From the NCBI GenBank assembly GCA_021083345.1, contig JAJGRE010000001.1:744001-808000 (forward strand): a stretch of DNA of 64,000 bases, read 5' to 3'. Position numbers and translations under genes: made by a program. How positions within the stretch are numbered: position 1 is the stretch's first letter; the number at the start of each line of letters is the position of its first letter. Shown piece by piece: positions 1 through 64,000 of the stretch. This stretch comes from Calditrichales bacterium MX18-03. Its GTDB lineage: Bacteria > Bacillota > Clostridia > Lutisporales > Lutisporaceae. The notes beneath the pieces were generated by a model that had not been told where the DNA came from, ran no database searches, and was given only the letters and a program-made list of their open reading frames with translations.

Positions 1-825
1 CCCATCAGTGACTCCTATACCTATGAAATGATCGAAAAAACAGATGCCTTCAACTTCGGAGAGGTAAGGCTCATGGGATCAGCCGGGTTTGCCCTTGCTG
101 CCGTCATTGTCGGTAAGATCATACAGGAAACAAGTATTCATTCAACCTTTATGATCTATTCCTTACTTTTCATATTGATGCTGATAACCGTCAGGAGCAT
201 CCCTTTTGAAGGGAATGGTACTGCCAAGAAGCGTGCCAGTATGAAGGATGTTTCAGGCATCCTGAAAAACTTCAGGTTCATCCTGATGATCTTGTCGGTT
301 ATGCTCGCCAGTATCGCTTTGGGGGCAAATTCAAGCTATATCGCCGTCCTGATCGAAAAAACCGGGGGCAGCGTAGCCATTCTGGGCCTGGTATGGTTTG
401 TGCTTGCCTTCAGTGAACTGCCGGCTTTCTTCTTCGGAAACCATATCATCCGAAAACTGGGTGAGCTGAATGCCTTCATCATAGCGATGGCGTTGTTTGC
501 CATACGATTCGGATTATGTGCCATTGAGCAGGGCTATGCAAGCATCATCATCATTCAGTTGATGCAGGGCATCTCCTTTCCGCTCTTCCTGATGGGCGGT
601 CTGCAGTATATGAATAAGGTGGTGCCGGAGCAGATACGCGCTACCGGCATTACGCTGCTTTCTTCACTGGGCTTCGGCCTCGGAAGCCTCTTCGGCAATC
701 TGGGCGGCGGGATCCTTCTGGATAGTCACAGCATCTTTTTCCTGTATGCCGTCATCAGCTGCATCTGCCTTCTTTCAATGGCCTCAGCCTTTTTCCTGAA
801 GTTCTGGGACAGTCGGAATGCCTAG
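1..825 (+). CDS. MFS transporter, C-terminal part (5' end outside window)
   Basis: The reading frame is open from base 1, so the start lies outside the window; about 275 residues are visible. Several hydrophobic segments separated by short basic loops indicate a major facilitator of the LacY/nucleoside-symporter-like group (MFS_1-like). The stretch GEVRLMGSAGF resembles the conserved loop-to-helix motif of that group. It sits in the cytoplasmic membrane; the substrate cannot be read from the sequence. The gene ends at TAG just before a strong hairpin shared with the convergent pckA gene, so it is transcriptionally separate from what follows. Confidence 0.85.
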   Translation, partial: PISDSYTYEMIEKTDAFNFGEVRLMGSAGFALAAVIVGKIIQETSIHSTFMIYSLLFILMLITVRSIPFEGNGTAKKRASMKDVSGILKNFRFILMILSVMLASIALGANSSYIAVLIEKTGGSVAILGLVWFVLAFSELPAFFFGNHIIRKLGELNAFIIAMALFAIRFGLCAIEQGYASIIIIQLMQGISFPLFLMGGLQYMNKVVPEQIRATGITLLSSLGFGLGSLFGNLGGGILLDSHSIFFLYAVISCICLLSMASAFFLKFWDSRNA

Positions 826-846
826 TGCCCCTTATGGCGCATACAA

Positions 847-883
847 AAAGCGATAATCTGCTACCAAAGCGGATTATCGCTTT
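847..883. terminator. Bidirectional intrinsic terminator
   Basis: A 12-bp perfect stem (AAAGCGATAATC pairing with GATTATCGCTTT) has an A-run on one side and a T-run on the other. It lies between the convergent MFS gene and pckA and can serve both. Confidence 0.85.
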
Positions 884-895
884 ATTATTGCTTGT

Positions 896-2512
896 TTACT
901 TTTCCTGCTGGCAGGCGATATTATCCAGAATCGGCATTCCAGCAGGAGAGCTGCTTTCATTTGCATTGGGACCTGCTTTTACGATGGCTTCCGAAACCCC
1001 TTTGAATTTTTGGAAGTTGTTCTCAAAGTCTTTGGCCAGCTTTCTGGCGGTTTTATCGTAGGCATACTTATCCGTCCATACATTTCTTGGGTTCAGGATT
1101 TCTGACGGAACGCCCGGACATTCTGCCGGAACCGCTACTCTGAAAATCGGATCGGTTTCATAGCTGACCTTTTCCAGGCTGCCGTCTATCGCTGCATTGA
1201 CCATGGCTCTTGTATAAGGCAGCTTCATCCGCTTGCCGACACCATAGGAGCCGCCGCTCCAGCCGGTATTGACCAGATAAACGCTGGCATTGCGCTCATC
1301 GATCTTCTTACCCAACAGTTCGGCATAAACCTGCGGCTTCATCGGCATGAAAGGTGCGCCGAAGCAGGTGGAGAAAGTAGCTGTGGGCTCAACGATGCCC
1401 CTTTCGGTACCTGCCAGCTTGCTTGTATAGCCGGACATGAAATGATACATGGCCTGCTCTTTTGTAAGCTTTGATACCGGCGGCAGTACGCCCGTAGCAT
1501 CCGCTGTCAGGAATATGACAGTGGAGGGATGGCCTCCAACGCCTTCTTCCACAGCATTATCGATATAAGTTACCGGATAGCCGGCCCTTGTGTTTTCTGT
1601 ATAAAGCTCACTGTCGTAATCCGGTGCCCCGGTCACCTCATCATGTACCACATTCTCAACAACTGTTCCGAAACGGATGGCATTCCAGATCTGCGGCTCA
1701 TTCTCTTGGGACAGCTTGATGCATTTGGCATAGCAGCCGCCTTCAAAATTGAAGACCCCATGCTCCGTCCAGCCGTGCTCATCATCGCCGATCAGCTTTC
1801 GCCCCTTGTCTGCCGACAGTGTGGTCTTACCTGTGCCCGATAATCCGAAGAACAGCGCAACATCGCCCTGCTCACCGATATTTGCCGAGCAATGCATAGG
1901 CATGACACCCTTCAGCGGCAGCAGGTAATTCATGACGGTAAAAAGCGATTTTTTAATTTCTCCGCAGTATTTTGTCCCGCCGATGATAACGGTTTTTCTG
2001 GCAAAATTCAAAATGATATAGGCTTCGGAATTGGTACCATCCGTTTCAGGATCTGCTGCACAGCCCGGAGCCGCAATGACCGTAAAGCCCGGTTCAAAGC
2101 CTTCCAGCTCGCCCGCCTTGGGCTTTATGAAAAGCTGCTGGGCAAAAAGATTCTGGGATGCAAACTCATTTATTACACGGACAGGCATCCTGTACGCTTT
2201 ATCAGCGCCGACGAAGCCGTCAAAAACATAAACTTCCTTATTTTTAAGATAACACATCACCTTGTCATAAAGGTTATCAAACTTTTCCCTCGATATGGCT
2301 ACATTGACCTTTCCCCAATCAATGGTATCATGCACACTTGGTTCATCAACAATAAAGCGGTCCCCCGGAGACCTTCCGGTATATTTGCCGGTATTGATGC
2401 TTAATGCACCGGTATCCGTCAAACAGGCGCCCTCATTTTTCAGTGCGGCTTCCACCAGCTTCCCCACTGTCAGATTGTGGTATACTTTTTTCCCCAAGTT
2501 CTCAAGTATCAC
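896..2512 (-). CDS. pckA: Phosphoenolpyruvate carboxykinase (ATP)
   Basis: Converts oxaloacetate and ATP to phosphoenolpyruvate, ADP and CO2. In anaerobes it works in gluconeogenesis or, in reverse, in ATP-forming CO2 fixation. The kinase P-loop is [13 protein letters not shown], preceded by [14 protein letters not shown] and followed by the metal-binding GDDEHGW. These are hallmark motifs of the ATP-dependent class. An upstream GTG at 2539 is possible, but the GTG at 2512 has an AGGGGGTG ribosome binding site seven bases ahead and gives about 538 residues, the family's usual length. It is a single gene with an A+T-rich 5' region. The cob operon ends upstream on the same strand with its own terminator. 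Confidence 0.96.
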
Positions 2513-2693
2513 TTTTACACCCCCTGAATTATTTAGCACAACGTATATACATATAATATATACATATTATGCCTCTTTCACCCTAATTATATATCATATT
2601 TACCATTAATGCTACATACTTTTAAAATATTTCTTTCACAATATGTTTGCTTTGCAAGTTAGCCTTCATTTTTATGCATTTGTTTCAATTTTT

Positions 2694-2722
2694 ATAAAAA
2701 AAAGAATGCTTATTCAGCATCC
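2694..2722 (-). terminator. Terminator of the cob operon
   Basis: On the minus strand GATGCT-GAATA-AGCATT is followed by a run of T residues. It lies right after the cobD stop codon and marks the end of the seven-gene B12 operon. Confidence 0.75.
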
Positions 2723-2733
2723 CTCACGCAAAA

Positions 2734-3804
2734 TCATTCGTTTGTTTTCCCAACCGTTTCCTTCAGCACCTCCAGCATTCTGAGATTTGAAGCCCTGTCC
2801 TTCACAGCCAGCCTGAAGTGATAAGGCGTCAAACCGCTGAAGCCCTCGGGTGTCCGGATCAAAACGCCTTTCTCCGCCATGGCTTGCTTCAGCTGCCATA
2901 CGTCTCTGCATATGCAGGACAGCTCAACCAGGTGATAATTGGCATCGGAGCTGTAGACCTTGATTCCGTCCATTTCGTTGAGCCGGCTGTATAGGAAAGG
3001 CCGCTCATCACTGATCCACTGCCTGGATCTCCCGATGTAGCTGACATCGCGGAAAACGCATCCGGCTGCAATCACTGCCGCTGTATTGATGCTCCAGGGC
3101 TCGGTTCTCTCCTCAATTTTATACAGCACTTCCTTGTTTTCAGTTATCAGATAACCCAGCCGTATGCCGGGCATGCCGAAAAACTTCGTTGCTGCCTTTA
3201 TGACAAATAGATTGTTATAGTTCTTCAGTTCCTCCACCATACTGTCCCCGGGATATTCTGCCGTAAATTCCATAAAAGCTTCATCAATCAGAAGCATGCA
3301 TTCCTTTTCTGCAAGCCGCGCTGCAAGTATGCACATCTCTGCCTTGGGCAGCAGCGTACCTGTCGGATTGTTGGGGTTGCAGACAACAGCCAGCGACTGC
3401 GGCGTCATTGCCTGAATAAAAGCATCCTTATCAAACCTCCGGTATTCTATGTCATATGCTGGAAGCTCAATATACTGTCTTCCTGCCGTTTCTGCCGCCC
3501 GCCGGTATTCCGAGAAACTGGGACACAAGCCGTAAACTTTTTCACATTTCAGAGTTCCGATCAGCTTATAGATGAGATCAACTGCCCCGTTCCCGGGCAA
3601 AACGCTGTCAGGGCAGACATTCAGGTACGTCCCTATGTTGTCCCGCAGCGACCTGTACCGGATATCCGGGTATCGGGTAAAATCATCCAGCTGCTCTGAA
3701 AGCGCAAGCCTGAAGCTCTCAGGCACGCCCAGCGGGTTGATGTTGGAACTGAAGTCCAGAATAGGCCCGTTATAGTTGTAGACATCTCCACCATGAAAGT
3801 TCAT
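2734..3804 (-). CDS. cobD: L-threonine-O-3-phosphate decarboxylase
   Basis: A PLP enzyme that makes (R)-1-amino-2-propanol phosphate, the linker attached to cobyric acid by the next enzyme. The 356-residue length and the start FHGGDVYNY are typical of Salmonella-type CobD. Fold-type-I residues are clear: VVCNPNNPTG, LLIDEAFMEF with the PLP-nitrogen Asp, and the Schiff-base Lys at about position 207 in ATKFFGMPG. Its ATG overlaps the cbiB stop by 4 bases (ATGA), so translation is probably coupled. It is the last gene of the operon. Histidinol-phosphate aminotransferases are close relatives, but the B12 neighbours settle the call. Confidence 0.95.
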   Translation of the reverse strand: MNFHGGDVYNYNGPILDFSSNINPLGVPESFRLALSEQLDDFTRYPDIRYRSLRDNIGTYLNVCPDSVLPGNGAVDLIYKLIGTLKCEKVYGLCPSFSEYRRAAETAGRQYIELPAYDIEYRRFDKDAFIQAMTPQSLAVVCNPNNPTGTLLPKAEMCILAARLAEKECMLLIDEAFMEFTAEYPGDSMVEELKNYNNLFVIKAATKFFGMPGIRLGYLITENKEVLYKIEERTEPWSINTAAVIAAGCVFRDVSYIGRSRQWISDERPFLYSRLNEMDGIKVYSSDANYHLVELSCICRDVWQLKQAMAEKGVLIRTPEGFSGLTPYHFRLAVKDRASNLRMLEVLKETVGKTNE

Positions 3805-4784
3805 ATTTGCAGCTCCAATCCGATTTTTACCATAGAAAATACGATAATAGCCAGTACCACCGCACCATACATCAGGCGGTTCATATCTGCTATATCCTGC
3901 CTATTCAGCGGCCGCTTAAAATCGCCGATGGTCGGCTTTGGTACCGGCCTGCCGAAGTAGCTGTTTGTCCCGCCCAACTGTATACCCAGTGCGCCTGCCG
4001 CTGCCGCTTCCGGAAAGCCGCTGTTGGGGCTGCTGTGGTTTTGGCTATCCCGGCCCAGGATCCTGAAGCTTCCCTTGGCATCCAGGCCAAGGAACCATGC
4101 TGCCGCTGTTATGGCGATACCGGTCATTCTTGCAGGTGCGTAATTTGCCAGGTCATCCAGCTTGGCCGAAGCCCATCCGTAATGCAGATACCGTTCACTT
4201 TTGTAGCCTACCATGGAATCCAGCGTATTGACCGCCTTATATGCCATGGCGAGGGGCACACCGCCGATAAAAAGATAGAGAAGCGGTGCGATGACACCAT
4301 CGGAAGTGTTCTCCGCCACTGTCTCCACAGCGCCTCTGGTGATCCCGCTTTCATCCAAGTTCTCAGTATCCCTTCCTACGATGTAGGACAGGAGCTTACG
4401 TGCCTGAGCAATATCACCGGCTTGCAAGGCATCCCGGATCCTTTTGCCTTCAAAGGACAGACAGCGGGCTGCAAGGCAAGTATATGCCAGAATGGTATAT
4501 ACGAGATAATACGCCCACATATTAAAAGACGCAGCCCAATACAAGACCAGCATGCTTACACTATATGCAAGCACAACTGTGGATAAAGTCAGAAGGATGC
4601 CTGCAAGCCTAAGGATTCTTTCTGTTTTAACGATACGCCTGACAACTTTTTCAAACCCTCCGATATAGGCCCCCATCAGCCTGACAGGGTGTGGAAACCA
4701 TTGCGGATCACCAACCAAGCTGTCCAGAGCAAAAGCGGCAAGAATGCAGAGCACCTCAATGCCTGCCCCATTCCAATCAAACAT
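3801..4784 (-). CDS. cbiB: Adenosylcobinamide-phosphate synthase
   Basis: An integral membrane enzyme that joins aminopropanol phosphate to adenosylcobyric acid. The N-terminus (ALDSLVGDPQWFPHPVRLMG) is the family signature, and GTNSYFG and NTSDGVIAPLLY are also diagnostic. There are several hydrophobic helices. I start it at 4784: the frame is open further upstream, but those residues look non-coding, and this ATG overlaps the cobQ stop by 8 bases, matching the coupled style of the operon. About 327 residues, as expected. It is followed by cobD with a 4-base overlap. Confidence 0.95.
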   Translation of the reverse strand: MFDWNGAGIEVLCILAAFALDSLVGDPQWFPHPVRLMGAYIGGFEKVVRRIVKTERILRLAGILLTLSTVVLAYSVSMLVLYWAASFNMWAYYLVYTILAYTCLAARCLSFEGKRIRDALQAGDIAQARKLLSYIVGRDTENLDESGITRGAVETVAENTSDGVIAPLLYLFIGGVPLAMAYKAVNTLDSMVGYKSERYLHYGWASAKLDDLANYAPARMTGIAITAAAWFLGLDAKGSFRILGRDSQNHSSPNSGFPEAAAAGALGIQLGGTNSYFGRPVPKPTIGDFKRPLNRQDIADMNRLMYGAVVLAIIVFSMVKIGLELQI

Positions 4785-6300
4785 CCCAGCCGGCCTCCAT
4801 GATCCGGTAGATCTGCTCCATATCGATGCTGCTTCTGACGATCTCCGCCAGCTGGTCATACTGTTCTTCCTTAAAGGACCAGTAGTCCTTGGCTTTATTC
4901 TCCAAAGGCGCCAACCCCTTCTTCCGGCGCACCAGGTTCAGCAGGCTTCTGGCAAACTGCGCACTATCAAAAATACCGTGCAGATAGGTTCCAAACACTC
5001 GTCCTTCCTGGTCAACTGCTCCGTCGGACGCTTTTTCCGCTTCACCGCGGCGCATGTCAATGGCACAGAAGGCCTTTGTCCCCTCCGCCAGCCAGGTCTC
5101 ACCCATATGGATCTCATAGCCCTTTATCCTGCATTGAAAAAGATGATCATAACCTTCCGACAAAGTGGTGAATTTATCGGTCCTGAACTCTGTAACGGCA
5201 TTCAAAAGACCCAGGCCGGCAACCCGCTCCTTCTCTGATTCAACGTGAAGCGGGTCCAGGATTTCACAGCCCAGCATCTGGAATCCGCCGCAAATCCCGA
5301 ATACGGTGCTGCCTTTGGCATGGCAGTCCAATATCTGTTGATCCATCCCGGTGCGGTAAAGTGCCTCCAGATCCGGCGTGGTGCATTTTGTCCCCGGCAA
5401 AATGACAATATCCGGCGTACCCAGGGCTTCATGCAATTCAACAAATCGCAGGGATACATCCTGATGCAACCTTAAGGCATTGAAGTCGGTATGGTTGGAC
5501 ATATACGGCAGCCGGATGACTGCCACGTCTATTTCCTTTCCTGCATCCGCTCCACCTTTCAGCCAATCCGACACGCTGTCCTCATCTTCTATGTTCAGGT
5601 TGAAATACGGCACTACACCCAATACAGGGACCTTAATGATTTCCTCCAGCATCCTCAGCCCCGGTTCCAGAATCTCGACGCTCCCTCTGAACTTGTTGAT
5701 AATGACCCCTTTGACACGCTTTTTCTCTTCTTCATCCAGCAGAAGCAGGGTCCCTGCCAGGGATGCGAATACACCGCCCCGATCAATGTCTCCCACTAAA
5801 ATAACGGGTGCATCGGCTATTTTCGCCATGCCCATGTTGACAAAGTCTTCATGCTTTAAATTGATCTCAGCAGGACTACCGGCCCCTTCAATCACCACAA
5901 GGTCATTGGCCCCAGCCATTTCCCTGTATATCTCCGCGATAGCATCCTTAAGCTGCGGCTTGAATGCGAAATATTCTACTGCATCCATATTGCTGTGAAC
6001 CTTTCCATTGATGATGACCTGGGACTTCCTATCTGAGGTCGGCTTCAGCAGGATGGGATTCATTTTGGCGCTGGGCAGCTTGTTGCAGGCTTCAGCCTGC
6101 ATGACTTGTGCCCGCCCCATTTCATGTCCCTCATAAGTGATATAGGAGTTCAGGGACATATTCTGGGATTTGAAAGGGCTGACATTCAGGCCGTCCTGGG
6201 TGAAAATCCTGCATAATGCTGTGCAGAGAAGGCTTTTCCCTACCGAAGACGCCGTTCCTTGTATCATGATTCCCTTAGATTTGAATTCCTTTTTATTCAT
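4777..6300 (-). CDS. cobQ: Adenosylcobyric acid synthase (glutamine-hydrolysing)
   Basis: Amidates the b, d, e and g side chains of adenosylcobyrinic a,c-diamide using glutamine and ATP (also named CbiP). The N-terminal dethiobiotin-synthase-like ATPase has IQGTASSVGKS near residue 14. The C-terminal class-I glutamine amidotransferase has the nucleophile Cys in FGICGGFQMLG and the His in GTYLHGIFDS. The start at 6300 has an AAAGGA site eight bases upstream; an in-frame ATG at 6336 has none. About 507 residues. It lies between cobC (41-base gap) and cbiB (overlap). Confidence 0.95.
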   Translation of the reverse strand: MNKKEFKSKGIMIQGTASSVGKSLLCTALCRIFTQDGLNVSPFKSQNMSLNSYITYEGHEMGRAQVMQAEACNKLPSAKMNPILLKPTSDRKSQVIINGKVHSNMDAVEYFAFKPQLKDAIAEIYREMAGANDLVVIEGAGSPAEINLKHEDFVNMGMAKIADAPVILVGDIDRGGVFASLAGTLLLLDEEEKKRVKGVIINKFRGSVEILEPGLRMLEEIIKVPVLGVVPYFNLNIEDEDSVSDWLKGGADAGKEIDVAVIRLPYMSNHTDFNALRLHQDVSLRFVELHEALGTPDIVILPGTKCTTPDLEALYRTGMDQQILDCHAKGSTVFGICGGFQMLGCEILDPLHVESEKERVAGLGLLNAVTEFRTDKFTTLSEGYDHLFQCRIKGYEIHMGETWLAEGTKAFCAIDMRRGEAEKASDGAVDQEGRVFGTYLHGIFDSAQFARSLLNLVRRKKGLAPLENKAKDYWSFKEEQYDQLAEIVRSSIDMEQIYRIMEAGWDV

Positions 6301-6341
6301 CAACCTGATCCTTTCTGCAGGTACACTTAAGTGCATCTGCT

Positions 6342-6938
6342 TCAGCAGTTCATTTTTCTCAGTATGACATTCCCTTTTTCATCAATATGAAAAAGGCTGT
6401 ATTTTCCTTGTTCGGCCGTAAACCGCCAGCAGCCGTCCTCATCCAGCTTCAGCAGGAGCATGCAGATGACCCTGAAACAGCCCTGATGCGTAACAAGCAG
6501 GATTTTTTTACCCCGGTGCTTTTCCAGCACCTCTTCCAGACTTGCCTCGACCCGACTACAAAAATCCCGGAAGCTTTCACCCGACGGCGGAGCTGTATTT
6601 TTCCAATCCTGCCCCCATTGGTCCCAAAGGTCCTTGTGCTTTTCTCTGACCTCGGTGTAGTGCATGCCTTCCCATTCACCAAAGTGAAGCTCCCTCAGTC
6701 TTTCATCCTGGATAACAGCCGCTAAGGGACAGGAGGCCACGATGGCGGCTGTTTCCAACGCCCTTTTCAGGCTGCTGGCAATAACGGCATCAAAGGCAGA
6801 GGCTTTCAAAGTCTCCTTCAGCCCTTCCGCTTGTGTGAGCCCCTTTTCATTAAGGCTGCAGTCGGTCCAGCCGTAATAAACACCCGACACATTCAGGTCG
6901 GTTTCACCATGGCGTACCAGATAAAGCTCCGTCATCAT
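6342..6938 (-). CDS. cobC: Histidine phosphatase, probable alpha-ribazole phosphatase
   Basis: A phosphoglycerate-mutase-like phosphatase with the catalytic LVRHGETDLN at the N-terminus and a second-half VTHQGC that places the second His. In this operon the expected job is removing the 5'-phosphate from alpha-ribazole phosphate or cobalamin phosphate in the final step. 198 residues. The start overlaps the cobS stop (ATGA); a second ATG one codon later is equally possible. Family members outside B12 loci act on other phosphates, so the specific role rests on context. Confidence 0.88.
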   Translation of the reverse strand: MMTELYLVRHGETDLNVSGVYYGWTDCSLNEKGLTQAEGLKETLKASAFDAVIASSLKRALETAAIVASCPLAAVIQDERLRELHFGEWEGMHYTEVREKHKDLWDQWGQDWKNTAPPSGESFRDFCSRVEASLEEVLEKHRGKKILLVTHQGCFRVICMLLLKLDEDGCWRFTAEQGKYSLFHIDEKGNVILRKMNC

Positions 6939-7684
6939 GCAGCGAACCTCCCTATCATGACCATGGCAATCAGCACGGCAATTTCGATCACCTCATTGGC
7001 AGCACCCAGGGTATCTCCTGTCATTCCTTGAATCTTGACATATACCATCTGCTTGAAGCCCAGACAGATGATCATGCATGCCAGTAGGACAACCAATCCC
7101 CACAGCTTAAGGAAAATCAAGGTCAAGCCTGCGCCGATGGCATAAGCAGCCATGGTTCTGGCAGTGGAGAGCTTGCCCAGGAACAGCGTCCCCATCCCCT
7201 GCCCCGGCCGAGCATAGATGGAAATGCTGATCAGGAGGACCACCAGGGTTTTTGCTATGACAGGCGCCAGAAGGATGGAAAGCATAACCGGAGTGCCGCC
7301 CATTGAATTAAGCAGTGCCAGGCGCAGCAGCACATCGAAAAGGATAGCCAGCGTCCCGTTGGTGCCGATGCGGCTGTCCCGCATGATCTCCAGCATCCTG
7401 TCCCTTGACCGGGAAGAAAAAATGCCGTCACAGGTATCGGCAATGCCGTCCAGATGCAATGCACCGGTAATGGCCGTATTTGCCAGCAAGCAGCATACGG
7501 CGGGAAAGAGCCCTCCGGCAATAAGTTCTGCCGCTTTATAGATCAGCAGATTAAAGCTTCCTATAATAAGACCGACCACCGGGAAGTAAACAATGCCTTT
7601 TGCAAAATCCCCCTCCTCAGCGGCAATTTCCGCATGAATGGGAATCCTGGTGAAAAACTGCAGTGTCAATATAAATGTTTTCAT
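6935..7684 (-). CDS. cobS: Adenosylcobinamide-GDP ribazoletransferase (cobalamin synthase)
   Basis: A membrane enzyme that joins adenosylcobinamide-GDP to alpha-ribazole (phosphate). It has FFTRIP at the N-terminus, the acidic metal site DGIADTCDGIFSSRSR, and six or more hydrophobic helices. The frame is open to 7726, but the ATG at 7684 has TTAGGA about eight bases upstream and gives the classic MKTFILTLQFFTRIP start. It begins 14 bases after the cobU stop and overlaps cobC by 4 bases. Confidence 0.93.
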   Translation of the reverse strand: MKTFILTLQFFTRIPIHAEIAAEEGDFAKGIVYFPVVGLIIGSFNLLIYKAAELIAGGLFPAVCCLLANTAITGALHLDGIADTCDGIFSSRSRDRMLEIMRDSRIGTNGTLAILFDVLLRLALLNSMGGTPVMLSILLAPVIAKTLVVLLISISIYARPGQGMGTLFLGKLSTARTMAAYAIGAGLTLIFLKLWGLVVLLACMIICLGFKQMVYVKIQGMTGDTLGAANEVIEIAVLIAMVMIGRFAA

Positions 7685-7698
7685 TGCTTTCATCCTAA

Positions 7699-8259
7699 CT
7701 ATTTTACTTTGACCGGAATCCCGCAAACGGTGAGATAGACTTCGTCACTTTCCCGAGCGATGGCTTGATTGACCCGTCCCGCGATGTCCCTGAAAACCCT
7801 TGCCAGTACATTTTCCGGTACGACGCCGCTGCCCAGCTCATTTGTCACCATCAGCACCGTCGCTTCTGTTTTCATGATGCCTGTCATCAGGTTTTCCACT
7901 TCTTTTCTGATCTCTTCTTCAACCTTCTCAAAGTCCCTGAATCTTGGATTTTCATAGTCAATATCGGGAAACTCCAAAAAGATATTGGTGATCATCACCG
8001 TAATGCAGTCCAGCAGTATCCCTTTATACCGCTTGCCTTCCCGCTCGATTACCTCACCCAAACCGCGATAGCCCTCATAGGTATCCCATTCCGCCGGTCT
8101 GGACTCCCGATGCATTTTTACCCGGTGCTTCATCTCCTCATCAAAGGGTACAGCAGTTGCAATATAAAGAATATCGCCGTCCAGCTCCTTGGCAAGCTTC
8201 TCTGCGAGACCGCTTTTGCCGCTCCGGGCTCCGCCCGTTATCAGGATTGATTTACCCAT
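7699..8259 (-). CDS. cobU: Adenosylcobinamide kinase / adenosylcobinamide-phosphate guanylyltransferase
   Basis: A bifunctional enzyme that phosphorylates adenosylcobinamide and then transfers GMP to it. The P-loop GGARSGKS starts near residue 9. The segment HRVKMHRESRPAEW carries the His that becomes guanylylated in Salmonella CobU. VTNELGSGVVPE is the conserved C-terminal block. 186 residues, standard length. It sits 8 bases after cobT and just before cobS. Confidence 0.95.
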   Translation of the reverse strand: MGKSILITGGARSGKSGLAEKLAKELDGDILYIATAVPFDEEMKHRVKMHRESRPAEWDTYEGYRGLGEVIEREGKRYKGILLDCITVMITNIFLEFPDIDYENPRFRDFEKVEEEIRKEVENLMTGIMKTEATVLMVTNELGSGVVPENVLARVFRDIAGRVNQAIARESDEVYLTVCGIPVKVK

Positions 8260-8267
8260 ATACTCAC

Positions 8268-9335
8268 CTACCTTATATCAATCATAAAATCATTGACAAT
8301 GGTTGCTTCTTCAAAAGTCGCCATATTGCAGATGACAGCCTGGGATGCTTCGATGACATTGAAAGCCAGCGGGCACCCGGTCCCTTCTCCCAGCCTCATA
8401 TTCAGGTTCAAAATAGGGTCCAGGCCCAGTTCTTGCATTGCCACTTTATATCCGGGTTCCTCCGAGCAGTGGGATGCAAACATGAATTCCTTTACCAGCG
8501 GATTGATCCTGGCTGCCGTCAACGCTGCTGCAGAAGAGATGAAGCCGTCGATCACGATGGGGACCCGGTAATAGGCTGCGCCCAGGAAGCATCCCACCAA
8601 GCCAGCAATATCGAAGCCGCCCACCTTTGCCAGAACATCCATGGGATCAGCGGGGTCCGGTCTGTTTACCTCAATTGCCTTTTCGATGACGGCCTTTTTA
8701 TTGGCAAACCCTTCTTCTGTCAAACCGGCGCCTTTTCCCACAGCCAGCGCTGCATTGCAGCCCGTAAGGCACATGACCACCGCACTACTGGTGCTGGTAT
8801 TGCCGATACCCATTTCTCCAGTACCAAGCAGGTGGTAGCCTTCCTCCACTAAGCGACCTACGACCTCTATGCCTGTTTCTACTGCTTGAACCGCTTCCTC
8901 CCGCGTCATGGCAGGTCCTTTTGCCATATTGGAAGTTCCCTTCCTGATTTTCCGCTTCACCAAGTCTGGATGGTCAACTTCGCTGTTGATACCGATATCC
9001 ACCACGCGTATATCGGCGCCTGCATGCTTGGACAAGACGCTGATGCCGGTCAGTCCCTTCAGAAAGTTGACGGTCTGAATCGTCGTGATATTCTGCGGAC
9101 AGGCGCTGACCCCTTCTTCCACCACTCCGTTGTCTGCAGACATGACAACGGTGCATTTCTTTTCTATCCTATTCTTGATGCGGCCTGTAATCCCCGACAG
9201 CTTCACAGCGATCTCTTCAAGCTTTCCCAGGCTTCCGATGGGTTTTGCAAGATTGTCCAGTCGCTGTGCGGCTTCCGCCATTGCAGGCTGAACCGCCGGC
9301 TTGATACCGGCTGCGGTCTTTTCTAATAATTCCAT
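8268..9335 (-). CDS. cobT: Nicotinate-nucleotide--dimethylbenzimidazole phosphoribosyltransferase
   Basis: Makes alpha-ribazole phosphate, the activated lower ligand, from nicotinate mononucleotide and dimethylbenzimidazole (or another base). It shows RLDNLAKPIGSLG, the GEMGIGNTSTSSAV loop, and the C-terminal RLGEGTGCPLAF with the catalytic Glu. The start at 9335 has AAGGAG eight bases upstream; the longer open frame to 9392 runs into the riboswitch terminator and is not used. About 355 residues. First gene of the operon, directly under riboswitch control. Confidence 0.95.
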   Translation of the reverse strand: MELLEKTAAGIKPAVQPAMAEAAQRLDNLAKPIGSLGKLEEIAVKLSGITGRIKNRIEKKCTVVMSADNGVVEEGVSACPQNITTIQTVNFLKGLTGISVLSKHAGADIRVVDIGINSEVDHPDLVKRKIRKGTSNMAKGPAMTREEAVQAVETGIEVVGRLVEEGYHLLGTGEMGIGNTSTSSAVVMCLTGCNAALAVGKGAGLTEEGFANKKAVIEKAIEVNRPDPADPMDVLAKVGGFDIAGLVGCFLGAAYYRVPIVIDGFISSAAALTAARINPLVKEFMFASHCSEEPGYKVAMQELGLDPILNLNMRLGEGTGCPLAFNVIEASQAVICNMATFEEATIVNDFMIDIR

Positions 9336-9393
9336 TTTATCTCTCCTTAACTTTTTTGGTGCGCATCTCGAGCTGTGTTGTGCATGATTCAAA

Positions 9394-9429
9394 TAAAAAA
9401 ACCCGCATCCGGCTGAGGCCTGGAGCGGG
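9394..9429 (-). terminator. Riboswitch-linked intrinsic terminator
   Basis: Between the cobalamin riboswitch and cobT, the minus strand has CCCGCTCC pairing with GGA(T)GCGGG, one bulged T, followed by eight T residues. Its place in the leader indicates control by transcription termination when adenosylcobalamin binds upstream. Confidence 0.85.
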
Positions 9430-9487
9430 AAATGTTGCGGGCTGCGCTATCTTTCATCCCCTCCCTCCGAAGGTAGAAAACGCTTCA

Positions 9488-9692
9488 TAGGCAGGTTTCC
9501 TGACTTGTGGATCATCTTACTCTCCAGACCTTATCATCGAATGACGTCATGTATAGCATCAACATCGCCTCATTCGAAAATGGCGTATCCTGGATTTCAT
9601 ACCCACTTACAGTAGCGGGGGCTGTAACGGTCTTTCACCGTTTTCCCTTTTAACCCTTCTCGGGCACCTTCTGAAGGTTCTATTCAGTTACA
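9488..9692 (-). promoter_or_regulatory. Cobalamin (AdoCbl) riboswitch
   Basis: The minus strand contains the B12 box AGTCAGGAAACCTGCC (near 9489-9505), the core AGCCCCCGCTACTGTAA, the segment GGTGCCCGAGAAGGGTTAA, and a paired GAAAACGGTGAAAGACCGTT arm. These match the conserved order of the class. It lies about 150 bases upstream of cobT with a terminator in between, so high cobalamin should shut off the operon. Confidence 0.95.
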
Positions 9693-9709
9693 AATTGCCA
9701 TATATGTTC

Positions 9710-9738
9710 ATTATAATGTTAATGCAGAAATAATTCAA
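9710..9738 (-). promoter_or_regulatory. Promoter of the cob operon
   Basis: On the minus strand TTGAAT and TATAAT are separated by exactly 17 bases, a near-consensus sigma-A promoter. It lies just upstream of the riboswitch aptamer, with the start expected near 9700. Confidence 0.8.
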
Positions 9739-9848
9739 GCATTCCTTCCGAATGGAAGCAGGTGCATAATATCTCAGCTTTAGCACATAATAATCGTAGA
9801 GCGGCACTGACAGGCGCTTCTTCAAACGCATATAAGGTGGTGAGGCTG

Positions 9849-18554: not shown

Positions 18555-18713
18555 CTACCCGGCATTCTTCCGGCTCCTCTTATACTTCTCAAACGCCTTA
18601 GCCTGCTCGCCTGCGATCTGCTTGTCCAGCTGCTGGCTCAGCTGCAAAGCCCGCTCATATTCCCCGGCGCTGTAAGCCTCAACCATCCTCTCCCTCAAGC
18701 CCTCATCCACCAT
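18555..18713 (-). CDS. Spo0E-like small protein
   Basis: 52 residues from an ATG at 18713 with GGAAGGG upstream; a GTG at 18755 would add 14 residues but has a weaker site. The segment ALQLSQQLDKQI matches the SxxLDxxI signature of Spo0E-family aspartyl-phosphate phosphatases, which dephosphorylate Spo0A and delay sporulation. A Spo0E-like gene on an element inserted in a spore-coat gene would make sense, but the match is short. Confidence 0.5.
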   Translation of the reverse strand: MVDEGLRERMVEAYSAGEYERALQLSQQLDKQIAGEQAKAFEKYKRSRKNAG

Positions 18714-18768
18714 TTGCTTCCCTTCCTCTCTCTTTTCATGCACTTGATCCTTCACCTCTGCACCGCAC

Positions 18769-18990
18769 CTATACCGTCCGACTGTACGAAATCTTGCGGT
18801 ACAATGTAATCACCTCATCGTTCCGCTGCTCCCATGCCACATCCCGCAGCAATGGAATCCGGAACTCAATTTCCATCCGCGTCATGAGGGCGGCAAGCTT
18901 TATATCCTTCTCGTCGGTGCTGCGGCTTTCATCATTCATGACCGCCTCATAGGCCTGCTCATACCCCTGCAATCCCAATGCCTCATCCAT
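18769..18990 (-). CDS. Small conserved-looking protein, unknown
   Basis: 73 residues, acidic and mostly helical in appearance, with AAAGGAGG seven bases before the ATG at 18990. There are no Cys or membrane segments. It lies just upstream of the Spo0E-like gene and is probably in the same transcript. Not recognised. Confidence 0.55.
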   Translation of the reverse strand: MDEALGLQGYEQAYEAVMNDESRSTDEKDIKLAALMTRMEIEFRIPLLRDVAWEQRNDEVITLYRKISYSRTV

Positions 18991-19059
18991 GAAAAAACCT
19001 CCTTTCAAAAACGACAAAATAAAAAGAGCCTTGCCAGGCTCACGCAGAAGTGAAATCCC

Positions 19060-19572
19060 TCAATTATCCGCTTGTCTGAATGCGTCGTCCAGATTTGGTT
19101 CTTTAATTTCAATACTCACATTGGATGTACTGACCTCTGATACATTCTGAAGGATCTTGATCAAGATAAAAAGCATCCTGAAAGTCGTTGTAAAGAACCA
19201 ACTGACAAAGAAGATCCATAAAGCTGTTAGTATTCTTGCTCTACTGTCGGATAGTGATGCACATACATTTAAAAGCGTTGAACTAATAGCAACAACAAAC
19301 CCGGTCACTATCGGCGTGAAAAGGTATCGAGTCAGATCCTTCCATTTGTTGTATCGCCTAATCCTTTTCATGACTTCCCGGTCAGACAGGACGATCAGAA
19401 CAGAAATCATTGTTGTCAGAAAACCAACAATAATAGAGCTGATGCTGACTACGGGTGAAAGTATGTTTAAGAAATTCGGTATCAGGAAGAATGTCATCCC
19501 ATTTGTATACGTCAGAATTGCAACTACCAAGGAGATTGCAGCAGGGCAAAATCTCTCGATTTTATAGCCCAT
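19060..19572 (-). CDS. Membrane protein, unknown
   Basis: 170 residues with about four transmembrane helices (start to 25, 30-62, 90-110, 118-142) and a hydrophilic tail. AGAGGTGATAAATA precedes the ATG. Part of the same minus-strand run; about 60 bases separate it from the sigma-like gene upstream. Not recognised. Confidence 0.6.
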   Translation of the reverse strand: MGYKIERFCPAAISLVVAILTYTNGMTFFLIPNFLNILSPVVSISSIIVGFLTTMISVLIVLSDREVMKRIRRYNKWKDLTRYLFTPIVTGFVVAISSTLLNVCASLSDSRARILTALWIFFVSWFFTTTFRMLFILIKILQNVSEVSTSNVSIEIKEPNLDDAFRQADN

Positions 19573-19631
19573 TATTTATCACCTCTTTCTGATTAATCTC
19601 CCAGGGGCAGACTCCGCCCCTTGTATCATTC

Positions 19632-20228
19632 CTATGCTTTTGTCATGGTTTTCTGTTTGATCCTGCCCAGCTGCTTGTACACCGTCTCCGGCGAAATCCC
19701 CAGCCGCCCGGCAATCTCCTTGGGCTTGTAGCCCTCCCGGCTGAGCCGGTATATCTCCGCCTGCTGGTCGCTCAGGCCGCCGGGAATGCCGCTGTCCTGC
19801 CGCAGCTTGTAGCCCTTGATCTTCCGCACCGCCTTGCTGTAGGTCTCGAATACCGTCTTGGGCGAAACGCCCAGCAGCTCCCCAATCTCCTTGCAGCTCA
19901 GGCTCTGCCGCAGCCCGACAATTTCTGCCTGCCGTTTTGTCAGTCCTGCACAGCCGATTTCCGCCTCTGCGATGGCGCCGACCTCATACCGCGCCAGCTC
20001 CTTCGTTTTGCTGACCTTCCCCGCCATATCCCGCCTGATGTCCTCTGCAATGGCAAGGTCAACCTGATCCCGGTCTCCGGCAGAGCCTGTCTTTTTACTG
20101 ACTAAGTAGCTGCTGATGCTCTTATGATCCTTCTGGGCTTCGATATGGATATCCATCCAAGTGGAAAATCCGCCACTCCCGCCCTCCTGTTCTACCAAGC
20201 TGCGGACAACCTCAATTCGTGTAGTCAT
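19632..20228 (-). CDS. Regulator with two sigma-region-4/LuxR-type HTH units
   Basis: About 198 residues from the ATG at 20228, which has AGGAGGG seven bases upstream; the open frame extends to 20423 but overlaps the gene before it. Two similar helix-turn-helix units are visible: LTKRQAEIVGLRQSLSCKEIGELLGVSPKTVFETYSKA and LSDQQAEIYRLSREGYKPKEIAGRLGISPETVYKQLGRI. These resemble the sigma-70 region 4/LuxR fold. The tandem layout suits an element-borne late-gene or transfer activator. Role inferred. Confidence 0.7.
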   Translation of the reverse strand: MTTRIEVVRSLVEQEGGSGGFSTWMDIHIEAQKDHKSISSYLVSKKTGSAGDRDQVDLAIAEDIRRDMAGKVSKTKELARYEVGAIAEAEIGCAGLTKRQAEIVGLRQSLSCKEIGELLGVSPKTVFETYSKAVRKIKGYKLRQDSGIPGGLSDQQAEIYRLSREGYKPKEIAGRLGISPETVYKQLGRIKQKTMTKA

Positions 20229-20541
20229 CTGAATCCCTCCTAACCATCCCAAGGATATATTCGTGCCCTGGCTCCTTGTCATAGATCCGGATGCCGATCG
20301 GCGTGAGGGTATAGCTCTCAATGTCATCAATACAGCATATGTCATGGATCGCCCCATCGGATATATACTTAAGCTTGTCCCCATCAATCTGGAAAATCGG
20401 TGCACCATCCGGATCGGCTTCACCGTTCATGTCATTGAAAACCGCCAAGAGCTTGGAGAAAACCTCTAAGTCAAAACCCGTGACATTCTCCATCTCATCT
20501 TTGGCTTTCAGAACCTCACCTATAAAGGAAATACTACACAT
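20212..20541 (-). CDS. Hypothetical protein upstream of the HTH regulator
   Basis: 109 residues starting at 20541 after AGGAGGGG. Its end overlaps the HTH regulator's start by 17 bases, suggesting translational coupling. It is acidic, with no membrane segment, and has a Cys pair (HDICCIDD). Not recognised. Confidence 0.6.
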   Translation of the reverse strand: MCSISFIGEVLKAKDEMENVTGFDLEVFSKLLAVFNDMNGEADPDGAPIFQIDGDKLKYISDGAIHDICCIDDIESYTLTPIGIRIYDKEPGHEYILGMVRRDSDDYTN

Positions 20542-20600
20542 TCCAACCCCTCCTAGTACTAAATTCCTTGCAAAACCCTTGCAATTGCTGTATAATATGA

Positions 20601-20822
20601 CTAATGGGTATGGCATTTGAGAAGCATCTCTGCTTCTTGGGGCTCTACTTCAATAGTGATTAATGGATCTCGCTGTGTCGCCAAACATTGAGCGAGATTC
20701 TTCCTTTTTTGCCGTCTTTCCAGACCTGTTATCATCGCTAGCTCTGCCGGTATCTCCGCCAGCTTGCCCAGACCCCAGCTGGCGATAAGCGCCAGGATAA
20801 GGACCTGTATCAAGTGCTGCAT
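20601..20822 (-). CDS. Small protein with N-terminal hydrophobic helix
   Basis: 73 residues; AAAGGAGGTGAGGGGGA stands directly ahead of the ATG, an unusually strong site. Residues 3-18 (LIQVLILALIASWGLG) can span or bind the membrane, and the rest is charged. An overlapping frame at 20650-20907 lacks such a site and is treated as a shadow. Unknown function. Confidence 0.5.
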   Translation of the reverse strand: MQHLIQVLILALIASWGLGKLAEIPAELAMITGLERRQKRKNLAQCLATQRDPLITIEVEPQEAEMLLKCHTH

Positions 20823-20966
20823 TCCCCCTCACCTCCTTTCTAGTACCTCCCTCGTTCCCCATGTGATATAACCTATTCAATGTCGAGCTTAAGTTAAAAT
20901 CCGCCAACTAAGACCACTCTTGCGCTATGTTACAAATCCAACCAAGCTAATAACTCGTAACTCGCT

Positions 20967-21395
20967 TTACTTACCGTAATTTCCTTTGAGTCTATTCAAA
21001 TGGTGGCTGATCTCCGGCAGATAGTAAAGTAACGCGCATACAGCGGATACCATGAGTAGCTGCATCACGCTCAATGAATATTTGCTTCCAAATTCCCAGT
21101 ACCCAGCAACAAAAATAAAAATGTAAAACGCCCTGATATAGCTAAAACTCGGCAGTACTATCGCTAAAATCATGCCAACTATGCAAACAAATAGTATCAA
21201 GGGCAATATCATGCCAGCAGCTTCAAGCTCAATATCTAAAAGGCATAGGTAACCAATTATGGAGGCTGTAACCAGGTACGTTATGAGCAAGACCGATATA
21301 ATTCTTTTAAAAGAATCCGAAAAAGATTTCTTAAAAATGCTCAGTATATTCTCCCCCTTCAGCTTGTGTTGACTGCAGATAGTTCGAAAGTGCAT
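20967..21395 (-). CDS. Membrane protein, unknown
   Basis: Up to 142 residues with about four hydrophobic helices. The start is uncertain: the ATG at 21395 has its nearest AAGGAG some 21 bases away, and an AAGGGGGAG site within the frame would suit a non-ATG start around residue 16. It has a basic end. Not recognised. Confidence 0.5.
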   Translation of the reverse strand: MHFRTICSQHKLKGENILSIFKKSFSDSFKRIISVLLITYLVTASIIGYLCLLDIELEAAGMILPLILFVCIVGMILAIVLPSFSYIRAFYIFIFVAGYWEFGSKYSLSVMQLLMVSAVCALLYYLPEISHHLNRLKGNYGK

Positions 21396-21570
21396 GCTTG
21401 CCGATCCGTTATATACTCTCCTTTACCAGTTCATGCTCACTTCGCTCAATCTCCTGATACCTTAGCAGCAAATTACCTCTGTCACTAAGCATATCAAGTA
21501 CCGACTCCCCTACCGTTCTTCTGATCAGTTGTTACTCCCATGCTCCTCATGTGATATAATGGAAGTGGCT

Positions 21571-21774
21571 TTAACCGGCTTGGGTATGCTCGTCCTCGTA
21601 AAGGTTCTTTACGGTCGTGTTCAGCGCCTTGGCAATCCTCAATAAGGTATTCCCCGATGGAATCTTATGACCGTTTTCAATATAGGACAGATATATTTGC
21701 GATATCCCTGCACACTCTGCCAATTTACACTGTGTGAGTCCTCCGGCTTCCCTGAGTTCCTTAATCCTGAACAT
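21571..21774 (-). CDS. XRE-family repressor (small)
   Basis: 67 residues, nearly all a Cro/CI helix-turn-helix: IKELREAGGLTQCKLAECAGISQIYLSYIENG. GGAGGTGGAAAA precedes the ATG. Divergent from the XRE gene at 21966 across a spacer that holds a repeated GTTAATCCAWT motif; the pair looks like a phage-type switch. Confidence 0.85.
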   Translation of the reverse strand: MFRIKELREAGGLTQCKLAECAGISQIYLSYIENGHKIPSGNTLLRIAKALNTTVKNLYEDEHTQAG

Positions 21775-21797
21775 TTTTCCACCTCCATTAAATATAT

Positions 21798-21842
21798 GTT
21801 AATCCATTGATTTAATAATTACAAATTAAGTTAATCCAATAT
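21798..21842. promoter_or_regulatory. Operator-like repeats between divergent XRE genes
   Basis: GTTAATCCATT (from about 21799) and GTTAATCCAAT (from about 21830) are repeated 31 bases apart in the A+T-rich gap between two divergent repressor genes. About three helical turns separate them, as expected for repressor binding sites. Confidence 0.55.
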
Positions 21843-21965
21843 TTTAACTTTATCGTATCAAAAATTTAAGATATCTCTATTTATCTTTGAATACCTTGCT
21901 TTTTCAAAATGCATATTTTATACTTATATAAACTGACAGTTTAAAATTCTAGATAGGGTGTTATG

Positions 21966-22259
21966 ATGGATATAGGCAAGCGCATCGCGCAACTACGAGA
22001 ACTGAATAATATTAAAGCCAAAGACCTTGCTGATCAAGCAGGCATTACCAAAGTATACCTCAGCTATATAGAACATGGCACAAAGAAACCCACTTTGGAT
22101 ATGCTTGAAAAAATCTGCTCTGCGCTAGGGGTTACAATGCCGGAGTTTTTTAGTGAAAGTGATATTTCACCGGAACTTCAAAAGCTGTTATCTACTGCTA
22201 AGAACCTCTCCCCCGAAAAGCTCGAAGCCCTCAATGAGTTTATAAAAAAAACGCTCTAA
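21966..22259 (+). CDS. XRE-family repressor
   Basis: 97 residues. N-terminal helix-turn-helix (RIAQLRELNNIKAKDLADQAGITKVYLSYIEHGTKKPT), then an acidic linker and a helical tail that may dimerise. AGGGTG lies five bases before the ATG at 21966. Forms a divergent pair with the gene at 21571-21774. Confidence 0.85.
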   Translation: MDIGKRIAQLRELNNIKAKDLADQAGITKVYLSYIEHGTKKPTLDMLEKICSALGVTMPEFFSESDISPELQKLLSTAKNLSPEKLEALNEFIKKTL

Positions 22260-22523
22260 GCTCAATAAATATAAAACATCAGCAAATTTCTCGTGTTTTT
22301 CGCCAATAGATCAGGCTTTTTTGCATGAGTTTCAGGGTGTCAACTATCGCTGTTAATGCACTTTAACCATTCTCCCGCAAGCTTTCCAAAGTACTGAATT
22401 TGTAGAGCTACTCTTATCTAAAAAACTATAAAACACTTCACAATCTTTCATGCTTTTCCTTTGTGGTGTATAATGTTGGTAATAGTAATGAGACCATAAA
22501 TCCTTTGGGAAAGGGTGTACCAT

Positions 22524-22783
22524 ATGGAAAAAGTACTGATGCAGATACTGGAGAAACTGGATTCAATGGAAACCCGACTGGGCAATATCGAATCGGATTT
22601 GTCTGATGTCAAGCTTATGGCAAAGCGCACCAATGATTATCTGCCACCCTTGCAGGATTCCGGACAGAAGCCGATTCTAAGCTTGATAAAGTTGCCGATG
22701 ACATTGAATTCATAAAGCATAAGCTGCGCAAAACCGAAGAAGAGTTGTTCAACGTTGAGCGCAAGCTGAGACCTGTCAAATAG
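22524..22783 (+). pseudogene. Coiled-coil protein, frameshifted
   Basis: The frame from the ATG at 22524 (AAAGGG upstream) reads MEKVLMQILEKLDSMETRL and further heptads, as far as LPPLQDSGQK near 22668. A shift of one frame is then needed to reach DSKLDKVADDIEFIKHKL and ERKLRPVK, with stop at 22783. Both halves have the same heptad pattern, so a single about 85-residue coiled-coil protein was split by an indel. Relatives of this kind are common next to repressor clusters in Bacillota elements; role unknown. Confidence 0.6.
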
Positions 22784-22961
22784 AACCGCTTTCCCACATA
22801 CAAATGCTCACCAATCCTGCCTGATCATCATATTTCAGGCGGGATTTTTATTTCTGCGCCTCCGCCACCCTCCGTAACCCCTCGTATCAACTCACAGTTG
22901 CTTCTCCATCTACATTTGTGGTAATATTTGTATGTATATCACAATAATTGGAGGTTGCTTT

Positions 22962-23162
22962 ATGAGTGAAAAATGCATCCTTTGCGGAGATAACGCATCA
23001 ACGGCAGCTGATCTAGTCCGCCCAGCTAATAATCTCAAAAAGATCCGTCCAGAAGCTATTAAGCATCCTATTTGCCCGGCCTGCTCCGCCACTGTGCTCA
23101 CCATTGACAAAAACCTTCAAGCCCGGTTCCCACTCATATTCCGGGATGTCCCTTACAAATAG
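22962..23162 (+). CDS. Small zinc-binding protein, unknown
   Basis: 66 residues from an ATG with GGAGG seven bases upstream. CILCG near the start and CPAC in the middle form a likely four-Cys zinc site. Its last bases overlap the convergent broken XRE gene. Not recognised. Confidence 0.6.
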   Translation: MSEKCILCGDNASTAADLVRPANNLKKIRPEAIKHPICPACSATVLTIDKNLQARFPLIFRDVPYK

Positions 23163-23356
23163 AACATGTCCCCGATCCCTACCCTGAAGTAGGCACATAT
23201 TTTTGCCATAAGCTATGGCCCGGGGGAGAATTTCTGGTTCTCCAGCTTCGAAAAGTATGTCCTGATGATGCCTAATTCCTCTGCTAACTTTTCTTGGGAT
23301 AATCCCCTTACTACCCGATAATGCTTGAGCCTGTTTTTTATGGGTGCTGTAAGCAT
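23153..23356 (-). pseudogene. XRE-family repressor interrupted by an in-frame TAG
   Basis: The ATG at 23356 opens an HTH protein (LKHYRVVRGLSQEKLAEELG...) that stops at TAG (23213-23215) after 47 codons. The same frame continues with LMAKICAYFRVGIGDMFYL and TAA. The continuation is exactly the helix-4/5 end of the fold (compare GDMFYL with typical DLF/EIF endings). One base change in the amber codon would restore a 67-residue repressor. Confidence 0.7.
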
Positions 23357-23386
23357 AACACTACTCCTTATCCAAGTCGTCCTTCA

Positions 23387-23623
23387 TCAATGAATTCTCC
23401 CATCCAGATCCTTGTTTGTTATCGTTTTGATAACTTGTCCTTCAAAAAAAATATTGCTCAATGATTCATCGAGAATTTTCGAGATTTCTACAGCCATGGG
23501 ATATGAAAGCCTTCTTTTTCCATTCTCCAGATTGCAGTAATGTGCTTTCGAGATATTCAGCCTTCTTGCCATACCCTCCTGGGTAATGCATGCCTCTTCC
23601 CTCAATTCCTTAAGCGATTTCAT
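23387..23623 (-). CDS. XRE-family repressor
   Basis: 78 residues from the ATG at 23623 (GGAGGG upstream). HTH: LKELREEACITQEGMARRLNISKAHYCNLENGKRRLSY, followed by a short tail. Divergent from the XRE gene at 23768. A GTTATCGTTTTGATAAC palindrome lies inside its 3' coding part (about 23418-23434) and matches operator half-sites in its own upstream region. Confidence 0.85.
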   Translation of the reverse strand: MKSLKELREEACITQEGMARRLNISKAHYCNLENGKRRLSYPMAVEISKILDESLSNIFFEGQVIKTITNKDLDGRIH

Positions 23624-23635
23624 AGCCACCCTCCA

Positions 23636-23714
23636 GTTATCAATCTGTAAACTTTAGTTCTTATTATAGTTGTCATTTTGATAACTGTCAATATTAAAGT
23701 AACACTTTGATAAC
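23636..23714. promoter_or_regulatory. TTGATAAC operator cluster
   Basis: GTTATCAA at 23636-23643 and TTGATAAC at 23678-23685 and 23707-23714 (29 bases apart) lie between divergent XRE genes. The first is the inverted form of the other two. They are the probable binding sites of one or both repressors. Confidence 0.65.
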
Positions 23715-23767
23715 AATATTTAAAAGTTCACATTTTGCAAATATAATACAAGTATAGGGGTGATTTG

Positions 23768-24124
23768 ATGCAGACATTTGGAATGAGATTAAGAAGCTTA
23801 AGAGAAGAAAAAGAGATTACCCAGGAAGAATTGGGAAAGCTTTTCAGTGTTACGAAAACCGCCATTTCTTTATACGAAAGCGACAAAAGGTTTCCAGATC
23901 AGGACACACTGATAAAGCTCGCCGCTTTTTTTAATGTGTCAGTTGACTACCTGTTAGGTGTATCTGATGAAAAAGGTCCTTTCAGCGCCTCTGATGCTGA
24001 AAATGCATATACCAAACTCGACGCCTCCGGCCTCCCCGAAGAAGCAATTAAGCAAATTGAAGATTATATTCAACTTCTGAAGTTGAGGTACAATCCTGGA
24101 GGTCATACAAAGAAACAAGATTAG
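23768..24124 (+). CDS. XRE-family transcriptional regulator
   Basis: 118 residues. HTH at 1-65 (LRSLREEKEITQEELGKLFSVTKTAISLYESDKRFPDQDTL), ending YLLGVSD. The C-terminus has a helix EEAIKQIEDYIQLLKLRY. This is the ImmR-like layout often followed by an ImmA/IrrE protease that cleaves it; a broken protease remnant does follow here. AGGGGTG is six bases before the ATG. Confidence 0.88.
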   Translation: MQTFGMRLRSLREEKEITQEELGKLFSVTKTAISLYESDKRFPDQDTLIKLAAFFNVSVDYLLGVSDEKGPFSASDAENAYTKLDASGLPEEAIKQIEDYIQLLKLRYNPGGHTKKQD

Positions 24125-24199
24125 TAATAACCTATTACGGAACAAGTGATAACAGCTACCTTAAAAGCGTAACGCTGAGCTTTTTCATTTCTTTTAATT

Positions 24200-24693
24200 C
24201 CGTAGATAGAGTTTAAAAACAAAATTTCCAATCTTAACTCACAAAGCTGTCACGCACACTACGGCAATAGAATATTCATCAAAACATGCCAATACAACTA
24301 TACAGACCTAATAACAAATTTCTATCCGTATTATGAAAAAGCATTTTGCAAGTCAATCGGAGAAGGATCAACAAGAGATTGCATAATCGGCTTAATTTTT
24401 CATTTACTCATGAACTAGGCAATACTCTTTTGGATCATCAGCGATATTTTAGAAATAACATAGAGATGAGGTTCCGTAAAGAAGAGGCCGATGAGTTTGC
24501 CGGCAGATTCCTGGTCCCTGAGGAGGAGCTAGCAATAATGCCCCCTCACAGTAAGCCGGATATCCCTCTGTTATCGAACCACTTTCATGTTTCTGAATCT
24601 GTTATTAGGATACGATATGAAAAGATATTTAGGAGCGTTTTCGTCCAAAAAGTAGACAAGCCTTTAAAAGGATTGATTTTGATAGGTTTATAG
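24200..24693 (+). pseudogene. ImmA/IrrE-type metallopeptidase remnant
   Basis: The clear part (24346-24693) has FSFTHELGNTLLDHQ followed by RKEEADEFAGRFLVPEEEL, the zinc-peptidase core of ImmA/IrrE proteins, and a helical tail. The HExxH motif reads HELGN, losing the second His ligand, and the N-terminal third is scrambled by stops upstream. It is probably the inactivated antirepressor protease of the XRE gene at 23768. Boundaries upstream of 24346 are approximate. Confidence 0.6.
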
Positions 24694-24935
24694 AGTATCG
24701 ATGAGACTGGAGTTTCTATCAATCGTGGCGGAGCCACTCATCAAGGATTATGACTCCGCCGCCAGTATACGGGTCTTTGAAAAAGCTGCTTTAATAATAA
24801 GTGGATTAACGTTCTATCACTTTAGCACAAGTCTTTCACAATGCACGTATCCTAGCTTAGACAATTCCGTTAGCTATAGACAGTTGCCACATCCTATGGT
24901 ATTATCAGGTTAGCGAAGTGAGATATGGTGATGAA

Positions 24936-26078
24936 ATGAATCAATTAAGCACACATAAACCGATAGTTATAGATTTATTTGCCGGCGCAGGTGGGCTCAG
25001 CTTAGGAGCTTTTCGTGCCGGCTTTAATGTCGCATGCGCTGCGGAACTAGATAAACATGCGATTGAAACACATTCGTATAATTTCCCTAGTGTAAAACAT
25101 TTACAAATTGATCTGTCGACAACTAGTAGTAACGATTTATTAAGCCTAGCTGTACTTCAAAACAAAGATATTGCGGGTATAATAGGAGGTCCACCTTGCC
25201 AAGGATTCAGTTCCATGGGGCACGGCCAAGTAGATGATATACGTAATAGCTTATTCATACGATTTTTTCAATTTGTTAGTGAAATCCAACCCATATTCTT
25301 TATTGCTGAAAATGTGTTAGGAATCATGAATGCTAAGTATTCTTTTATTAGGCAAAAAGCATTTGAACAAGTAACAAATTATACTATTCTTCCTCCTCTA
25401 ATGATCAATGCGAGTGAATATGGAGCTCCTACTACAAGAACACGAGTTTTTTTTATTGGATATGATGCTAAAAGAATATCAGCTATGTCTGAACAAGACT
25501 TTGATAAGGCAAAATGTTCTCAGGAATACGCTGTTCGAGTTAAAGATGCTTTAGAAGGCTTACCGCTGGATATAAGTACAATTATTGATGGTAATGGTAT
25601 AATAGAACCCATGTATAAAAAAGTAGAAATTAAAAAATCCCCATTTCATTTGAGGATACTAGAGTGTATCCCTGATGGAATAGGAAATAAGCAAGCCATT
25701 AGAAACTATTTGCATAATAATATTGTCACGGGATGTATGCCAACAAAGCACTCCGATAAAGTAAGAGAAAGATATGAAAAACTAGGTTATGGTAAGCAAG
25801 ATAAAGTATCTAAGTCTATTAAACTCGATCCCAATGGATTTTGCCCAACCCTGAGAGCTGGAACTGGTCCAGAAAGGGGAAGTTATCAAGCAGTACGCCC
25901 GATACATTACGCAGTCCCAAGGGTGATTACGCCAAGAGAGGCAGCACGTTTACAAGGTTTCCCCGATTGGTTTGTTTTTGACAGAACAATTTGGCATAGT
26001 TTTAGACAAATAGGTAATAGTGTCTCGCCGATCGTTGCGGAGGCAATTCTATCTGTTGTTCATCACAAATTAACATGA
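24936..26078 (+). CDS. C5-cytosine DNA methyltransferase
   Basis: About 380 residues. Motif I IDLFAGAGGLSLGAF (residues 12-26), the catalytic Cys88 in GGPPCQGFSS, motif VI FIAENVLG, motif VIII-like PTTRTRVFFIGY, then a variable target region, and motifs IX-X ITPREAARLQGFPD and RQIGNSVSP. All are intact. GGTGATG precedes the ATG at 24936; a GTG at 24918 is possible. It converges on the Rossmann-type gene with a 16-base overlap of 3' ends. Together with the GHKL ATPase it may form a restriction-like system. Confidence 0.93.
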   Translation: MNQLSTHKPIVIDLFAGAGGLSLGAFRAGFNVACAAELDKHAIETHSYNFPSVKHLQIDLSTTSSNDLLSLAVLQNKDIAGIIGGPPCQGFSSMGHGQVDDIRNSLFIRFFQFVSEIQPIFFIAENVLGIMNAKYSFIRQKAFEQVTNYTILPPLMINASEYGAPTTRTRVFFIGYDAKRISAMSEQDFDKAKCSQEYAVRVKDALEGLPLDISTIIDGNGIIEPMYKKVEIKKSPFHLRILECIPDGIGNKQAIRNYLHNNIVTGCMPTKHSDKVRERYEKLGYGKQDKVSKSIKLDPNGFCPTLRAGTGPERGSYQAVRPIHYAVPRVITPREAARLQGFPDWFVFDRTIWHSFRQIGNSVSPIVAEAILSVVHHKLT

Positions 26079-27043
26079 CTGAAATTGGGGTAATATTTAT
26101 AGAAACTTAAGTAACTATCAATCATATCGTATCCTACGAAAGAAAATGAAAACTGATCCATAATCTGCTGCTTAGCATTCTCGCTAGGAAGCAGATTATT
26201 TATGTTTAGGATCTCTTTCTGAGTAAGCGGTGGTATCTGAATCATACATGGCCTGTCCCACTCAAAGTTAGCCTGTTCACATTTTTCCATACAAGATCTA
26301 ATATCTCTTTCTTTTTCGTGATTATCAAGAACAATACCTGTAAAAGTGACCATCTGCTGGCCATCTTTATAAACAGTAGAAAAAATAGGGAATAGAAATC
26401 TATTCTGGTATGGGGGATTTTCAACTAGAGTGCTCATAGCAGCTTTTTTCAAACATCGAAGTAACAGTAAAGGATACCTTGCAAATGTTACATCATCTGG
26501 CACTGTATTACTTGGGATGTATCTGTCAATTCGTTCTTTGAGCTTCTCTAATCGCTTCTGATGAATGTTTTGTGCTCCTTCTTGATCAACTTTTTCCCCA
26601 AGCGTACTAGGATTTGCATTAAATGTAACTCTGATGATATCATATACATTCATCTTTAAAAGCATACTACAAAAGTCTGCAAACTGCCTCCCTATCTCTC
26701 TTGGGTCAGTATAATCCAACCAAAAAATCATGTTCTCATCACATTCGGACAAATTTGTGATATAGTCTGTACTAGTTGTGTTCTCTAAAGCAATACAGTT
26801 GTAAGGCTTGTTGAAATTGGCTCTTTTATAAACTTCAGGGTCACACTCTAAAGAAACTAATTTGGTAATATCTAATTGAGTATGCATAATTTTAAAGTCA
26901 TCAAACAGAAAAGAACCAAACCCTATATAGCTATAGTTTTCGATAGGTAGTAGTTTTTTTATATAAGTAAGATTTTGAACAAATATGTTCCTATCTATAA
27001 ACTTATTTGGGCGCAAATGATAAAAAGGTTGTTGTTCATTCAT
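26063..27043 (-). CDS. Rossmann-fold (methyltransferase-like) protein of a GHKL/C5-MTase locus
   Basis: 326 residues. Start PFYHLRPNKFIDRNIFVQNL; then YIGFGSFLFDDF, VSLECDPEVYKRANFNKPY and MIFWLDYTDPRE. These are spaced like the AdoMet-binding strand-loop, the acidic strand-2 end, and the strand-4 active-site region of a class-I methyltransferase. I do not recognise a named family, nor see a clear nuclease motif, but as the only unassigned partner it is the natural effector or modifier candidate. Its ATG overlaps the GHKL gene's stop by 8 bases, so the two are coupled. Confidence 0.6.
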   Translation of the reverse strand: MNEQQPFYHLRPNKFIDRNIFVQNLTYIKKLLPIENYSYIGFGSFLFDDFKIMHTQLDITKLVSLECDPEVYKRANFNKPYNCIALENTTSTDYITNLSECDENMIFWLDYTDPREIGRQFADFCSMLLKMNVYDIIRVTFNANPSTLGEKVDQEGAQNIHQKRLEKLKERIDRYIPSNTVPDDVTFARYPLLLLRCLKKAAMSTLVENPPYQNRFLFPIFSTVYKDGQQMVTFTGIVLDNHEKERDIRSCMEKCEQANFEWDRPCMIQIPPLTQKEILNINNLLPSENAKQQIMDQFSFSFVGYDMIDSYLSFYKYYPNFSHVNL

Positions 27044-28466
27044 GCATTTCACTCCCAGCATTACGAGCAATATCTAGCATAGAATCAAAGCACTTTTCTC
27101 CTATCTCCGAAGGTACTATCTCAATCGATGTATCATGGTAAAAATGATTGGACAGGATAGCAACATCGTCCCATGGTTTTGAAAATCTTATGGGGACATA
27201 TTTTCTATCTTTAGGTGGTTTAGGTAAATCAGGCTTAAAAACTTGTCCTCCCAAATGTGTTTTTGTCGCAGTACCATATTGGTGTTGAAATTCCTGATCA
27301 TTCTCTAATATCTTTGTAAATGGAACACTCACAGCTACACTTGAATGACTACGCTCCTCACGTGTTCGTCCTTTCCATATATTCGTATAGTTAGTAAACA
27401 TCTTCAGACCTTCACGCATTTTATTCTTCACGTCTGCATAAATAGATGATGACAAATCTATACCTCTTTTTGTAGTTGTCATCGGTAAATCTTCTGGATT
27501 ATTGCTTTCAAAAACAACAATACCCTTAATCCCAATAAACTGCGTATGGTAATGTGGTACCCCTGCTTCACCCCATCCTGTCAAATGACTCTTGTCGTTA
27601 TAAAGTACAACTCGGTCATTACATACAATCGTCCATCCTGCATCTGCACTTGAACGTTTAGACTCAGTGCCTTCATCAATTTCATCATCAGATGGAGGTG
27701 GTGCATAAAATCCCACAGTTAATTTTACTAATACACTTCCGTATTCTTTTTGATAAATAAATGGCTTCAATCCATGAGCATCGCTAGAGATAAGCAGCTG
27801 TACAGGTAATGCTTCAACCTCTTTTCCATTGATGCGAATAGTAAATCCCTTCTGAATTATCAAACTATAACTGGCTTTTATAGCAGCCGCCAATAAATCG
27901 ATAAAGTGCTCCCTCTTGTCTTCTGTATTCCACTGATTTGCTATGCCCGCATTAAGTTCTGTTACGGAAACAATTGTCCCATTATACTCCATCATATTAT
28001 TCGTTAAATCATCTATAGGAAAATCCCAATTTTCTGGATTAGCCGCCCATTCCTTTTCGATTCTAACTTGATAAGCTAACCCATCATTTTGGGTCGTCAC
28101 TAAAGCTGCTTTTCCAATTTTGAAAATAGCACGTTTCATTCCAATTCCATATATACCAACGGTAGGCAATCCAGTTCCTGTTGTAGATGTTCTCCCATGT
28201 CTAAAAGCATTGTTTTCTGCTACTTCTCTAGGTATACCACCACAGTTGTCTTTAATTGAGAAGTAATCTTTGCTTATCATTATCTCTGCAAAATATCCAT
28301 TATAATACTCACGATTCGTTCTTTTACCTTCAATACCTTTTGTCCTAACTACTCCATCTAAGCAATTGTCAAGTAGGTCTAAAATGGCATCATTCAACTC
28401 AATATCACGAGTCAACATATCTATAAAAAACTCTTTAGTCGGCATACCTTGTGCAACATTTGCCAT
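27036..28466 (-). CDS. GHKL ATPase, MORC/MutL-like
   Basis: 476 residues from the ATG at 28466 (GGATGG upstream). The Bergerat ATP-binding motifs are NDAILDLLDNCLDG (N-box, about 25-38), IKDNCGGIPREVA (about 71-83) and VGIYGIGMKRAIFKIG (about 103-118), followed by a transducer-like region and LPMTTTKRGIDLSSSIY. This layout is that of bacterial MutL/MORC-like ATPases found in restriction-modification and defence loci. No endonuclease domain is visible in the C-terminus. Coupled to the Rossmann-type gene. Confidence 0.85.
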   Translation of the reverse strand: MANVAQGMPTKEFFIDMLTRDIELNDAILDLLDNCLDGVVRTKGIEGKRTNREYYNGYFAEIMISKDYFSIKDNCGGIPREVAENNAFRHGRTSTTGTGLPTVGIYGIGMKRAIFKIGKAALVTTQNDGLAYQVRIEKEWAANPENWDFPIDDLTNNMMEYNGTIVSVTELNAGIANQWNTEDKREHFIDLLAAAIKASYSLIIQKGFTIRINGKEVEALPVQLLISSDAHGLKPFIYQKEYGSVLVKLTVGFYAPPPSDDEIDEGTESKRSSADAGWTIVCNDRVVLYNDKSHLTGWGEAGVPHYHTQFIGIKGIVVFESNNPEDLPMTTTKRGIDLSSSIYADVKNKMREGLKMFTNYTNIWKGRTREERSHSSVAVSVPFTKILENDQEFQHQYGTATKTHLGGQVFKPDLPKPPKDRKYVPIRFSKPWDDVAILSNHFYHDTSIEIVPSEIGEKCFDSMLDIARNAGSEMHE

Positions 28467-28718
28467 TATTACACCATCCTTCGTTAAATATGTTATAGCC
28501 GTACTCACAATTATACTCCTAAATTTTTCCTTCGACAAGATATTACATACGCTTTTACGTATATAAATATAGTATTCAACTGCTAAATTTATATGACACA
28601 TCGTACCCTCATGGGCAGCAATTCTTTTACAGATTAATCTATATAGCTTTGTATTCATCCTTCTTTCTTAATCATTAATCGTTATGATAAAATAAAACCA
28701 ATTGATGGAGGAATTATC

Positions 28719-29312
28719 ATGTGTGGAAGATTTCAATTGTTATACGAAATAGATCAGCTTGAGATGCGGTTTGACGCTAGAAATAACTATATCGGCTATG
28801 GACCCAGGATCGAGATATTCCCTACCGATACCATTCCGATCATCATCCGGAAAGATAACCGAAATTTCATCGAGCCGGCCAAGTGGGGCCTAGATAATCA
28901 TTTCGATAAACGCCCGCTAATTAATGCCAGGGGTGAGACTGTAGATGAGAAGCGCACTTTCAAGAATCTACTGATAGAGAGCCGCTGCCTTATTCCGGCG
29001 ACCTGCTTTTATGAATGGAAAACCGAGGGCAAGAAGAAAACCAAGTTTCAGATAAAGTTACAGGATATTGATATTTTCGGGATGGCCGGGCTGTATAAGG
29101 TTGAAGCTGATGCTGCCGGTTATCCGATATTGAGATGCACGATTATCACAATTTCGGCAAATGAAGCAATGTCTGAAATTCACGACCGGATGCCAGTTAT
29201 ATTGAGTAAAGAAAACGAGAATGTATGGTTGGATAATTCGATAAGGGATCCGCTGCTGCTGAAGGAATTCATGAAGACTTATGCCGGAGGAATTGAGTTG
29301 GTGGCGATATAG
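28719..29312 (+). CDS. SRAP-domain protein (YedK/HMCES)
   Basis: 197 residues with all SRAP landmarks: Cys2 (MCGRF) that forms a thiazolidine crosslink with abasic sites in single-stranded DNA, Asn69 in LINARGE, Glu99 in CFYEWK and His155 in IHDRMPVIL. It protects abasic DNA at replication forks. Ribosome site GGAGGAATTATC is just before the ATG. It is the intact parent of several broken copies downstream. Confidence 0.95.
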   Translation: MCGRFQLLYEIDQLEMRFDARNNYIGYGPRIEIFPTDTIPIIIRKDNRNFIEPAKWGLDNHFDKRPLINARGETVDEKRTFKNLLIESRCLIPATCFYEWKTEGKKKTKFQIKLQDIDIFGMAGLYKVEADAAGYPILRCTIITISANEAMSEIHDRMPVILSKENENVWLDNSIRDPLLLKEFMKTYAGGIELVAI

Positions 29313-29462
29313 GTTAGCCCTCCCCCAGCTCGACCACAAAAAATAAGGGCCTATCCAACTGGACAGATCTTCTTTTATTGATAATATTTGGGTAGAGTAT
29401 AGGTAATGTATGGTAATATGAGTTTATAGCTTATATAAAGATTTTGCATTTTGAGGTACTGT

Positions 29463-29867
29463 ATGATTAAAAAGCTGATTACGTCAATCCTGATTTTTAT
29501 TCTGACTATAACGGTATATATAGTCTGCTTATCCATAACATCATTTATCATAATTATTTTTGATTTAGGTGGATTAGGTGGTTTGGCTATTTGGTTTCTG
29601 GTCCCAGCACTTACACTCTATATAAATAAGCATCTGTACAAACACGTATTCAAAACCACATCTCTTATTCTTATGCCGCTAGCACTTTTCATTAACATTT
29701 TTATTGTTGTTGGAATATCATGTTTACTCTACAAGCCCCCAGAGCCCGGTGATATTATTCCTGATACGACATTTATAGTTTTTCCTCCAAGTGCTATTTT
29801 TGCATTCTTAGTCAGTGGGGCTTACTATATTTCTAAGAGCTTTGATTTGAGTGTATTTATTCAATGA
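29463..29867 (+). CDS. Small membrane protein, unknown
   Basis: 134 residues, with GAGGTACTGT before the ATG at 29463. Four hydrophobic segments alternate with short loops. Not recognised. It lies between the intact SRAP gene and its first broken copy, whose 5' part appears to have been replaced by this gene's 3' end. Confidence 0.6.
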   Translation: MIKKLITSILIFILTITVYIVCLSITSFIIIIFDLGGLGGLAIWFLVPALTLYINKHLYKHVFKTTSLILMPLALFINIFIVVGISCLLYKPPEPGDIIPDTTFIVFPPSAIFAFLVSGAYYISKSFDLSVFIQ

Positions 29868-29879
29868 ATCTTCAGTTAC

Positions 29880-30275
29880 CGGTCTGCCGCTCCAGTCGAA
29901 GCCGTGGATAAGAAACGCACTTTCAAGTATCTGCCCATTGAGAGCCGCTGCCTTATCCCTGCGACTGGCTTTTATGAGTGGCATACAAAAGGCAAGAAGA
30001 AAACCAAGTATCAGATCAGGCTCCAGGATTATAATATTTTCGGGATGGCAGGGTTGTTTAAGGCAGAGACTGATGCTGCCGGCAATCCGATTTTGAGGTG
30101 TACGATTATTACGATTTCTGCAAATGAGGCTATGTCGGAGATCCATGACCGGATGCCGGTCATCCTGACCAAGGAAAATGAGAGCATTTGGCTGGATGAG
30201 TCTATCAGAGATCCGCTGCTTTAAAAGGAATTTATGAAGACTTACGCCGGAGGGATTGAGCTGGCGGCGATATAG
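29880..30275 (+). pseudogene. SRAP-domain copy, 5'-truncated with ochre stop
   Basis: From VDKKRTFKYLPIESRCLIP to the end KTYAGGIELAAI it matches the SRAP protein at 28719 closely. The first about 75 codons, including catalytic Cys2, are missing. An in-frame TAA replaces a Leu codon at 30222-30224. It cannot be active. Confidence 0.85.
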
Positions 30276-30611
30276 GCCAGCTCCCCTCCTTTTCTTTATC
30301 ATTTTTCGGCAATTTTACCGTTTATATGATAAAACTTACCATTTGAAAAAAAGTCATCATTTTTGATTTTAGAGGGGCAATAATTTACTTGGCCGTCAGT
30401 TTTGCTTGTCCTCAAACTTGTTTGTTTACATCCTCTCTGTTTTTGATACGATATACTTTCTCCATTGTTAGCATCCTTTCTCTTTTACCCCCTTCAAGTG
30501 TCAGCAACTTAAAGGGTATTTGATTTTTGGGGGGCTTGCAATGGAGTTTTTCCATTTTATGCGTGGTTTTTTAAGTTCCGGAACGCTCGGTTTTCATTGT
30601 ACTAAAAACAA

Positions 30612-30667
30612 TCGAATATAGGTTGTACAGTCTATATCGTCGAATATAGGTTGCAAAGGCTATATTG
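30612..30667. repeat. Tandem 28-bp repeat with internal dyads
   Basis: Two adjoining 28-base units each start TCGAATATAGGTTG. Each holds a dyad ATATAG-N10-CTATAT. They look like paired regulatory-protein binding sites in a 460-base gap ahead of a 47-codon ORF. The rest of 30276-30600 shows no gene. Confidence 0.5.
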
Positions 30668-30742
30668 TGATATTAGGGCAATTATCAATTGCTTTAATAT
30701 CAGTATGAGAAGTTAAGCAATGCATCTATAATGGGGGTACTC

Positions 30743-30886
30743 ATGAATGAAATTTTGGCTATAATCGCTTCCTCTTTGATTAAAGTAATCAGTCATCTTC
30801 TACTTTTATTGGCATTTCCGGATGGTTTAATAATAAATATCCGGCGCTTGCCCATTATGATAACAGTGACCTTACATAGCTGGTAG
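30743..30886 (+). CDS. 47-residue hydrophobic peptide ORF
   Basis: The ORF starts at an ATG preceded by GGGGG. The sequence begins MNEILAIIASSLIKVISHLL, one amphipathic or membrane helix, and ends with basic residues. Its last codons fall within a copy of the SRAP 3' tail, so the end is a recombination product. It could be a small membrane peptide, or chance. Confidence 0.3.
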   Translation: MNEILAIIASSLIKVISHLLLLLAFPDGLIINIRRLPIMITVTLHSW

Positions 30887-30960
30887 CGATATAGGCCAGC
30901 TTCCCTCCTTTTCTTTATTCTTTTTCGGCAGTTTTACCGTTTATATGATAAAACATACTG
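30877..30960 (+). repeat. SRAP 3' tail and leader repeat, copy 2
   Basis: AGCTGGTAGCGATATAGGCCAGC and the following C-rich and A+T-rich bases repeat the 3' end of the SRAP pseudogene at 30262-30340 nearly base for base, continuing into TTTTACCGTTTATATGATAAAA. No SRAP coding core is present here. Confidence 0.7.
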
Positions 30961-31050
30961 TTCATATAACTTCTCGCTTTTTTTTAAGGAAATTAGTTAT
31001 AATTGTACTGGACAAGCCTACGCTTATTCCCAATAATAAGGAGGTCATAG
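30935..31050 (+). promoter_or_regulatory. Repeated leader/promoter (copy shared with 35818-35935)
   Basis: Begins TTTACCGTTTATATGATAAA; near the 3' side TTATAATTGTACTGGACAA gives a good -10 box, followed by TAAGGAGG before the gene at 31052. The same about 115-base layout recurs at 35818. The first part also follows the SRAP remnant at 30308. Confidence 0.55.
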
Positions 31051-31051
31051 A

Positions 31052-31477
31052 ATGGCTGATACATCAAAGCTACAACGTGTAACCGATTATATTCTGGCGG
31101 ACTTAAGCAACCGATTTAGTGTCGAGCTCACGCAAAGGAAAGTAAAAGTCGGCACCAACGGCATTCAGAAAAAATTCTCCGGTGTCTCAAAAGACGCAAG
31201 CATCCTGGTGCATGTCTGTCACCATAGCGGATTAACAAAGGGTGGAAATATCCCTGTTGGAAAGCTTAATGGATTGTACTCCAAGTGTTACTTGATGGAG
31301 AAGGCTCATGCCAAGAAATAGTATATCTATTTCTCGAACAAAGAGTTTTACGACATATTCAAAGAAAGCAGCATCGGAATACTGGAGGGTATCGAGCTGA
31401 GATACTTTGACGGCCTTCCCCCTTATCTTGTAGAAATACTCGCAGAAGTTCTGCAGAATGCAAGCGATGAAATGTAA
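31052..31477 (+). pseudogene. Unknown protein with in-frame TAG
   Basis: The ATG (AAGGAGG upstream) opens 89 codons ending in a TAG at 31319-31321. The same frame runs on for 51 more sensible codons (YIYFSNKEFYDIFKESSIGIL...VLQNASDEM) to TAA at 31477. The whole would be a 141-residue soluble protein with a basic N-terminal half and an acidic C-terminal half. I do not recognise the family; conserved-looking VCHHSG and YSKCYLMEKAHA may bind metal. Confidence 0.6.
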
Positions 31478-31507
31478 TTATAAACTTTATGAATCGGAGG
31501 AGAATTT

Positions 31508-31576
31508 ATGAGACGCATCGTATTCCTTATCATATTATTGGTTGTTGTTCTTTCGGGCATTCCAGCGTTCTACTAA
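31508..31576 (+). CDS. 22-residue hydrophobic peptide
   Basis: GGAGGAG lies five bases ahead of an ATG; the product is MRRIVFLIILLVVVLSGIPA plus two residues, a single membrane helix with a positive start. It is followed by a weak TTATGCT/AGCATAA hairpin. Size and shape are those of type I toxin peptides or small membrane regulators. Too short for certainty. Confidence 0.35.
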   Translation: MRRIVFLIILLVVVLSGIPAFY

Positions 31577-31744
31577 ATCCCACGCATTTATGCTCCCCTT
31601 CCGTTGGCACTTTTGGTAGCATAAGTGAAGCATTACTAAATTCGGGTATTTTTTGTTGAATTGATATAAGTGTTAGAATTAGATATAATAAAATAGATAT
31701 ATTTACCAAAATTGCCTATTATGATTAATTAAGGAGATGCTATT

Positions 31745-32392
31745 GTGAAGATAATTAAAGAGCGTAAACCGATTATGAAGTTATTATCATTTATTTTCGG
31801 ATTAATTATCGTATGGATTATCTATATCTTTATTATTGCTGGATTATTTTGTGAAAATGGTGAACCACTGACTAATAAACAAGCAGGCATTGCTTTTGTT
31901 TCAGCTTTGTTAACAATGGTTTCTTATATTATAGGTAGCGATTATAATTACTTGAAAAGATTGGAGCTTACAACAGGTTCACTTCTCAGTAATATATCTG
32001 TATATAAACAAAGAGAAAAGCAATTATTATCTAAAGCAGAGAAGATTATTTCTAAATTTTTACTTCATGAAAGTGATACTCATAAAACAACAGCGGAAAA
32101 AAGAAGTGGGAATATTCTAAAGTTATCTGATAATGAAAAAGCTTTATCGTTAAATGATATTAAGTTAACAATAGAAGCATACCCTGATTTAAAATCTGAT
32201 AAGCATATTTCAACTTTATTGACCCAGCTTGAAGAATCTGAAAACAGTATATTAAATTCCAAAGTACTTTTTAATGAATATGTTACATACTTAAATTCTG
32301 CTATTGTATCATTTCCATCCATCTTATTTACTGGATTCTGGAAAATGAAACCAATGCAATTTTATGTAGACGCTGAAGTAGATGAAATATAG
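31745..32392 (+). CDS. LemA-family membrane protein
   Basis: 215 residues from a GTG with AAGGAGATG upstream. Two N-terminal hydrophobic helices (about 11-33 and 45-65), then a helical domain. The end LEESENSILNSKVLFNEYV and LNSAIVSFPSILFTGFWKMKP is the LemA signature (paired helices with a conserved FP). LemA proteins have an extracytoplasmic N-terminus and a cytoplasmic helical bundle; no precise role is known. Confidence 0.7.
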   Translation: MKIIKERKPIMKLLSFIFGLIIVWIIYIFIIAGLFCENGEPLTNKQAGIAFVSALLTMVSYIIGSDYNYLKRLELTTGSLLSNISVYKQREKQLLSKAEKIISKFLLHESDTHKTTAEKRSGNILKLSDNEKALSLNDIKLTIEAYPDLKSDKHISTLLTQLEESENSILNSKVLFNEYVTYLNSAIVSFPSILFTGFWKMKPMQFYVDAEVDEI

Positions 32393-32412
32393 TTTCATAT
32401 TTACAGTAAGTA

Positions 32413-32600
32413 ACATTTTCCTCATGGCCGGCCTATACAAGGTTGAACCGGATGCAGCCGGCAATCCTTACAAAGGAAAATGAAGGTATTTGGCGGATGA
32501 ATCTATCAGAGATCCGAGGCTTTTGAAGGAATTTATGAAGACTTACGCCGGAGGGATTGAGCTGGTAGCGATATAGGCCAGCTCCCCTCCTTTTTTTTCT
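32413..32600 (+). pseudogene. SRAP-domain copy, internally deleted
   Basis: Starts with MAGLYKVEPDAAGNP-like sequence, skips the region that holds the conserved His, then resumes at the ENEG..W block and ends KEFMKTYAGGIELVAI. It also carries the same C-rich trailer. Third degenerate copy of this gene in 4 kb. Confidence 0.75.
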
Positions 32601-32751
32601 CTTTGGACGATCATTATATATCAGTAACTGTCTATATAATATTAATTATATAGACTAAATACCCATTATTTGGTATAGTATTCTATATAGATGCAGAGAA
32701 TACCAAATACATATGCATTAGTAATAAAACGATGAGAGGAGCGTGTATCTC

Positions 32752-33525
32752 ATGAAGGTAATAAACAGGAAATCTTTGCTTTATAAAACTGAAGTTGAGT
32801 ATGGAGATTATACAATTAACCATGTAGAGGGGTGCTCCCATGGCTGCCTCTATCCATGCTATGCCATGATGCTGAAAAAGCGATTTGGTGTAATAAAAAA
32901 CTATGAGGATTGGATAGAGCCTAAGCTGGTAGGAAATGCCCTTGAACTGCTGAGAAAAGAGATCCCAAAGCACAAGCACAAAATAAAATTCGTTCATCTG
33001 TGTTTTACAACCGATCCTTTTATGTACGACTATCCTGAGGTCATTAACTTAAGCCTGGATATTATCCGGCTCTTGAATGATCATGATATTAAATGCACCG
33101 CGCTTACCAAAGGGCTCCTACCATATGAGCTGGCGGAATTGAGCAAGATGAATGAATTTGGAATAACATTAATATCTTTGGACGAGAAATTCAGGCAAGA
33201 TTATGAGCCATACGCGGCACCTTACCAGGAGCGAATCAGCAGCCTCTATAAACTACATAAATCCGGAATAAAAACCTGGGTAAGCATTGAGCCATACCCT
33301 ACCCCCAATATTATCGATCAGGATTTCAGTAAAATACTCGAATCCATATCATTTGTTGATAAGATCATCTTCGGCCGGCTTAACTACAATCCTTTAGTCA
33401 CAAAGTATACTAAGCATCAGGAATTTTTCAACTCTTTAAGCCATCAAGTTATCGACTTTTGTGAAAATCGCAATATCGACTACCATATTAAAGAAGGCAC
33501 ACTTATTGACTGCAAAATTGTTTAG
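32752..33525 (+). CDS. Three-Cys-motif (radical-SAM-like) protein
   Basis: 257 residues. Near the N-terminus NHVEGCSHGCLYPCYAMM gives Cys28, Cys32 and Cys36 (C-x3-C-x3-C), one residue longer than the standard radical SAM CxxxCxxC. The rest resembles the spore-photolyase-like TIM-barrel: LCFTTDPFMYDYPEV, CTALTKGLL, ITLISLDEKF, WVSIEPYPTPN. NCBIfam describes such proteins as regular partners of TcmP, which is encoded 0.9 kb away on the other strand. The ATG at 32752 is about ten bases from AGAGGAG. The gene ends 11 bases before the recombinase. Confidence 0.75.
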   Translation: MKVINRKSLLYKTEVEYGDYTINHVEGCSHGCLYPCYAMMLKKRFGVIKNYEDWIEPKLVGNALELLRKEIPKHKHKIKFVHLCFTTDPFMYDYPEVINLSLDIIRLLNDHDIKCTALTKGLLPYELAELSKMNEFGITLISLDEKFRQDYEPYAAPYQERISSLYKLHKSGIKTWVSIEPYPTPNIIDQDFSKILESISFVDKIIFGRLNYNPLVTKYTKHQEFFNSLSHQVIDFCENRNIDYHIKEGTLIDCKIV

Positions 33526-33536
33526 AGAGGTTCACT

Positions 33537-34415
33537 ATGATCAAAGACTATATGGCGTTTTTAATTAGCAAAGGAAAGAAATCAAATACTGTAAAGGCAT
33601 ACAAGATAAATATTGAGAAGTTTATGATTTGGTTGAAGGAAAGAAATGCCGAGTCTGAGGGGACAGGATTTACTACCGAAGATCTTCAGAAGTATCAAGA
33701 CTATCTTCTGAATACAAAAAAATACGCAGCATCAGGCGTACTGCAAAGAATGAATGCTGTTGTATCATATTGTAAATATCTCTATATGAAAAGAATACTA
33801 CCAATGGATATCGTTAGGGATTTCGAATTTCATAGAGTCCAGAACAAATTTGATGTTCCTGAAGTGATTAATAACAGTGAGATGAGTAAATATCGGAATG
33901 AAATATATAAAGGCGGTAACCTTCGGGACATTGCTATTTTCGAGCTGTTCTTGAATACCGGAATCAGGGCTTCTGAGTTAATTGCCCTTGAAAAAACTGA
34001 CCTAGAAATGTCAGAGGAAAAGCTTATATTTATCCGAGATGAAAACGATGGATTGAATCGCAGAATCCCCCTCAATTCTGAAGCAAGAAAAGCACTTCAA
34101 GCGTACTTGAATACCCGGCAAATGAAATATCATGCAGGCCAAAAACTTTGGCTGGGGCAGAGAGGCCCTCTGACGCAAGATGGAATCAATAAAATGCTTA
34201 AGCGTTATGCTGAAAGATGTGATCTTGCAGAAAAAATATCCCCTAATGCTATTAGGCATTATTTCGCATCCAAGCTGATCCGCGAAAAGAAATTGGATTT
34301 GGTGCTGGCTGCGAATGTATTGGGTCACACCAATATCAACTCAACACGAAAGTATTCCCAACCGCGACTAGAAGATATTGCGCAAGCACTTGAAGATCTG
34401 CACCCAGGGGCTTAG
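33537..34415 (+). CDS. Tyrosine recombinase (XerC/D-like) with altered active site
   Basis: 292 residues. N-terminal SAM-like DNA-binding domain (1-100) and catalytic domain. Arg144 (NTGIRASEL), Arg240, His264 (LGHTNINST) and Tyr273 (RKYSQP) are present. The first His of the usual HxLRH is Asn237 (NAIRH), and the beta-hairpin Lys seems absent (RDENDGLNRRIPL). It follows the three-Cys gene by 11 bases with GAGAGG as ribosome site, so it is probably co-expressed. Its 3' end overlaps the convergent TcmP gene by 4 bases. Confidence 0.82.
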   Translation: MIKDYMAFLISKGKKSNTVKAYKINIEKFMIWLKERNAESEGTGFTTEDLQKYQDYLLNTKKYAASGVLQRMNAVVSYCKYLYMKRILPMDIVRDFEFHRVQNKFDVPEVINNSEMSKYRNEIYKGGNLRDIAIFELFLNTGIRASELIALEKTDLEMSEEKLIFIRDENDGLNRRIPLNSEARKALQAYLNTRQMKYHAGQKLWLGQRGPLTQDGINKMLKRYAERCDLAEKISPNAIRHYFASKLIREKKLDLVLAANVLGHTNINSTRKYSQPRLEDIAQALEDLHPGA

Positions 34416-35644
34416 AGACCGGTTAAGAGGTCTGGTATCCATCCATCTCTAAGCTCTATTCTTATCTCGTACTTGTCAAAATCTAAAGAGGTTGCCTTCT
34501 TGTTGTGCTCTGTATACTCAGGCTTTCTCGTAACTTTGAGTGACTTATTCTCCAGCCTTTTTACGGCATCCTTATACTCACTCACTCGATAGATAATCCC
34601 ATGCTTCTCAATCATCTTTACGATTAACTCCCTCAACAAGACAGGTTCTGGTTGAGATAGAATGTAACCCATTATATAGCTTTCCAGTTTAGTCATCTTT
34701 TCAACATCTGCCTCTGGGAAAAAGTCAAAGAATGACATCTGCCCTTCTATATTGTTTTCGTTAATATCCTTAAATACTTTATTCATAATGTCTGACATAA
34801 GGAATATTCCATCGTCCTTATTAGTGGCGAAAACCATTCTGTATTTTGGTATGTTCCGGGCTTTTGTCTTTATAGGCACATCGATGGCATATTTGAAAAT
34901 CTGTCGAAGACGATTCAAATACTCACCGACGAAAACTTCTTCGGCTTGATGCATTCTCATTTTCCCACTGTTGTAATCATTTAATATCTGCTGCCAATAG
35001 TCACCATTCGCAATTCTGTTCATGTTCCCGATATCATTCGCAGAATCTATCTCATAATCTTCTTCATTATCTATTTCGTTTAATATGTTTTCATACTTCA
35101 ATAGCCGGCAGCCTTCGCGTAAAAAACCAAAGGAGTTGAAGTTGAGGAGCAACTCCAGTGTGTTAAATCTTCTTTGCTGAATGCTTCTGAATCGATTGAA
35201 ATCAAGGCTCTTTATACCGTAAGGATCGACATAAAGAAACAAGTTCGAAATTGAGTCCAGTTTCAATATGTACTCCAGATTTTCCTCGAAAGTACCAGGC
35301 TTGACTATGCAGTTCTTATATCCTTTTAGATTTCTATCTAAATCGGCAACGTGCTCTTTCTCAATAAAGATACCACTTACATTTTTATTGGGATTATACT
35401 CGTTTTCTATGCTTTTCTTAATATTCTCTGCAAATATAATTGGAGATCCAGGATTGCCATCATCAAATCTGCCTTTCCCAGCAAAACAATCTATAAAAAC
35501 TAACGGCTTCCTACTTGTCAGGATTTTTGCCGTATACGGCACCAAATAATAACTTAACAATCTGTCTTTGAAGAAAGACCAAGGTTTTTTCTTTTCAAAA
35601 AAAGCATCATTACAACCCACTCTACGCCCCCCAAACTTTTCCAT
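34412..35644 (-). CDS. tcmP: Three-Cys-motif partner protein TcmP-like
   Basis: 410 residues. Opens with FFEKKKPWSFFKDRLLSYYLVPYTAKIL, then FIDCFAGKGRFDDGNPGSP, VSGIFIEKE and LFLYVDPYGIKSL, the Rossmann-like block of TcmP (NCBIfam three-Cys-motif partner). The C-terminal half is helical with a winged-helix look (LRELIVKMIEKHGIIYRVSEYKDAVKRL). It faces the three-Cys protein and recombinase. Function is not established; the family is mostly found in variable genomic islands. The ribosome site is weak. Confidence 0.8.
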   Translation of the reverse strand: MEKFGGRRVGCNDAFFEKKKPWSFFKDRLLSYYLVPYTAKILTSRKPLVFIDCFAGKGRFDDGNPGSPIIFAENIKKSIENEYNPNKNVSGIFIEKEHVADLDRNLKGYKNCIVKPGTFEENLEYILKLDSISNLFLYVDPYGIKSLDFNRFRSIQQRRFNTLELLLNFNSFGFLREGCRLLKYENILNEIDNEEDYEIDSANDIGNMNRIANGDYWQQILNDYNSGKMRMHQAEEVFVGEYLNRLRQIFKYAIDVPIKTKARNIPKYRMVFATNKDDGIFLMSDIMNKVFKDINENNIEGQMSFFDFFPEADVEKMTKLESYIMGYILSQPEPVLLRELIVKMIEKHGIIYRVSEYKDAVKRLENKSLKVTRKPEYTEHNKKATSLDFDKYEIRIELRDGWIPDLLTGL

Positions 35645-35817
35645 TAATTTATTCCATTATATTCCTATTACAGATTTATATCAACATTAACCGATTATTG
35701 CATCCCTTATTTGTCCGCTTATGCTGCTTTACACACCACACAACTCTTTGTCAAAGGAAGCGAGCGAATGCTATAAAGATAGGCTAATAAACGCCACTGG
35801 CTACTTCACTTTTCGTC

Positions 35818-35935
35818 AAATTTACCGTTTATATGATAAATCATGCCGATTGTATAAAAGGCATAGCATTTCCTGTAATAAAGCTTATAATTTTATTGGA
35901 CAACCATTTTTACCTATTCTCAACCGTAAGGAGCA
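35818..35935 (+). promoter_or_regulatory. Repeated leader/promoter, second copy
   Basis: TTTACCGTTTATATGATAAA, then TTATAATTTTATTGGACAA and TAAGGAG, mirror the leader at 30935-31050 over about 115 bases. The gene it should drive is not present; an IS110 element begins about 20 bases downstream, which probably replaced it. Confidence 0.55.
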
Positions 35936-35955
35936 TTCCTGTAAAGAAATAAAAT

Positions 35956-37395
35956 GAACTTTGAAAAAATAGATGCCAGCCCGTACAATTGAAATGTGCG
36001 AAGCCCGCAAAGTTAAGCACAAATCAAAAATACGAGGAGGCACCTAATATGAATTTTACACAGAATGATAAGATTGAGCAAATCAAAAATGAAACCTTAG
36101 TAGTCGGAGTTGATATCGGCAAGGAAACAAACTTTGCTAGAACGCTTGATTACAGAGGCAGAGAGCTCAAGAAGCTCGTTAAATTTACCAACTCGAGAGA
36201 AGGATTTAGCGCCTTTGATAAATGGGTAAACGAAGTATCTTCAGCAAATGCAAAAACGGATGTCATCGTGGGCTTTGAGCCGACAGGGCATTACTGGTTT
36301 AACTTCGGAGATCACTGTCAGCGACTTGAACACAAGCTGGCGATCGTGAATCCGATGCACGTTAAGAGGACCAAAGAGTTGGATGACAACAGTCCGACCA
36401 AGAATGACAGGAAGGATCCGAAGACAATAGCGATGCTGGTCAAAGATGGTAGATACCGGGAAGTGTACATACCGGAAGACATCTTTCAAGAGTTGAGAGA
36501 AGCCGTTTTCGAGAAGGAAAGACTTACAGATATTACGATAGCAATCAATAATCAAGTTGTACGCTGGCTAGATATCCGGTTCCCGGAGTTTACTAAAGTA
36601 TTCAGCAAATGGCACGGGCATGCAGCGCTGATGGCACTGAAGAACTTTCCGACTCCAGATAAGGTATTGAAGGCCGGAGTAGATAATATAGTATCCAAGT
36701 GGAAAGAAGAAATAACGAGGGCAGTGGGCAGAAAACACGCAGAAAAGCTTGTTAATGCAGCGAGCAAGAGTATTGGTAGGACAACAGGCTCGGTAGCTTC
36801 CGAGGTTAGCTTGAAGAACTTGATAGACCAATATGAACTGACAAAGAGACAGATAGAAGAGCAGGAAGCATTGATGCTAGAATTGCTCCTTGGAGTGCCG
36901 AATGCAGATATTCTATTGGAAATTAAGGGGATAGGGCTTAATGCAGTAGCCACCTTTGTGAGTGAGGTTGGAGATATCAACAGGTTTCAAAGCCCAAAAC
37001 AGATCATCAAACTGGCAGGGATGAACCTGAAAGAAGACAGCTCGGGTAAGCATAAAGGCAAGACCAGATTATCCAAGAGAGGGCGGAAAAGGCTTCGTCA
37101 CGCATTATTCAAAGCGATGATAACGGTCTTGGCAACTAACGCTGAGTTCAAGGCGATACATCGGAGAAACATCACCAGGGAGATTAATCCTTTGAGTAAG
37201 ATGCAATCTATATTTGCGATGTGTGGCAAACTGATCAGGATATTCTATGCGATCCTCAGCAAAGGTGTTAGTTATGATCCAAGCAAACTATTGATAGATA
37301 CCTCATCGATGAAGGCCGCTTAAGGGCTGGAGATATTCGAAGATAGCATCGACACAGCTAGGAAATCAAATGGTCATACACAGAACTTTGAAAAA
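35956..37395 (+). mobile_element. IS110-family element 1
   Basis: A complete DEDD transposase gene bounded by a 13-base direct repeat GAACTTTGAAAAA at 35956-35968 and 37383-37395. The 1.44-kb span suits the family, which has no long terminal inverted repeats. The boundaries are my inference from the repeat. The 5' non-coding part (35969-36048) is where an IS110-type bridge RNA could lie. Confidence 0.6.
36049..37323 (+). CDS. IS110-family transposase
   Basis: 424 residues from the ATG at 36049 (GAGGAGG upstream). The N-terminal DEDD RuvC-like domain opens VVGVDIGKETNFA, with VGFEPTGHYWFNF and KNDRKDPKTIAML. The C-terminal transposase_20 domain has LLEIKGIGLNAVATFVSEVGDI, with the catalytic Ser likely in the EDSSGKHKG segment. 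Appears intact. Confidence 0.93.
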   Translation: MNFTQNDKIEQIKNETLVVGVDIGKETNFARTLDYRGRELKKLVKFTNSREGFSAFDKWVNEVSSANAKTDVIVGFEPTGHYWFNFGDHCQRLEHKLAIVNPMHVKRTKELDDNSPTKNDRKDPKTIAMLVKDGRYREVYIPEDIFQELREAVFEKERLTDITIAINNQVVRWLDIRFPEFTKVFSKWHGHAALMALKNFPTPDKVLKAGVDNIVSKWKEEITRAVGRKHAEKLVNAASKSIGRTTGSVASEVSLKNLIDQYELTKRQIEEQEALMLELLLGVPNADILLEIKGIGLNAVATFVSEVGDINRFQSPKQIIKLAGMNLKEDSSGKHKGKTRLSKRGRKRLRHALFKAMITVLATNAEFKAIHRRNITREINPLSKMQSIFAMCGKLIRIFYAILSKGVSYDPSKLLIDTSSMKAA

Positions 37396-37722
37396 CAGAG
37401 CCAGGGCAGTCAAGTTGAATTTTTTCCATCAGGGCAACGACCCAGGTTAGGAGCATGATTGACGTTTCACCTCTTGGCAAGGCAGTACGAAGGAATTTAG
37501 GGCAATGACCCAGGAAGACATAGGAGGTTCGCTGCTAGGAGATCATGTGAAATCCACAGGCCGGAATACCAAAGCACACAGGCTTGAGAAAGTGCACACA
37601 TGACATCCATATATGCACAAAGATGTAAAAAACCAAGAGATGGCAAAAGATTTTCGAAGTTGAAAAGCTAAGATAAACAAAGAAAACACGAGATATTTTA
37701 AGTTAGTTAAAGGAGGAATATT
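37396..37722. other. Non-coding stretch with two 15-base direct repeats
   Basis: No gene seen. GGGCAACGACCCAGG (37432-37446) and GGGCAATGACCCAGG (37500-37514) repeat 68 bases apart. Each contains a small GGG-CCC dyad. This may be part of the IS110 right end or an RNA; the start of the next gene has its own AAAGGAGG. Confidence 0.4.
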
Positions 37723-38298
37723 ATGCAAAACATCGATTGGCCATCATTTGGATCTTTTACAATCGCTGTAATTGCTCTGTTTTACTCTTACTTTTCCAAC
37801 ACTAAGAAATATGAGCTGACGAGCCAATATCGAAGCGAGGTGTTACAATGGTATTCTTGTACAATTGAACTGCTACTGACGCTTCGATCCACAATACAAG
37901 GCAGCCAGCCTTTCCAGTATTCTAAAGAAGAACTTTTGGCAAAACTGTCAGCTCAGATAGAGATAGGGCGTTTTTACTTTCCCAATTTTGATAAAGGTGA
38001 TGGGTACGGTACCGAAAAGCCCTACGCCTATAGAGGCTATAGGCATAGTCTGCTGGATTTCCTGGTGTTCTCATACCAGCTCTACAATAGCCCCGAAGCT
38101 AAAGACCATTTGAAGCATGCAGACATTTTACAGAGAAATTTCAGCTCTCTGTTTTATGAAATACTTGAGCCAAGGCAGTATTTGAGGCACACCCGCAAAT
38201 ATACCGGCATAGATTTCTCCAAAGATTACTGCATAGAGGATTTCATCAAACAAGATCCGGAAAGCAACGGCATCTTATATAGGCAAAGCGGAAAATAA
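37723..38298 (+). CDS. Membrane-anchored protein, unknown
   Basis: 191 residues, AAAGGAGGAATATT before the ATG. Residues 10-26 form one N-terminal membrane helix (FTIAVIALFYSYF). The rest is a soluble, probably cytoplasmic helical domain rich in Tyr, Arg and Lys. Same architecture as the next gene, 54 bases downstream. Neither is a family I can name. Confidence 0.6.
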   Translation: MQNIDWPSFGSFTIAVIALFYSYFSNTKKYELTSQYRSEVLQWYSCTIELLLTLRSTIQGSQPFQYSKEELLAKLSAQIEIGRFYFPNFDKGDGYGTEKPYAYRGYRHSLLDFLVFSYQLYNSPEAKDHLKHADILQRNFSSLFYEILEPRQYLRHTRKYTGIDFSKDYCIEDFIKQDPESNGILYRQSGK

Positions 38299-38352
38299 AT
38301 CATGACCCCTTAAATCACTTTCTATGAATCGAATGTAGAAGGAGCTGTATAC

Positions 38353-38862
38353 ATGAACTTTTTACGTCAATGCTTGTCTATCAACATGAGTTCATTTTTA
38401 TCTAGCATTGGGATTGTAGCAAGCATTTTCACAGCATTGCTGGCTGTTCTGGAGTATAAGAAGCAGGGAAAGCAAAAAAGAGTGGAATTGCTTGAACATT
38501 ACAGAATGAAATTCCAGACAGATGAATACTGCAAAGCAATAAACCCCCTAATTGAAGAAGACAGTGAGAATTTGAAAAATGTCGATCAAATGCATAAGTA
38601 TTACTACCTTGGATTGTTTGAAGAGCTTGCCGTCCTTATCAATTCGCGAATTATAAGGGTTGATACTGTATATTACTTTTTTGGCTATTATGCTTTAAAT
38701 ACTTGGAAGAGTGAAAATTTCTGGGGCACTGTGAATAGAAATAGTATTTACTGGAAAGAATTTTCGAATTTTGTAAAGCTGATGGAACAAACTGAGTCCG
38801 AAGTATTAAAGAGAAACTCGTCTTTAATGAGCTTTAATAAATGGAGGAGAATAAAGGTTTAG
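38353..38862 (+). CDS. Membrane-anchored helical protein (DUF4760-like layout)
   Basis: 169 residues, AAGGAGCTGTATAC before the ATG. One N-terminal helix (SSIGIVASIFTALLAVLEY) then a basic region and a helical domain with HKYYYLGLFEELAVLINSRII and YYFFGYYALNTW. This resembles the widespread DUF4760-type proteins of mobile islands. Likely co-transcribed with the gene before it. Confidence 0.6.
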   Translation: MNFLRQCLSINMSSFLSSIGIVASIFTALLAVLEYKKQGKQKRVELLEHYRMKFQTDEYCKAINPLIEEDSENLKNVDQMHKYYYLGLFEELAVLINSRIIRVDTVYYFFGYYALNTWKSENFWGTVNRNSIYWKEFSNFVKLMEQTESEVLKRNSSLMSFNKWRRIKV

Positions 38863-38879
38863 CTGAAAGCGTGAAGATA

Positions 38880-39443
38880 TCAGCGACCCGGATATCGTCT
38901 GCTCTCACATTTTTGCCGCATATCCCTCTTTTTCAGCATTACCAAGCAAGTACAAAAATGCCGGTACAGGAATCCGCCTATTGTCAGATAGCGATTCAAA
39001 TGCTGCTGAAGTGGTGAAAGCTTATTCATCAGCTCGCTCAGGTCACTCTTGCTAAGCTCATATAGCTGAGTAGGCCGAATTCCGGCCGGAAGTCCTGGTC
39101 TCCCCTGTACTTGTCGTAAATCACAATATTCAGAGAAGGATAATGTGGGTATCTGGAGCACGCTCCAGCGGCCAACACCTCTGTCGGCGGATCCCTTTTC
39201 CAGAGTAGGGCTTGCAGAGCCGGTTGCAACCAGGCGCAGATGTCGACGGGAATCATACAGAGTCTTCACCCATACCTCCCAGTCCTCGACGTATTGCACC
39301 TCATCAAAAAAGAAATAGACTTCGCCTTCTGTCGGATATGCGTTTTCATAAGCCCTTAACACACCTTCAAACCCGCCCAGCTTCAATATGGGATTGTCGA
39401 AGGATAAATAGACGATATTCCTGGCAAGAATGCCTTCCGCCAC
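38880..39443 (-). pseudogene. AAA_14/DUF4143-type ATPase remnant
   Basis: Residues match the middle of a family ATPase: VYFFFDEVQYVEDWEVWVKTLYD (Walker B and sensor region), RLVATGSASPTLEK, GRWSVLQIPTLSFSEYC. The Walker A N-terminus is missing, and the C-terminal DUF4143 part stops early in unrelated sequence. Non-functional. Confidence 0.75.
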
Positions 39444-39572
39444 GGGTTATATTATATTATTAATAATTTTAATACTTATGTATATCAGACTATCCATATT
39501 TCCAGAACTTATATTATTAATTCTATGAAATCATCCGTTTTTTCTGGATGAATACTTGGTGCCGAATACTTC

Positions 39573-39597
39573 CCTCTCGAATAATGAGAGAGTTTTT
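39573..39597 (+). terminator. Possible intrinsic terminator
   Basis: CTCTC-gaataat-GAGAG followed by six T residues. No complete plus-strand gene ends right before it, so it may be a leftover. Confidence 0.4.
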
Positions 39598-39702
39598 TCT
39601 ATTTATACATGATTTGACAAATTTCGATGAGCATGTGTAATACAATTTAGGTATACGAAGGAGTAAATAACCCAAATTCTAAATTAGTTACAGGAGGTAC
39701 CG

Positions 39703-40329
39703 ATGGAAAAAGAGAATCTTAAGATCCAAGTTGATATCACAGAAGATGACATCTACAGCTATCAGAAATCCATGATACCAAAACACCTATTACCAATTTA
39801 TGCGACTATAGCAATAGCCTGCTTAATCGCATTTATATTAGTACCATTATTAACTCAGAGTATTGATCCAATGAGCATATCAATACGAATTGCAGTATTC
39901 TTCGTTATCCTGCTGTTTGTCCTTTGGGGTATCCCCTCTATGCTCAGAAAGTCCTCGAAAACTGCTCTCAACACGAATAAACTGCTGCATAAGACGCAAT
40001 ATTACAGCTTTAATGTAGATGGTATTGAAGCTTCTACTGAAACCAGTACGGCATTTGTTAAATGGAGCGAGTTATATAAAGCAGTTGAGTCAAAAGATAG
40101 CTTTCAATTGTTTATATCAAAAGCTCAAGCTTATGTTATCCCCAAGAGATGCTTCAATGGCAACACAGAGCAAATGACAATCCTAAGCCTTTTGATAAGC
40201 AACGCCCCAGTGCCTAAAGATGAAACTAAAAAGACATCTTTTATGAAAAAACTACTCTGGGGATTAGCGATATATATTATCATTATTTCAGTGCTATATA
40301 TTGCAGTACTCTTTTTAAATCGAGGTTAA
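39703..40329 (+). CDS. YcxB-like membrane protein
   Basis: 208 residues, AGGAGGTACCG before the ATG. Two membrane helices near 30-50 and 60-80, and another at the C-terminus. The central part has YYSFNVDGIEASTETSTAFVKWSELYKAVESKDSFQLF and AYVIPKRCF, the pattern of the YcxB C-terminal domain. Role unknown. Closed by its own terminator. Confidence 0.72.
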   Translation: MEKENLKIQVDITEDDIYSYQKSMIPKHLLPIYATIAIACLIAFILVPLLTQSIDPMSISIRIAVFFVILLFVLWGIPSMLRKSSKTALNTNKLLHKTQYYSFNVDGIEASTETSTAFVKWSELYKAVESKDSFQLFISKAQAYVIPKRCFNGNTEQMTILSLLISNAPVPKDETKKTSFMKKLLWGLAIYIIIISVLYIAVLFLNRG

Positions 40330-40356
40330 ACTGAGATTGCCAATCTAGTTTTTTTA
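40329..40356 (+). terminator. Intrinsic terminator
   Basis: AACT(g)AGAT-tgcca-ATCTAGTT followed by T residues, starting at the stop codon of the YcxB-like gene. Confidence 0.65.
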
Positions 40357-40477
40357 TATTGAGATAAGCACTAGGAATTACTATATTGGATAATCGAAAT
40401 TCATAAGGATAGCAACAGCTATGTAGTATCGAAATCTTGGGAATAGCATAAAACCACTTTTTAGATAGGAGATAAAC

Positions 40478-41032
40478 ATGGAAAAGTTACATGACTACTA
40501 TGAGTCCTTGGATGACGAGAAACTGCAACGTATTGCCGTATATGAAGCGAAAGATTTAACCTCCGAAGCTGTTGACGCACTTATTGATGTTTTATTCGAC
40601 CGTGGCTTCAATGAAACACTCATTAATAACGTCCATCTACAGCGAGAAAGCTTATCAGATAATGATATTCATCATTTGGTTGGAGAGTTTGCTACTACCG
40701 AGTGTCCATACTGTGGCAAGCCAGGCAGAATCAATGCAATAAAAGTAACCGAAGTTGTTAGTTTTATACTATTTACGGACGTGCAGAAAAAAGTTGCTGT
40801 AGGCTGTCAGGAATGTTTAGGCCAAATCTTATGGAAAGCAATCGATAAGACATCTCTCTGGGGGTGGTGGGGCCTACCTTCAGGTATTTTGGAGACGCCA
40901 AAAGCGTTATCTTCAAACAGAGCGAATTTCGTGATACTTAATGAATCCTTCGAAACTCCTTCAGATGTATTTATTGAGTATGTGAAATCCAATATCGGAT
41001 ATGTGATGAATTATCTGAGTTACAAACACTAA
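40478..41032 (+). CDS. Zinc-binding protein, unknown
   Basis: 184 residues, TAGGAGATAAAC before the ATG. The middle has CPYCGKPG and later GCQEC, which should bind one zinc ion. WGWWGLPSGILETPKAL is a striking conserved-looking stretch, probably membrane-dipping. The N-terminus is an acidic helical region. Not assigned. Confidence 0.6.
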   Translation: MEKLHDYYESLDDEKLQRIAVYEAKDLTSEAVDALIDVLFDRGFNETLINNVHLQRESLSDNDIHHLVGEFATTECPYCGKPGRINAIKVTEVVSFILFTDVQKKVAVGCQECLGQILWKAIDKTSLWGWWGLPSGILETPKALSSNRANFVILNESFETPSDVFIEYVKSNIGYVMNYLSYKH

Positions 41033-41093
41033 TTTCGGGAGGTGCTAATTTGCTTTTCTATTCAACATTAAGTAAAAGATCGGAGGCTATTAA

Positions 41094-41513
41094 ATGAATG
41101 AAAAAAGAATTATCAGCTCGATAAAGAATAAGCTTACTGAGCAAGGTGGATCAGTAGAGATCCCTCTTCTTAAGGGTGGCCGAAGTTTTATTGCAACAAA
41201 TACGCCTGAGGGGATACGAGTTAATAACTTAAGAAACACCCCTCTCCTACCATGGTCGGTATTCACTGAAACCATTGCGCTTCTTGAAAAATGCGGTGGA
41301 CAAGCCATCAGAGGCAGTGCACAGTCAGCTAAGCTTGGTGATCCTGATCTTCCTCTTGATTCTGTTGAAGGTCATGTTGCATCGAGTGTGTATGGAAAGC
41401 AACCAGGTGATAGCGTTTACAGAAGATCTACTCCAATAGCTTGTATTCTGATTTGGGCTGGTTTGTGCACGCATGCACCAGGAAAATTGATTTTATCGCA
41501 AAAAATAGAATAA
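41094..41513 (+). CDS. Conserved hypothetical protein of mobile islands
   Basis: 139 residues, GGAGG seven bases before the ATG. Blocks such as SIKNKLTEQGGSVEIPLLKGGRSF, PLLPWSVFTETIALL, GDPDLPLDSVEGHVASSVYGK and TPIACILIWAGLC look conserved. I recall similar proteins in element DNA of Clostridia but no function. It lies in a plus-strand run with the next membrane protein (13-base gap). Confidence 0.65.
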   Translation: MNEKRIISSIKNKLTEQGGSVEIPLLKGGRSFIATNTPEGIRVNNLRNTPLLPWSVFTETIALLEKCGGQAIRGSAQSAKLGDPDLPLDSVEGHVASSVYGKQPGDSVYRRSTPIACILIWAGLCTHAPGKLILSQKIE

Positions 41514-41526
41514 GCAAGGAGCAATC

Positions 41527-42450
41527 ATGAGTAGTATACTAAAATTCACCTTTATCATAATCGCATTTACACTTTTCATTTATAGTTCCATTCTCATAAT
41601 GGAGAACATTAGTAATTTTATTTTCTGGTTAATAACTACTCTAAGCCAACCAAAAAAGGTCAAAGAAGTACAAGCCATTGAGGAAAAGTTTACTTACAGA
41701 GCGCCTTTGATTGAACGTACTTATATTTCATTCAAATTGCTCATGCAAAAATATTTATTTAAAGCATTTTTCTATTCCCTTATTGCTTTAATTCTTATTC
41801 TACTGATTCATGATAGAAAGATGTTTGATATTAGATTTACATTCGCTTATGTCATTATATTAATCTTCAGTATTGTAAACCTCATATCGAAATGGGCTAT
41901 AGCGACGGTTAAGAGAGGCGATAATTTTGATTTCATACTAAATGCTGGCCTGACGGTAGTGTATTTTGTCTTAATCATTATATCAGTCATGGCGAGTGTG
42001 TTATCTAATATAAAACCTAATAAGGAATTGAACTTCCCAACTATATGTATCGTTCTAATTTTTATTCTTGTGCCTCTTTACTCATTTGCGATAGCTTGCT
42101 TAAACAAAGGTGTACGAACTGCTAACATTATCATAGTTTTCATCGTCTTTGCATTGTTTGAGTTTACACTATATTCAATTTTCGGAATATATAATGCAAC
42201 AACCGACCCTAATCTTATGGCTTATGTAAATATTGATAACATGGCTCTCATGTTATTGAGATTATTACAAATAGGCGCCAGCTTCGTTTTTAGTTATCCC
42301 GGAGTCTATTGCAAGTTGGAATACTTTCTTCAGTTCATAATCGGTTTTTTCATTAATGTTTTGATTATTGGATTTTTTGTTTCTTATATTTCTTCAAAGG
42401 TCGTGCAATGCAGCAACTGTAATGCAGGGGGCAAAGTAAGAAATCTATAG
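41527..42450 (+). CDS. Polytopic membrane protein, unknown
   Basis: 307 residues, AAGGAGCAATC before the ATG. About seven or eight hydrophobic helices; the loop after helix 1 is charged, and the C-terminus has CSNC. No motif that names a transporter. Followed 25 bases later by the channel remnant. Confidence 0.6.
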   Translation: MSSILKFTFIIIAFTLFIYSSILIMENISNFIFWLITTLSQPKKVKEVQAIEEKFTYRAPLIERTYISFKLLMQKYLFKAFFYSLIALILILLIHDRKMFDIRFTFAYVIILIFSIVNLISKWAIATVKRGDNFDFILNAGLTVVYFVLIIISVMASVLSNIKPNKELNFPTICIVLIFILVPLYSFAIACLNKGVRTANIIIVFIVFALFEFTLYSIFGIYNATTDPNLMAYVNIDNMALMLLRLLQIGASFVFSYPGVYCKLEYFLQFIIGFFINVLIIGFFVSYISSKVVQCSNCNAGGKVRNL

Positions 42451-42475
42451 ATTCAAGCAGTTTGGAGGAATAAAA

Positions 42476-43113
42476 ATGGTTCCCATAATCAATTTGATGA
42501 AAAGCAGACATGTATCCATTGTATACGAGGCTGCCATGGCAGTATTGGCGCTAATAGCAGTCTTCATCGCGTTCCTGGATCTTACTCAGAGGATCTCCGT
42601 CTCTGCCTCCATCAGCTTATACTACATAGACACCGGCATACTGATTATCTTCGCCATTGATTACTTTACTCGGCTTGTATTCTCCAAGGACAAGAGAAAG
42701 TTCTTTACCCAGAACATCTTGGACCTTTTAGCCATCATCCCCTTCAACTCCTTGTTCAGAGCGTTCAGGCTGGCCAGATTGCTAAGGCTGATCAGATTTG
42801 TGCGGATACTGAAGGCTGCCAGCCTCCTTATTCTGTTCAAGAGGTGTGTATCGAAAGCCGATGCATTTGTCCAGACAAACGGCTTTGTATATATTCTTTA
42901 CTTGACCATTGTTACTATCGCTCTCGGTTCTGCCGGTATCGGCTTATCGGTATGCTGACAGGCACCATTGCCACATACTTTGTATCCATGAAACTGTCGC
43001 CAGTTGTACCTGAGACTAAGACCGAGTGCAGAACTATTGACCTGTCGGATCTAGAAGACAACGAGTTCAGCGAAGTTATGCGGTTCATTGAGTTCGTTAG
43101 GCATAAGAGTTAA
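42476..43113 (+). pseudogene. Voltage-gated ion channel with pore deleted
   Basis: The first frame (42476-42958, GGAGGAATAAAA upstream) gives S1-S4 of a voltage-gated channel: S4 is FRAFRLARLLRLIRFVRILK, followed by an S5-like YILYLTIVTIALGSAGIG. It then stops (GLSVC). The S6 and tail (LIGMLTGTIATYFVSMKL to the end) sit in another frame up to 43113. The pore loop with the selectivity-filter GYG is absent at the join. A deletion of about 40 residues explains both the loss and the frameshift. Confidence 0.72.
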
Positions 43114-43155
43114 AAATAACCAGTTAAAGAGCCTAAGCTCCACCCGTAGAAATCA

Positions 43156-43183
43156 GACTTACCTATTTTGGTAGGTCTTTTTT
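43156..43183 (+). terminator. Intrinsic terminator
   Basis: GACTTACC-tatttt-GGTAGGTC, eight pairs including one G-T, then T residues. Ends the run 39.7-43.1 kb. Confidence 0.75.
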
Positions 43184-43334
43184 CTTTGGTAGCTGCATGC
43201 GGAACACATTAGTAATCTCAACTATTTTTTTCATACCTATCCAGTAAAGGTAAACTCTGCTAACATTATCTAGTAAAGTATTACTAATTAATATATAATA
43301 TTAATAAAAATTCCATACAATGAAAGGTGCCGAT

Positions 43335-45461
43335 ATGAACAACAGAAATGATGAATTTGAATCCTTGCAACTCAACAGCTTGAGCCTATTGAACGCTGAC
43401 AAGGATATTGAAAATATTGATATAGGAGAATTAGGATACAAATTCTCAGATGTTTTTGATCTGGGTGAGATACAGAAGATTCAGGATGAGTTCGCTGCAG
43501 CAACAGGAGTCGCATCAATCATAACGGAAGTTGACGGGACTCCGATCACCAGACCTAGTAATTTTTGCTGTTTCTGCAATGATATCGTACGGAAAACTGA
43601 AAAGGGACTGAAAAACTGCATACATTCTGATTCCATTATCGGAAGTCCCAGAAAAGACGGACCGCGCATACAAAGATGCTTAAGCGGGGGGCTTCTTGAC
43701 GGTGGCGCCAGTATCATGCTTGGAGATAGGCATATAGCCAATTGGCTGATTGGGCAAATTATTGATGATGAGTCTGATGTAGAGAAAGTATTATCCTATA
43801 CTGATGAAATCGGTGTTGAACGGAACGTAGCCAATAGCGCCCTCCAGAAGGTAACCCGCATGCCCAGGCAGCAGTTCGAGAATATTTGCAGCTTCCTATT
43901 CTTGAATGCCCGGCAGCTTTCAAGGCTGGCAGAAGAGAATATTATTCAAGCTTATGAAATCAGCAGGAGAAAAATCGCTGAACAAGAGATCAAGAAGCTA
44001 AATGAGGAACTTGAGGAAATGGTAATGACGCGAACCTGCCAGCTTGAAGAGACTAACGCGGAGCTGGAAGAAACCAACGCGATTCTGGAGGAGGAAGTTG
44101 CTGAGCGGGTGAAAGCCCAGGAGGAAATCGAAAAACTGAACTCCGAGCTTGAGACGAAGATTGTTGAACGGACCTACCAGTTTATTGAGGCAAGAATCCA
44201 GACTGAAGCAGCTAATGCAGAACTGATTAAAATCAATGATGCACTTACAAAGGAGATTGCCGAGCGAATTGAAATTGAGAATGCACTTAGGAAATCCAAG
44301 TTTGAAGCAGAGCAAGCAAACATTGCAAAGAGCAAATTCCTAGCCAATATGAGCCATGAGATCAGAACTCCAATGAATGGAATCATCGGTATGACAGAAC
44401 TGGCCCTTTTGACGGAATTAGACTCAATACAAAGGGAATACCTTTCGGTTGTCAAGTCATCAAGCAAATCGCTATTAAGGGTATTGAACGATGTTTTGGA
44501 TTATTCGAAAATTGATGCAGGCAAGGTTGATCTGGTGGTAGCACCTTTTGATATCCGAGAGGTCACCCAAGAAGTAATAACTTTGTTTGATGTAGCCGCT
44601 AGACAAAAGAATCTGTACATCGAAATGAGTATAGATGAGAGGATTCCAAAGTTGATTCTAGGTGATTCAGTCAGGTTGAGACAGGTGCTTTCTAATCTAG
44701 TAGGCAACGGTGTCAAGTTTACTTTATCTGGAGGCATAAAGATCAATATTTTTATATCTGCCTTGCTTGAAGATAGCCTGGAACTGAAGTTTGTCGTTTC
44801 AGACACAGGCATAGGAATTGCCGAGGATCAGTTGGACAAGCTTTTTAAAAGGTTTAGCCGGGTCGATGATTCAAATAACAGGCTCTTTGGAGGTACAGGT
44901 CTCGGGCTTGCCATTTCAGAAAAATTAGTTGAAATGATGGGTGGAAAGATCGGAGTTGTGAGCAAGGAATCTGTAGGAAGCGACTTCTACTTTACAGCAT
45001 GTTTTAGACTTCGGGAAGCAATTGATCCATTGAACCAAAAAAATATTCCTTCCCTGTCACCGTTTGAAGCAAAAAAGACAGCTGATAAAAAGGTGCTTCT
45101 GGTAGAAGATGACAAAGTTTCCAGTACCCTCGCAGTTATAATACTACGGAGAATGGGTCTCCAAGTTATTGCTGCAGGAAATGGGAAAGAAGCGATAGAC
45201 GCATATCGGAAAGAGAAATTCGACCTGATCCTCATGGACATTAACATGCCTTACATGGATGGCTACTCAGCAACTTCTGTTATAAGATTAAGTGAGCAAA
45301 ATCTGGGACTGGGATCTCATACTCCGATTATTGCAATGACCGCTTACGCACTTTCCGGAGATAAAGAAAAATGTCTGGAAGCCGGTATGGATGACTACAT
45401 TACAAAGCCTATCGATATTTCCGAGCTTGAAGGAAAAGTTGAAAAATGGATTAACCGCTGA
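43335..45461 (+). CDS. Hybrid sensor histidine kinase with PocR sensory domain
   Basis: 708 residues from the ATG at 43335, with AAAGGTG five bases upstream; an earlier ATG at 43320 lacks a site. Residues 35-200 are a PocR ligand-binding domain (YKFSDVFDLGEIQKIQDEFA; Cys-rich FCCFCNDIV and LKNCIHSDS). A long coiled coil follows (about 205-330), then HisKA (FLANMSHEIRTPMNG), HATPase (GTGLGLAISEKL) and a C-terminal receiver with the Asp in LILMDINMPYMDG. A soluble sensor; PocR domains often bind small hydrocarbon compounds. No partner regulator is adjacent, so output may be the attached receiver. Confidence 0.92.
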   Translation: MNNRNDEFESLQLNSLSLLNADKDIENIDIGELGYKFSDVFDLGEIQKIQDEFAAATGVASIITEVDGTPITRPSNFCCFCNDIVRKTEKGLKNCIHSDSIIGSPRKDGPRIQRCLSGGLLDGGASIMLGDRHIANWLIGQIIDDESDVEKVLSYTDEIGVERNVANSALQKVTRMPRQQFENICSFLFLNARQLSRLAEENIIQAYEISRRKIAEQEIKKLNEELEEMVMTRTCQLEETNAELEETNAILEEEVAERVKAQEEIEKLNSELETKIVERTYQFIEARIQTEAANAELIKINDALTKEIAERIEIENALRKSKFEAEQANIAKSKFLANMSHEIRTPMNGIIGMTELALLTELDSIQREYLSVVKSSSKSLLRVLNDVLDYSKIDAGKVDLVVAPFDIREVTQEVITLFDVAARQKNLYIEMSIDERIPKLILGDSVRLRQVLSNLVGNGVKFTLSGGIKINIFISALLEDSLELKFVVSDTGIGIAEDQLDKLFKRFSRVDDSNNRLFGGTGLGLAISEKLVEMMGGKIGVVSKESVGSDFYFTACFRLREAIDPLNQKNIPSLSPFEAKKTADKKVLLVEDDKVSSTLAVIILRRMGLQVIAAGNGKEAIDAYRKEKFDLILMDINMPYMDGYSATSVIRLSEQNLGLGSHTPIIAMTAYALSGDKEKCLEAGMDDYITKPIDISELEGKVEKWINR

Positions 45462-45503
45462 TCTCCGAAGCTTAAGTCGGTTCAAAACAAGGCATAAGAG
45501 ATA

Positions 45504-45540
45504 AAAGAGTCCCGGGAGCTTGGCTTCCGGGACTCTTTTG
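45504..45540. terminator. Strong bidirectional terminator
   Basis: AAAAGAGTCCCGGGAGC and GCTTCCGGGACTCTTTT form a long stem with a short loop. It lies between the kinase and a convergent gene. Confidence 0.88.
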
Positions 45541-45541
45541 C

Positions 45542-45859
45542 TTACATCAAACCAATGTCGTTAAAATCTACGATCCTATACTCGATATCTGCATTCTCCA
45601 AATCCTTTTTCAGTATCTCCAGGCTATCAACATCACCATGGCCGACATGGTGCACGACGATAATGCATTTCTCCACGTACTGGATTTCTTCCTGCTCTAT
45701 CAATCTCTGTACGCTTCCCGCTTTAAGCTGCGGACTTTCAGGGTTCAGGTCCAGAATCAGATTATCTCCCTGTACCCATACAGGGCTTGGAGTAAACAGC
45801 AAATCGTAGCTGGAGCCGTATCCTTCCGCAAGGTTATCGAAGACTAATGTAAACCTCAT
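45542..45859 (-). CDS. Hypothetical protein
   Basis: 105 residues from the ATG at 45859 with GAGGTG seven bases upstream; the frame extends further but without a site. Sequence alternates beta-like stretches (FTLVFDNLAEGYG, VEKCIIVVHHVGHGDVDSLEIL) and ends acidic. Not recognised; may be a small alpha/beta domain. Confidence 0.6.
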   Translation of the reverse strand: MRFTLVFDNLAEGYGSSYDLLFTPSPVWVQGDNLILDLNPESPQLKAGSVQRLIEQEEIQYVEKCIIVVHHVGHGDVDSLEILKKDLENADIEYRIVDFNDIGLM

Positions 45860-46056
45860 ATTTTTCACCTCATAACTGTTTACTGTCATCATCATTGTTA
45901 TTCTCACCATTGATGATTATTTCGATTTTATCATATTTCATTGTCCTTTGCTATCTTGCGTTAGTTTACCAGGCCAGCTCTAAACACATGCGGGGGAGCC
46001 GGATCAGTCCGGTTCCTTCACTTTTCTTTAGCGTTTTTCTCAAATTTTATATCATG

Positions 46057-46389
46057 CTATCCTCCCATCCTACTGCATGTAAGTTCCTTATCCAAATCAC
46101 AGTACAATAGATCCTCCAATTCCGTATCCTCTGTTTCAAAGGTTATTGGATCCCGTGTCGCCATAACCCTTAGCAGCGGCATTATCTTTTTGATCTTCTC
46201 ATAGGAATCACTGATTTTGATTATGTACTTGCCTGTTTTGATCAGTTGCTTGCTTTCATCCATAATCAGCTGCTCCGTTATGCAGGATGGGTAGTCAAAT
46301 CCCGTCTCTAGCAGCTCCACTATCAGCAGCCACACATCAATATCCTTGGGATGCCTTATGGTCACCGTTATCAGGCCCTTATACTCCAT
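46057..46389 (-). CDS. Hypothetical protein
   Basis: 110 residues from the ATG at 46389 with AGGGGGAAG upstream. KGLITVTIRHPKDIDVWLLIVELLETGFDYP suggests an alpha/beta domain. It lies 198 bases upstream of the previous hypothetical gene, same strand. Not recognised. Confidence 0.55.
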   Translation of the reverse strand: MEYKGLITVTIRHPKDIDVWLLIVELLETGFDYPSCITEQLIMDESKQLIKTGKYIIKISDSYEKIKKIMPLLRVMATRDPITFETEDTELEDLLYCDLDKELTCSRMGG

Positions 46390-46429
46390 TTGCTTCCCCC
46401 TCACGCCTTGTGAAACTTGCCATTTCACT

Positions 46430-46751
46430 TTCTATTAAACTAATTTTAGTATCCGGTGATTTTTTTGTCAAACTTTGGAACTTACATTATTTTCTATTTT
46501 GTGCGTAGCCTTTTATCTGTGCTGTATTTTGCCTGCCGAATGTTAACGATTCAAGCTAAATTGTCAAATTGCGGCGTATGAGGATGCTCTTTTCCGGAAA
46601 ACCTGTCAATGCCCATTATATGAACTGCTCGAATTTCCATCTATTCTGCAGAATTTTATTAAATCGTGTCAAATAGAAGATTTTCTATATCATTTATCAG
46701 CACAAGAAATCGCATTAAATGTTAATATTTTCCGTTTATTCTATGGGAAAG
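46430..46751. other. A+T-rich gap without recognised features
   Basis: About 320 bases between a hypothetical gene and the pro-peptide terminator. I see no gene, tRNA or clear hairpin in it. Confidence 0.6.
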
Positions 46752-46774
46752 AAAAAAGGAGCCGTTGCCCCTTT
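46752..46774 (-). terminator. Terminator of the receptor/pro-peptide operon
   Basis: On the minus strand AAAGGGGC-AACG-GCTCCTTT has one G-T pair and is followed by six T residues, 25 bases after the pro-peptide stop. Confidence 0.8.
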
Positions 46775-46799
46775 CTCATACCCTATTTACTTGAAAAAT

Positions 46800-46937
46800 C
46801 TACTTGGAAGTTTCAACGCCTGTTCCCGGTGTCACAATGATCACATGGGGATCAGTATGATCTCCTGCAAAAACAGCTGTGCTGGCCGAGAACATCAGAA
46901 CCACTGCTAAAAGAATTGCAAACCCAACCTTCTTCAT
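46800..46937 (-). CDS. Secreted pro-peptide, probable quorum-sensing signal precursor
   Basis: 45 codons with AAGGAGGTGAAAAA directly before the ATG. The product has a perfect Sec signal: MKKVGFAILLAVVLMFSAST then AVFA, the cleavage site. The remaining 21-residue tail starts GDHTDPHVIIVTPG. Its ATG overlaps the stop of the upstream HTH-TPR gene by 4 bases (ATGA). This is the arrangement of Phr/NprX/PapR-type signals, which are exported, trimmed and re-imported to bind the TPR receptor. The mature peptide is most likely 5-10 residues within the tail, but which part cannot be told. Confidence 0.8.
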   Translation of the reverse strand: MKKVGFAILLAVVLMFSASTAVFAGDHTDPHVIIVTPGTGVETSK

Positions 46938-48217
46938 TTTTTCACCTCCTTCATGCTCAAGGCATGATCAAAAGTAATATCGTAATAGATGGATTTCAAG
47001 CTTTTGATGTACTCTTCCTGTTCACCTGAATTGATGGCTGTGGTGACCAGCTCATTTATCAATCCGGTCAGGTCCATTATCAACTCACTCTCTTTTTCAC
47101 TCTGTGATTCCAGGAAGTCGGCTATGAGCTTAATGCTAGAAAATATGAAGCTTTTCTCGCTTATCAGGAATTGATATTCACGCACCAGCGCTATGAGTGC
47201 CCTTATCGCTTCTCTCGGCTGCTTCCGCAGGATCTGGATGCTTGTATATGTTTCATAAAATTTGATGAGGTCAATGAACCGGTTCCCGTCACACAATAAT
47301 ATTGCCTTATCAATGTATTCAAGCGCCGTGTCAACCTCACCTTTTACCCTGTACAGCTCCGCAATATTGTTATACAGAATCGACTTTGAACGCCTGTTTT
47401 CCTCCGAGGTTGCGGCCAACCCCTCTTTATAAAACTTTATAGCCTCATCATACCGCTTCATTTTCTTGTATGCTACGCCTATGTTGTTTATGGCACTGCA
47501 ATAATCGTACTCGCAAGTTGCTGCTTGCTTTGCCTGCAGCAGGTGTTCTATGGCAGACTCATACTGTCGCATCTCTATGCAGACAAAGCCCAGCCGGTAG
47601 TACAACAGATGCAGTGTTTGCGGATCCAACCCATAAGCTCTGGGCAAAAGCTTAATTGCGTCGCTCAGGCTGTTGTATGCGAGGCTGAAGTTCAGATTGA
47701 AATACAGGTACAGCCCCTGCTGCGACAGATATTTTGCAAGGTACTTTTTATTGTCGATGCCTGATGCAATTTGTACTGCTTGTCCAATCTGCTCCAGTGC
47801 TGATGCTATTTTTTTCTGGCTATTGTAATAAATGCTGAAAAGGTAATGAGCGTCTGCCAGCCCTGTAGCGTAGCCTGAAGACGTACACAGCCTAATCAAT
47901 TTTGTGAATACACCCGCATCGTTTATCTGGTCAAATTCTGTAATGTGCTTGCAGGTCTCATCCAGATAATGCTTCAACTGATCTGCTTCCGACAGGCACA
48001 GTTCTCTATAGTCTTTTTCGAAACAAATGAAAATCAAACCCTTCAGCCGCTCCGGAAATTCCTCCAGACTTTTAACGGATTTGTACCGTTCTATGGTCCG
48101 AAGTGATCTTCCCGTTTCCGCTGCAAAAGCCTCTAGACTGCCGTATTTCTTAATTATTGCATTCTCTACCTGCTTGCCAGGTGTCAGTAATGCTATATTA
48201 TACACATTGTACTTCAT
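46934..48217 (-). CDS. RRNPP-type HTH-TPR peptide receptor
   Basis: 427 residues. An N-terminal helix-turn-helix (about 17-60: IIKKYGSLEAFAAETGRSLRTIERYKSV) is followed by at least six tetratricopeptide-like helical pairs, e.g. YRLGFVCIEMRQYESAIEHLLQA, CSAINNIGVAYKKMKRYDEA and YNNIAELYRVKGEVDTALEYIDKA. This is the architecture of PlcR/NprR/AimR-type regulators that switch DNA binding on meeting a signal peptide. The partner gene overlaps its 3' end. Targets are unknown; autoregulation and the neighbouring Bro-N antirepressor are candidates. Confidence 0.88.
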   Translation of the reverse strand: MKYNVYNIALLTPGKQVENAIIKKYGSLEAFAAETGRSLRTIERYKSVKSLEEFPERLKGLIFICFEKDYRELCLSEADQLKHYLDETCKHITEFDQINDAGVFTKLIRLCTSSGYATGLADAHYLFSIYYNSQKKIASALEQIGQAVQIASGIDNKKYLAKYLSQQGLYLYFNLNFSLAYNSLSDAIKLLPRAYGLDPQTLHLLYYRLGFVCIEMRQYESAIEHLLQAKQAATCEYDYCSAINNIGVAYKKMKRYDEAIKFYKEGLAATSEENRRSKSILYNNIAELYRVKGEVDTALEYIDKAILLCDGNRFIDLIKFYETYTSIQILRKQPREAIRALIALVREYQFLISEKSFIFSSIKLIADFLESQSEKESELIMDLTGLINELVTTAINSGEQEEYIKSLKSIYYDITFDHALSMKEVKK

Positions 48218-48373
48218 CTAACACACACGCCCCCTTGATAATACTATTATAAGTAATTCAGGGGGGCGGCTCTATGGGTTTTATATGAATGGTAGGATTT
48301 TGTATATGAATGGTAGGGTTAGTGGGATTTAGGGCAGCTTAAGTCGTACTATCTTGAATATGGTTAACATTCT

Positions 48374-49228
48374 CTATCCGGTGCATATTATTTCCGTTGC
48401 TTTGGTGACCATTTGGCGGAGTTCGTCTTGGGGCAGGACGCTTTTCAGGTCCTTGGCTGCGTTGAAAAGGAGGCGAGCCTGGCGGGTGCGGGCGTTGAGG
48501 AGCTTAGCGGCGGCTTCGTCGCTTCTGGGGGATTGCAGCTGGCGTAGGGGGGTTGGCGGCGCTGGGAGCTGCTGCTGTGGTGCGGGGATCAGTGCCAGCT
48601 CGCCTTTGCGCAGGCCCTCCAGGATGTCGTATACCCAGTCGAAGAAGCTGTCGGCTTTGGACTGCTGCGACCAGCGGCAGATTTCGTAGATGCCCCGGGC
48701 GCTGTAAATGTAGGTTTCCTGCGCTCCGCTAGGTGTCCCCAAAGTGACGACACCTGAAAATGTGTCCAATCTTTCTTTATGGCGTTCATGGATTTTCTGT
48801 ATTGCCTTTCTGGGCTCCGAATACTCCAGCGCCGATCCGATCTGCTCTCGGGTCATCCATATTTCATTATCCTTCCGAAAAAAGTCGCATTGGATGCTGC
48901 AGAAGCTGGCGGACTTGACCACGGCCAGATCCGGCTGCTTGTTTTTTCTCATAAGCAGCCGCCTGTATCTTTCCACTATCAGGCACTGGTCGATGAGGCG
49001 CAGGCTTTCCGCCATCGGCTGACCGCCCCACTGCTCCCAGTCCTTCTTTATCTCCTCCGGTGAAAGGTATATCCTATCGTCACTCTGCTTGGTCAGCATA
49101 TCCAGAAGCTCTGCAACCAAATCATATTTGTAGTAATTGGTGTTGATCAACATCCGCCCGTCTGCGGTATGCAGCACGGATATGTTCTTGTTCTCAAGTT
49201 TCTCGAACATGATATACCGGTTATCCAT
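48374..49228 (-). CDS. Bro-N family (phage antirepressor-like) protein
   Basis: 284 residues from the ATG at 49228, GGGAGG seven bases upstream. The central part (about 105-205) is a Bro-N domain: CDFFRKDNEIWMTREQIGSALEYSEPRKAIQKIHERH, then TYIYSARGIYEICRWSQQSKADSFFDWVYDILEGLRKG. A Pro/Gln-rich linker and a helical end follow. Such proteins are phage antirepressors or DNA-binding regulators. The N-terminal 100 residues are unassigned. Confidence 0.85.
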   Translation of the reverse strand: MDNRYIMFEKLENKNISVLHTADGRMLINTNYYKYDLVAELLDMLTKQSDDRIYLSPEEIKKDWEQWGGQPMAESLRLIDQCLIVERYRRLLMRKNKQPDLAVVKSASFCSIQCDFFRKDNEIWMTREQIGSALEYSEPRKAIQKIHERHKERLDTFSGVVTLGTPSGAQETYIYSARGIYEICRWSQQSKADSFFDWVYDILEGLRKGELALIPAPQQQLPAPPTPLRQLQSPRSDEAAAKLLNARTRQARLLFNAAKDLKSVLPQDELRQMVTKATEIICTG

Positions 49229-49325
49229 GTCTGAACCTCCCTTTACATATTGATTTTGACGCCCAGGAAGGCTATAATGGTGGTTAAGCATGGTGCCTTC
49301 CAAGGTACCCGGTCTTTTACCGAAC

Positions 49326-49547
49326 CTAGCCGTTTGGTGAAAGACCTTCTTCTTTTTTGAAATCCTCTACCCTTCTTCCCAGGGCCTTTGCAATCTTGCC
49401 GACGGTCTGCAGCCTGGGCTCCGCCTCCCCCTTCTCGATCCGTGATACCGTCTGCCTGCCCAATCCGGCTTTTTCGGCCAGCTCTCCAGCTGTCAGTCCT
49501 TGGTTTGCCCGCTCAAGCATGAGCTTTTCAACATCAATTTGTATCAT
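49326..49547 (-). CDS. XRE-family repressor
   Basis: 73 residues; HTH MLERANQGLTAGELAEKAGLGRQTVSRIEKGEAEPRL. Ribosome site GGAGGTGAAAC before the ATG. Divergent from the XRE gene at 49680 across a perfect palindrome. It lies just upstream of the Bro-N gene on the same strand and may regulate it. Confidence 0.87.
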   Translation of the reverse strand: MIQIDVEKLMLERANQGLTAGELAEKAGLGRQTVSRIEKGEAEPRLQTVGKIAKALGRRVEDFKKEEGLSPNG

Positions 49548-49574
49548 TGTTTCACCTCCCTAATCTATTTGTCT

Positions 49575-49651
49575 CTTTAACGGACTATATGTACATAATA
49601 GTCCGTTAAAGCGTCATTGTCAATATTATTCTTTCATTTTTGTCCGTTAAA
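49575..49651. promoter_or_regulatory. GTCCGTTAAA operator palindrome
   Basis: CTTTAACGGACTA (49575-49587), an 11-base spacer, and TAGTCCGTTAAAG (49599-49611) are a perfect 13+13 inverted repeat between divergent XRE genes. A third half-site GTCCGTTAAA is at 49642-49651, just ahead of the plus-strand gene. Confidence 0.8.
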
Positions 49652-49679
49652 TAATACAATTTTTGTTGAGGTGTTATGT

Positions 49680-50090
49680 ATGACATTTGGACAAAGATTA
49701 AAAAAACTTAGAAAAGACAAAGGCTTGAGCCAAGAGCAATTGGCACTAATGCTTAAAAAAAGCAGATCTACTGTTGCGGGATATGAAACCGATGATCGAT
49801 ATCCGGAGTTTTTTTCATTGATTGAAATTGCTAACCTTTTCAAGGTTTCGTCTGATTACTTGCTTGGATTGAGCGACAATCCATATTGTAATGTGGAACA
49901 ATCACAACTCGAAAAAAATACGAATTCTGAAATAGAGCAATTGCTTTCAGAAGCTCAGAATACTCTTCAAAATAGCATCAATCTCACCCTTGCCGGCAAC
50001 CCGGCCTCTCCTGAAGCTGTCCAAAGCATCATCGACGGCATCAAATTCGGGCTGGAACAAGCAAAATTGCGCAATGTAAAAAGACAATAA
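49680..50090 (+). CDS. XRE-family regulator (ImmR-like), copy A
   Basis: 136 residues from the ATG at 49680 with GAGGTG upstream. HTH 1-65 (FGQRLKKLRKDKGLSQEQLALMLKKSRSTVAGYETDDRYPEFF, YLLGLSD), then a helical tail. It is followed 39 bases later by an ImmA/IrrE-type protease, the usual partner that cleaves ImmR. Start extended upstream by the frame but unsupported. Confidence 0.87.
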   Translation: MTFGQRLKKLRKDKGLSQEQLALMLKKSRSTVAGYETDDRYPEFFSLIEIANLFKVSSDYLLGLSDNPYCNVEQSQLEKNTNSEIEQLLSEAQNTLQNSINLTLAGNPASPEAVQSIIDGIKFGLEQAKLRNVKRQ

Positions 50091-50129
50091 TGTTAGTCAA
50101 TGATACATAGCCATCATACAGTAGGGCTG

Positions 50130-50459
50130 ATGCTTACTTTTTTAGAATCACCACTTGTAAGGGCATTGCTTTCCGAATCCATATCATTCCATGAAATTAT
50201 GAATACCTTTGATATAAAGACTTCTATTGCATTCAATCTTAGCAGCAACATTTACGGCTTTGTATATGCCAGTAGGAAAGGCAAGTATCATATCGTTTTA
50301 AACGGAAATCTCAGCTTTGAAACTCAATGCCAGACTTTCGCTCATGAGCTAAAACACATTGTGACGGATATGCCGGAAATAGGCTATTTCATTGGGCTGG
50401 ACATGCAGGGAGAGGATTTTGAGGTTCAGGCGAATAAAACCATATTATTAAAAAGATAA
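50130..50459 (+). CDS. ImmA/IrrE-type metallopeptidase, copy A
   Basis: 109 residues. Zinc site HELKH at 72-76 with a downstream acidic region EDFEVQAN for the third ligand; the usual E-x-x-A-N spacing is kept (copy B has QADE). It is short for the family (usually 140 or more), so it is a minimal or C-terminally trimmed form. Nearly identical over 95 residues to the gene at 55356, except at the C-terminus. The start at 50130 is chosen by that comparison. Confidence 0.8.
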   Translation: MLTFLESPLVRALLSESISFHEIMNTFDIKTSIAFNLSSNIYGFVYASRKGKYHIVLNGNLSFETQCQTFAHELKHIVTDMPEIGYFIGLDMQGEDFEVQANKTILLKR

Positions 50460-50486
50460 CCCCGCCAAGCATTTGCTTAAGCGGGG
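50460..50486. terminator. Hairpin, probable terminator
   Basis: CCCCGC-c-AAGC-attt-GCTT-aa-GCGGGG right at the stop of the protease gene; the T-run is weak. Confidence 0.55.
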
Positions 50487-50506
50487 TAAATTTATGAACC
50501 CAGTCT

Positions 50507-50749
50507 CTATTGATCGTCTTTGTTATATCTTTCCCATTCCTCAATAATATCTTTATCACAAAAGTAACCTGCATTAGGATATTCAACAATTACTCTTTCT
50601 TGATGTTCTCCACATATTAAGCAATGATATTTCCAGTCAGGATTCTCAAATGTTTTTACTTTATTATCTAGCATCTCCTTTAATTCGTTTGCGTGCATTT
50701 CACATAAATAACCATTATCAATTTTTTGTTTACAAATAAAACATTCCAT
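50507..50749 (-). CDS. Cys-rich protein, candidate immunity protein for the orphan toxin
   Basis: 80 residues with C-x2-C at 3-6, CEMH, and CLICG in the middle, likely zinc-binding. GGAGATGACAAA precedes the ATG. It starts 18 bases after the stop of the orphan toxin tip, the usual place of an immunity gene. Inference from position only. Confidence 0.5.
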   Translation of the reverse strand: MECFICKQKIDNGYLCEMHANELKEMLDNKVKTFENPDWKYHCLICGEHQERVIVEYPNAGYFCDKDIIEEWERYNKDDQ

Positions 50750-50767
50750 TTTGTCATCTCCTTACAA

Positions 50768-51316
50768 CTATTTCTTTGGAGGGTATGCAGGCAAATGCGG
50801 ATTCCCTGTCTCATCCAATAATGGTCTTCCATTCCTATCAACTCTATGACCATGAGGTTTCTGAGCTTTAGGATCACTCTGCTTTGGATGCCCTTTGCCA
50901 TCATATCTGTCACCTGTCGGATTACCATTTTCATCTTTTACTTGCCATGCTTGACCATCTGGGCTTCCTTCCACTTTTTCACCTGGTCGAAGCGGAATAG
51001 CATTCCCTGCTGGATCAACAGCAACCCTATCTTTGTCACCAAGTAATTCTGGGCTATCTAGGTCACCTTCACTCAAAACCATAGGCTCGAAAAGATATAA
51101 TACAGCAGAAGTAATAATCATCCCTTGTGGCGTAACTTTTATACCTTTTACTGCATTTATAATAGTTGAACCTATGTTCTTAGTTAAAGGAATCGCTATT
51201 GTAGTTGCCGTAACTACAGGTACATCTTTCGAACTTATTACTGGTGTTAAAACAGACGGTTTATTTGTATCAGGATTTACCGTCCCCTCTGCACAGAAAG
51301 TGCGGGTTGATATTTA
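50768..51316 (-). pseudogene. Orphan polymorphic-toxin C-terminal tip
   Basis: The frame is open from about 51316 (TAA upstream) without a clear start. It reads FCAEGTVNPDTNKPSVLTPV, a hydrophobic stretch, then WQVKDENGNPTGDRYDGKGHP, SDPKAQKPHGHRVDRNG and HLPAYPPKK. The G-x-R-Y-D, GHP, SDPKAQ and HGH elements resemble small C-terminal toxin domains of RHS/WapA-type proteins. There is no delivery region left; an IS110 element borders it upstream. I cannot name its toxin class. Confidence 0.6.
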
Positions 51317-51339
51317 AAAGGTGATAGCAAGTTTTACCA

Positions 51340-52745
51340 TTTATCACCTTCATTCTATCATACTGCATCCTTCTCTGGAAGGCTTGGCATGACATATTCC
51401 GTCTTGTTCTTCATCATGCCGTATATGATATTGACCAGCCGCCTCATGACGCAGAATAAAGCCTTTGTCTTGGTCTTGCCTTCTCGTATCTTCTTCTGAT
51501 AATACTCCCTGAATACCGGGTTTCTTGGAAGGCCGCTGCACTTAGAGGTCTGGACTTGCTGCACCGCAAGGAAGTAGAATATGCCGTGAAGCTTCCGGTT
51601 GCCCTGTCTGCATTTCTGGTCTTTCCCCTTCCCGGCAGAGCTGAGATTGACCGGAGCGATACCGGAGAACCTTGCCAACTTGTCGGCATTCCTGAATCGG
51701 CCTATGTCTCCGATTTCGGCAATGAGAGAACAAGCCGTTACGGTATTGATTCCCGCCAGCGTGTTGAGCTTGTACCCGGTCAGTGCCATGATCTTTTCCA
51801 TTTCGACTTCTACTTCCCTGATCTGCTCCTTGATGAACCGAATTTGCTTGATGATATTACGGATTATCATATCCCTGGATTCCTGGTATTCCCGGTGGGT
51901 GCTGCCATCATCTTTCACAAGGGTTAGTATCTCTTCTGCTTTCCTGGTTGAACAGGAGTTGCGGCTTGCCTTCTGTAGTACCGTTGTCAATTCCTCTGTG
52001 GTAATGTCCTTTAGATGAATAGGCGAAGGGTACTGCTCCCAGAAGGTCAATGCGGCTTTTCCATCTATGAGTGCGAAAAACTTGGTATACTTAGGGTAGT
52101 TATGTACCAGGTTCACATGGAGCTGGTTCTTTATGATGATTTGTGTCTTGACCAGGGATTCTCTTCTTCCCACCAGCTGTGCCATTGTCCAATACAAGTC
52201 CTGGGGATTGGCGTCCGGTAGGTCATTGAGCTTGTTCAGAAGGATACAGGCGATACAGAAGGCATCATAGCTGTCATCCTTCTTGGTTGTGGGTGCACTC
52301 ATTCGCTGCGCCCATGATAGTGAAGGGTTTACTGATTTCACGGCATAGCCCTTTTCCAGAAGGTACAATGCAAGGCTTCTGCCGTAGCCGCCAACGTCCT
52401 CCAGGCCGAATACAGGGGTTAGACCCTGGCTGCACTTCTTTGCTTTATCCAAGAGCCCCTCAAAGGCTGATGGACGGTTTTCAAAGGTCAGTTCTCCCAG
52501 CTTCTCATTCCAGCAGTCGATGATGACGGCGGTATGGGTTTCCTTATGTAAGTCCAGACCCACATAGACATGGTTCTGTTTTTTGTGCATAGACTCCCTC
52601 CCTTTTCTCTTTTCTTTGATATATCTTTAAGCTTTTTAATGTTTCCTTTGGAGTGCCGGCAACCTGAGCTTCTGAGCGTTAGTTTCTTCCGAAACCCGCA
52701 AGGGGACGACAACCAATCCACTCTTTTAGGATTTAAAGCTTCTCT
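51340..52745 (-). mobile_element. IS110-family element 2
   Basis: One intact DEDD transposase gene with about 155 non-coding bases on its 5' side (52591-52745) where the bridge RNA of IS110-group elements would be encoded. Ends are approximate: no long inverted repeats, as usual. It sits between the orphan toxin tip and the Rep gene. Confidence 0.6.
51358..52590 (-). CDS. IS110-family transposase
   Basis: 410 residues; GGGAGGGAG before the ATG. N-terminal DEDD domain opens YVGLDLHKETHTAVIID, with GLEDVGGYGRSLA and KKDDSYDAFCIA. C-terminal part has LAGINTVTACSLIAEIGDIGRF and GIAPVNLSSAGKG with the presumed catalytic Ser. Intact. A different subgroup from the IS110 at 36049. Confidence 0.93.
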   Translation of the reverse strand: MHKKQNHVYVGLDLHKETHTAVIIDCWNEKLGELTFENRPSAFEGLLDKAKKCSQGLTPVFGLEDVGGYGRSLALYLLEKGYAVKSVNPSLSWAQRMSAPTTKKDDSYDAFCIACILLNKLNDLPDANPQDLYWTMAQLVGRRESLVKTQIIIKNQLHVNLVHNYPKYTKFFALIDGKAALTFWEQYPSPIHLKDITTEELTTVLQKASRNSCSTRKAEEILTLVKDDGSTHREYQESRDMIIRNIIKQIRFIKEQIREVEVEMEKIMALTGYKLNTLAGINTVTACSLIAEIGDIGRFRNADKLARFSGIAPVNLSSAGKGKDQKCRQGNRKLHGIFYFLAVQQVQTSKCSGLPRNPVFREYYQKKIREGKTKTKALFCVMRRLVNIIYGMMKNKTEYVMPSLPEKDAV

Positions 52746-52747
52746 AT

Positions 52748-53836
52748 CTATTTCAGCAGTGCCATTTTGTCGGCTATGACTTCTTCAAAGTCGGTTTCCT
52801 TCCTGCGCAAATACCTTGCGCCCTGGGACTTTATCATCCTGAGTATTTCGTCTATGTCGGTCAGTTCTGCCCTGGCGGCAAACGAGGTAATATTCCCTAT
52901 TGTACCAGGGATAAGAGCATAGGCCGAAGATTCCAGCTGTTTCTCTCTCTTTATCAGTTCTTTACTCTGGAAGTCTGCAAATGCTTCCTGTAGGCTTTGC
53001 CATACCGGGTCTATGGTGCAGCGGGTTAACCTGGTTCTGTCTAGCTGCCGTTTGGTCAGCCAGGTCTTTGTGCAGTATTCCCATAGGGTTTTTAAACTCC
53101 CCAGGGCTTCTTCTACAGTCTCTATCTTGACTTCTTTCATAAAGCTTCTATTCAATTCAAATTCTACGTTCCAGACCTTTTCCGGGTTCAGTCCTGCATT
53201 CTGCCATAGCTCCATAAACCATAGCTTTTGCCGTTTCTGTTTCACTTCCAAGGTCTTGTCGTAGATTCTACAGAGGATTTTGCCTGTGGAGCCTGAGCCG
53301 AAGTATACATTGCAGATTTTCCGCTTGTAGCGATAGAAGTTGTCCAAATGGAATTTACCCTCAAAGGTGTCGATATCCTCTGCGTTTATCTCTATCTCGT
53401 CGGTATGGCAGCATAGGTCTATTCGGTTTATCTTGTTGGCCTTGATATCGCCAATATTTGCAGTTATCCATTCTGTTACGGTGTTCCAGGCTTTCTCTAC
53501 CCCCATGCTCCAGAGGACTTCTGACTTTAACCGGATGTAGATAGGGTAAAAGCTTTCTTTTCTGGAACGGTGCTGGGCTATCTTGACTTCATAGGCATCA
53601 TTATGGAGTATGTAGGCATAGCCTCTTGAACCGTTGGGAAGGATTTCAAAGGACTGGCTGCCTATGGTGATGATATGGGTTTGGTTCATTCCTTGTGTTT
53701 GTTGCTCTTTGGCGTTACATTTTTCCTGTTCTAGTTTTATGAGTAGGTCTGCTGATCGGTTCTGCTTCAGGTCAGCGAAGCCATAGTTATATATATCAAT
53801 TGTTGCGCAGAGCGTGTCTATGTTTGGGATTTTCAT
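52748..53836 (-). CDS. Replication initiation protein (Rep_trans family)
   Basis: 362 residues. Features of rolling-circle initiators such as Tn916 Orf20 and phage RstA: ILPNGSRGYAYILHN, KINRIDLCCHTDEIEI, VYFGSGSTGKILCRIYDKTLEVK and WNVEFELNRSFMKEV. The Tyr in RIYDKT is a candidate nicking residue. A strong hairpin stands upstream, next to a tiny membrane gene, as in replicating integrative elements. The 3' end abuts IS110 but the length is normal. Confidence 0.82.
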   Translation of the reverse strand: MKIPNIDTLCATIDIYNYGFADLKQNRSADLLIKLEQEKCNAKEQQTQGMNQTHIITIGSQSFEILPNGSRGYAYILHNDAYEVKIAQHRSRKESFYPIYIRLKSEVLWSMGVEKAWNTVTEWITANIGDIKANKINRIDLCCHTDEIEINAEDIDTFEGKFHLDNFYRYKRKICNVYFGSGSTGKILCRIYDKTLEVKQKRQKLWFMELWQNAGLNPEKVWNVEFELNRSFMKEVKIETVEEALGSLKTLWEYCTKTWLTKRQLDRTRLTRCTIDPVWQSLQEAFADFQSKELIKREKQLESSAYALIPGTIGNITSFAARAELTDIDEILRMIKSQGARYLRRKETDFEEVIADKMALLK

Positions 53837-53896
53837 GTGTTCTTTTCCTCCTGTTTTCTTTACTTAGTGGCTTTTAGACCCCCTCTGTTAGTATGG

Positions 53897-53932
53897 ATTG
53901 GGGGTCAGGGTTAAACCCTCTGACCGCCCAAT
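53897..53932. repeat. Large hairpin, candidate rolling-circle origin
   Basis: ATTGGGGGTCAGGG and CCCTCTGACCGCCCAAT pair around a TTAAA loop with two small bulges. It lies between the Rep gene and the small membrane gene, where a double-strand origin could be. It could also be a terminator, but lacks a T-run. Confidence 0.5.
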
Positions 53933-53938
53933 CCCCCA

Positions 53939-54046
53939 TTACTCCCTGTCCCTCGTTACCATTACCGCTACTACACATATCCCAGTTATCACTACCCAAG
54001 CCCATAGCGGCAGGTGCTTCATGGCTTCACTGAAAATCTGTGGCAT
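53939..54046 (-). CDS. 35-residue membrane peptide
   Basis: AAGGAG-CGAT precedes the ATG. MPQIFSEAMKHLPLW is followed by a hydrophobic AWVVITGICVVAVMV helix and a charged end TRDRE. Small single-helix proteins are typical next to Rep in filamentous phages and rolling-circle elements. Confidence 0.5.
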   Translation of the reverse strand: MPQIFSEAMKHLPLWAWVVITGICVVAVMVTRDRE

Positions 54047-54049
54047 ATC

Positions 54050-54424
54050 GCTCCTTCTTTCTCTGGAGTTGTAGGTACTTTCATGCGTTCGGTACTTAGC
54101 GGCTGCTGGCTTACAACGGCATCAAGAACTTTCGCGGCATAAGCCTCCGGAGCCGGGCTTTGTGGTCATTTATTCCACGATTTCTTGACCCCTTTGTATT
54201 TTTCGTGCTGCGTTTCTTTTGCGATGGCGACGGGGCGGGGAAGCAGCAGCTATTTAACCGCCATCCAAGCTACCATGTTAGCACGAAAAACCGCTTAGTC
54301 TGTGCCTTACCTGCTCTAGCTCCGAACAAAGATGCAGCATTATCCGGTTACCGCAGCTTCCCGCTCACTCAGCGGAGACCCCCGTAACCCCCACTGAATG
54401 AGCAGGGTATCTGAGGCTATCCGG
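54050..54424. other. G+C-rich structured non-coding region
   Basis: No gene seen in about 370 bases. It is richer in G+C than its surroundings and has several possible hairpins (for example around CCGCTCACTCAGCGGAG). A single-strand origin or untranslated RNA is possible. Confidence 0.35.
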
Positions 54425-54604
54425 CTAAATGCGGTCATTAGTCATAAGCTCCTGAACGATCTCTATCTCTCTAATTGCGCCTATGTACTGGTTTTTCAGG
54501 GCTTCACTGTAGGTTATGGCCTTGATCTTTTCTTCCAGTTCCTTCTTCCGGTAGTCGAGGAACTTCTTGAAGTCCTCAATTCTGCTCTCCTTTGACTTCC
54601 TCAT
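54425..54604 (-). CDS. Small coiled-coil protein, unknown
   Basis: 59 residues with GGAGAGGG before the ATG. Highly charged helix (IEDFKKFLDYRKKELEEKIKAITYSEA). Overlaps the zinc protein gene's end by 29 bases. Part of the Rep module. Confidence 0.55.
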   Translation of the reverse strand: MRKSKESRIEDFKKFLDYRKKELEEKIKAITYSEALKNQYIGAIREIEIVQELMTNDRI

Positions 54605-54785
54605 GGTTGCCCTCTCCTTCCTGCTCCTGGCAGTATTTCAGGAATTGTTCATAGCCTAGTAGACACTTACGGCCTGTGCCGTCGTTGATTCGACCTGTAC
54701 CGTCACAGTTGAAGCACTTATGCTTGTAATTGCTGGTTAGCCTGCCTTCATAGGCTTTCTTGTGCATGATGCACCGGAATGACAT
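54576..54785 (-). CDS. Small zinc-finger protein
   Basis: 69 residues from the ATG at 54785 with AGGAAGTG upstream; the longer frame crosses the operator region and the divergent XRE gene and is rejected. CFNCDGTGRINDGTGRKC gives a DnaJ-like CxxCxGxG zinc motif. First gene of the Rep module, divergent from XRE copy B. Confidence 0.6.
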   Translation of the reverse strand: MSFRCIMHKKAYEGRLTSNYKHKCFNCDGTGRINDGTGRKCLLGYEQFLKYCQEQEGEGNHEEVKGEQN

Positions 54786-54810
54786 ATATTCACTTCCTAG
54801 ATTCATATAG

Positions 54811-54871
54811 TTGCAACGCATAATTATTTGCAACAATTCGTTTACTTTATTGTAATGCAACATTTTGTTGC
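54811..54871. promoter_or_regulatory. TGCAACA operator cluster
   Basis: TTGCAAC at 54811, TTTGCAACAA at 54828 and the palindrome GCAACA-ttt-TGTTGC at 54857-54871 lie between the Rep module and the divergent XRE gene. This operator sequence differs from the GTCCGTTAAA one at 49.6 kb. Confidence 0.7.
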
Positions 54872-54954
54872 TGTCAATATTTAACACAACTTTTTGATGC
54901 AAATATTTTTCTTTTGCTACACTTTGTGGTATTATTTCATTGAGGTGTATTTTT

Positions 54955-55344
54955 ATGACGTTTGGTGAGCGAATCACACAGTTAAGAAAAGAAAAGGCTA
55001 TGACCCAGGATGAATTGGCTAAAGACCTTAATATTACTAGAGGTTCTTTGTCTATGTATGAAACTGATAAACGATTTCCAGACAAAGATACTCTAAAGCT
55101 ATTTGCTAATTACTTTTGCGTATCAGCCGATTACTTACTTGGCATTACGGATATACGTACCCCTGCTGACAGGATTACAGAAGCTCTTGGAACCGATCAA
55201 GAATTGCTGAAGTTCTGGGAGGAAACAAAAGACAGGGATAATGTCCAGTTGCTTTTTAAGCAAATTCGGCATTTATCGGACAAAGATATAAACCAGGTTA
55301 TCAGAATTATTAAGGCTATCGAGGATGAAGAAGCTAACGAATAA
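54955..55344 (+). CDS. XRE-family regulator (ImmR-like), copy B
   Basis: 129 residues from the ATG at 54955 with GAGGTG upstream. HTH 1-65 (FGERITQLRKEKAMTQDELAKDLNITRGSLSMYETDKRFPDKDTL, YLLGITD), then a helical tail ending IRIIKAIEDEE. Followed 11 bases later by ImmA copy B. Probably represses the Rep module through the TGCAACA sites. Confidence 0.88.
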   Translation: MTFGERITQLRKEKAMTQDELAKDLNITRGSLSMYETDKRFPDKDTLKLFANYFCVSADYLLGITDIRTPADRITEALGTDQELLKFWEETKDRDNVQLLFKQIRHLSDKDINQVIRIIKAIEDEEANE

Positions 55345-55355
55345 GGGAGGGGCTG

Positions 55356-55676
55356 ATGCTTACTTTTTTAGAATCACCACTTGTAAAAGCATTGCTTTCC
55401 GAATCCATATCATTCCACGAAATTATGAATGCCTTCGATATCAAGACTTCTATCGCATTCAATCTTAGCAGCAACACTTACGGCTTTGTATACGCCAGCA
55501 GGAAAGGCAAATACCATATCGTTTTAAACGGGAATCTCAGTTTTGAAACTCAATGCCGGACTTTCGCACATGAACTAAAGCACATTATATCCGACATGCC
55601 AAAAATAGGCTATTTTATCGGAGTGGACATGCAGCGGGAGTATTTTGAGGTTCAAGCAGATGAAATAATGGTATAA
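55356..55676 (+). CDS. ImmA/IrrE-type metallopeptidase, copy B
   Basis: 106 residues; GGGAGGGG just upstream. Zinc site HELKH and EVQADE. About nine in ten residues match copy A at 50130, unlike their partner XRE proteins, which differ strongly. The likely task is cleaving the adjacent repressor on induction. Also shorter than the family's norm. Confidence 0.82.
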   Translation: MLTFLESPLVKALLSESISFHEIMNAFDIKTSIAFNLSSNTYGFVYASRKGKYHIVLNGNLSFETQCRTFAHELKHIISDMPKIGYFIGVDMQREYFEVQADEIMV

Positions 55677-55715
55677 AAAATAGGCCTTGGATTTTAAGTC
55701 CTTGGCCTATTTTTT
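55675..55715. terminator. Bidirectional intrinsic terminator
   Basis: AAAAAATAGGCC and GGCCTATTTTTT pair with an inner GGA/TCC and a TT/TT mismatch, ending in a T-run. It separates ImmA copy B from the convergent toxin/immunity genes. Confidence 0.85.
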
Positions 55716-55777
55716 CCTTCGCTGTACCCTGATTTATTACTGCTGCTATAGTTTAGTAACAGTATTTCCCTTACAAC

Positions 55778-56290
55778 TCATTTTTCTTCGTAAAAGTACC
55801 AGTTAGCCTCAGTTAAAGGCTCTAATATAGTTATCAACTCATTTTTAGGTCGTTCCCCATTGATTGAATATACAACACCACGACCATAGTCTCTGTTAGA
55901 CCATCTCTGGAAATATATCCCATTTTGCTCTTTTGTTATAACACTATATTTATATTTTTCAAACAAATCAACAATACTTGTAGCAATAAAATCATCAGAT
56001 ATTTGAACAAATTTTCCTACTTCCATAGTATCGGTAGAAACAAACATTTCTCCTCTTTTATCAGTTGATGTTATATGCACACTAGAATATTCTTGCTTCT
56101 CCAAATACATTGCGATTTTTTGCAAGATATCTTTATGTTTCAGAAACTCATTTTTCATATTGTTTTTCGAGATTGGTGCTGGAAACAATACATTGATCCA
56201 TATTATGGATACAACTATTGCTATACAGATTATGCTTATTACAACAACTATGGGAATATTTAAGCTAATAAATTTTTTTGTCATACTCAT
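55778..56290 (-). CDS. Membrane-anchored protein, candidate immunity to the RHS toxin
   Basis: 170 residues. N-terminal membrane helix (about 13-36: IPIVVVISIICIAIVVSIIWI) then an outward soluble domain. Its ATG overlaps the RHS stop by 4 bases (ATGA), the typical immunity position. No known immunity family recognised; a membrane-anchored, outward-facing domain would suit neutralising a toxin at the cell surface. Confidence 0.6.
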   Translation of the reverse strand: MSMTKKFISLNIPIVVVISIICIAIVVSIIWINVLFPAPISKNNMKNEFLKHKDILQKIAMYLEKQEYSSVHITSTDKRGEMFVSTDTMEVGKFVQISDDFIATSIVDLFEKYKYSVITKEQNGIYFQRWSNRDYGRGVVYSINGERPKNELITILEPLTEANWYFYEEK

Positions 56291-59200
56291 TTCCCTTTCT
56301 TTTTATACCATTCAATTCCTTTTCTAATCGCATTATGATCATTGAATTCATTGGTTCGCTCATCTTTGTCTTTAATTATATCCCCAATTCCTGCTGCATA
56401 CATTGAGCCTGCTATCAATACAGATTCTGGTATTTTTGCTGCTGTTCCAGTATATCCATACATGATATTCCCGAGTTCTTCTGGTGTAGTTAAACTCCCA
56501 TATACGACAATTGTAGTATCATGACTTCCAGGAAATGGGGTTCCAACAGTTTTCTCCCAAGGCTCTTCTCTTTTTATGTCCCAATCAGCTTTGTGATCCA
56601 CCATTGATTTAAACCATAGTAAATCTAGCTTATGCTTCGAAGCTTCAACCCCTGCACTATAAAATACCGTATTAATCGGTTCCGAATAGTCATAATACTG
56701 TTTTCCGTCTATTGTAACAATCTTTACTCCAGCTTTTTTCATATCATCAGTAAGAGTAAGATTACCCGCCCCCTCGTAATAACTATAACTACCAAGAGGT
56801 TTGCCGCTATTAAAGTTTTTGTTATATCCATAGTTCCATACTACATCGCTGCGTCTATCTGCTAGTGCAACCTGTACACCTTGTACTGGAGTAGCGTTAA
56901 AATCATTTGAAGCTTTACGTCCATCAATATTTGGCCTTGGTATTTGGATTACATTTCGAGTAAATTCGTTGAATAATCCTTCTGTCAAATAATTATTACC
57001 ACTTAGTGCTGCACCAATTATTAATCTCTGATAGATTTCTTCCCTACTGCTATTACCGTCGCTATCTCTATCGCTATCTCTATTACCGCTTTGTCTATAT
57101 CTATTTTGCAGCATTCTCTCTATTTCAGCAATTCTTCCACTATATAAATCCTTTTCTGCTTGTGTCCTTGCACTATCTCTTGATTGGGTCTGGGCAACAA
57201 GTTTCTCTGCAAGAGATTGTGTACTCTCTTTCCCAGATACTTGATCTTTAACTTGTTGTTTGCCTAAATCATATGCCGAATGTCCTGTTGGGTCTATATA
57301 CATAATCGGTTCATTATGGCAATAGGTGTAAAGGTTCAAGCTCAATGGATCAGCCGCACTTCCCCTATACGTATCCTCAGTCAAGAACCGTGCAATCTTA
57401 GGATCATAGTACCGTGCATTGAGGTAATATATTTCCGTCTCTCCGTCCCATTGATACCCTGCATATCTAATGGGGTTTTCCTTATACTCCGGCTTGTTCC
57501 TCTCCGTGTCACTGTCCTGCGGGTTGCCAAACGCATCATAATAGTACTGTACGGCTACTGTTCCATCCGGTTTTACCAACGCAGTAACGTCACCGTGACC
57601 ATTGTACATATAGTAATACTTTTCAGCACCGGCTACTCTCATGAGCAAATTGGTTCCATAGATGTTCCTTGCTGTCTCGTTCCCTTGTCTGTCCACCTCC
57701 AGGACTACTTTATCTGCCTCATAGAGATATCTGGTGATTTCATCGTTAACGCTCTTCTCAGCCCGATAGCCTTCCCCGTTGTACCGGTACAAGACAGTCT
57801 TGTCCCCCTCAATGGTCTTCACCATCTGGTTCCAGACATCGTACTTCATAAAGGTGACTTCCTTTGTGGTCGTCATACCTGCCCTATTTAACCTATAATC
57901 CGGATATAGTCCGGAATCAGCCGGTCTTATCGTTTCCTTTACCTTAACAAGTGTGTTTCCGTTGTTGTCATATTCATACTGTACTTTCTCTGTAATAGCA
58001 CCGACTGTGGTTTGTGTTCCCGTCAAACGGTTCTGCTCGTTATAGGTATAGGTCGTTGAATAGCTGCTGCTTCCTGCACTGACGATCTCGTGTGTCCTGT
58101 TTCCTGCCTTGTCGAAAAGGTAGGTTGTTATCTTCCCGCCCGGCTCGGTTATCTTGCTAAGCCTGTTCAGGCTGTCATAGTCATAATCTGTGACGCCTTT
58201 GCTGTCGGTCTTAGTGTTCTGGTTGTGAGCGGCATCATAGGTGTAGCTGTAGGCGTCGATCACCGTTCCGCCTGCTTTGGTATTCGTTAATGTCTTTATC
58301 AGTCCATCCGCATAGTAGGTGTATACTTCCTTAGAGCCGCCGGGATAGGTGACCATTTCCCTGCTGCCGTTATCGTAGTAGTCATAGGCGGTTGCATTGG
58401 TGCCTTCTTGTACCTTTACCAGCCTGCCGGCCTTGTCATATACCTTCTTCGTGACATTTCCTTTGGGATCTGTGGCGGTTTCCCCGTGGCAGCCCTCTGC
58501 TTCTGTTTCCAGTATATCATATTCGAAGGTGGTTGTACCAATTTCCGGTACTTCCTTTGTCAGCACCCGGTTCTCCTCATCATAGGTTCTGATCGTCATT
58601 CCCGTACCGTCGGTCATGGTCAGCTGGTTGCCATTGCCGTCATAGGTATAGGAGATGGATTCCGTCCCGATCACCTGGCTTACAAGCCGGCCATGTACGT
58701 CGTAGGTGTAGATTGTCGTTTTTTCGTTCCTGTCCTTCCTGGTCTTGAGGCTGCCATCAGGATAGTAGGTGTAGCTTTCCATCTTGGAATCGATGTAGGT
58801 GTAGTCCCCCTCTATTCCGGTCCTGCCGCCGTGGTCCAGCTTTCTGGCAGGCTTGTTGGCTGCATTGTATTCATAGGTGGTGGTATGCCCTTCTGCATCG
58901 GTCTGGGTCAGCATATTGCCGTTTGCGTCATAGGTATAGCGTGTGTTCTCTCCCTTGGCATTGGTTACCGATACCAAGCGGTTGAACTCATCGTAATTGT
59001 AGACGGTCGTTTGTCCGATACCGTCGGATTTGGATTGGATATTCCCCAGGTCGTCATAGGTCTGGGTCGTTTTATGCTCCAACGGATCTATTGTCGTTGT
59101 CAGCCTTCCGTTCCGGTCATAGATGAATTGTGTCATATGATTCAATGCATCGTATGACTTGGTCTGGAGACTTCCAGAGTTGTACTCCAGCTTTTGCACC

Positions 59201-62200
59201 GTCACGTATGGGTCTTTTTTCTCAATCAGCCTGTTCAGCGGATCGTAGATGTTGGTATATATATTACCTTTCCAATCGGTTACCGTGGTCTGGTTGCCGT
59301 TATCATCATAATCAAAGACAGTGGCCTTCAGTTGTCCGCTTACCGTCATTCTGGTCTCGACAAGCCGGTTCAGTTCATTGTATTCATTCTCTTTTGTTTT
59401 GCCATTGCCATCCGTCTCATACCGTTTGTTTCCGTTCTTGTCGTATTTGACGGAATGCGTAATGGATTCCGTTCCGTCCTGTTTCTCCTCGGTAGAAGTC
59501 AAAACCCTGCCCTGGTTGTCGTATGTATATTTGTTGACCTTGCCTGTGGAATCTTTCTTGTAGGCCAGGTTACCCATTTCATCGTACTGGAACCGTGCTT
59601 CGATGCCTTCTATAGTAGCATCCCCCGGGAAGGTCACTTTTCGCTGTTTGCCCAGCCTGTTGTATTCATAATCCGCCGTATTGCCATTTGCATCGGTTTC
59701 GGTCAGCATTCTGCCGGCCTTGTCATATGTATAGCCCTTCAGCGGCTTTTCTGCTGCATTTGCATTTTTCTTTAGCGATACCGAGGTGATATTTCCGGCA
59801 TCATCCATTGTATAAAGGGTTATGACGCCTTTTGCATTGGTTTCCCTTGTTTTTCTTCCCAATGCGTCATATTCATACCTGGCTGTATAAGGGAGGCCCC
59901 TCTGTTCCGAATCCGGATCGGTGACGGTTATGAGGTTGCCTGCCAAGTCATAGGTATAGCGCTTACCATATCCCGTAGCAATCCTTTCACTCAGCGTGTC
60001 ACCCTTCCCAGCTTCATAGCCAAGGGCATCCATCTCTTTTGTAACCCTTCCGTTGTTATCATACCGGTAGGTCCTGGTATAGAGTGTCACCCACTGCTCT
60101 GTCTTGGGGTCTATATAGATGTCCTTCTTGGCAGTAAGCTGATCCATGACATCGTAGACATACTCGATCCTATTCAATTCGTTCAGGTTTTTTGCCAGAT
60201 CATAGTACTTGGGTGCCACTTCCAATATTTTTCTGTCTGCCCTGTCATATTCATATGCGGTTACTTTGTTCTTTGCATCTGTTACTTTAATGAGGTTGCC
60301 TTTCTGACTGTATTCATAGCGGGTTGTATTACCCATGGCATCGGTTCTGGTCAAGGGCTCCCCTTCCCAGTTGTAGCTTACGGTGCTTGTTATGGTAACG
60401 GCAGCACCTTCCTCATCCACTCCGGGCTGACTCATGCCGGTTTGTCTGTTCAGTTTATCATAGTCGTATTCTGTCGTTATCTTGTCCGGTGTGGTCATGG
60501 TTTCCAAATTGCCGTTCTTATCATAGGTAAAGGCGGTCAAAAGTATCCTGTCCGTTGTGCTGCCGAAGGTATAACCATAGATGTCCCCTTCTTCGACATG
60601 CAGCTTTTTCTCAGTCGGTTTTCCAAGGTGGTTATTGGTGTACTCTGTTGTAATTATTTCATTGGTATCGGTATAGACGTCTTCTCCTGAAAGGTTTCCG
60701 TCGTCATCATACCGGTATTCCGTTTTCCTGCCCTCCCTGTCCTCTACCGACTTAACTAATCCGTCCTTGTAGTAGGTGTAGTTGTTTTCTACGTAGTAGG
60801 ATGGGGTGGCATACAGTACGACCTTATCCCTGCCCGTCTTTTCCACTCTCTTATTGCCATTGTTATAATATTCCAGCTTTGTATAACGGTACAGAACCTG
60901 TCCTTTGGATATTTCCACCGGTATCCACTGCTCTGATAGCCGGTTCAGACTGTCGTACTTGTAGTAACTGATGCTGCCATCCTTTGAGACGGTATTTTTT
61001 ACTGTTCCGTCCAGGTCATAGACCGTTTTCTCCCGTGTTCCGTCGGGATAGTGCTTTTCCACCAGTCTTCCGGCATAGTCATAAATGCTTACGGTAATAG
61101 CTTGCTCCGTTTCATTCAGATGGTTGATTTCTGTCTCCTGCGTCTTTCCATCTTCCATAATGGCATAGGAATATTCCTGCAAAATCACCTCGGAAGCCGC
61201 ATCACTGTCCCTGAAATACACCTTCTTCAGCCTGTCCATGACGTCGTACTCATACCGCAAGATGGATCCGTTGGGCCTTGTCTCTGTCAAGGTATTGCCA
61301 TACACATCATAAGTATAGGATCTTGTATACCCTTCCGGATCTGTTACCGTTCTCAGCTTGCCGCTCTCATAATACTCATAATGGTAGCCTACGGTATTAT
61401 CCGTGTAGGTATGGTTTGCCAAATCATCCATTAACGTATTATATTGCTTCGGCTGTACCTCCTGTACCTTCCTGCCGACCTTGTCGTATTCAATTCTCGC
61501 AATCTCCCATTTGGTTTCCACATCTTGCTTATTGTTAATTGTCTTCTCCAAAAGACCATTCTTATCATAAATATAGTCTGTCTCGTACAATTCAGGCGAT
61601 ATGGCTTTTGTCTTTAATCCCAAACGATTGTATTCATAGGTGGTCCTCTTTTGCTCCGGATTTATCTCGGTCCTGATATTGCCGTCTGCATCATATTCAT
61701 ATACGGTTTCATACCCTTCCGGATCTGTAATGCTTTTCAACAATCCCTTTGCATTGGTATGAAACTTACCCATTGCATCCACATCTGAATAATACTGATA
61801 GCTGGTAATAGCAAACTTTTCCCTTTTTGATTCCTCGGTGAGGCTCTCCGAATAACGCTCATTGTCGTTGTAAGGCTGCAATTTCTCTCTAAGAAGTCTC
61901 TTATTATCATCATATACATAGAAAGTGTATTTTCCCATTTCATCTTTTTCTTCACGAAGATTATTCCTGTCATCATAAACATATGATTTGAAGCTGGGGG
62001 CAGGGTTTATTACATTGGTAATAGTCCCTTGCGCATTAATTGAATATTGAACCTTATTCCCATTTTTATCAATCGGGTTTATGATCTTGGTTACATTTCC
62101 CCTCCCATCAATTTCATACTCGGTCAGGTTCCCATTTCTATCCGCAATGTACTTGATGTCTCCATATTTGTTTTTTCCATGGTCATCATGATATACGGTA

Positions 62201-64000
62201 TACGTGGATCTTCCTTCCGGGTCCTGCTCTCTTATCGTATACATTGACGAATCAAACCAGTATGTTGTGGTCCTGTTATTCAAGTCAGTCGCCGTTGTCT
62301 TCCTATTGGTCATGTCGTAGGAGTAGTTTACCACCGCACCCAGTGAGTCGATCGCCTGAGACACCTTGTGCTGGTTTTCTCCCTCACTATGGTTGTAGGT
62401 TATTTTTGCTACTCTCTTCTCATAATGGTCCTGTATTTCCGTTAAGAAGCCCCAGGTGTCATAGGTATACCGCATGATTCCACCCATGGCGTCGGTTACC
62501 CGGATCAGTCTATCGTTGGAATCGTATTCATATCGGATGGTAATGCTCTCCGGTGCGGTTATGGTCTCAATCAAACCTTTTGCATTGTAATTGACGGTAA
62601 ATACCCTGCCTACCGTATCCGTTATCATCTTAACTTTTCCGTCTGCCTCTACCTGTATGTTGACGGTATTGCCGTTCCGATCCTCCATTCTGGTAAGCCA
62701 TTTATCGGTATTGAAATGGTACGTGTACTGGTCCTTTGTCGTCAAAGTGTAGGTATTGTCTGCATACTTGATAAATATGCTTCGATTATCCTCCGGCTTG
62801 TACACGCCGCCTTCCAGCCTAAATCGCTGGGCTCCGCCTGAGGGCAAGGTAACCTCGACCACATCGGTTCCATAGACCCTGCCTTCAAACCCGAAGGTCC
62901 AGCCCTGTCCCAAAGGCTTGCTCTTTTCATCCCTTGAGTTGTAAGTGCGGCTGATGTTGATCATGAAGCCGGGTGCCGGCACACTGAGATCGTTGACTGT
63001 AAAAGAGTAGTTGCCGGAGGCGGGATTGACACCGCCCTCGCCGTAATGAAGCTTTTCCTTGATCCTGGCAAGCTGATCCTGAGTATACCAGGTATCTTCG
63101 TTTCCGCCCTGCTGACCTGCAGGTACGGTGCCGGTATCATTGCCGGGGCCTGTATAGGTATCAGCAGCGGGTTTTACATTTGTGAGCACGGCATTGGCAT
63201 CTACACGACCTCCTGATGTGACTTTGCCCAGCAAATTGGTGCAAGGTACTACATTATCCTTTATTCTCTGCGCAATTTGCTCATAGTTCATTGTAGGGGA
63301 ATCGCTTTTCAAGAGAGCTGCTATGCCTGATACAAAGGGGGCTGATGCAGATGTCCCGGAGTAATAGTCATAGGTATTGTCCGGTGTTGTCGAAAGTATG
63401 TTAATTCCGGGCGCAGCCACATGTATCTTGTTTCCATAACTTGAGTACGGTGATATGACACCCATGCTGTCTATGGATGCTACCGACAGCACATTGGGTA
63501 TGTCAAAGCATGCCGGATAAACCGGGGAGATGGATACATCCGCACCACGGTTGCCTGCAGAGCATACGAAGAGGATTCCGCTATTGACCATTGTATCCTT
63601 CAAGGCGAAGTTGTTGTCCGTTCCTCCGAAGCTGCAGTTAATGATCTTGACACCCATACTCATTGCATATTCGATGGCATCAATGGCATCGCAGGTATAT
63701 CCCCAGTTCCCATTAATGAATTTTAGGGGCAGCAGCTTGATATTCGGTGCTACACCGGTTATCCCTTTATTGTTGGCATTTGCGGCGATGATACCGGCAG
63801 CGTGAGTGCCATGCAGATCCAGGGAACCGGAGTCATAGACCGTGTTGTCGGCATTGACAAAATCCCAGCCGTTAACATCATCCACATATCCGTTCCCGTC
63901 ATCATCAGTACTGTTTTTAGCTATTTCCCCCGGGTTCTCATATATCACATTCTCAAAGTCTTCATGCTCGATATCTATACCGGTATCCAGAACACCAACC
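56287..64000 (-). CDS. Subtilase-RHS polymorphic toxin (5' end outside window)
   Basis: About 2,570 residues visible; the frame is open to the window edge. It begins in a subtilisin-type S8 peptidase with all three catalytic residues: Asp in VGVLDTGIDIEHEDF, His in LDLHGTHAAGI, Ser in SGTSASAPFVSG. A linker leads to a DUF6531-type entry (NPASGNYSFTVNDLSV). More than 1,700 residues of YD/RHS repeats follow (e.g. YDALGRKTRETNAKGV). The RHS core ends RYYDPKIARFLTEDTY and YIDPTGH near 57290. The variable tip (about 330 residues) ends with WFKSMVDHKADWDIKREEPWEK, which resembles polymorphic toxin type 44. A secreted antibacterial (WapA-like) role is likely. Confidence 0.88.
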   Translation of the reverse strand, partial: VGVLDTGIDIEHEDFENVIYENPGEIAKNSTDDDGNGYVDDVNGWDFVNADNTVYDSGSLDLHGTHAAGIIAANANNKGITGVAPNIKLLPLKFINGNWGYTCDAIDAIEYAMSMGVKIINCSFGGTDNNFALKDTMVNSGILFVCSAGNRGADVSISPVYPACFDIPNVLSVASIDSMGVISPYSSYGNKIHVAAPGINILSTTPDNTYDYYSGTSASAPFVSGIAALLKSDSPTMNYEQIAQRIKDNVVPCTNLLGKVTSGGRVDANAVLTNVKPAADTYTGPGNDTGTVPAGQQGGNEDTWYTQDQLARIKEKLHYGEGGVNPASGNYSFTVNDLSVPAPGFMINISRTYNSRDEKSKPLGQGWTFGFEGRVYGTDVVEVTLPSGGAQRFRLEGGVYKPEDNRSIFIKYADNTYTLTTKDQYTYHFNTDKWLTRMEDRNGNTVNIQVEADGKVKMITDTVGRVFTVNYNAKGLIETITAPESITIRYEYDSNDRLIRVTDAMGGIMRYTYDTWGFLTEIQDHYEKRVAKITYNHSEGENQHKVSQAIDSLGAVVNYSYDMTNRKTTATDLNNRTTTYWFDSSMYTIREQDPEGRSTYTVYHDDHGKNKYGDIKYIADRNGNLTEYEIDGRGNVTKIINPIDKNGNKVQYSINAQGTITNVINPAPSFKSYVYDDRNNLREEKDEMGKYTFYVYDDNKRLLREKLQPYNDNERYSESLTEESKREKFAITSYQYYSDVDAMGKFHTNAKGLLKSITDPEGYETVYEYDADGNIRTEINPEQKRTTYEYNRLGLKTKAISPELYETDYIYDKNGLLEKTINNKQDVETKWEIARIEYDKVGRKVQEVQPKQYNTLMDDLANHTYTDNTVGYHYEYYESGKLRTVTDPEGYTRSYTYDVYGNTLTETRPNGSILRYEYDVMDRLKKVYFRDSDAASEVILQEYSYAIMEDGKTQETEINHLNETEQAITVSIYDYAGRLVEKHYPDGTREKTVYDLDGTVKNTVSKDGSISYYKYDSLNRLSEQWIPVEISKGQVLYRYTKLEYYNNGNKRVEKTGRDKVVLYATPSYYVENNYTYYKDGLVKSVEDREGRKTEYRYDDDGNLSGEDVYTDTNEIITTEYTNNHLGKPTEKKLHVEEGDIYGYTFGSTTDRILLTAFTYDKNGNLETMTTPDKITTEYDYDKLNRQTGMSQPGVDEEGAAVTITSTVSYNWEGEPLTRTDAMGNTTRYEYSQKGNLIKVTDAKNKVTAYEYDRADRKILEVAPKYYDLAKNLNELNRIEYVYDVMDQLTAKKDIYIDPKTEQWVTLYTRTYRYDNNGRVTKEMDALGYEAGKGDTLSERIATGYGKRYTYDLAGNLITVTDPDSEQRGLPYTARYEYDALGRKTRETNAKGVITLYTMDDAGNITSVSLKKNANAAEKPLKGYTYDKAGRMLTETDANGNTADYEYNRLGKQRKVTFPGDATIEGIEARFQYDEMGNLAYKKDSTGKVNKYTYDNQGRVLTSTEEKQDGTESITHSVKYDKNGNKRYETDGNGKTKENEYNELNRLVETRMTVSGQLKATVFDYDDNGNQTTVTDWKGNIYTNIYDPLNRLIEKKDPYVTVQKLEYNSGSLQTKSYDALNHMTQFIYDRNGRLTTTIDPLEHKTTQTYDDLGNIQSKSDGIGQTTVYNYDEFNRLVSVTNAKGENTRYTYDANGNMLTQTDAEGHTTTYEYNAANKPARKLDHGGRTGIEGDYTYIDSKMESYTYYPDGSLKTRKDRNEKTTIYTYDVHGRLVSQVIGTESISYTYDGNGNQLTMTDGTGMTIRTYDEENRVLTKEVPEIGTTTFEYDILETEAEGCHGETATDPKGNVTKKVYDKAGRLVKVQEGTNATAYDYYDNGSREMVTYPGGSKEVYTYYADGLIKTLTNTKAGGTVIDAYSYTYDAAHNQNTKTDSKGVTDYDYDSLNRLSKITEPGGKITTYLFDKAGNRTHEIVSAGSSSYSTTYTYNEQNRLTGTQTTVGAITEKVQYEYDNNGNTLVKVKETIRPADSGLYPDYRLNRAGMTTTKEVTFMKYDVWNQMVKTIEGDKTVLYRYNGEGYRAEKSVNDEITRYLYEADKVVLEVDRQGNETARNIYGTNLLMRVAGAEKYYYMYNGHGDVTALVKPDGTVAVQYYYDAFGNPQDSDTERNKPEYKENPIRYAGYQWDGETEIYYLNARYYDPKIARFLTEDTYRGSAADPLSLNLYTYCHNEPIMYIDPTGHSAYDLGKQQVKDQVSGKESTQSLAEKLVAQTQSRDSARTQAEKDLYSGRIAEIERMLQNRYRQSGNRDSDRDSDGNSSREEIYQRLIIGAALSGNNYLTEGLFNEFTRNVIQIPRPNIDGRKASNDFNATPVQGVQVALADRRSDVVWNYGYNKNFNSGKPLGSYSYYEGAGNLTLTDDMKKAGVKIVTIDGKQYYDYSEPINTVFYSAGVEASKHKLDLLWFKSMVDHKADWDIKREEPWEKTVGTPFPGSHDTTIVVYGSLTTPEELGNIMYGYTGTAAKIPESVLIAGSMYAAGIGDIIKDKDERTNEFNDHNAIRKGIEWYKKKGK

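Follow-up and report, generated by a model that had tools for sequence, protein, structure and literature searches.

A probable RRNPP-type receptor-propeptide pair in a clostridial genome and the putative Agr-type boxes of its promoter

In RRNPP systems as outlined in PMC10075063, a receptor of 250 to 500 aa with TPRs is encoded near a propeptide gene (at -60 to +400 bp), the product of which has 10 to 100 aa and a Sec/SPI signal and the start of which is preceded by a strong ribosome site; an N-terminal HTH is optional in the receptor, and 34 published RRNPP_detector clusters are given in the same outline. Several described systems come close to the pair reported here. In the Rap/Phr systems of Bacillus, as portrayed in PMC3601957 and PMC11343458, a TPR receptor gene is followed by an overlapping propeptide gene, the receptor lacks an HTH, and the Phr pheromone is usually C-terminal. 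A C-terminal position is typical of the known RRNPP pheromones, with internal exceptions, in the accounts of PMC11343458 and PMC9765709. The AimR/AimP arbitrium systems and Paenibacillaceae subfamily 08, too, have HTH-TPR receptors, and their peptides are described as carrying a "DPG" motif (PMC12700828). In the Qsr/Qsp and QssR/QssP systems of solventogenic Clostridium, an HTH-TPR receptor gene precedes a small secreted precursor gene, with several pairs per genome (by the descriptions in PMC7376267 and PMC7206700), and the Qsp precursors of Clostridium acetobutylicum are described as having leucine, proline, and tryptophan in common in their C-terminal region. Finally, the Alo systems of Paenibacillus polymyxa form large paralogous sets, exceeding 25 pairs in certain genomes, with the receptor gene ahead of the peptide gene; the pheromone of AloP13 is given there as the C-terminal SHGRGG (PMC7425212).

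Here, we describe a pair from a 64,000-nucleotide stretch of a clostridial genome (the window). The genome itself is referred to as G000, and G002, G004, G008, and G009 are relatives with members of the same receptor family. With a probability that we put at roughly 0.7, the locus is an RRNPP-type unit of a clostridial subfamily, organized as an Agr-type-driven operon and encoding a pheromone at the N-terminus of the propeptide tail.

The receptor-propeptide pair and its relatives

The pair and the structure that follows it consist of these features:

46934..48217, minus strand: receptor gene, 427 aa, ATG start (open reading frame and translation)
46800..46937, minus strand: propeptide gene, 45 aa, ATG start (open reading frame and translation)
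46934..46937, minus strand: ATGA overlap of the receptor stop and the propeptide start (from the sequence)
46944..46952, minus strand: propeptide ribosome site AAGGAGGTG, within the last receptor codons (by eye)
~46749..46777, minus strand: terminator-like hairpin with a T-run, directly 3' of the propeptide gene (fold)

The original prediction held that the receptor gene overlaps a 45-codon ORF by 4 bases, and the coordinates confirm this to the base (ATGA). The ribosome site that had been called ideal is indeed there, with 6 nt between AAGGAGGTG and the ATG of the propeptide gene, and so is the signal peptide with its AVFA cleavage site, as judged by eye and with a home-made rule: a lysine-rich start and a hydrophobic core make up the N-terminus, and a cut between AVFA and G divides the propeptide into the signal peptide MKKVGFAILLAVVLMFSASTAVFA and the tail GDHTDPHVIIVTPGTGVETSK. 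The terminator claimed to follow the small ORF stood only in part. A hairpin with a T-run does occur at that position, and the region from 46800 to 46745 folds at -15.9 kcal/mol, but with a z of -1.9 (10 of 200 shuffles were equally good), and the hairpin at ~46777-46749 is absent from the list produced by a mechanical terminator scan, which is why we call it terminator-like. Set beside the RRNPP signature, the receptor (427 aa, TPRs), the gene gap (-4 bp), and the propeptide (45 aa, AAGGAGGTG, and a signal peptide by the home-made rule) all agree with it.

Receptor ORFs of this family, fragments included, numbered 41, with three in G000, two in G002, one in G008, two in G009, and 33 in G004, so that most pairs come from one genome. 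Seven of them (3' end cut or less than 150 nt behind) were left out. Behind 28 of the 34 testable homologues, a signal-peptide ORF with a ribosome site was found, versus behind 1 of 258 other open frames of at least 200 codons in the same loci, a control set that comprises all such frames, genes or not. On the upstream side of the receptors no signal-peptide ORF was seen (0/34), and one was seen in antisense (1/34). Conservation of the small ORF next to receptor homologues, on which the original prediction hinged, is thus what we observed. A second, tandem propeptide gene was present in six G004 loci, and the six receptors without a signal-peptide ORF were those of L103, L107, L093, L066 (G008), and L076 (G000), together with one of the tandem receptors of L094. 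At L076, on contig 8 of G000, the receptor is followed by a 39-codon ORF (region L076:6583-6702, corresponding to L002:1181-1300), the start of which is amphipathic rather than hydrophobic and does not form a proper signal peptide; its tail, IEDIEPYDVLK, is possibly a degenerate form of the core described below. In the 4.7-Mb genome of G004, the approximately 33 receptor ORFs are spread over loci L082 to L112, with two in tandem at L094; the ORF at L028 is broken by a TAG.

Within the window's family, which here equals its order, at least one member was found in 5 of 22 genomes, and the two other receptors of G000 lie on other contigs than the window pair. Of 391 genomes from the class, 5 matched the family model at E ≤ 1e-30, as did 1 of 398 from the phylum (G000 itself); since these were drawn samples and at most four candidates were scored per genome, the counts do not prove absence elsewhere, and the family appears, at this threshold and among the sampled genomes, only in the window's own order. 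Collections of assembled contigs and viral contigs were scanned with a three-row receptor alignment. Among 11 loci from the assembled contigs, family members were present only in L065 (uncultured Clostridia bacterium) and L066 (Clostridia bacterium, Go_SlDig_bin_83), which are the G009 and G008 genes, respectively; the other nine were TPR proteins of cyanobacteria, Bacteroidota-type, or related genomes. No relatives were matched in phage records and none were confirmed in the viral contigs with that three-row query, and seven plasmid matches, covering just 17 to 33% of the receptor, were discarded as generic cyanobacterial TPR proteins. Beside the receptors themselves, no neighbor gene recurred at most loci (three to four neighbors on each side, clusters of at least two listed). 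The contig 8 receptor of G000, however, shares its two downstream neighbors with G002 and G008 and an upstream one with G002, from which we conclude that this locus is old and chromosomal.

Receptor fold, propeptide tails, and predicted pheromone

The TPR part of the window receptor was readily detected (Pfam TPR_1, E 2.9e-15, with further TPR families above the cutoff), and for 22 receptors of the family, Pfam returned TPRs and no HTH family among the best 25 of 37 families listed. An AlphaFold2 model based on 22 homologues (mean pLDDT 91.9, pTM 0.82) contains five short helices at about residues 13 to 73, followed by a long helical repeat (TPR superhelix, 77 to 426). The N-terminal segment, at about residues 13 to 73, is predicted from this model to be an XRE-like HTH. 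Folded alone, it reached a pLDDT of 79.6, and its best structural matches were XRE repressors, i.e., ImmR (Z 7.5, 2.7 Å, 65 residues), DdrO (Z 7.2), and SinR (Z 6.9), all below the level at which Z is telling; in a Foldseek search, every E was above 0.5. The TPR part matched the eukaryotic protein LGN best (Z 26.0, 4.8 Å, 340 residues), followed by RapI (Z 22.7, 4.5 Å, 319 residues) and apo NprR (Z 22.6, 6.3 Å, 330 residues); with LGN at the top and a fold this common, the fold alone cannot settle the family. Asn245 and Asn283 are nearly or fully invariant among the 22 receptors, and in a one-sequence search with the family model, YHNLG of the pLS20 Rap aligned to YNNIA at 282 to 286; the correspondence to Asn227 of RapF, the conserved peptide-binding asparagine, is assumed from position. 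Four receptors (L066, L077, L078, and L079), namely, both of G002, the only one of G008, and one of G000, have no HTH region, their match to the family model starting at positions 47 to 64. L078 and L066 still begin with the ~20 N-terminal residues of the HTH form, joined to the TPR part in a way that resembles a clean deletion of the HTH.

A conserved core of 5 to 10 residues had been proposed as a check on the pair, and such a core was found. The motif [DE]x(1-3)[DNETG]P, picked after inspection of the tails, occurs within the first 10 residues in 29 of 33 tails, compared with a mean of 2.1 and a maximum of 8 in 1,000 rounds of shuffled tails; two propeptides were excluded from this set, that of L083, in which the rule gave no cleavage site (one of 34 propeptides), and the truncated one of L101. 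The consensus, x-D-x-[ST]-D-P-x-G, lies immediately behind the signal-peptidase site, and by manual count, the proline is residue 6 after that site in 29 of 33 tails. Together, the conservation of the small ORF and the shared tail core back the claim of an RRNPP-type receptor with a secreted propeptide, and we are highly confident that the window pair is of this kind.

In G002, two propeptides contain the core twice (VDDVGL...VDDVGL and VHDTTPD...VHDTDPD), with the first copy directly behind the signal-peptidase site and the second at the extreme C-terminus, from which it follows that the pheromone is likely 6 to 7 residues long and normally positioned at the tail's N-terminus. For the window, we predict a pheromone of about GDHTDPH, and a location of the pheromone at the N-terminus of the propeptide tail is, in our view, quite probable for the family. 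The 22 pairs used for a comparison of receptors and peptides (receptor match starting by position 5 and reaching position 390; first propeptide per receptor; cleavage site by rule required) have 22 distinct 9-residue cores. Similarity among receptors correlated with similarity among cores (Mantel r 0.38, 13/5,000) less strongly than with similarity among signal peptides (r 0.55, 0/5,000) and therefore reflects shared descent and does not demonstrate matched specificity.

How does this family relate to the systems introduced above? The gene order and overlap are those of Rap/Phr, and the pLS20 Rap does align to the family model, but the window receptor has an extra N-terminal domain and hence does not correspond to Rap as a TPR protein without a DNA-binding domain, a description that the four sister receptors without that domain do fit. 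The DPxG of our consensus recalls the "DPG" of AimP and subfamily 08 as described; unlike AimR, however, the window receptor has no AimR match in NCBIfam (the curated model NF038310 was not among its matches at E ≤ 0.05), and no phage relatives of it were found. Similar in organization are the clostridial Qsr/Qsp and QssR/QssP pairs, likewise found as several pairs per genome. As far as Qsp is described, however, its conserved part is C-terminal, whereas xDx[ST]DPxG is at the N-terminus of the tail here, and GDHTDPHVIIVTPGTGVETSK contains neither Leu nor Trp. The Alo systems resemble the G004 set in the number of paralogues, but AloP13, as reported, differs in both code and place of the peptide. 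The assertion that receptor and peptide match no known family is consistent with these comparisons as far as tested, i.e., against the AimR model and the described features of Qsp. On the basis of a literature search, the receptor subfamily is apparently undescribed, its separation from Qsr/QssR being drawn from published descriptions. In the mostly open-access literature covered, we found no description of an xDx[ST]DPxG peptide code.

The double-box promoter and alternative readings

The region ahead of the window receptor contains a direct repeat of 21-bp units, 15 bases of which are identical, in the following arrangement:

48306..48314, minus strand: distal 9-bp box ACCATTCAT (sequence)
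48285..48293, minus strand: proximal 9-bp box ACCATTCAT, 21 bp from the distal box (sequence)
48246..48251, minus strand: TATAAT (-10), 33 bp past the proximal box, without a recognizable good -35 hexamer
48228..48268, minus strand: inverted repeat around the -10, arms 48228-48238 and 48258-48268, the 3' arm holding the receptor ribosome site

In a 15-bp exact-repeat search of G000, only the window pair came up without mismatch (9 matches versus 16 for the control), and a direct-repeat scan requiring 13 of 14 matches also singled out only the window (1/39; shuffles, 8/780). The operator was therefore recognized just via comparison of paralogues, with its degenerate form in the other five receptors first spotted by eye and then scored. 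This comparison yielded the box RCMRTTYRT, occurring twice at a spacing of 21 bp, with a -10 hexamer 31 to 33 bp further on. Because the layout (box-12-box-31/33-TATAAT) was derived from the six receptors in G000 (three), G002 (two), and G008 (one), and the score was thus built on sequences that it ranks, the controls rather than the six constitute the test. All six receptors scored 4 to 6; of the other upstream regions in the same loci, 69 of 70 scored -1 or less (the exception being a box site at 35824), and in G004 and G009, none of the 33 regions ahead of receptors, counted after two with less than 200 nt upstream had been left out, scored above 1.

Across the whole G000 genome, the double box with at most one mismatch gave nine matches, compared with four for the reversed pattern; the only two without mismatch are both promoters of RRNPP receptors, and a -10-like hexamer at 32 to 33 bp accompanies six of the nine. 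Summed over ten relatives, the double box alone was not enriched (32 matches versus 33 for the reversed control). Further double boxes of G000 are located at window positions 30317, 30936, and 35824, and another is found on contig 7 (1165580), where it precedes an M78-like gene. The site at 30936 precedes a gene for an 89-aa protein (31052-31321) without a Pfam match, and that at 35824 precedes a transposase-like gene (36049-37323, labeled by eye) that seems to be an insertion downstream of a copy of the same leader. A single box, GCAGTTCATATA, is found at 46617-46628 (minus strand), 170 bp behind the propeptide gene, with no -10 at the usual distance.

The arrangement of the boxes points to a regulator of the LytTR type. 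As described in PMC2766830, LytTR sites consist of 9-bp repeats separated by 12 bp, and the AgrA and SilA promoters carry two such direct repeats centered near -60 (PMC4227749, PMC2766830). The window's ACCATTCAT-12-ACCATTCAT has this 9-12-9 format, and its center would be near -60 as well if transcription starts ~6 bp after the -10; unlike in those promoters, the target here is an RRNPP receptor-pheromone operon. The layout is also found, at the full score of 6, upstream of agrB of G000. That agr locus (L139:4732-7584, on contig 8) encodes AgrB (E 6e-37), a GHKL kinase, and a LytTR response regulator (L139:6811-7584), the latter two on the strand opposite agrB, and contains an AgrD-like frame identified by eye. 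AgrB turned up in both G000 and G002 but in neither G004 nor G009, a distribution that matches that of the boxes and counts in favor of a link to Agr; in G008, where the boxes are present, AgrB was not found in a genome that is 80% complete. Promoters of other agrB genes gave mixed results, with a good fit in G018 (score 4), a poor one in G002 (score 1), and no such box site at the three agrB genes of G021. Because G000 encodes five LytTR proteins, a regulator other than the agr-linked one is also conceivable. Overall, the sequence evidence moderately favors control of receptor-propeptide transcription by an Agr-type LytTR regulator. We found no report of an Agr-driven RRNPP receptor-pheromone operon in the mostly open-access literature, and the nearest precedent for such wiring is the control of rapA and rapC in Bacillus by the quorum-sensing response regulator ComA (according to PMC4797271), which is not a LytTR regulator.

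It could be argued that the RRNPP pair is real but that the double box is the receptor's own operator, used for self-activation of the PlcR or ComR type. The window receptor does have a predicted HTH, and tandem repeats before a promoter without a -35 are typical of autoactivation. However, the N-terminal HTH region is missing from four of the six receptors with the layout, so that the receptors can hardly be the general box binder; moreover, agrB has the layout too, the 9-12-9 spacing is the published LytTR format (PMC2766830, as described there), and the 33 upstream regions of HTH-bearing or fragmentary receptors in G004 and G009 are without it. Autoregulation of this kind is therefore an unlikely reading of the boxes. 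Even less weight can be given to the suggestion that the product of the small ORF is an exported antimicrobial, or an effector of another kind, with no pheromone role, the TPR protein being its regulator or immunity partner. While re-import of the peptide and its binding by the receptor are predictions, and two tandem peptide genes occur at six loci, a short conserved core at the cleavage site that differs in each of 22 pairs and the lack of recurrent maturation or transport genes beside the pairs, among the same three to four neighbors on each side, make this very improbable. That the window pair is a decayed remnant with an untranslated small ORF is scarcely credible: translation of the ORF is a prediction from sequence, but the perfect ribosome site, the intact frames, the core, and the boxes have all been retained.

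The original prediction placed the pair beside a Bro-N gene and an XRE switch, neighbors that profile matches confirm to be real, and suggested that it may control the adjacent element. RapI-PhrI times the excision of ICEBs1, and by analogy the pair might belong to the phage- or ICE-like element next to it (Bro-N, XRE switch, ImmR/ImmA-like pairs, and a replication protein) and time its excision. The pair lies 157 bp downstream of Bro-N on the same strand, genes for XRE and M78-type protease proteins are 1.1 to 2 kb away, and the best match of the HTH model is the ICEBs1 repressor ImmR, although tied with other XRE domains. Against this, the pair is preceded by a promoter of its own carrying Agr-type boxes, the other receptors of G000 lie on other contigs (one of them keeping its downstream neighbors in two other species), and no receptor relatives were found in the phage records or viral contigs scanned. 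In addition, the inverted repeat around the -10 folds well (48290-48205, -25.6 kcal/mol, z -3.75; none of 200 shuffles was as good); as RNA starting from the local -10 lacks the 5' arm, the receptor ribosome site would be masked only in read-through RNA, and the hairpin would thus keep receptor synthesis independent of read-through from Bro-N. On these grounds, control of the element is not supported, and we regard membership in it as improbable.

The surroundings have several features of their own. Two XRE and M78-type protease gene pairs, which we take to be ImmR/ImmA-like in order, are located at 49617-50459 and 54940-55676, and their second genes are 89% identical over 300 nt. Palindromic operator-like repeats (TTTAACGGACTAT) lie at 49570-49651, between two divergent XRE genes. 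A 362-aa protein encoded at 52748-53836 (minus strand) matches a phage replication-initiation PHROG (phrog_20614, E 6.7e-8) and no Pfam family, and a frame of 2,553 aa at 56287-63948 (minus strand) begins, by eye, like a subtilase and contains long repeats of the YD/RHS type. A hybrid histidine kinase with a PocR sensory domain is encoded downstream of the pair on the opposite strand (43320-45461, plus); the contig 9 receptor of G000 also has a hybrid-type kinase downstream (by eye).

Proposed working and meaning

Returning to the preferred reading, that of an Agr-type-driven RRNPP unit, we propose the following course of events. An Agr-type LytTR response regulator would bind the two 9-bp boxes and activate the -35-poor promoter, giving one mRNA for receptor and propeptide, the translation of which is probably coupled at the ATGA. 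The propeptide would be exported by Sec, and signal peptidase, cutting between AVFA and GDH, would directly create the N-terminus of the pheromone, after which another protease may trim the tail to a peptide of 6 to 8 residues on the scaffold x-D-x-[ST]-D-P. As in the RRNPP family generally, an oligopeptide permease would then re-import the peptide, which would bind in the TPR groove and presumably alter the action of the N-terminal HTH at nonadjacent target genes. For the HTH-bearing window receptor, regulation of genes is the simplest assumption; the sister receptors without an HTH probably have a Rap-like mode of action with a protein as target, and a response regulator in that role would be in line with Rap.

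More tentatively, and at rather long odds for the scheme as a whole, these parts might form a two-layer circuit in which the Agr LytTR regulator arms several RRNPP operons that serve as private peptide channels, the receptors without an HTH feed back on the LytTR regulator as Rap does on ComA, and the pheromones constitute a combinatorial code, with xDx[ST]DP fixed and the N-terminus set by signal peptidase, amounting to ~33 channels in one relative.

The approximately 30 parallel pairs in one genome provide a natural set of peptide-receptor channels, and the propeptides suggest that, unlike for the usual C-terminal pheromone, signal peptidase generates the N-terminus of the signal without the help of another enzyme. 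Agr and RRNPP are the two main types of peptide quorum sensing in clostridia, and their cooperation is named as an open question in PMC7206700. The DNA analyzed here suggests a direct link from Agr to RRNPP, by which one cell-to-cell conversation may start another.
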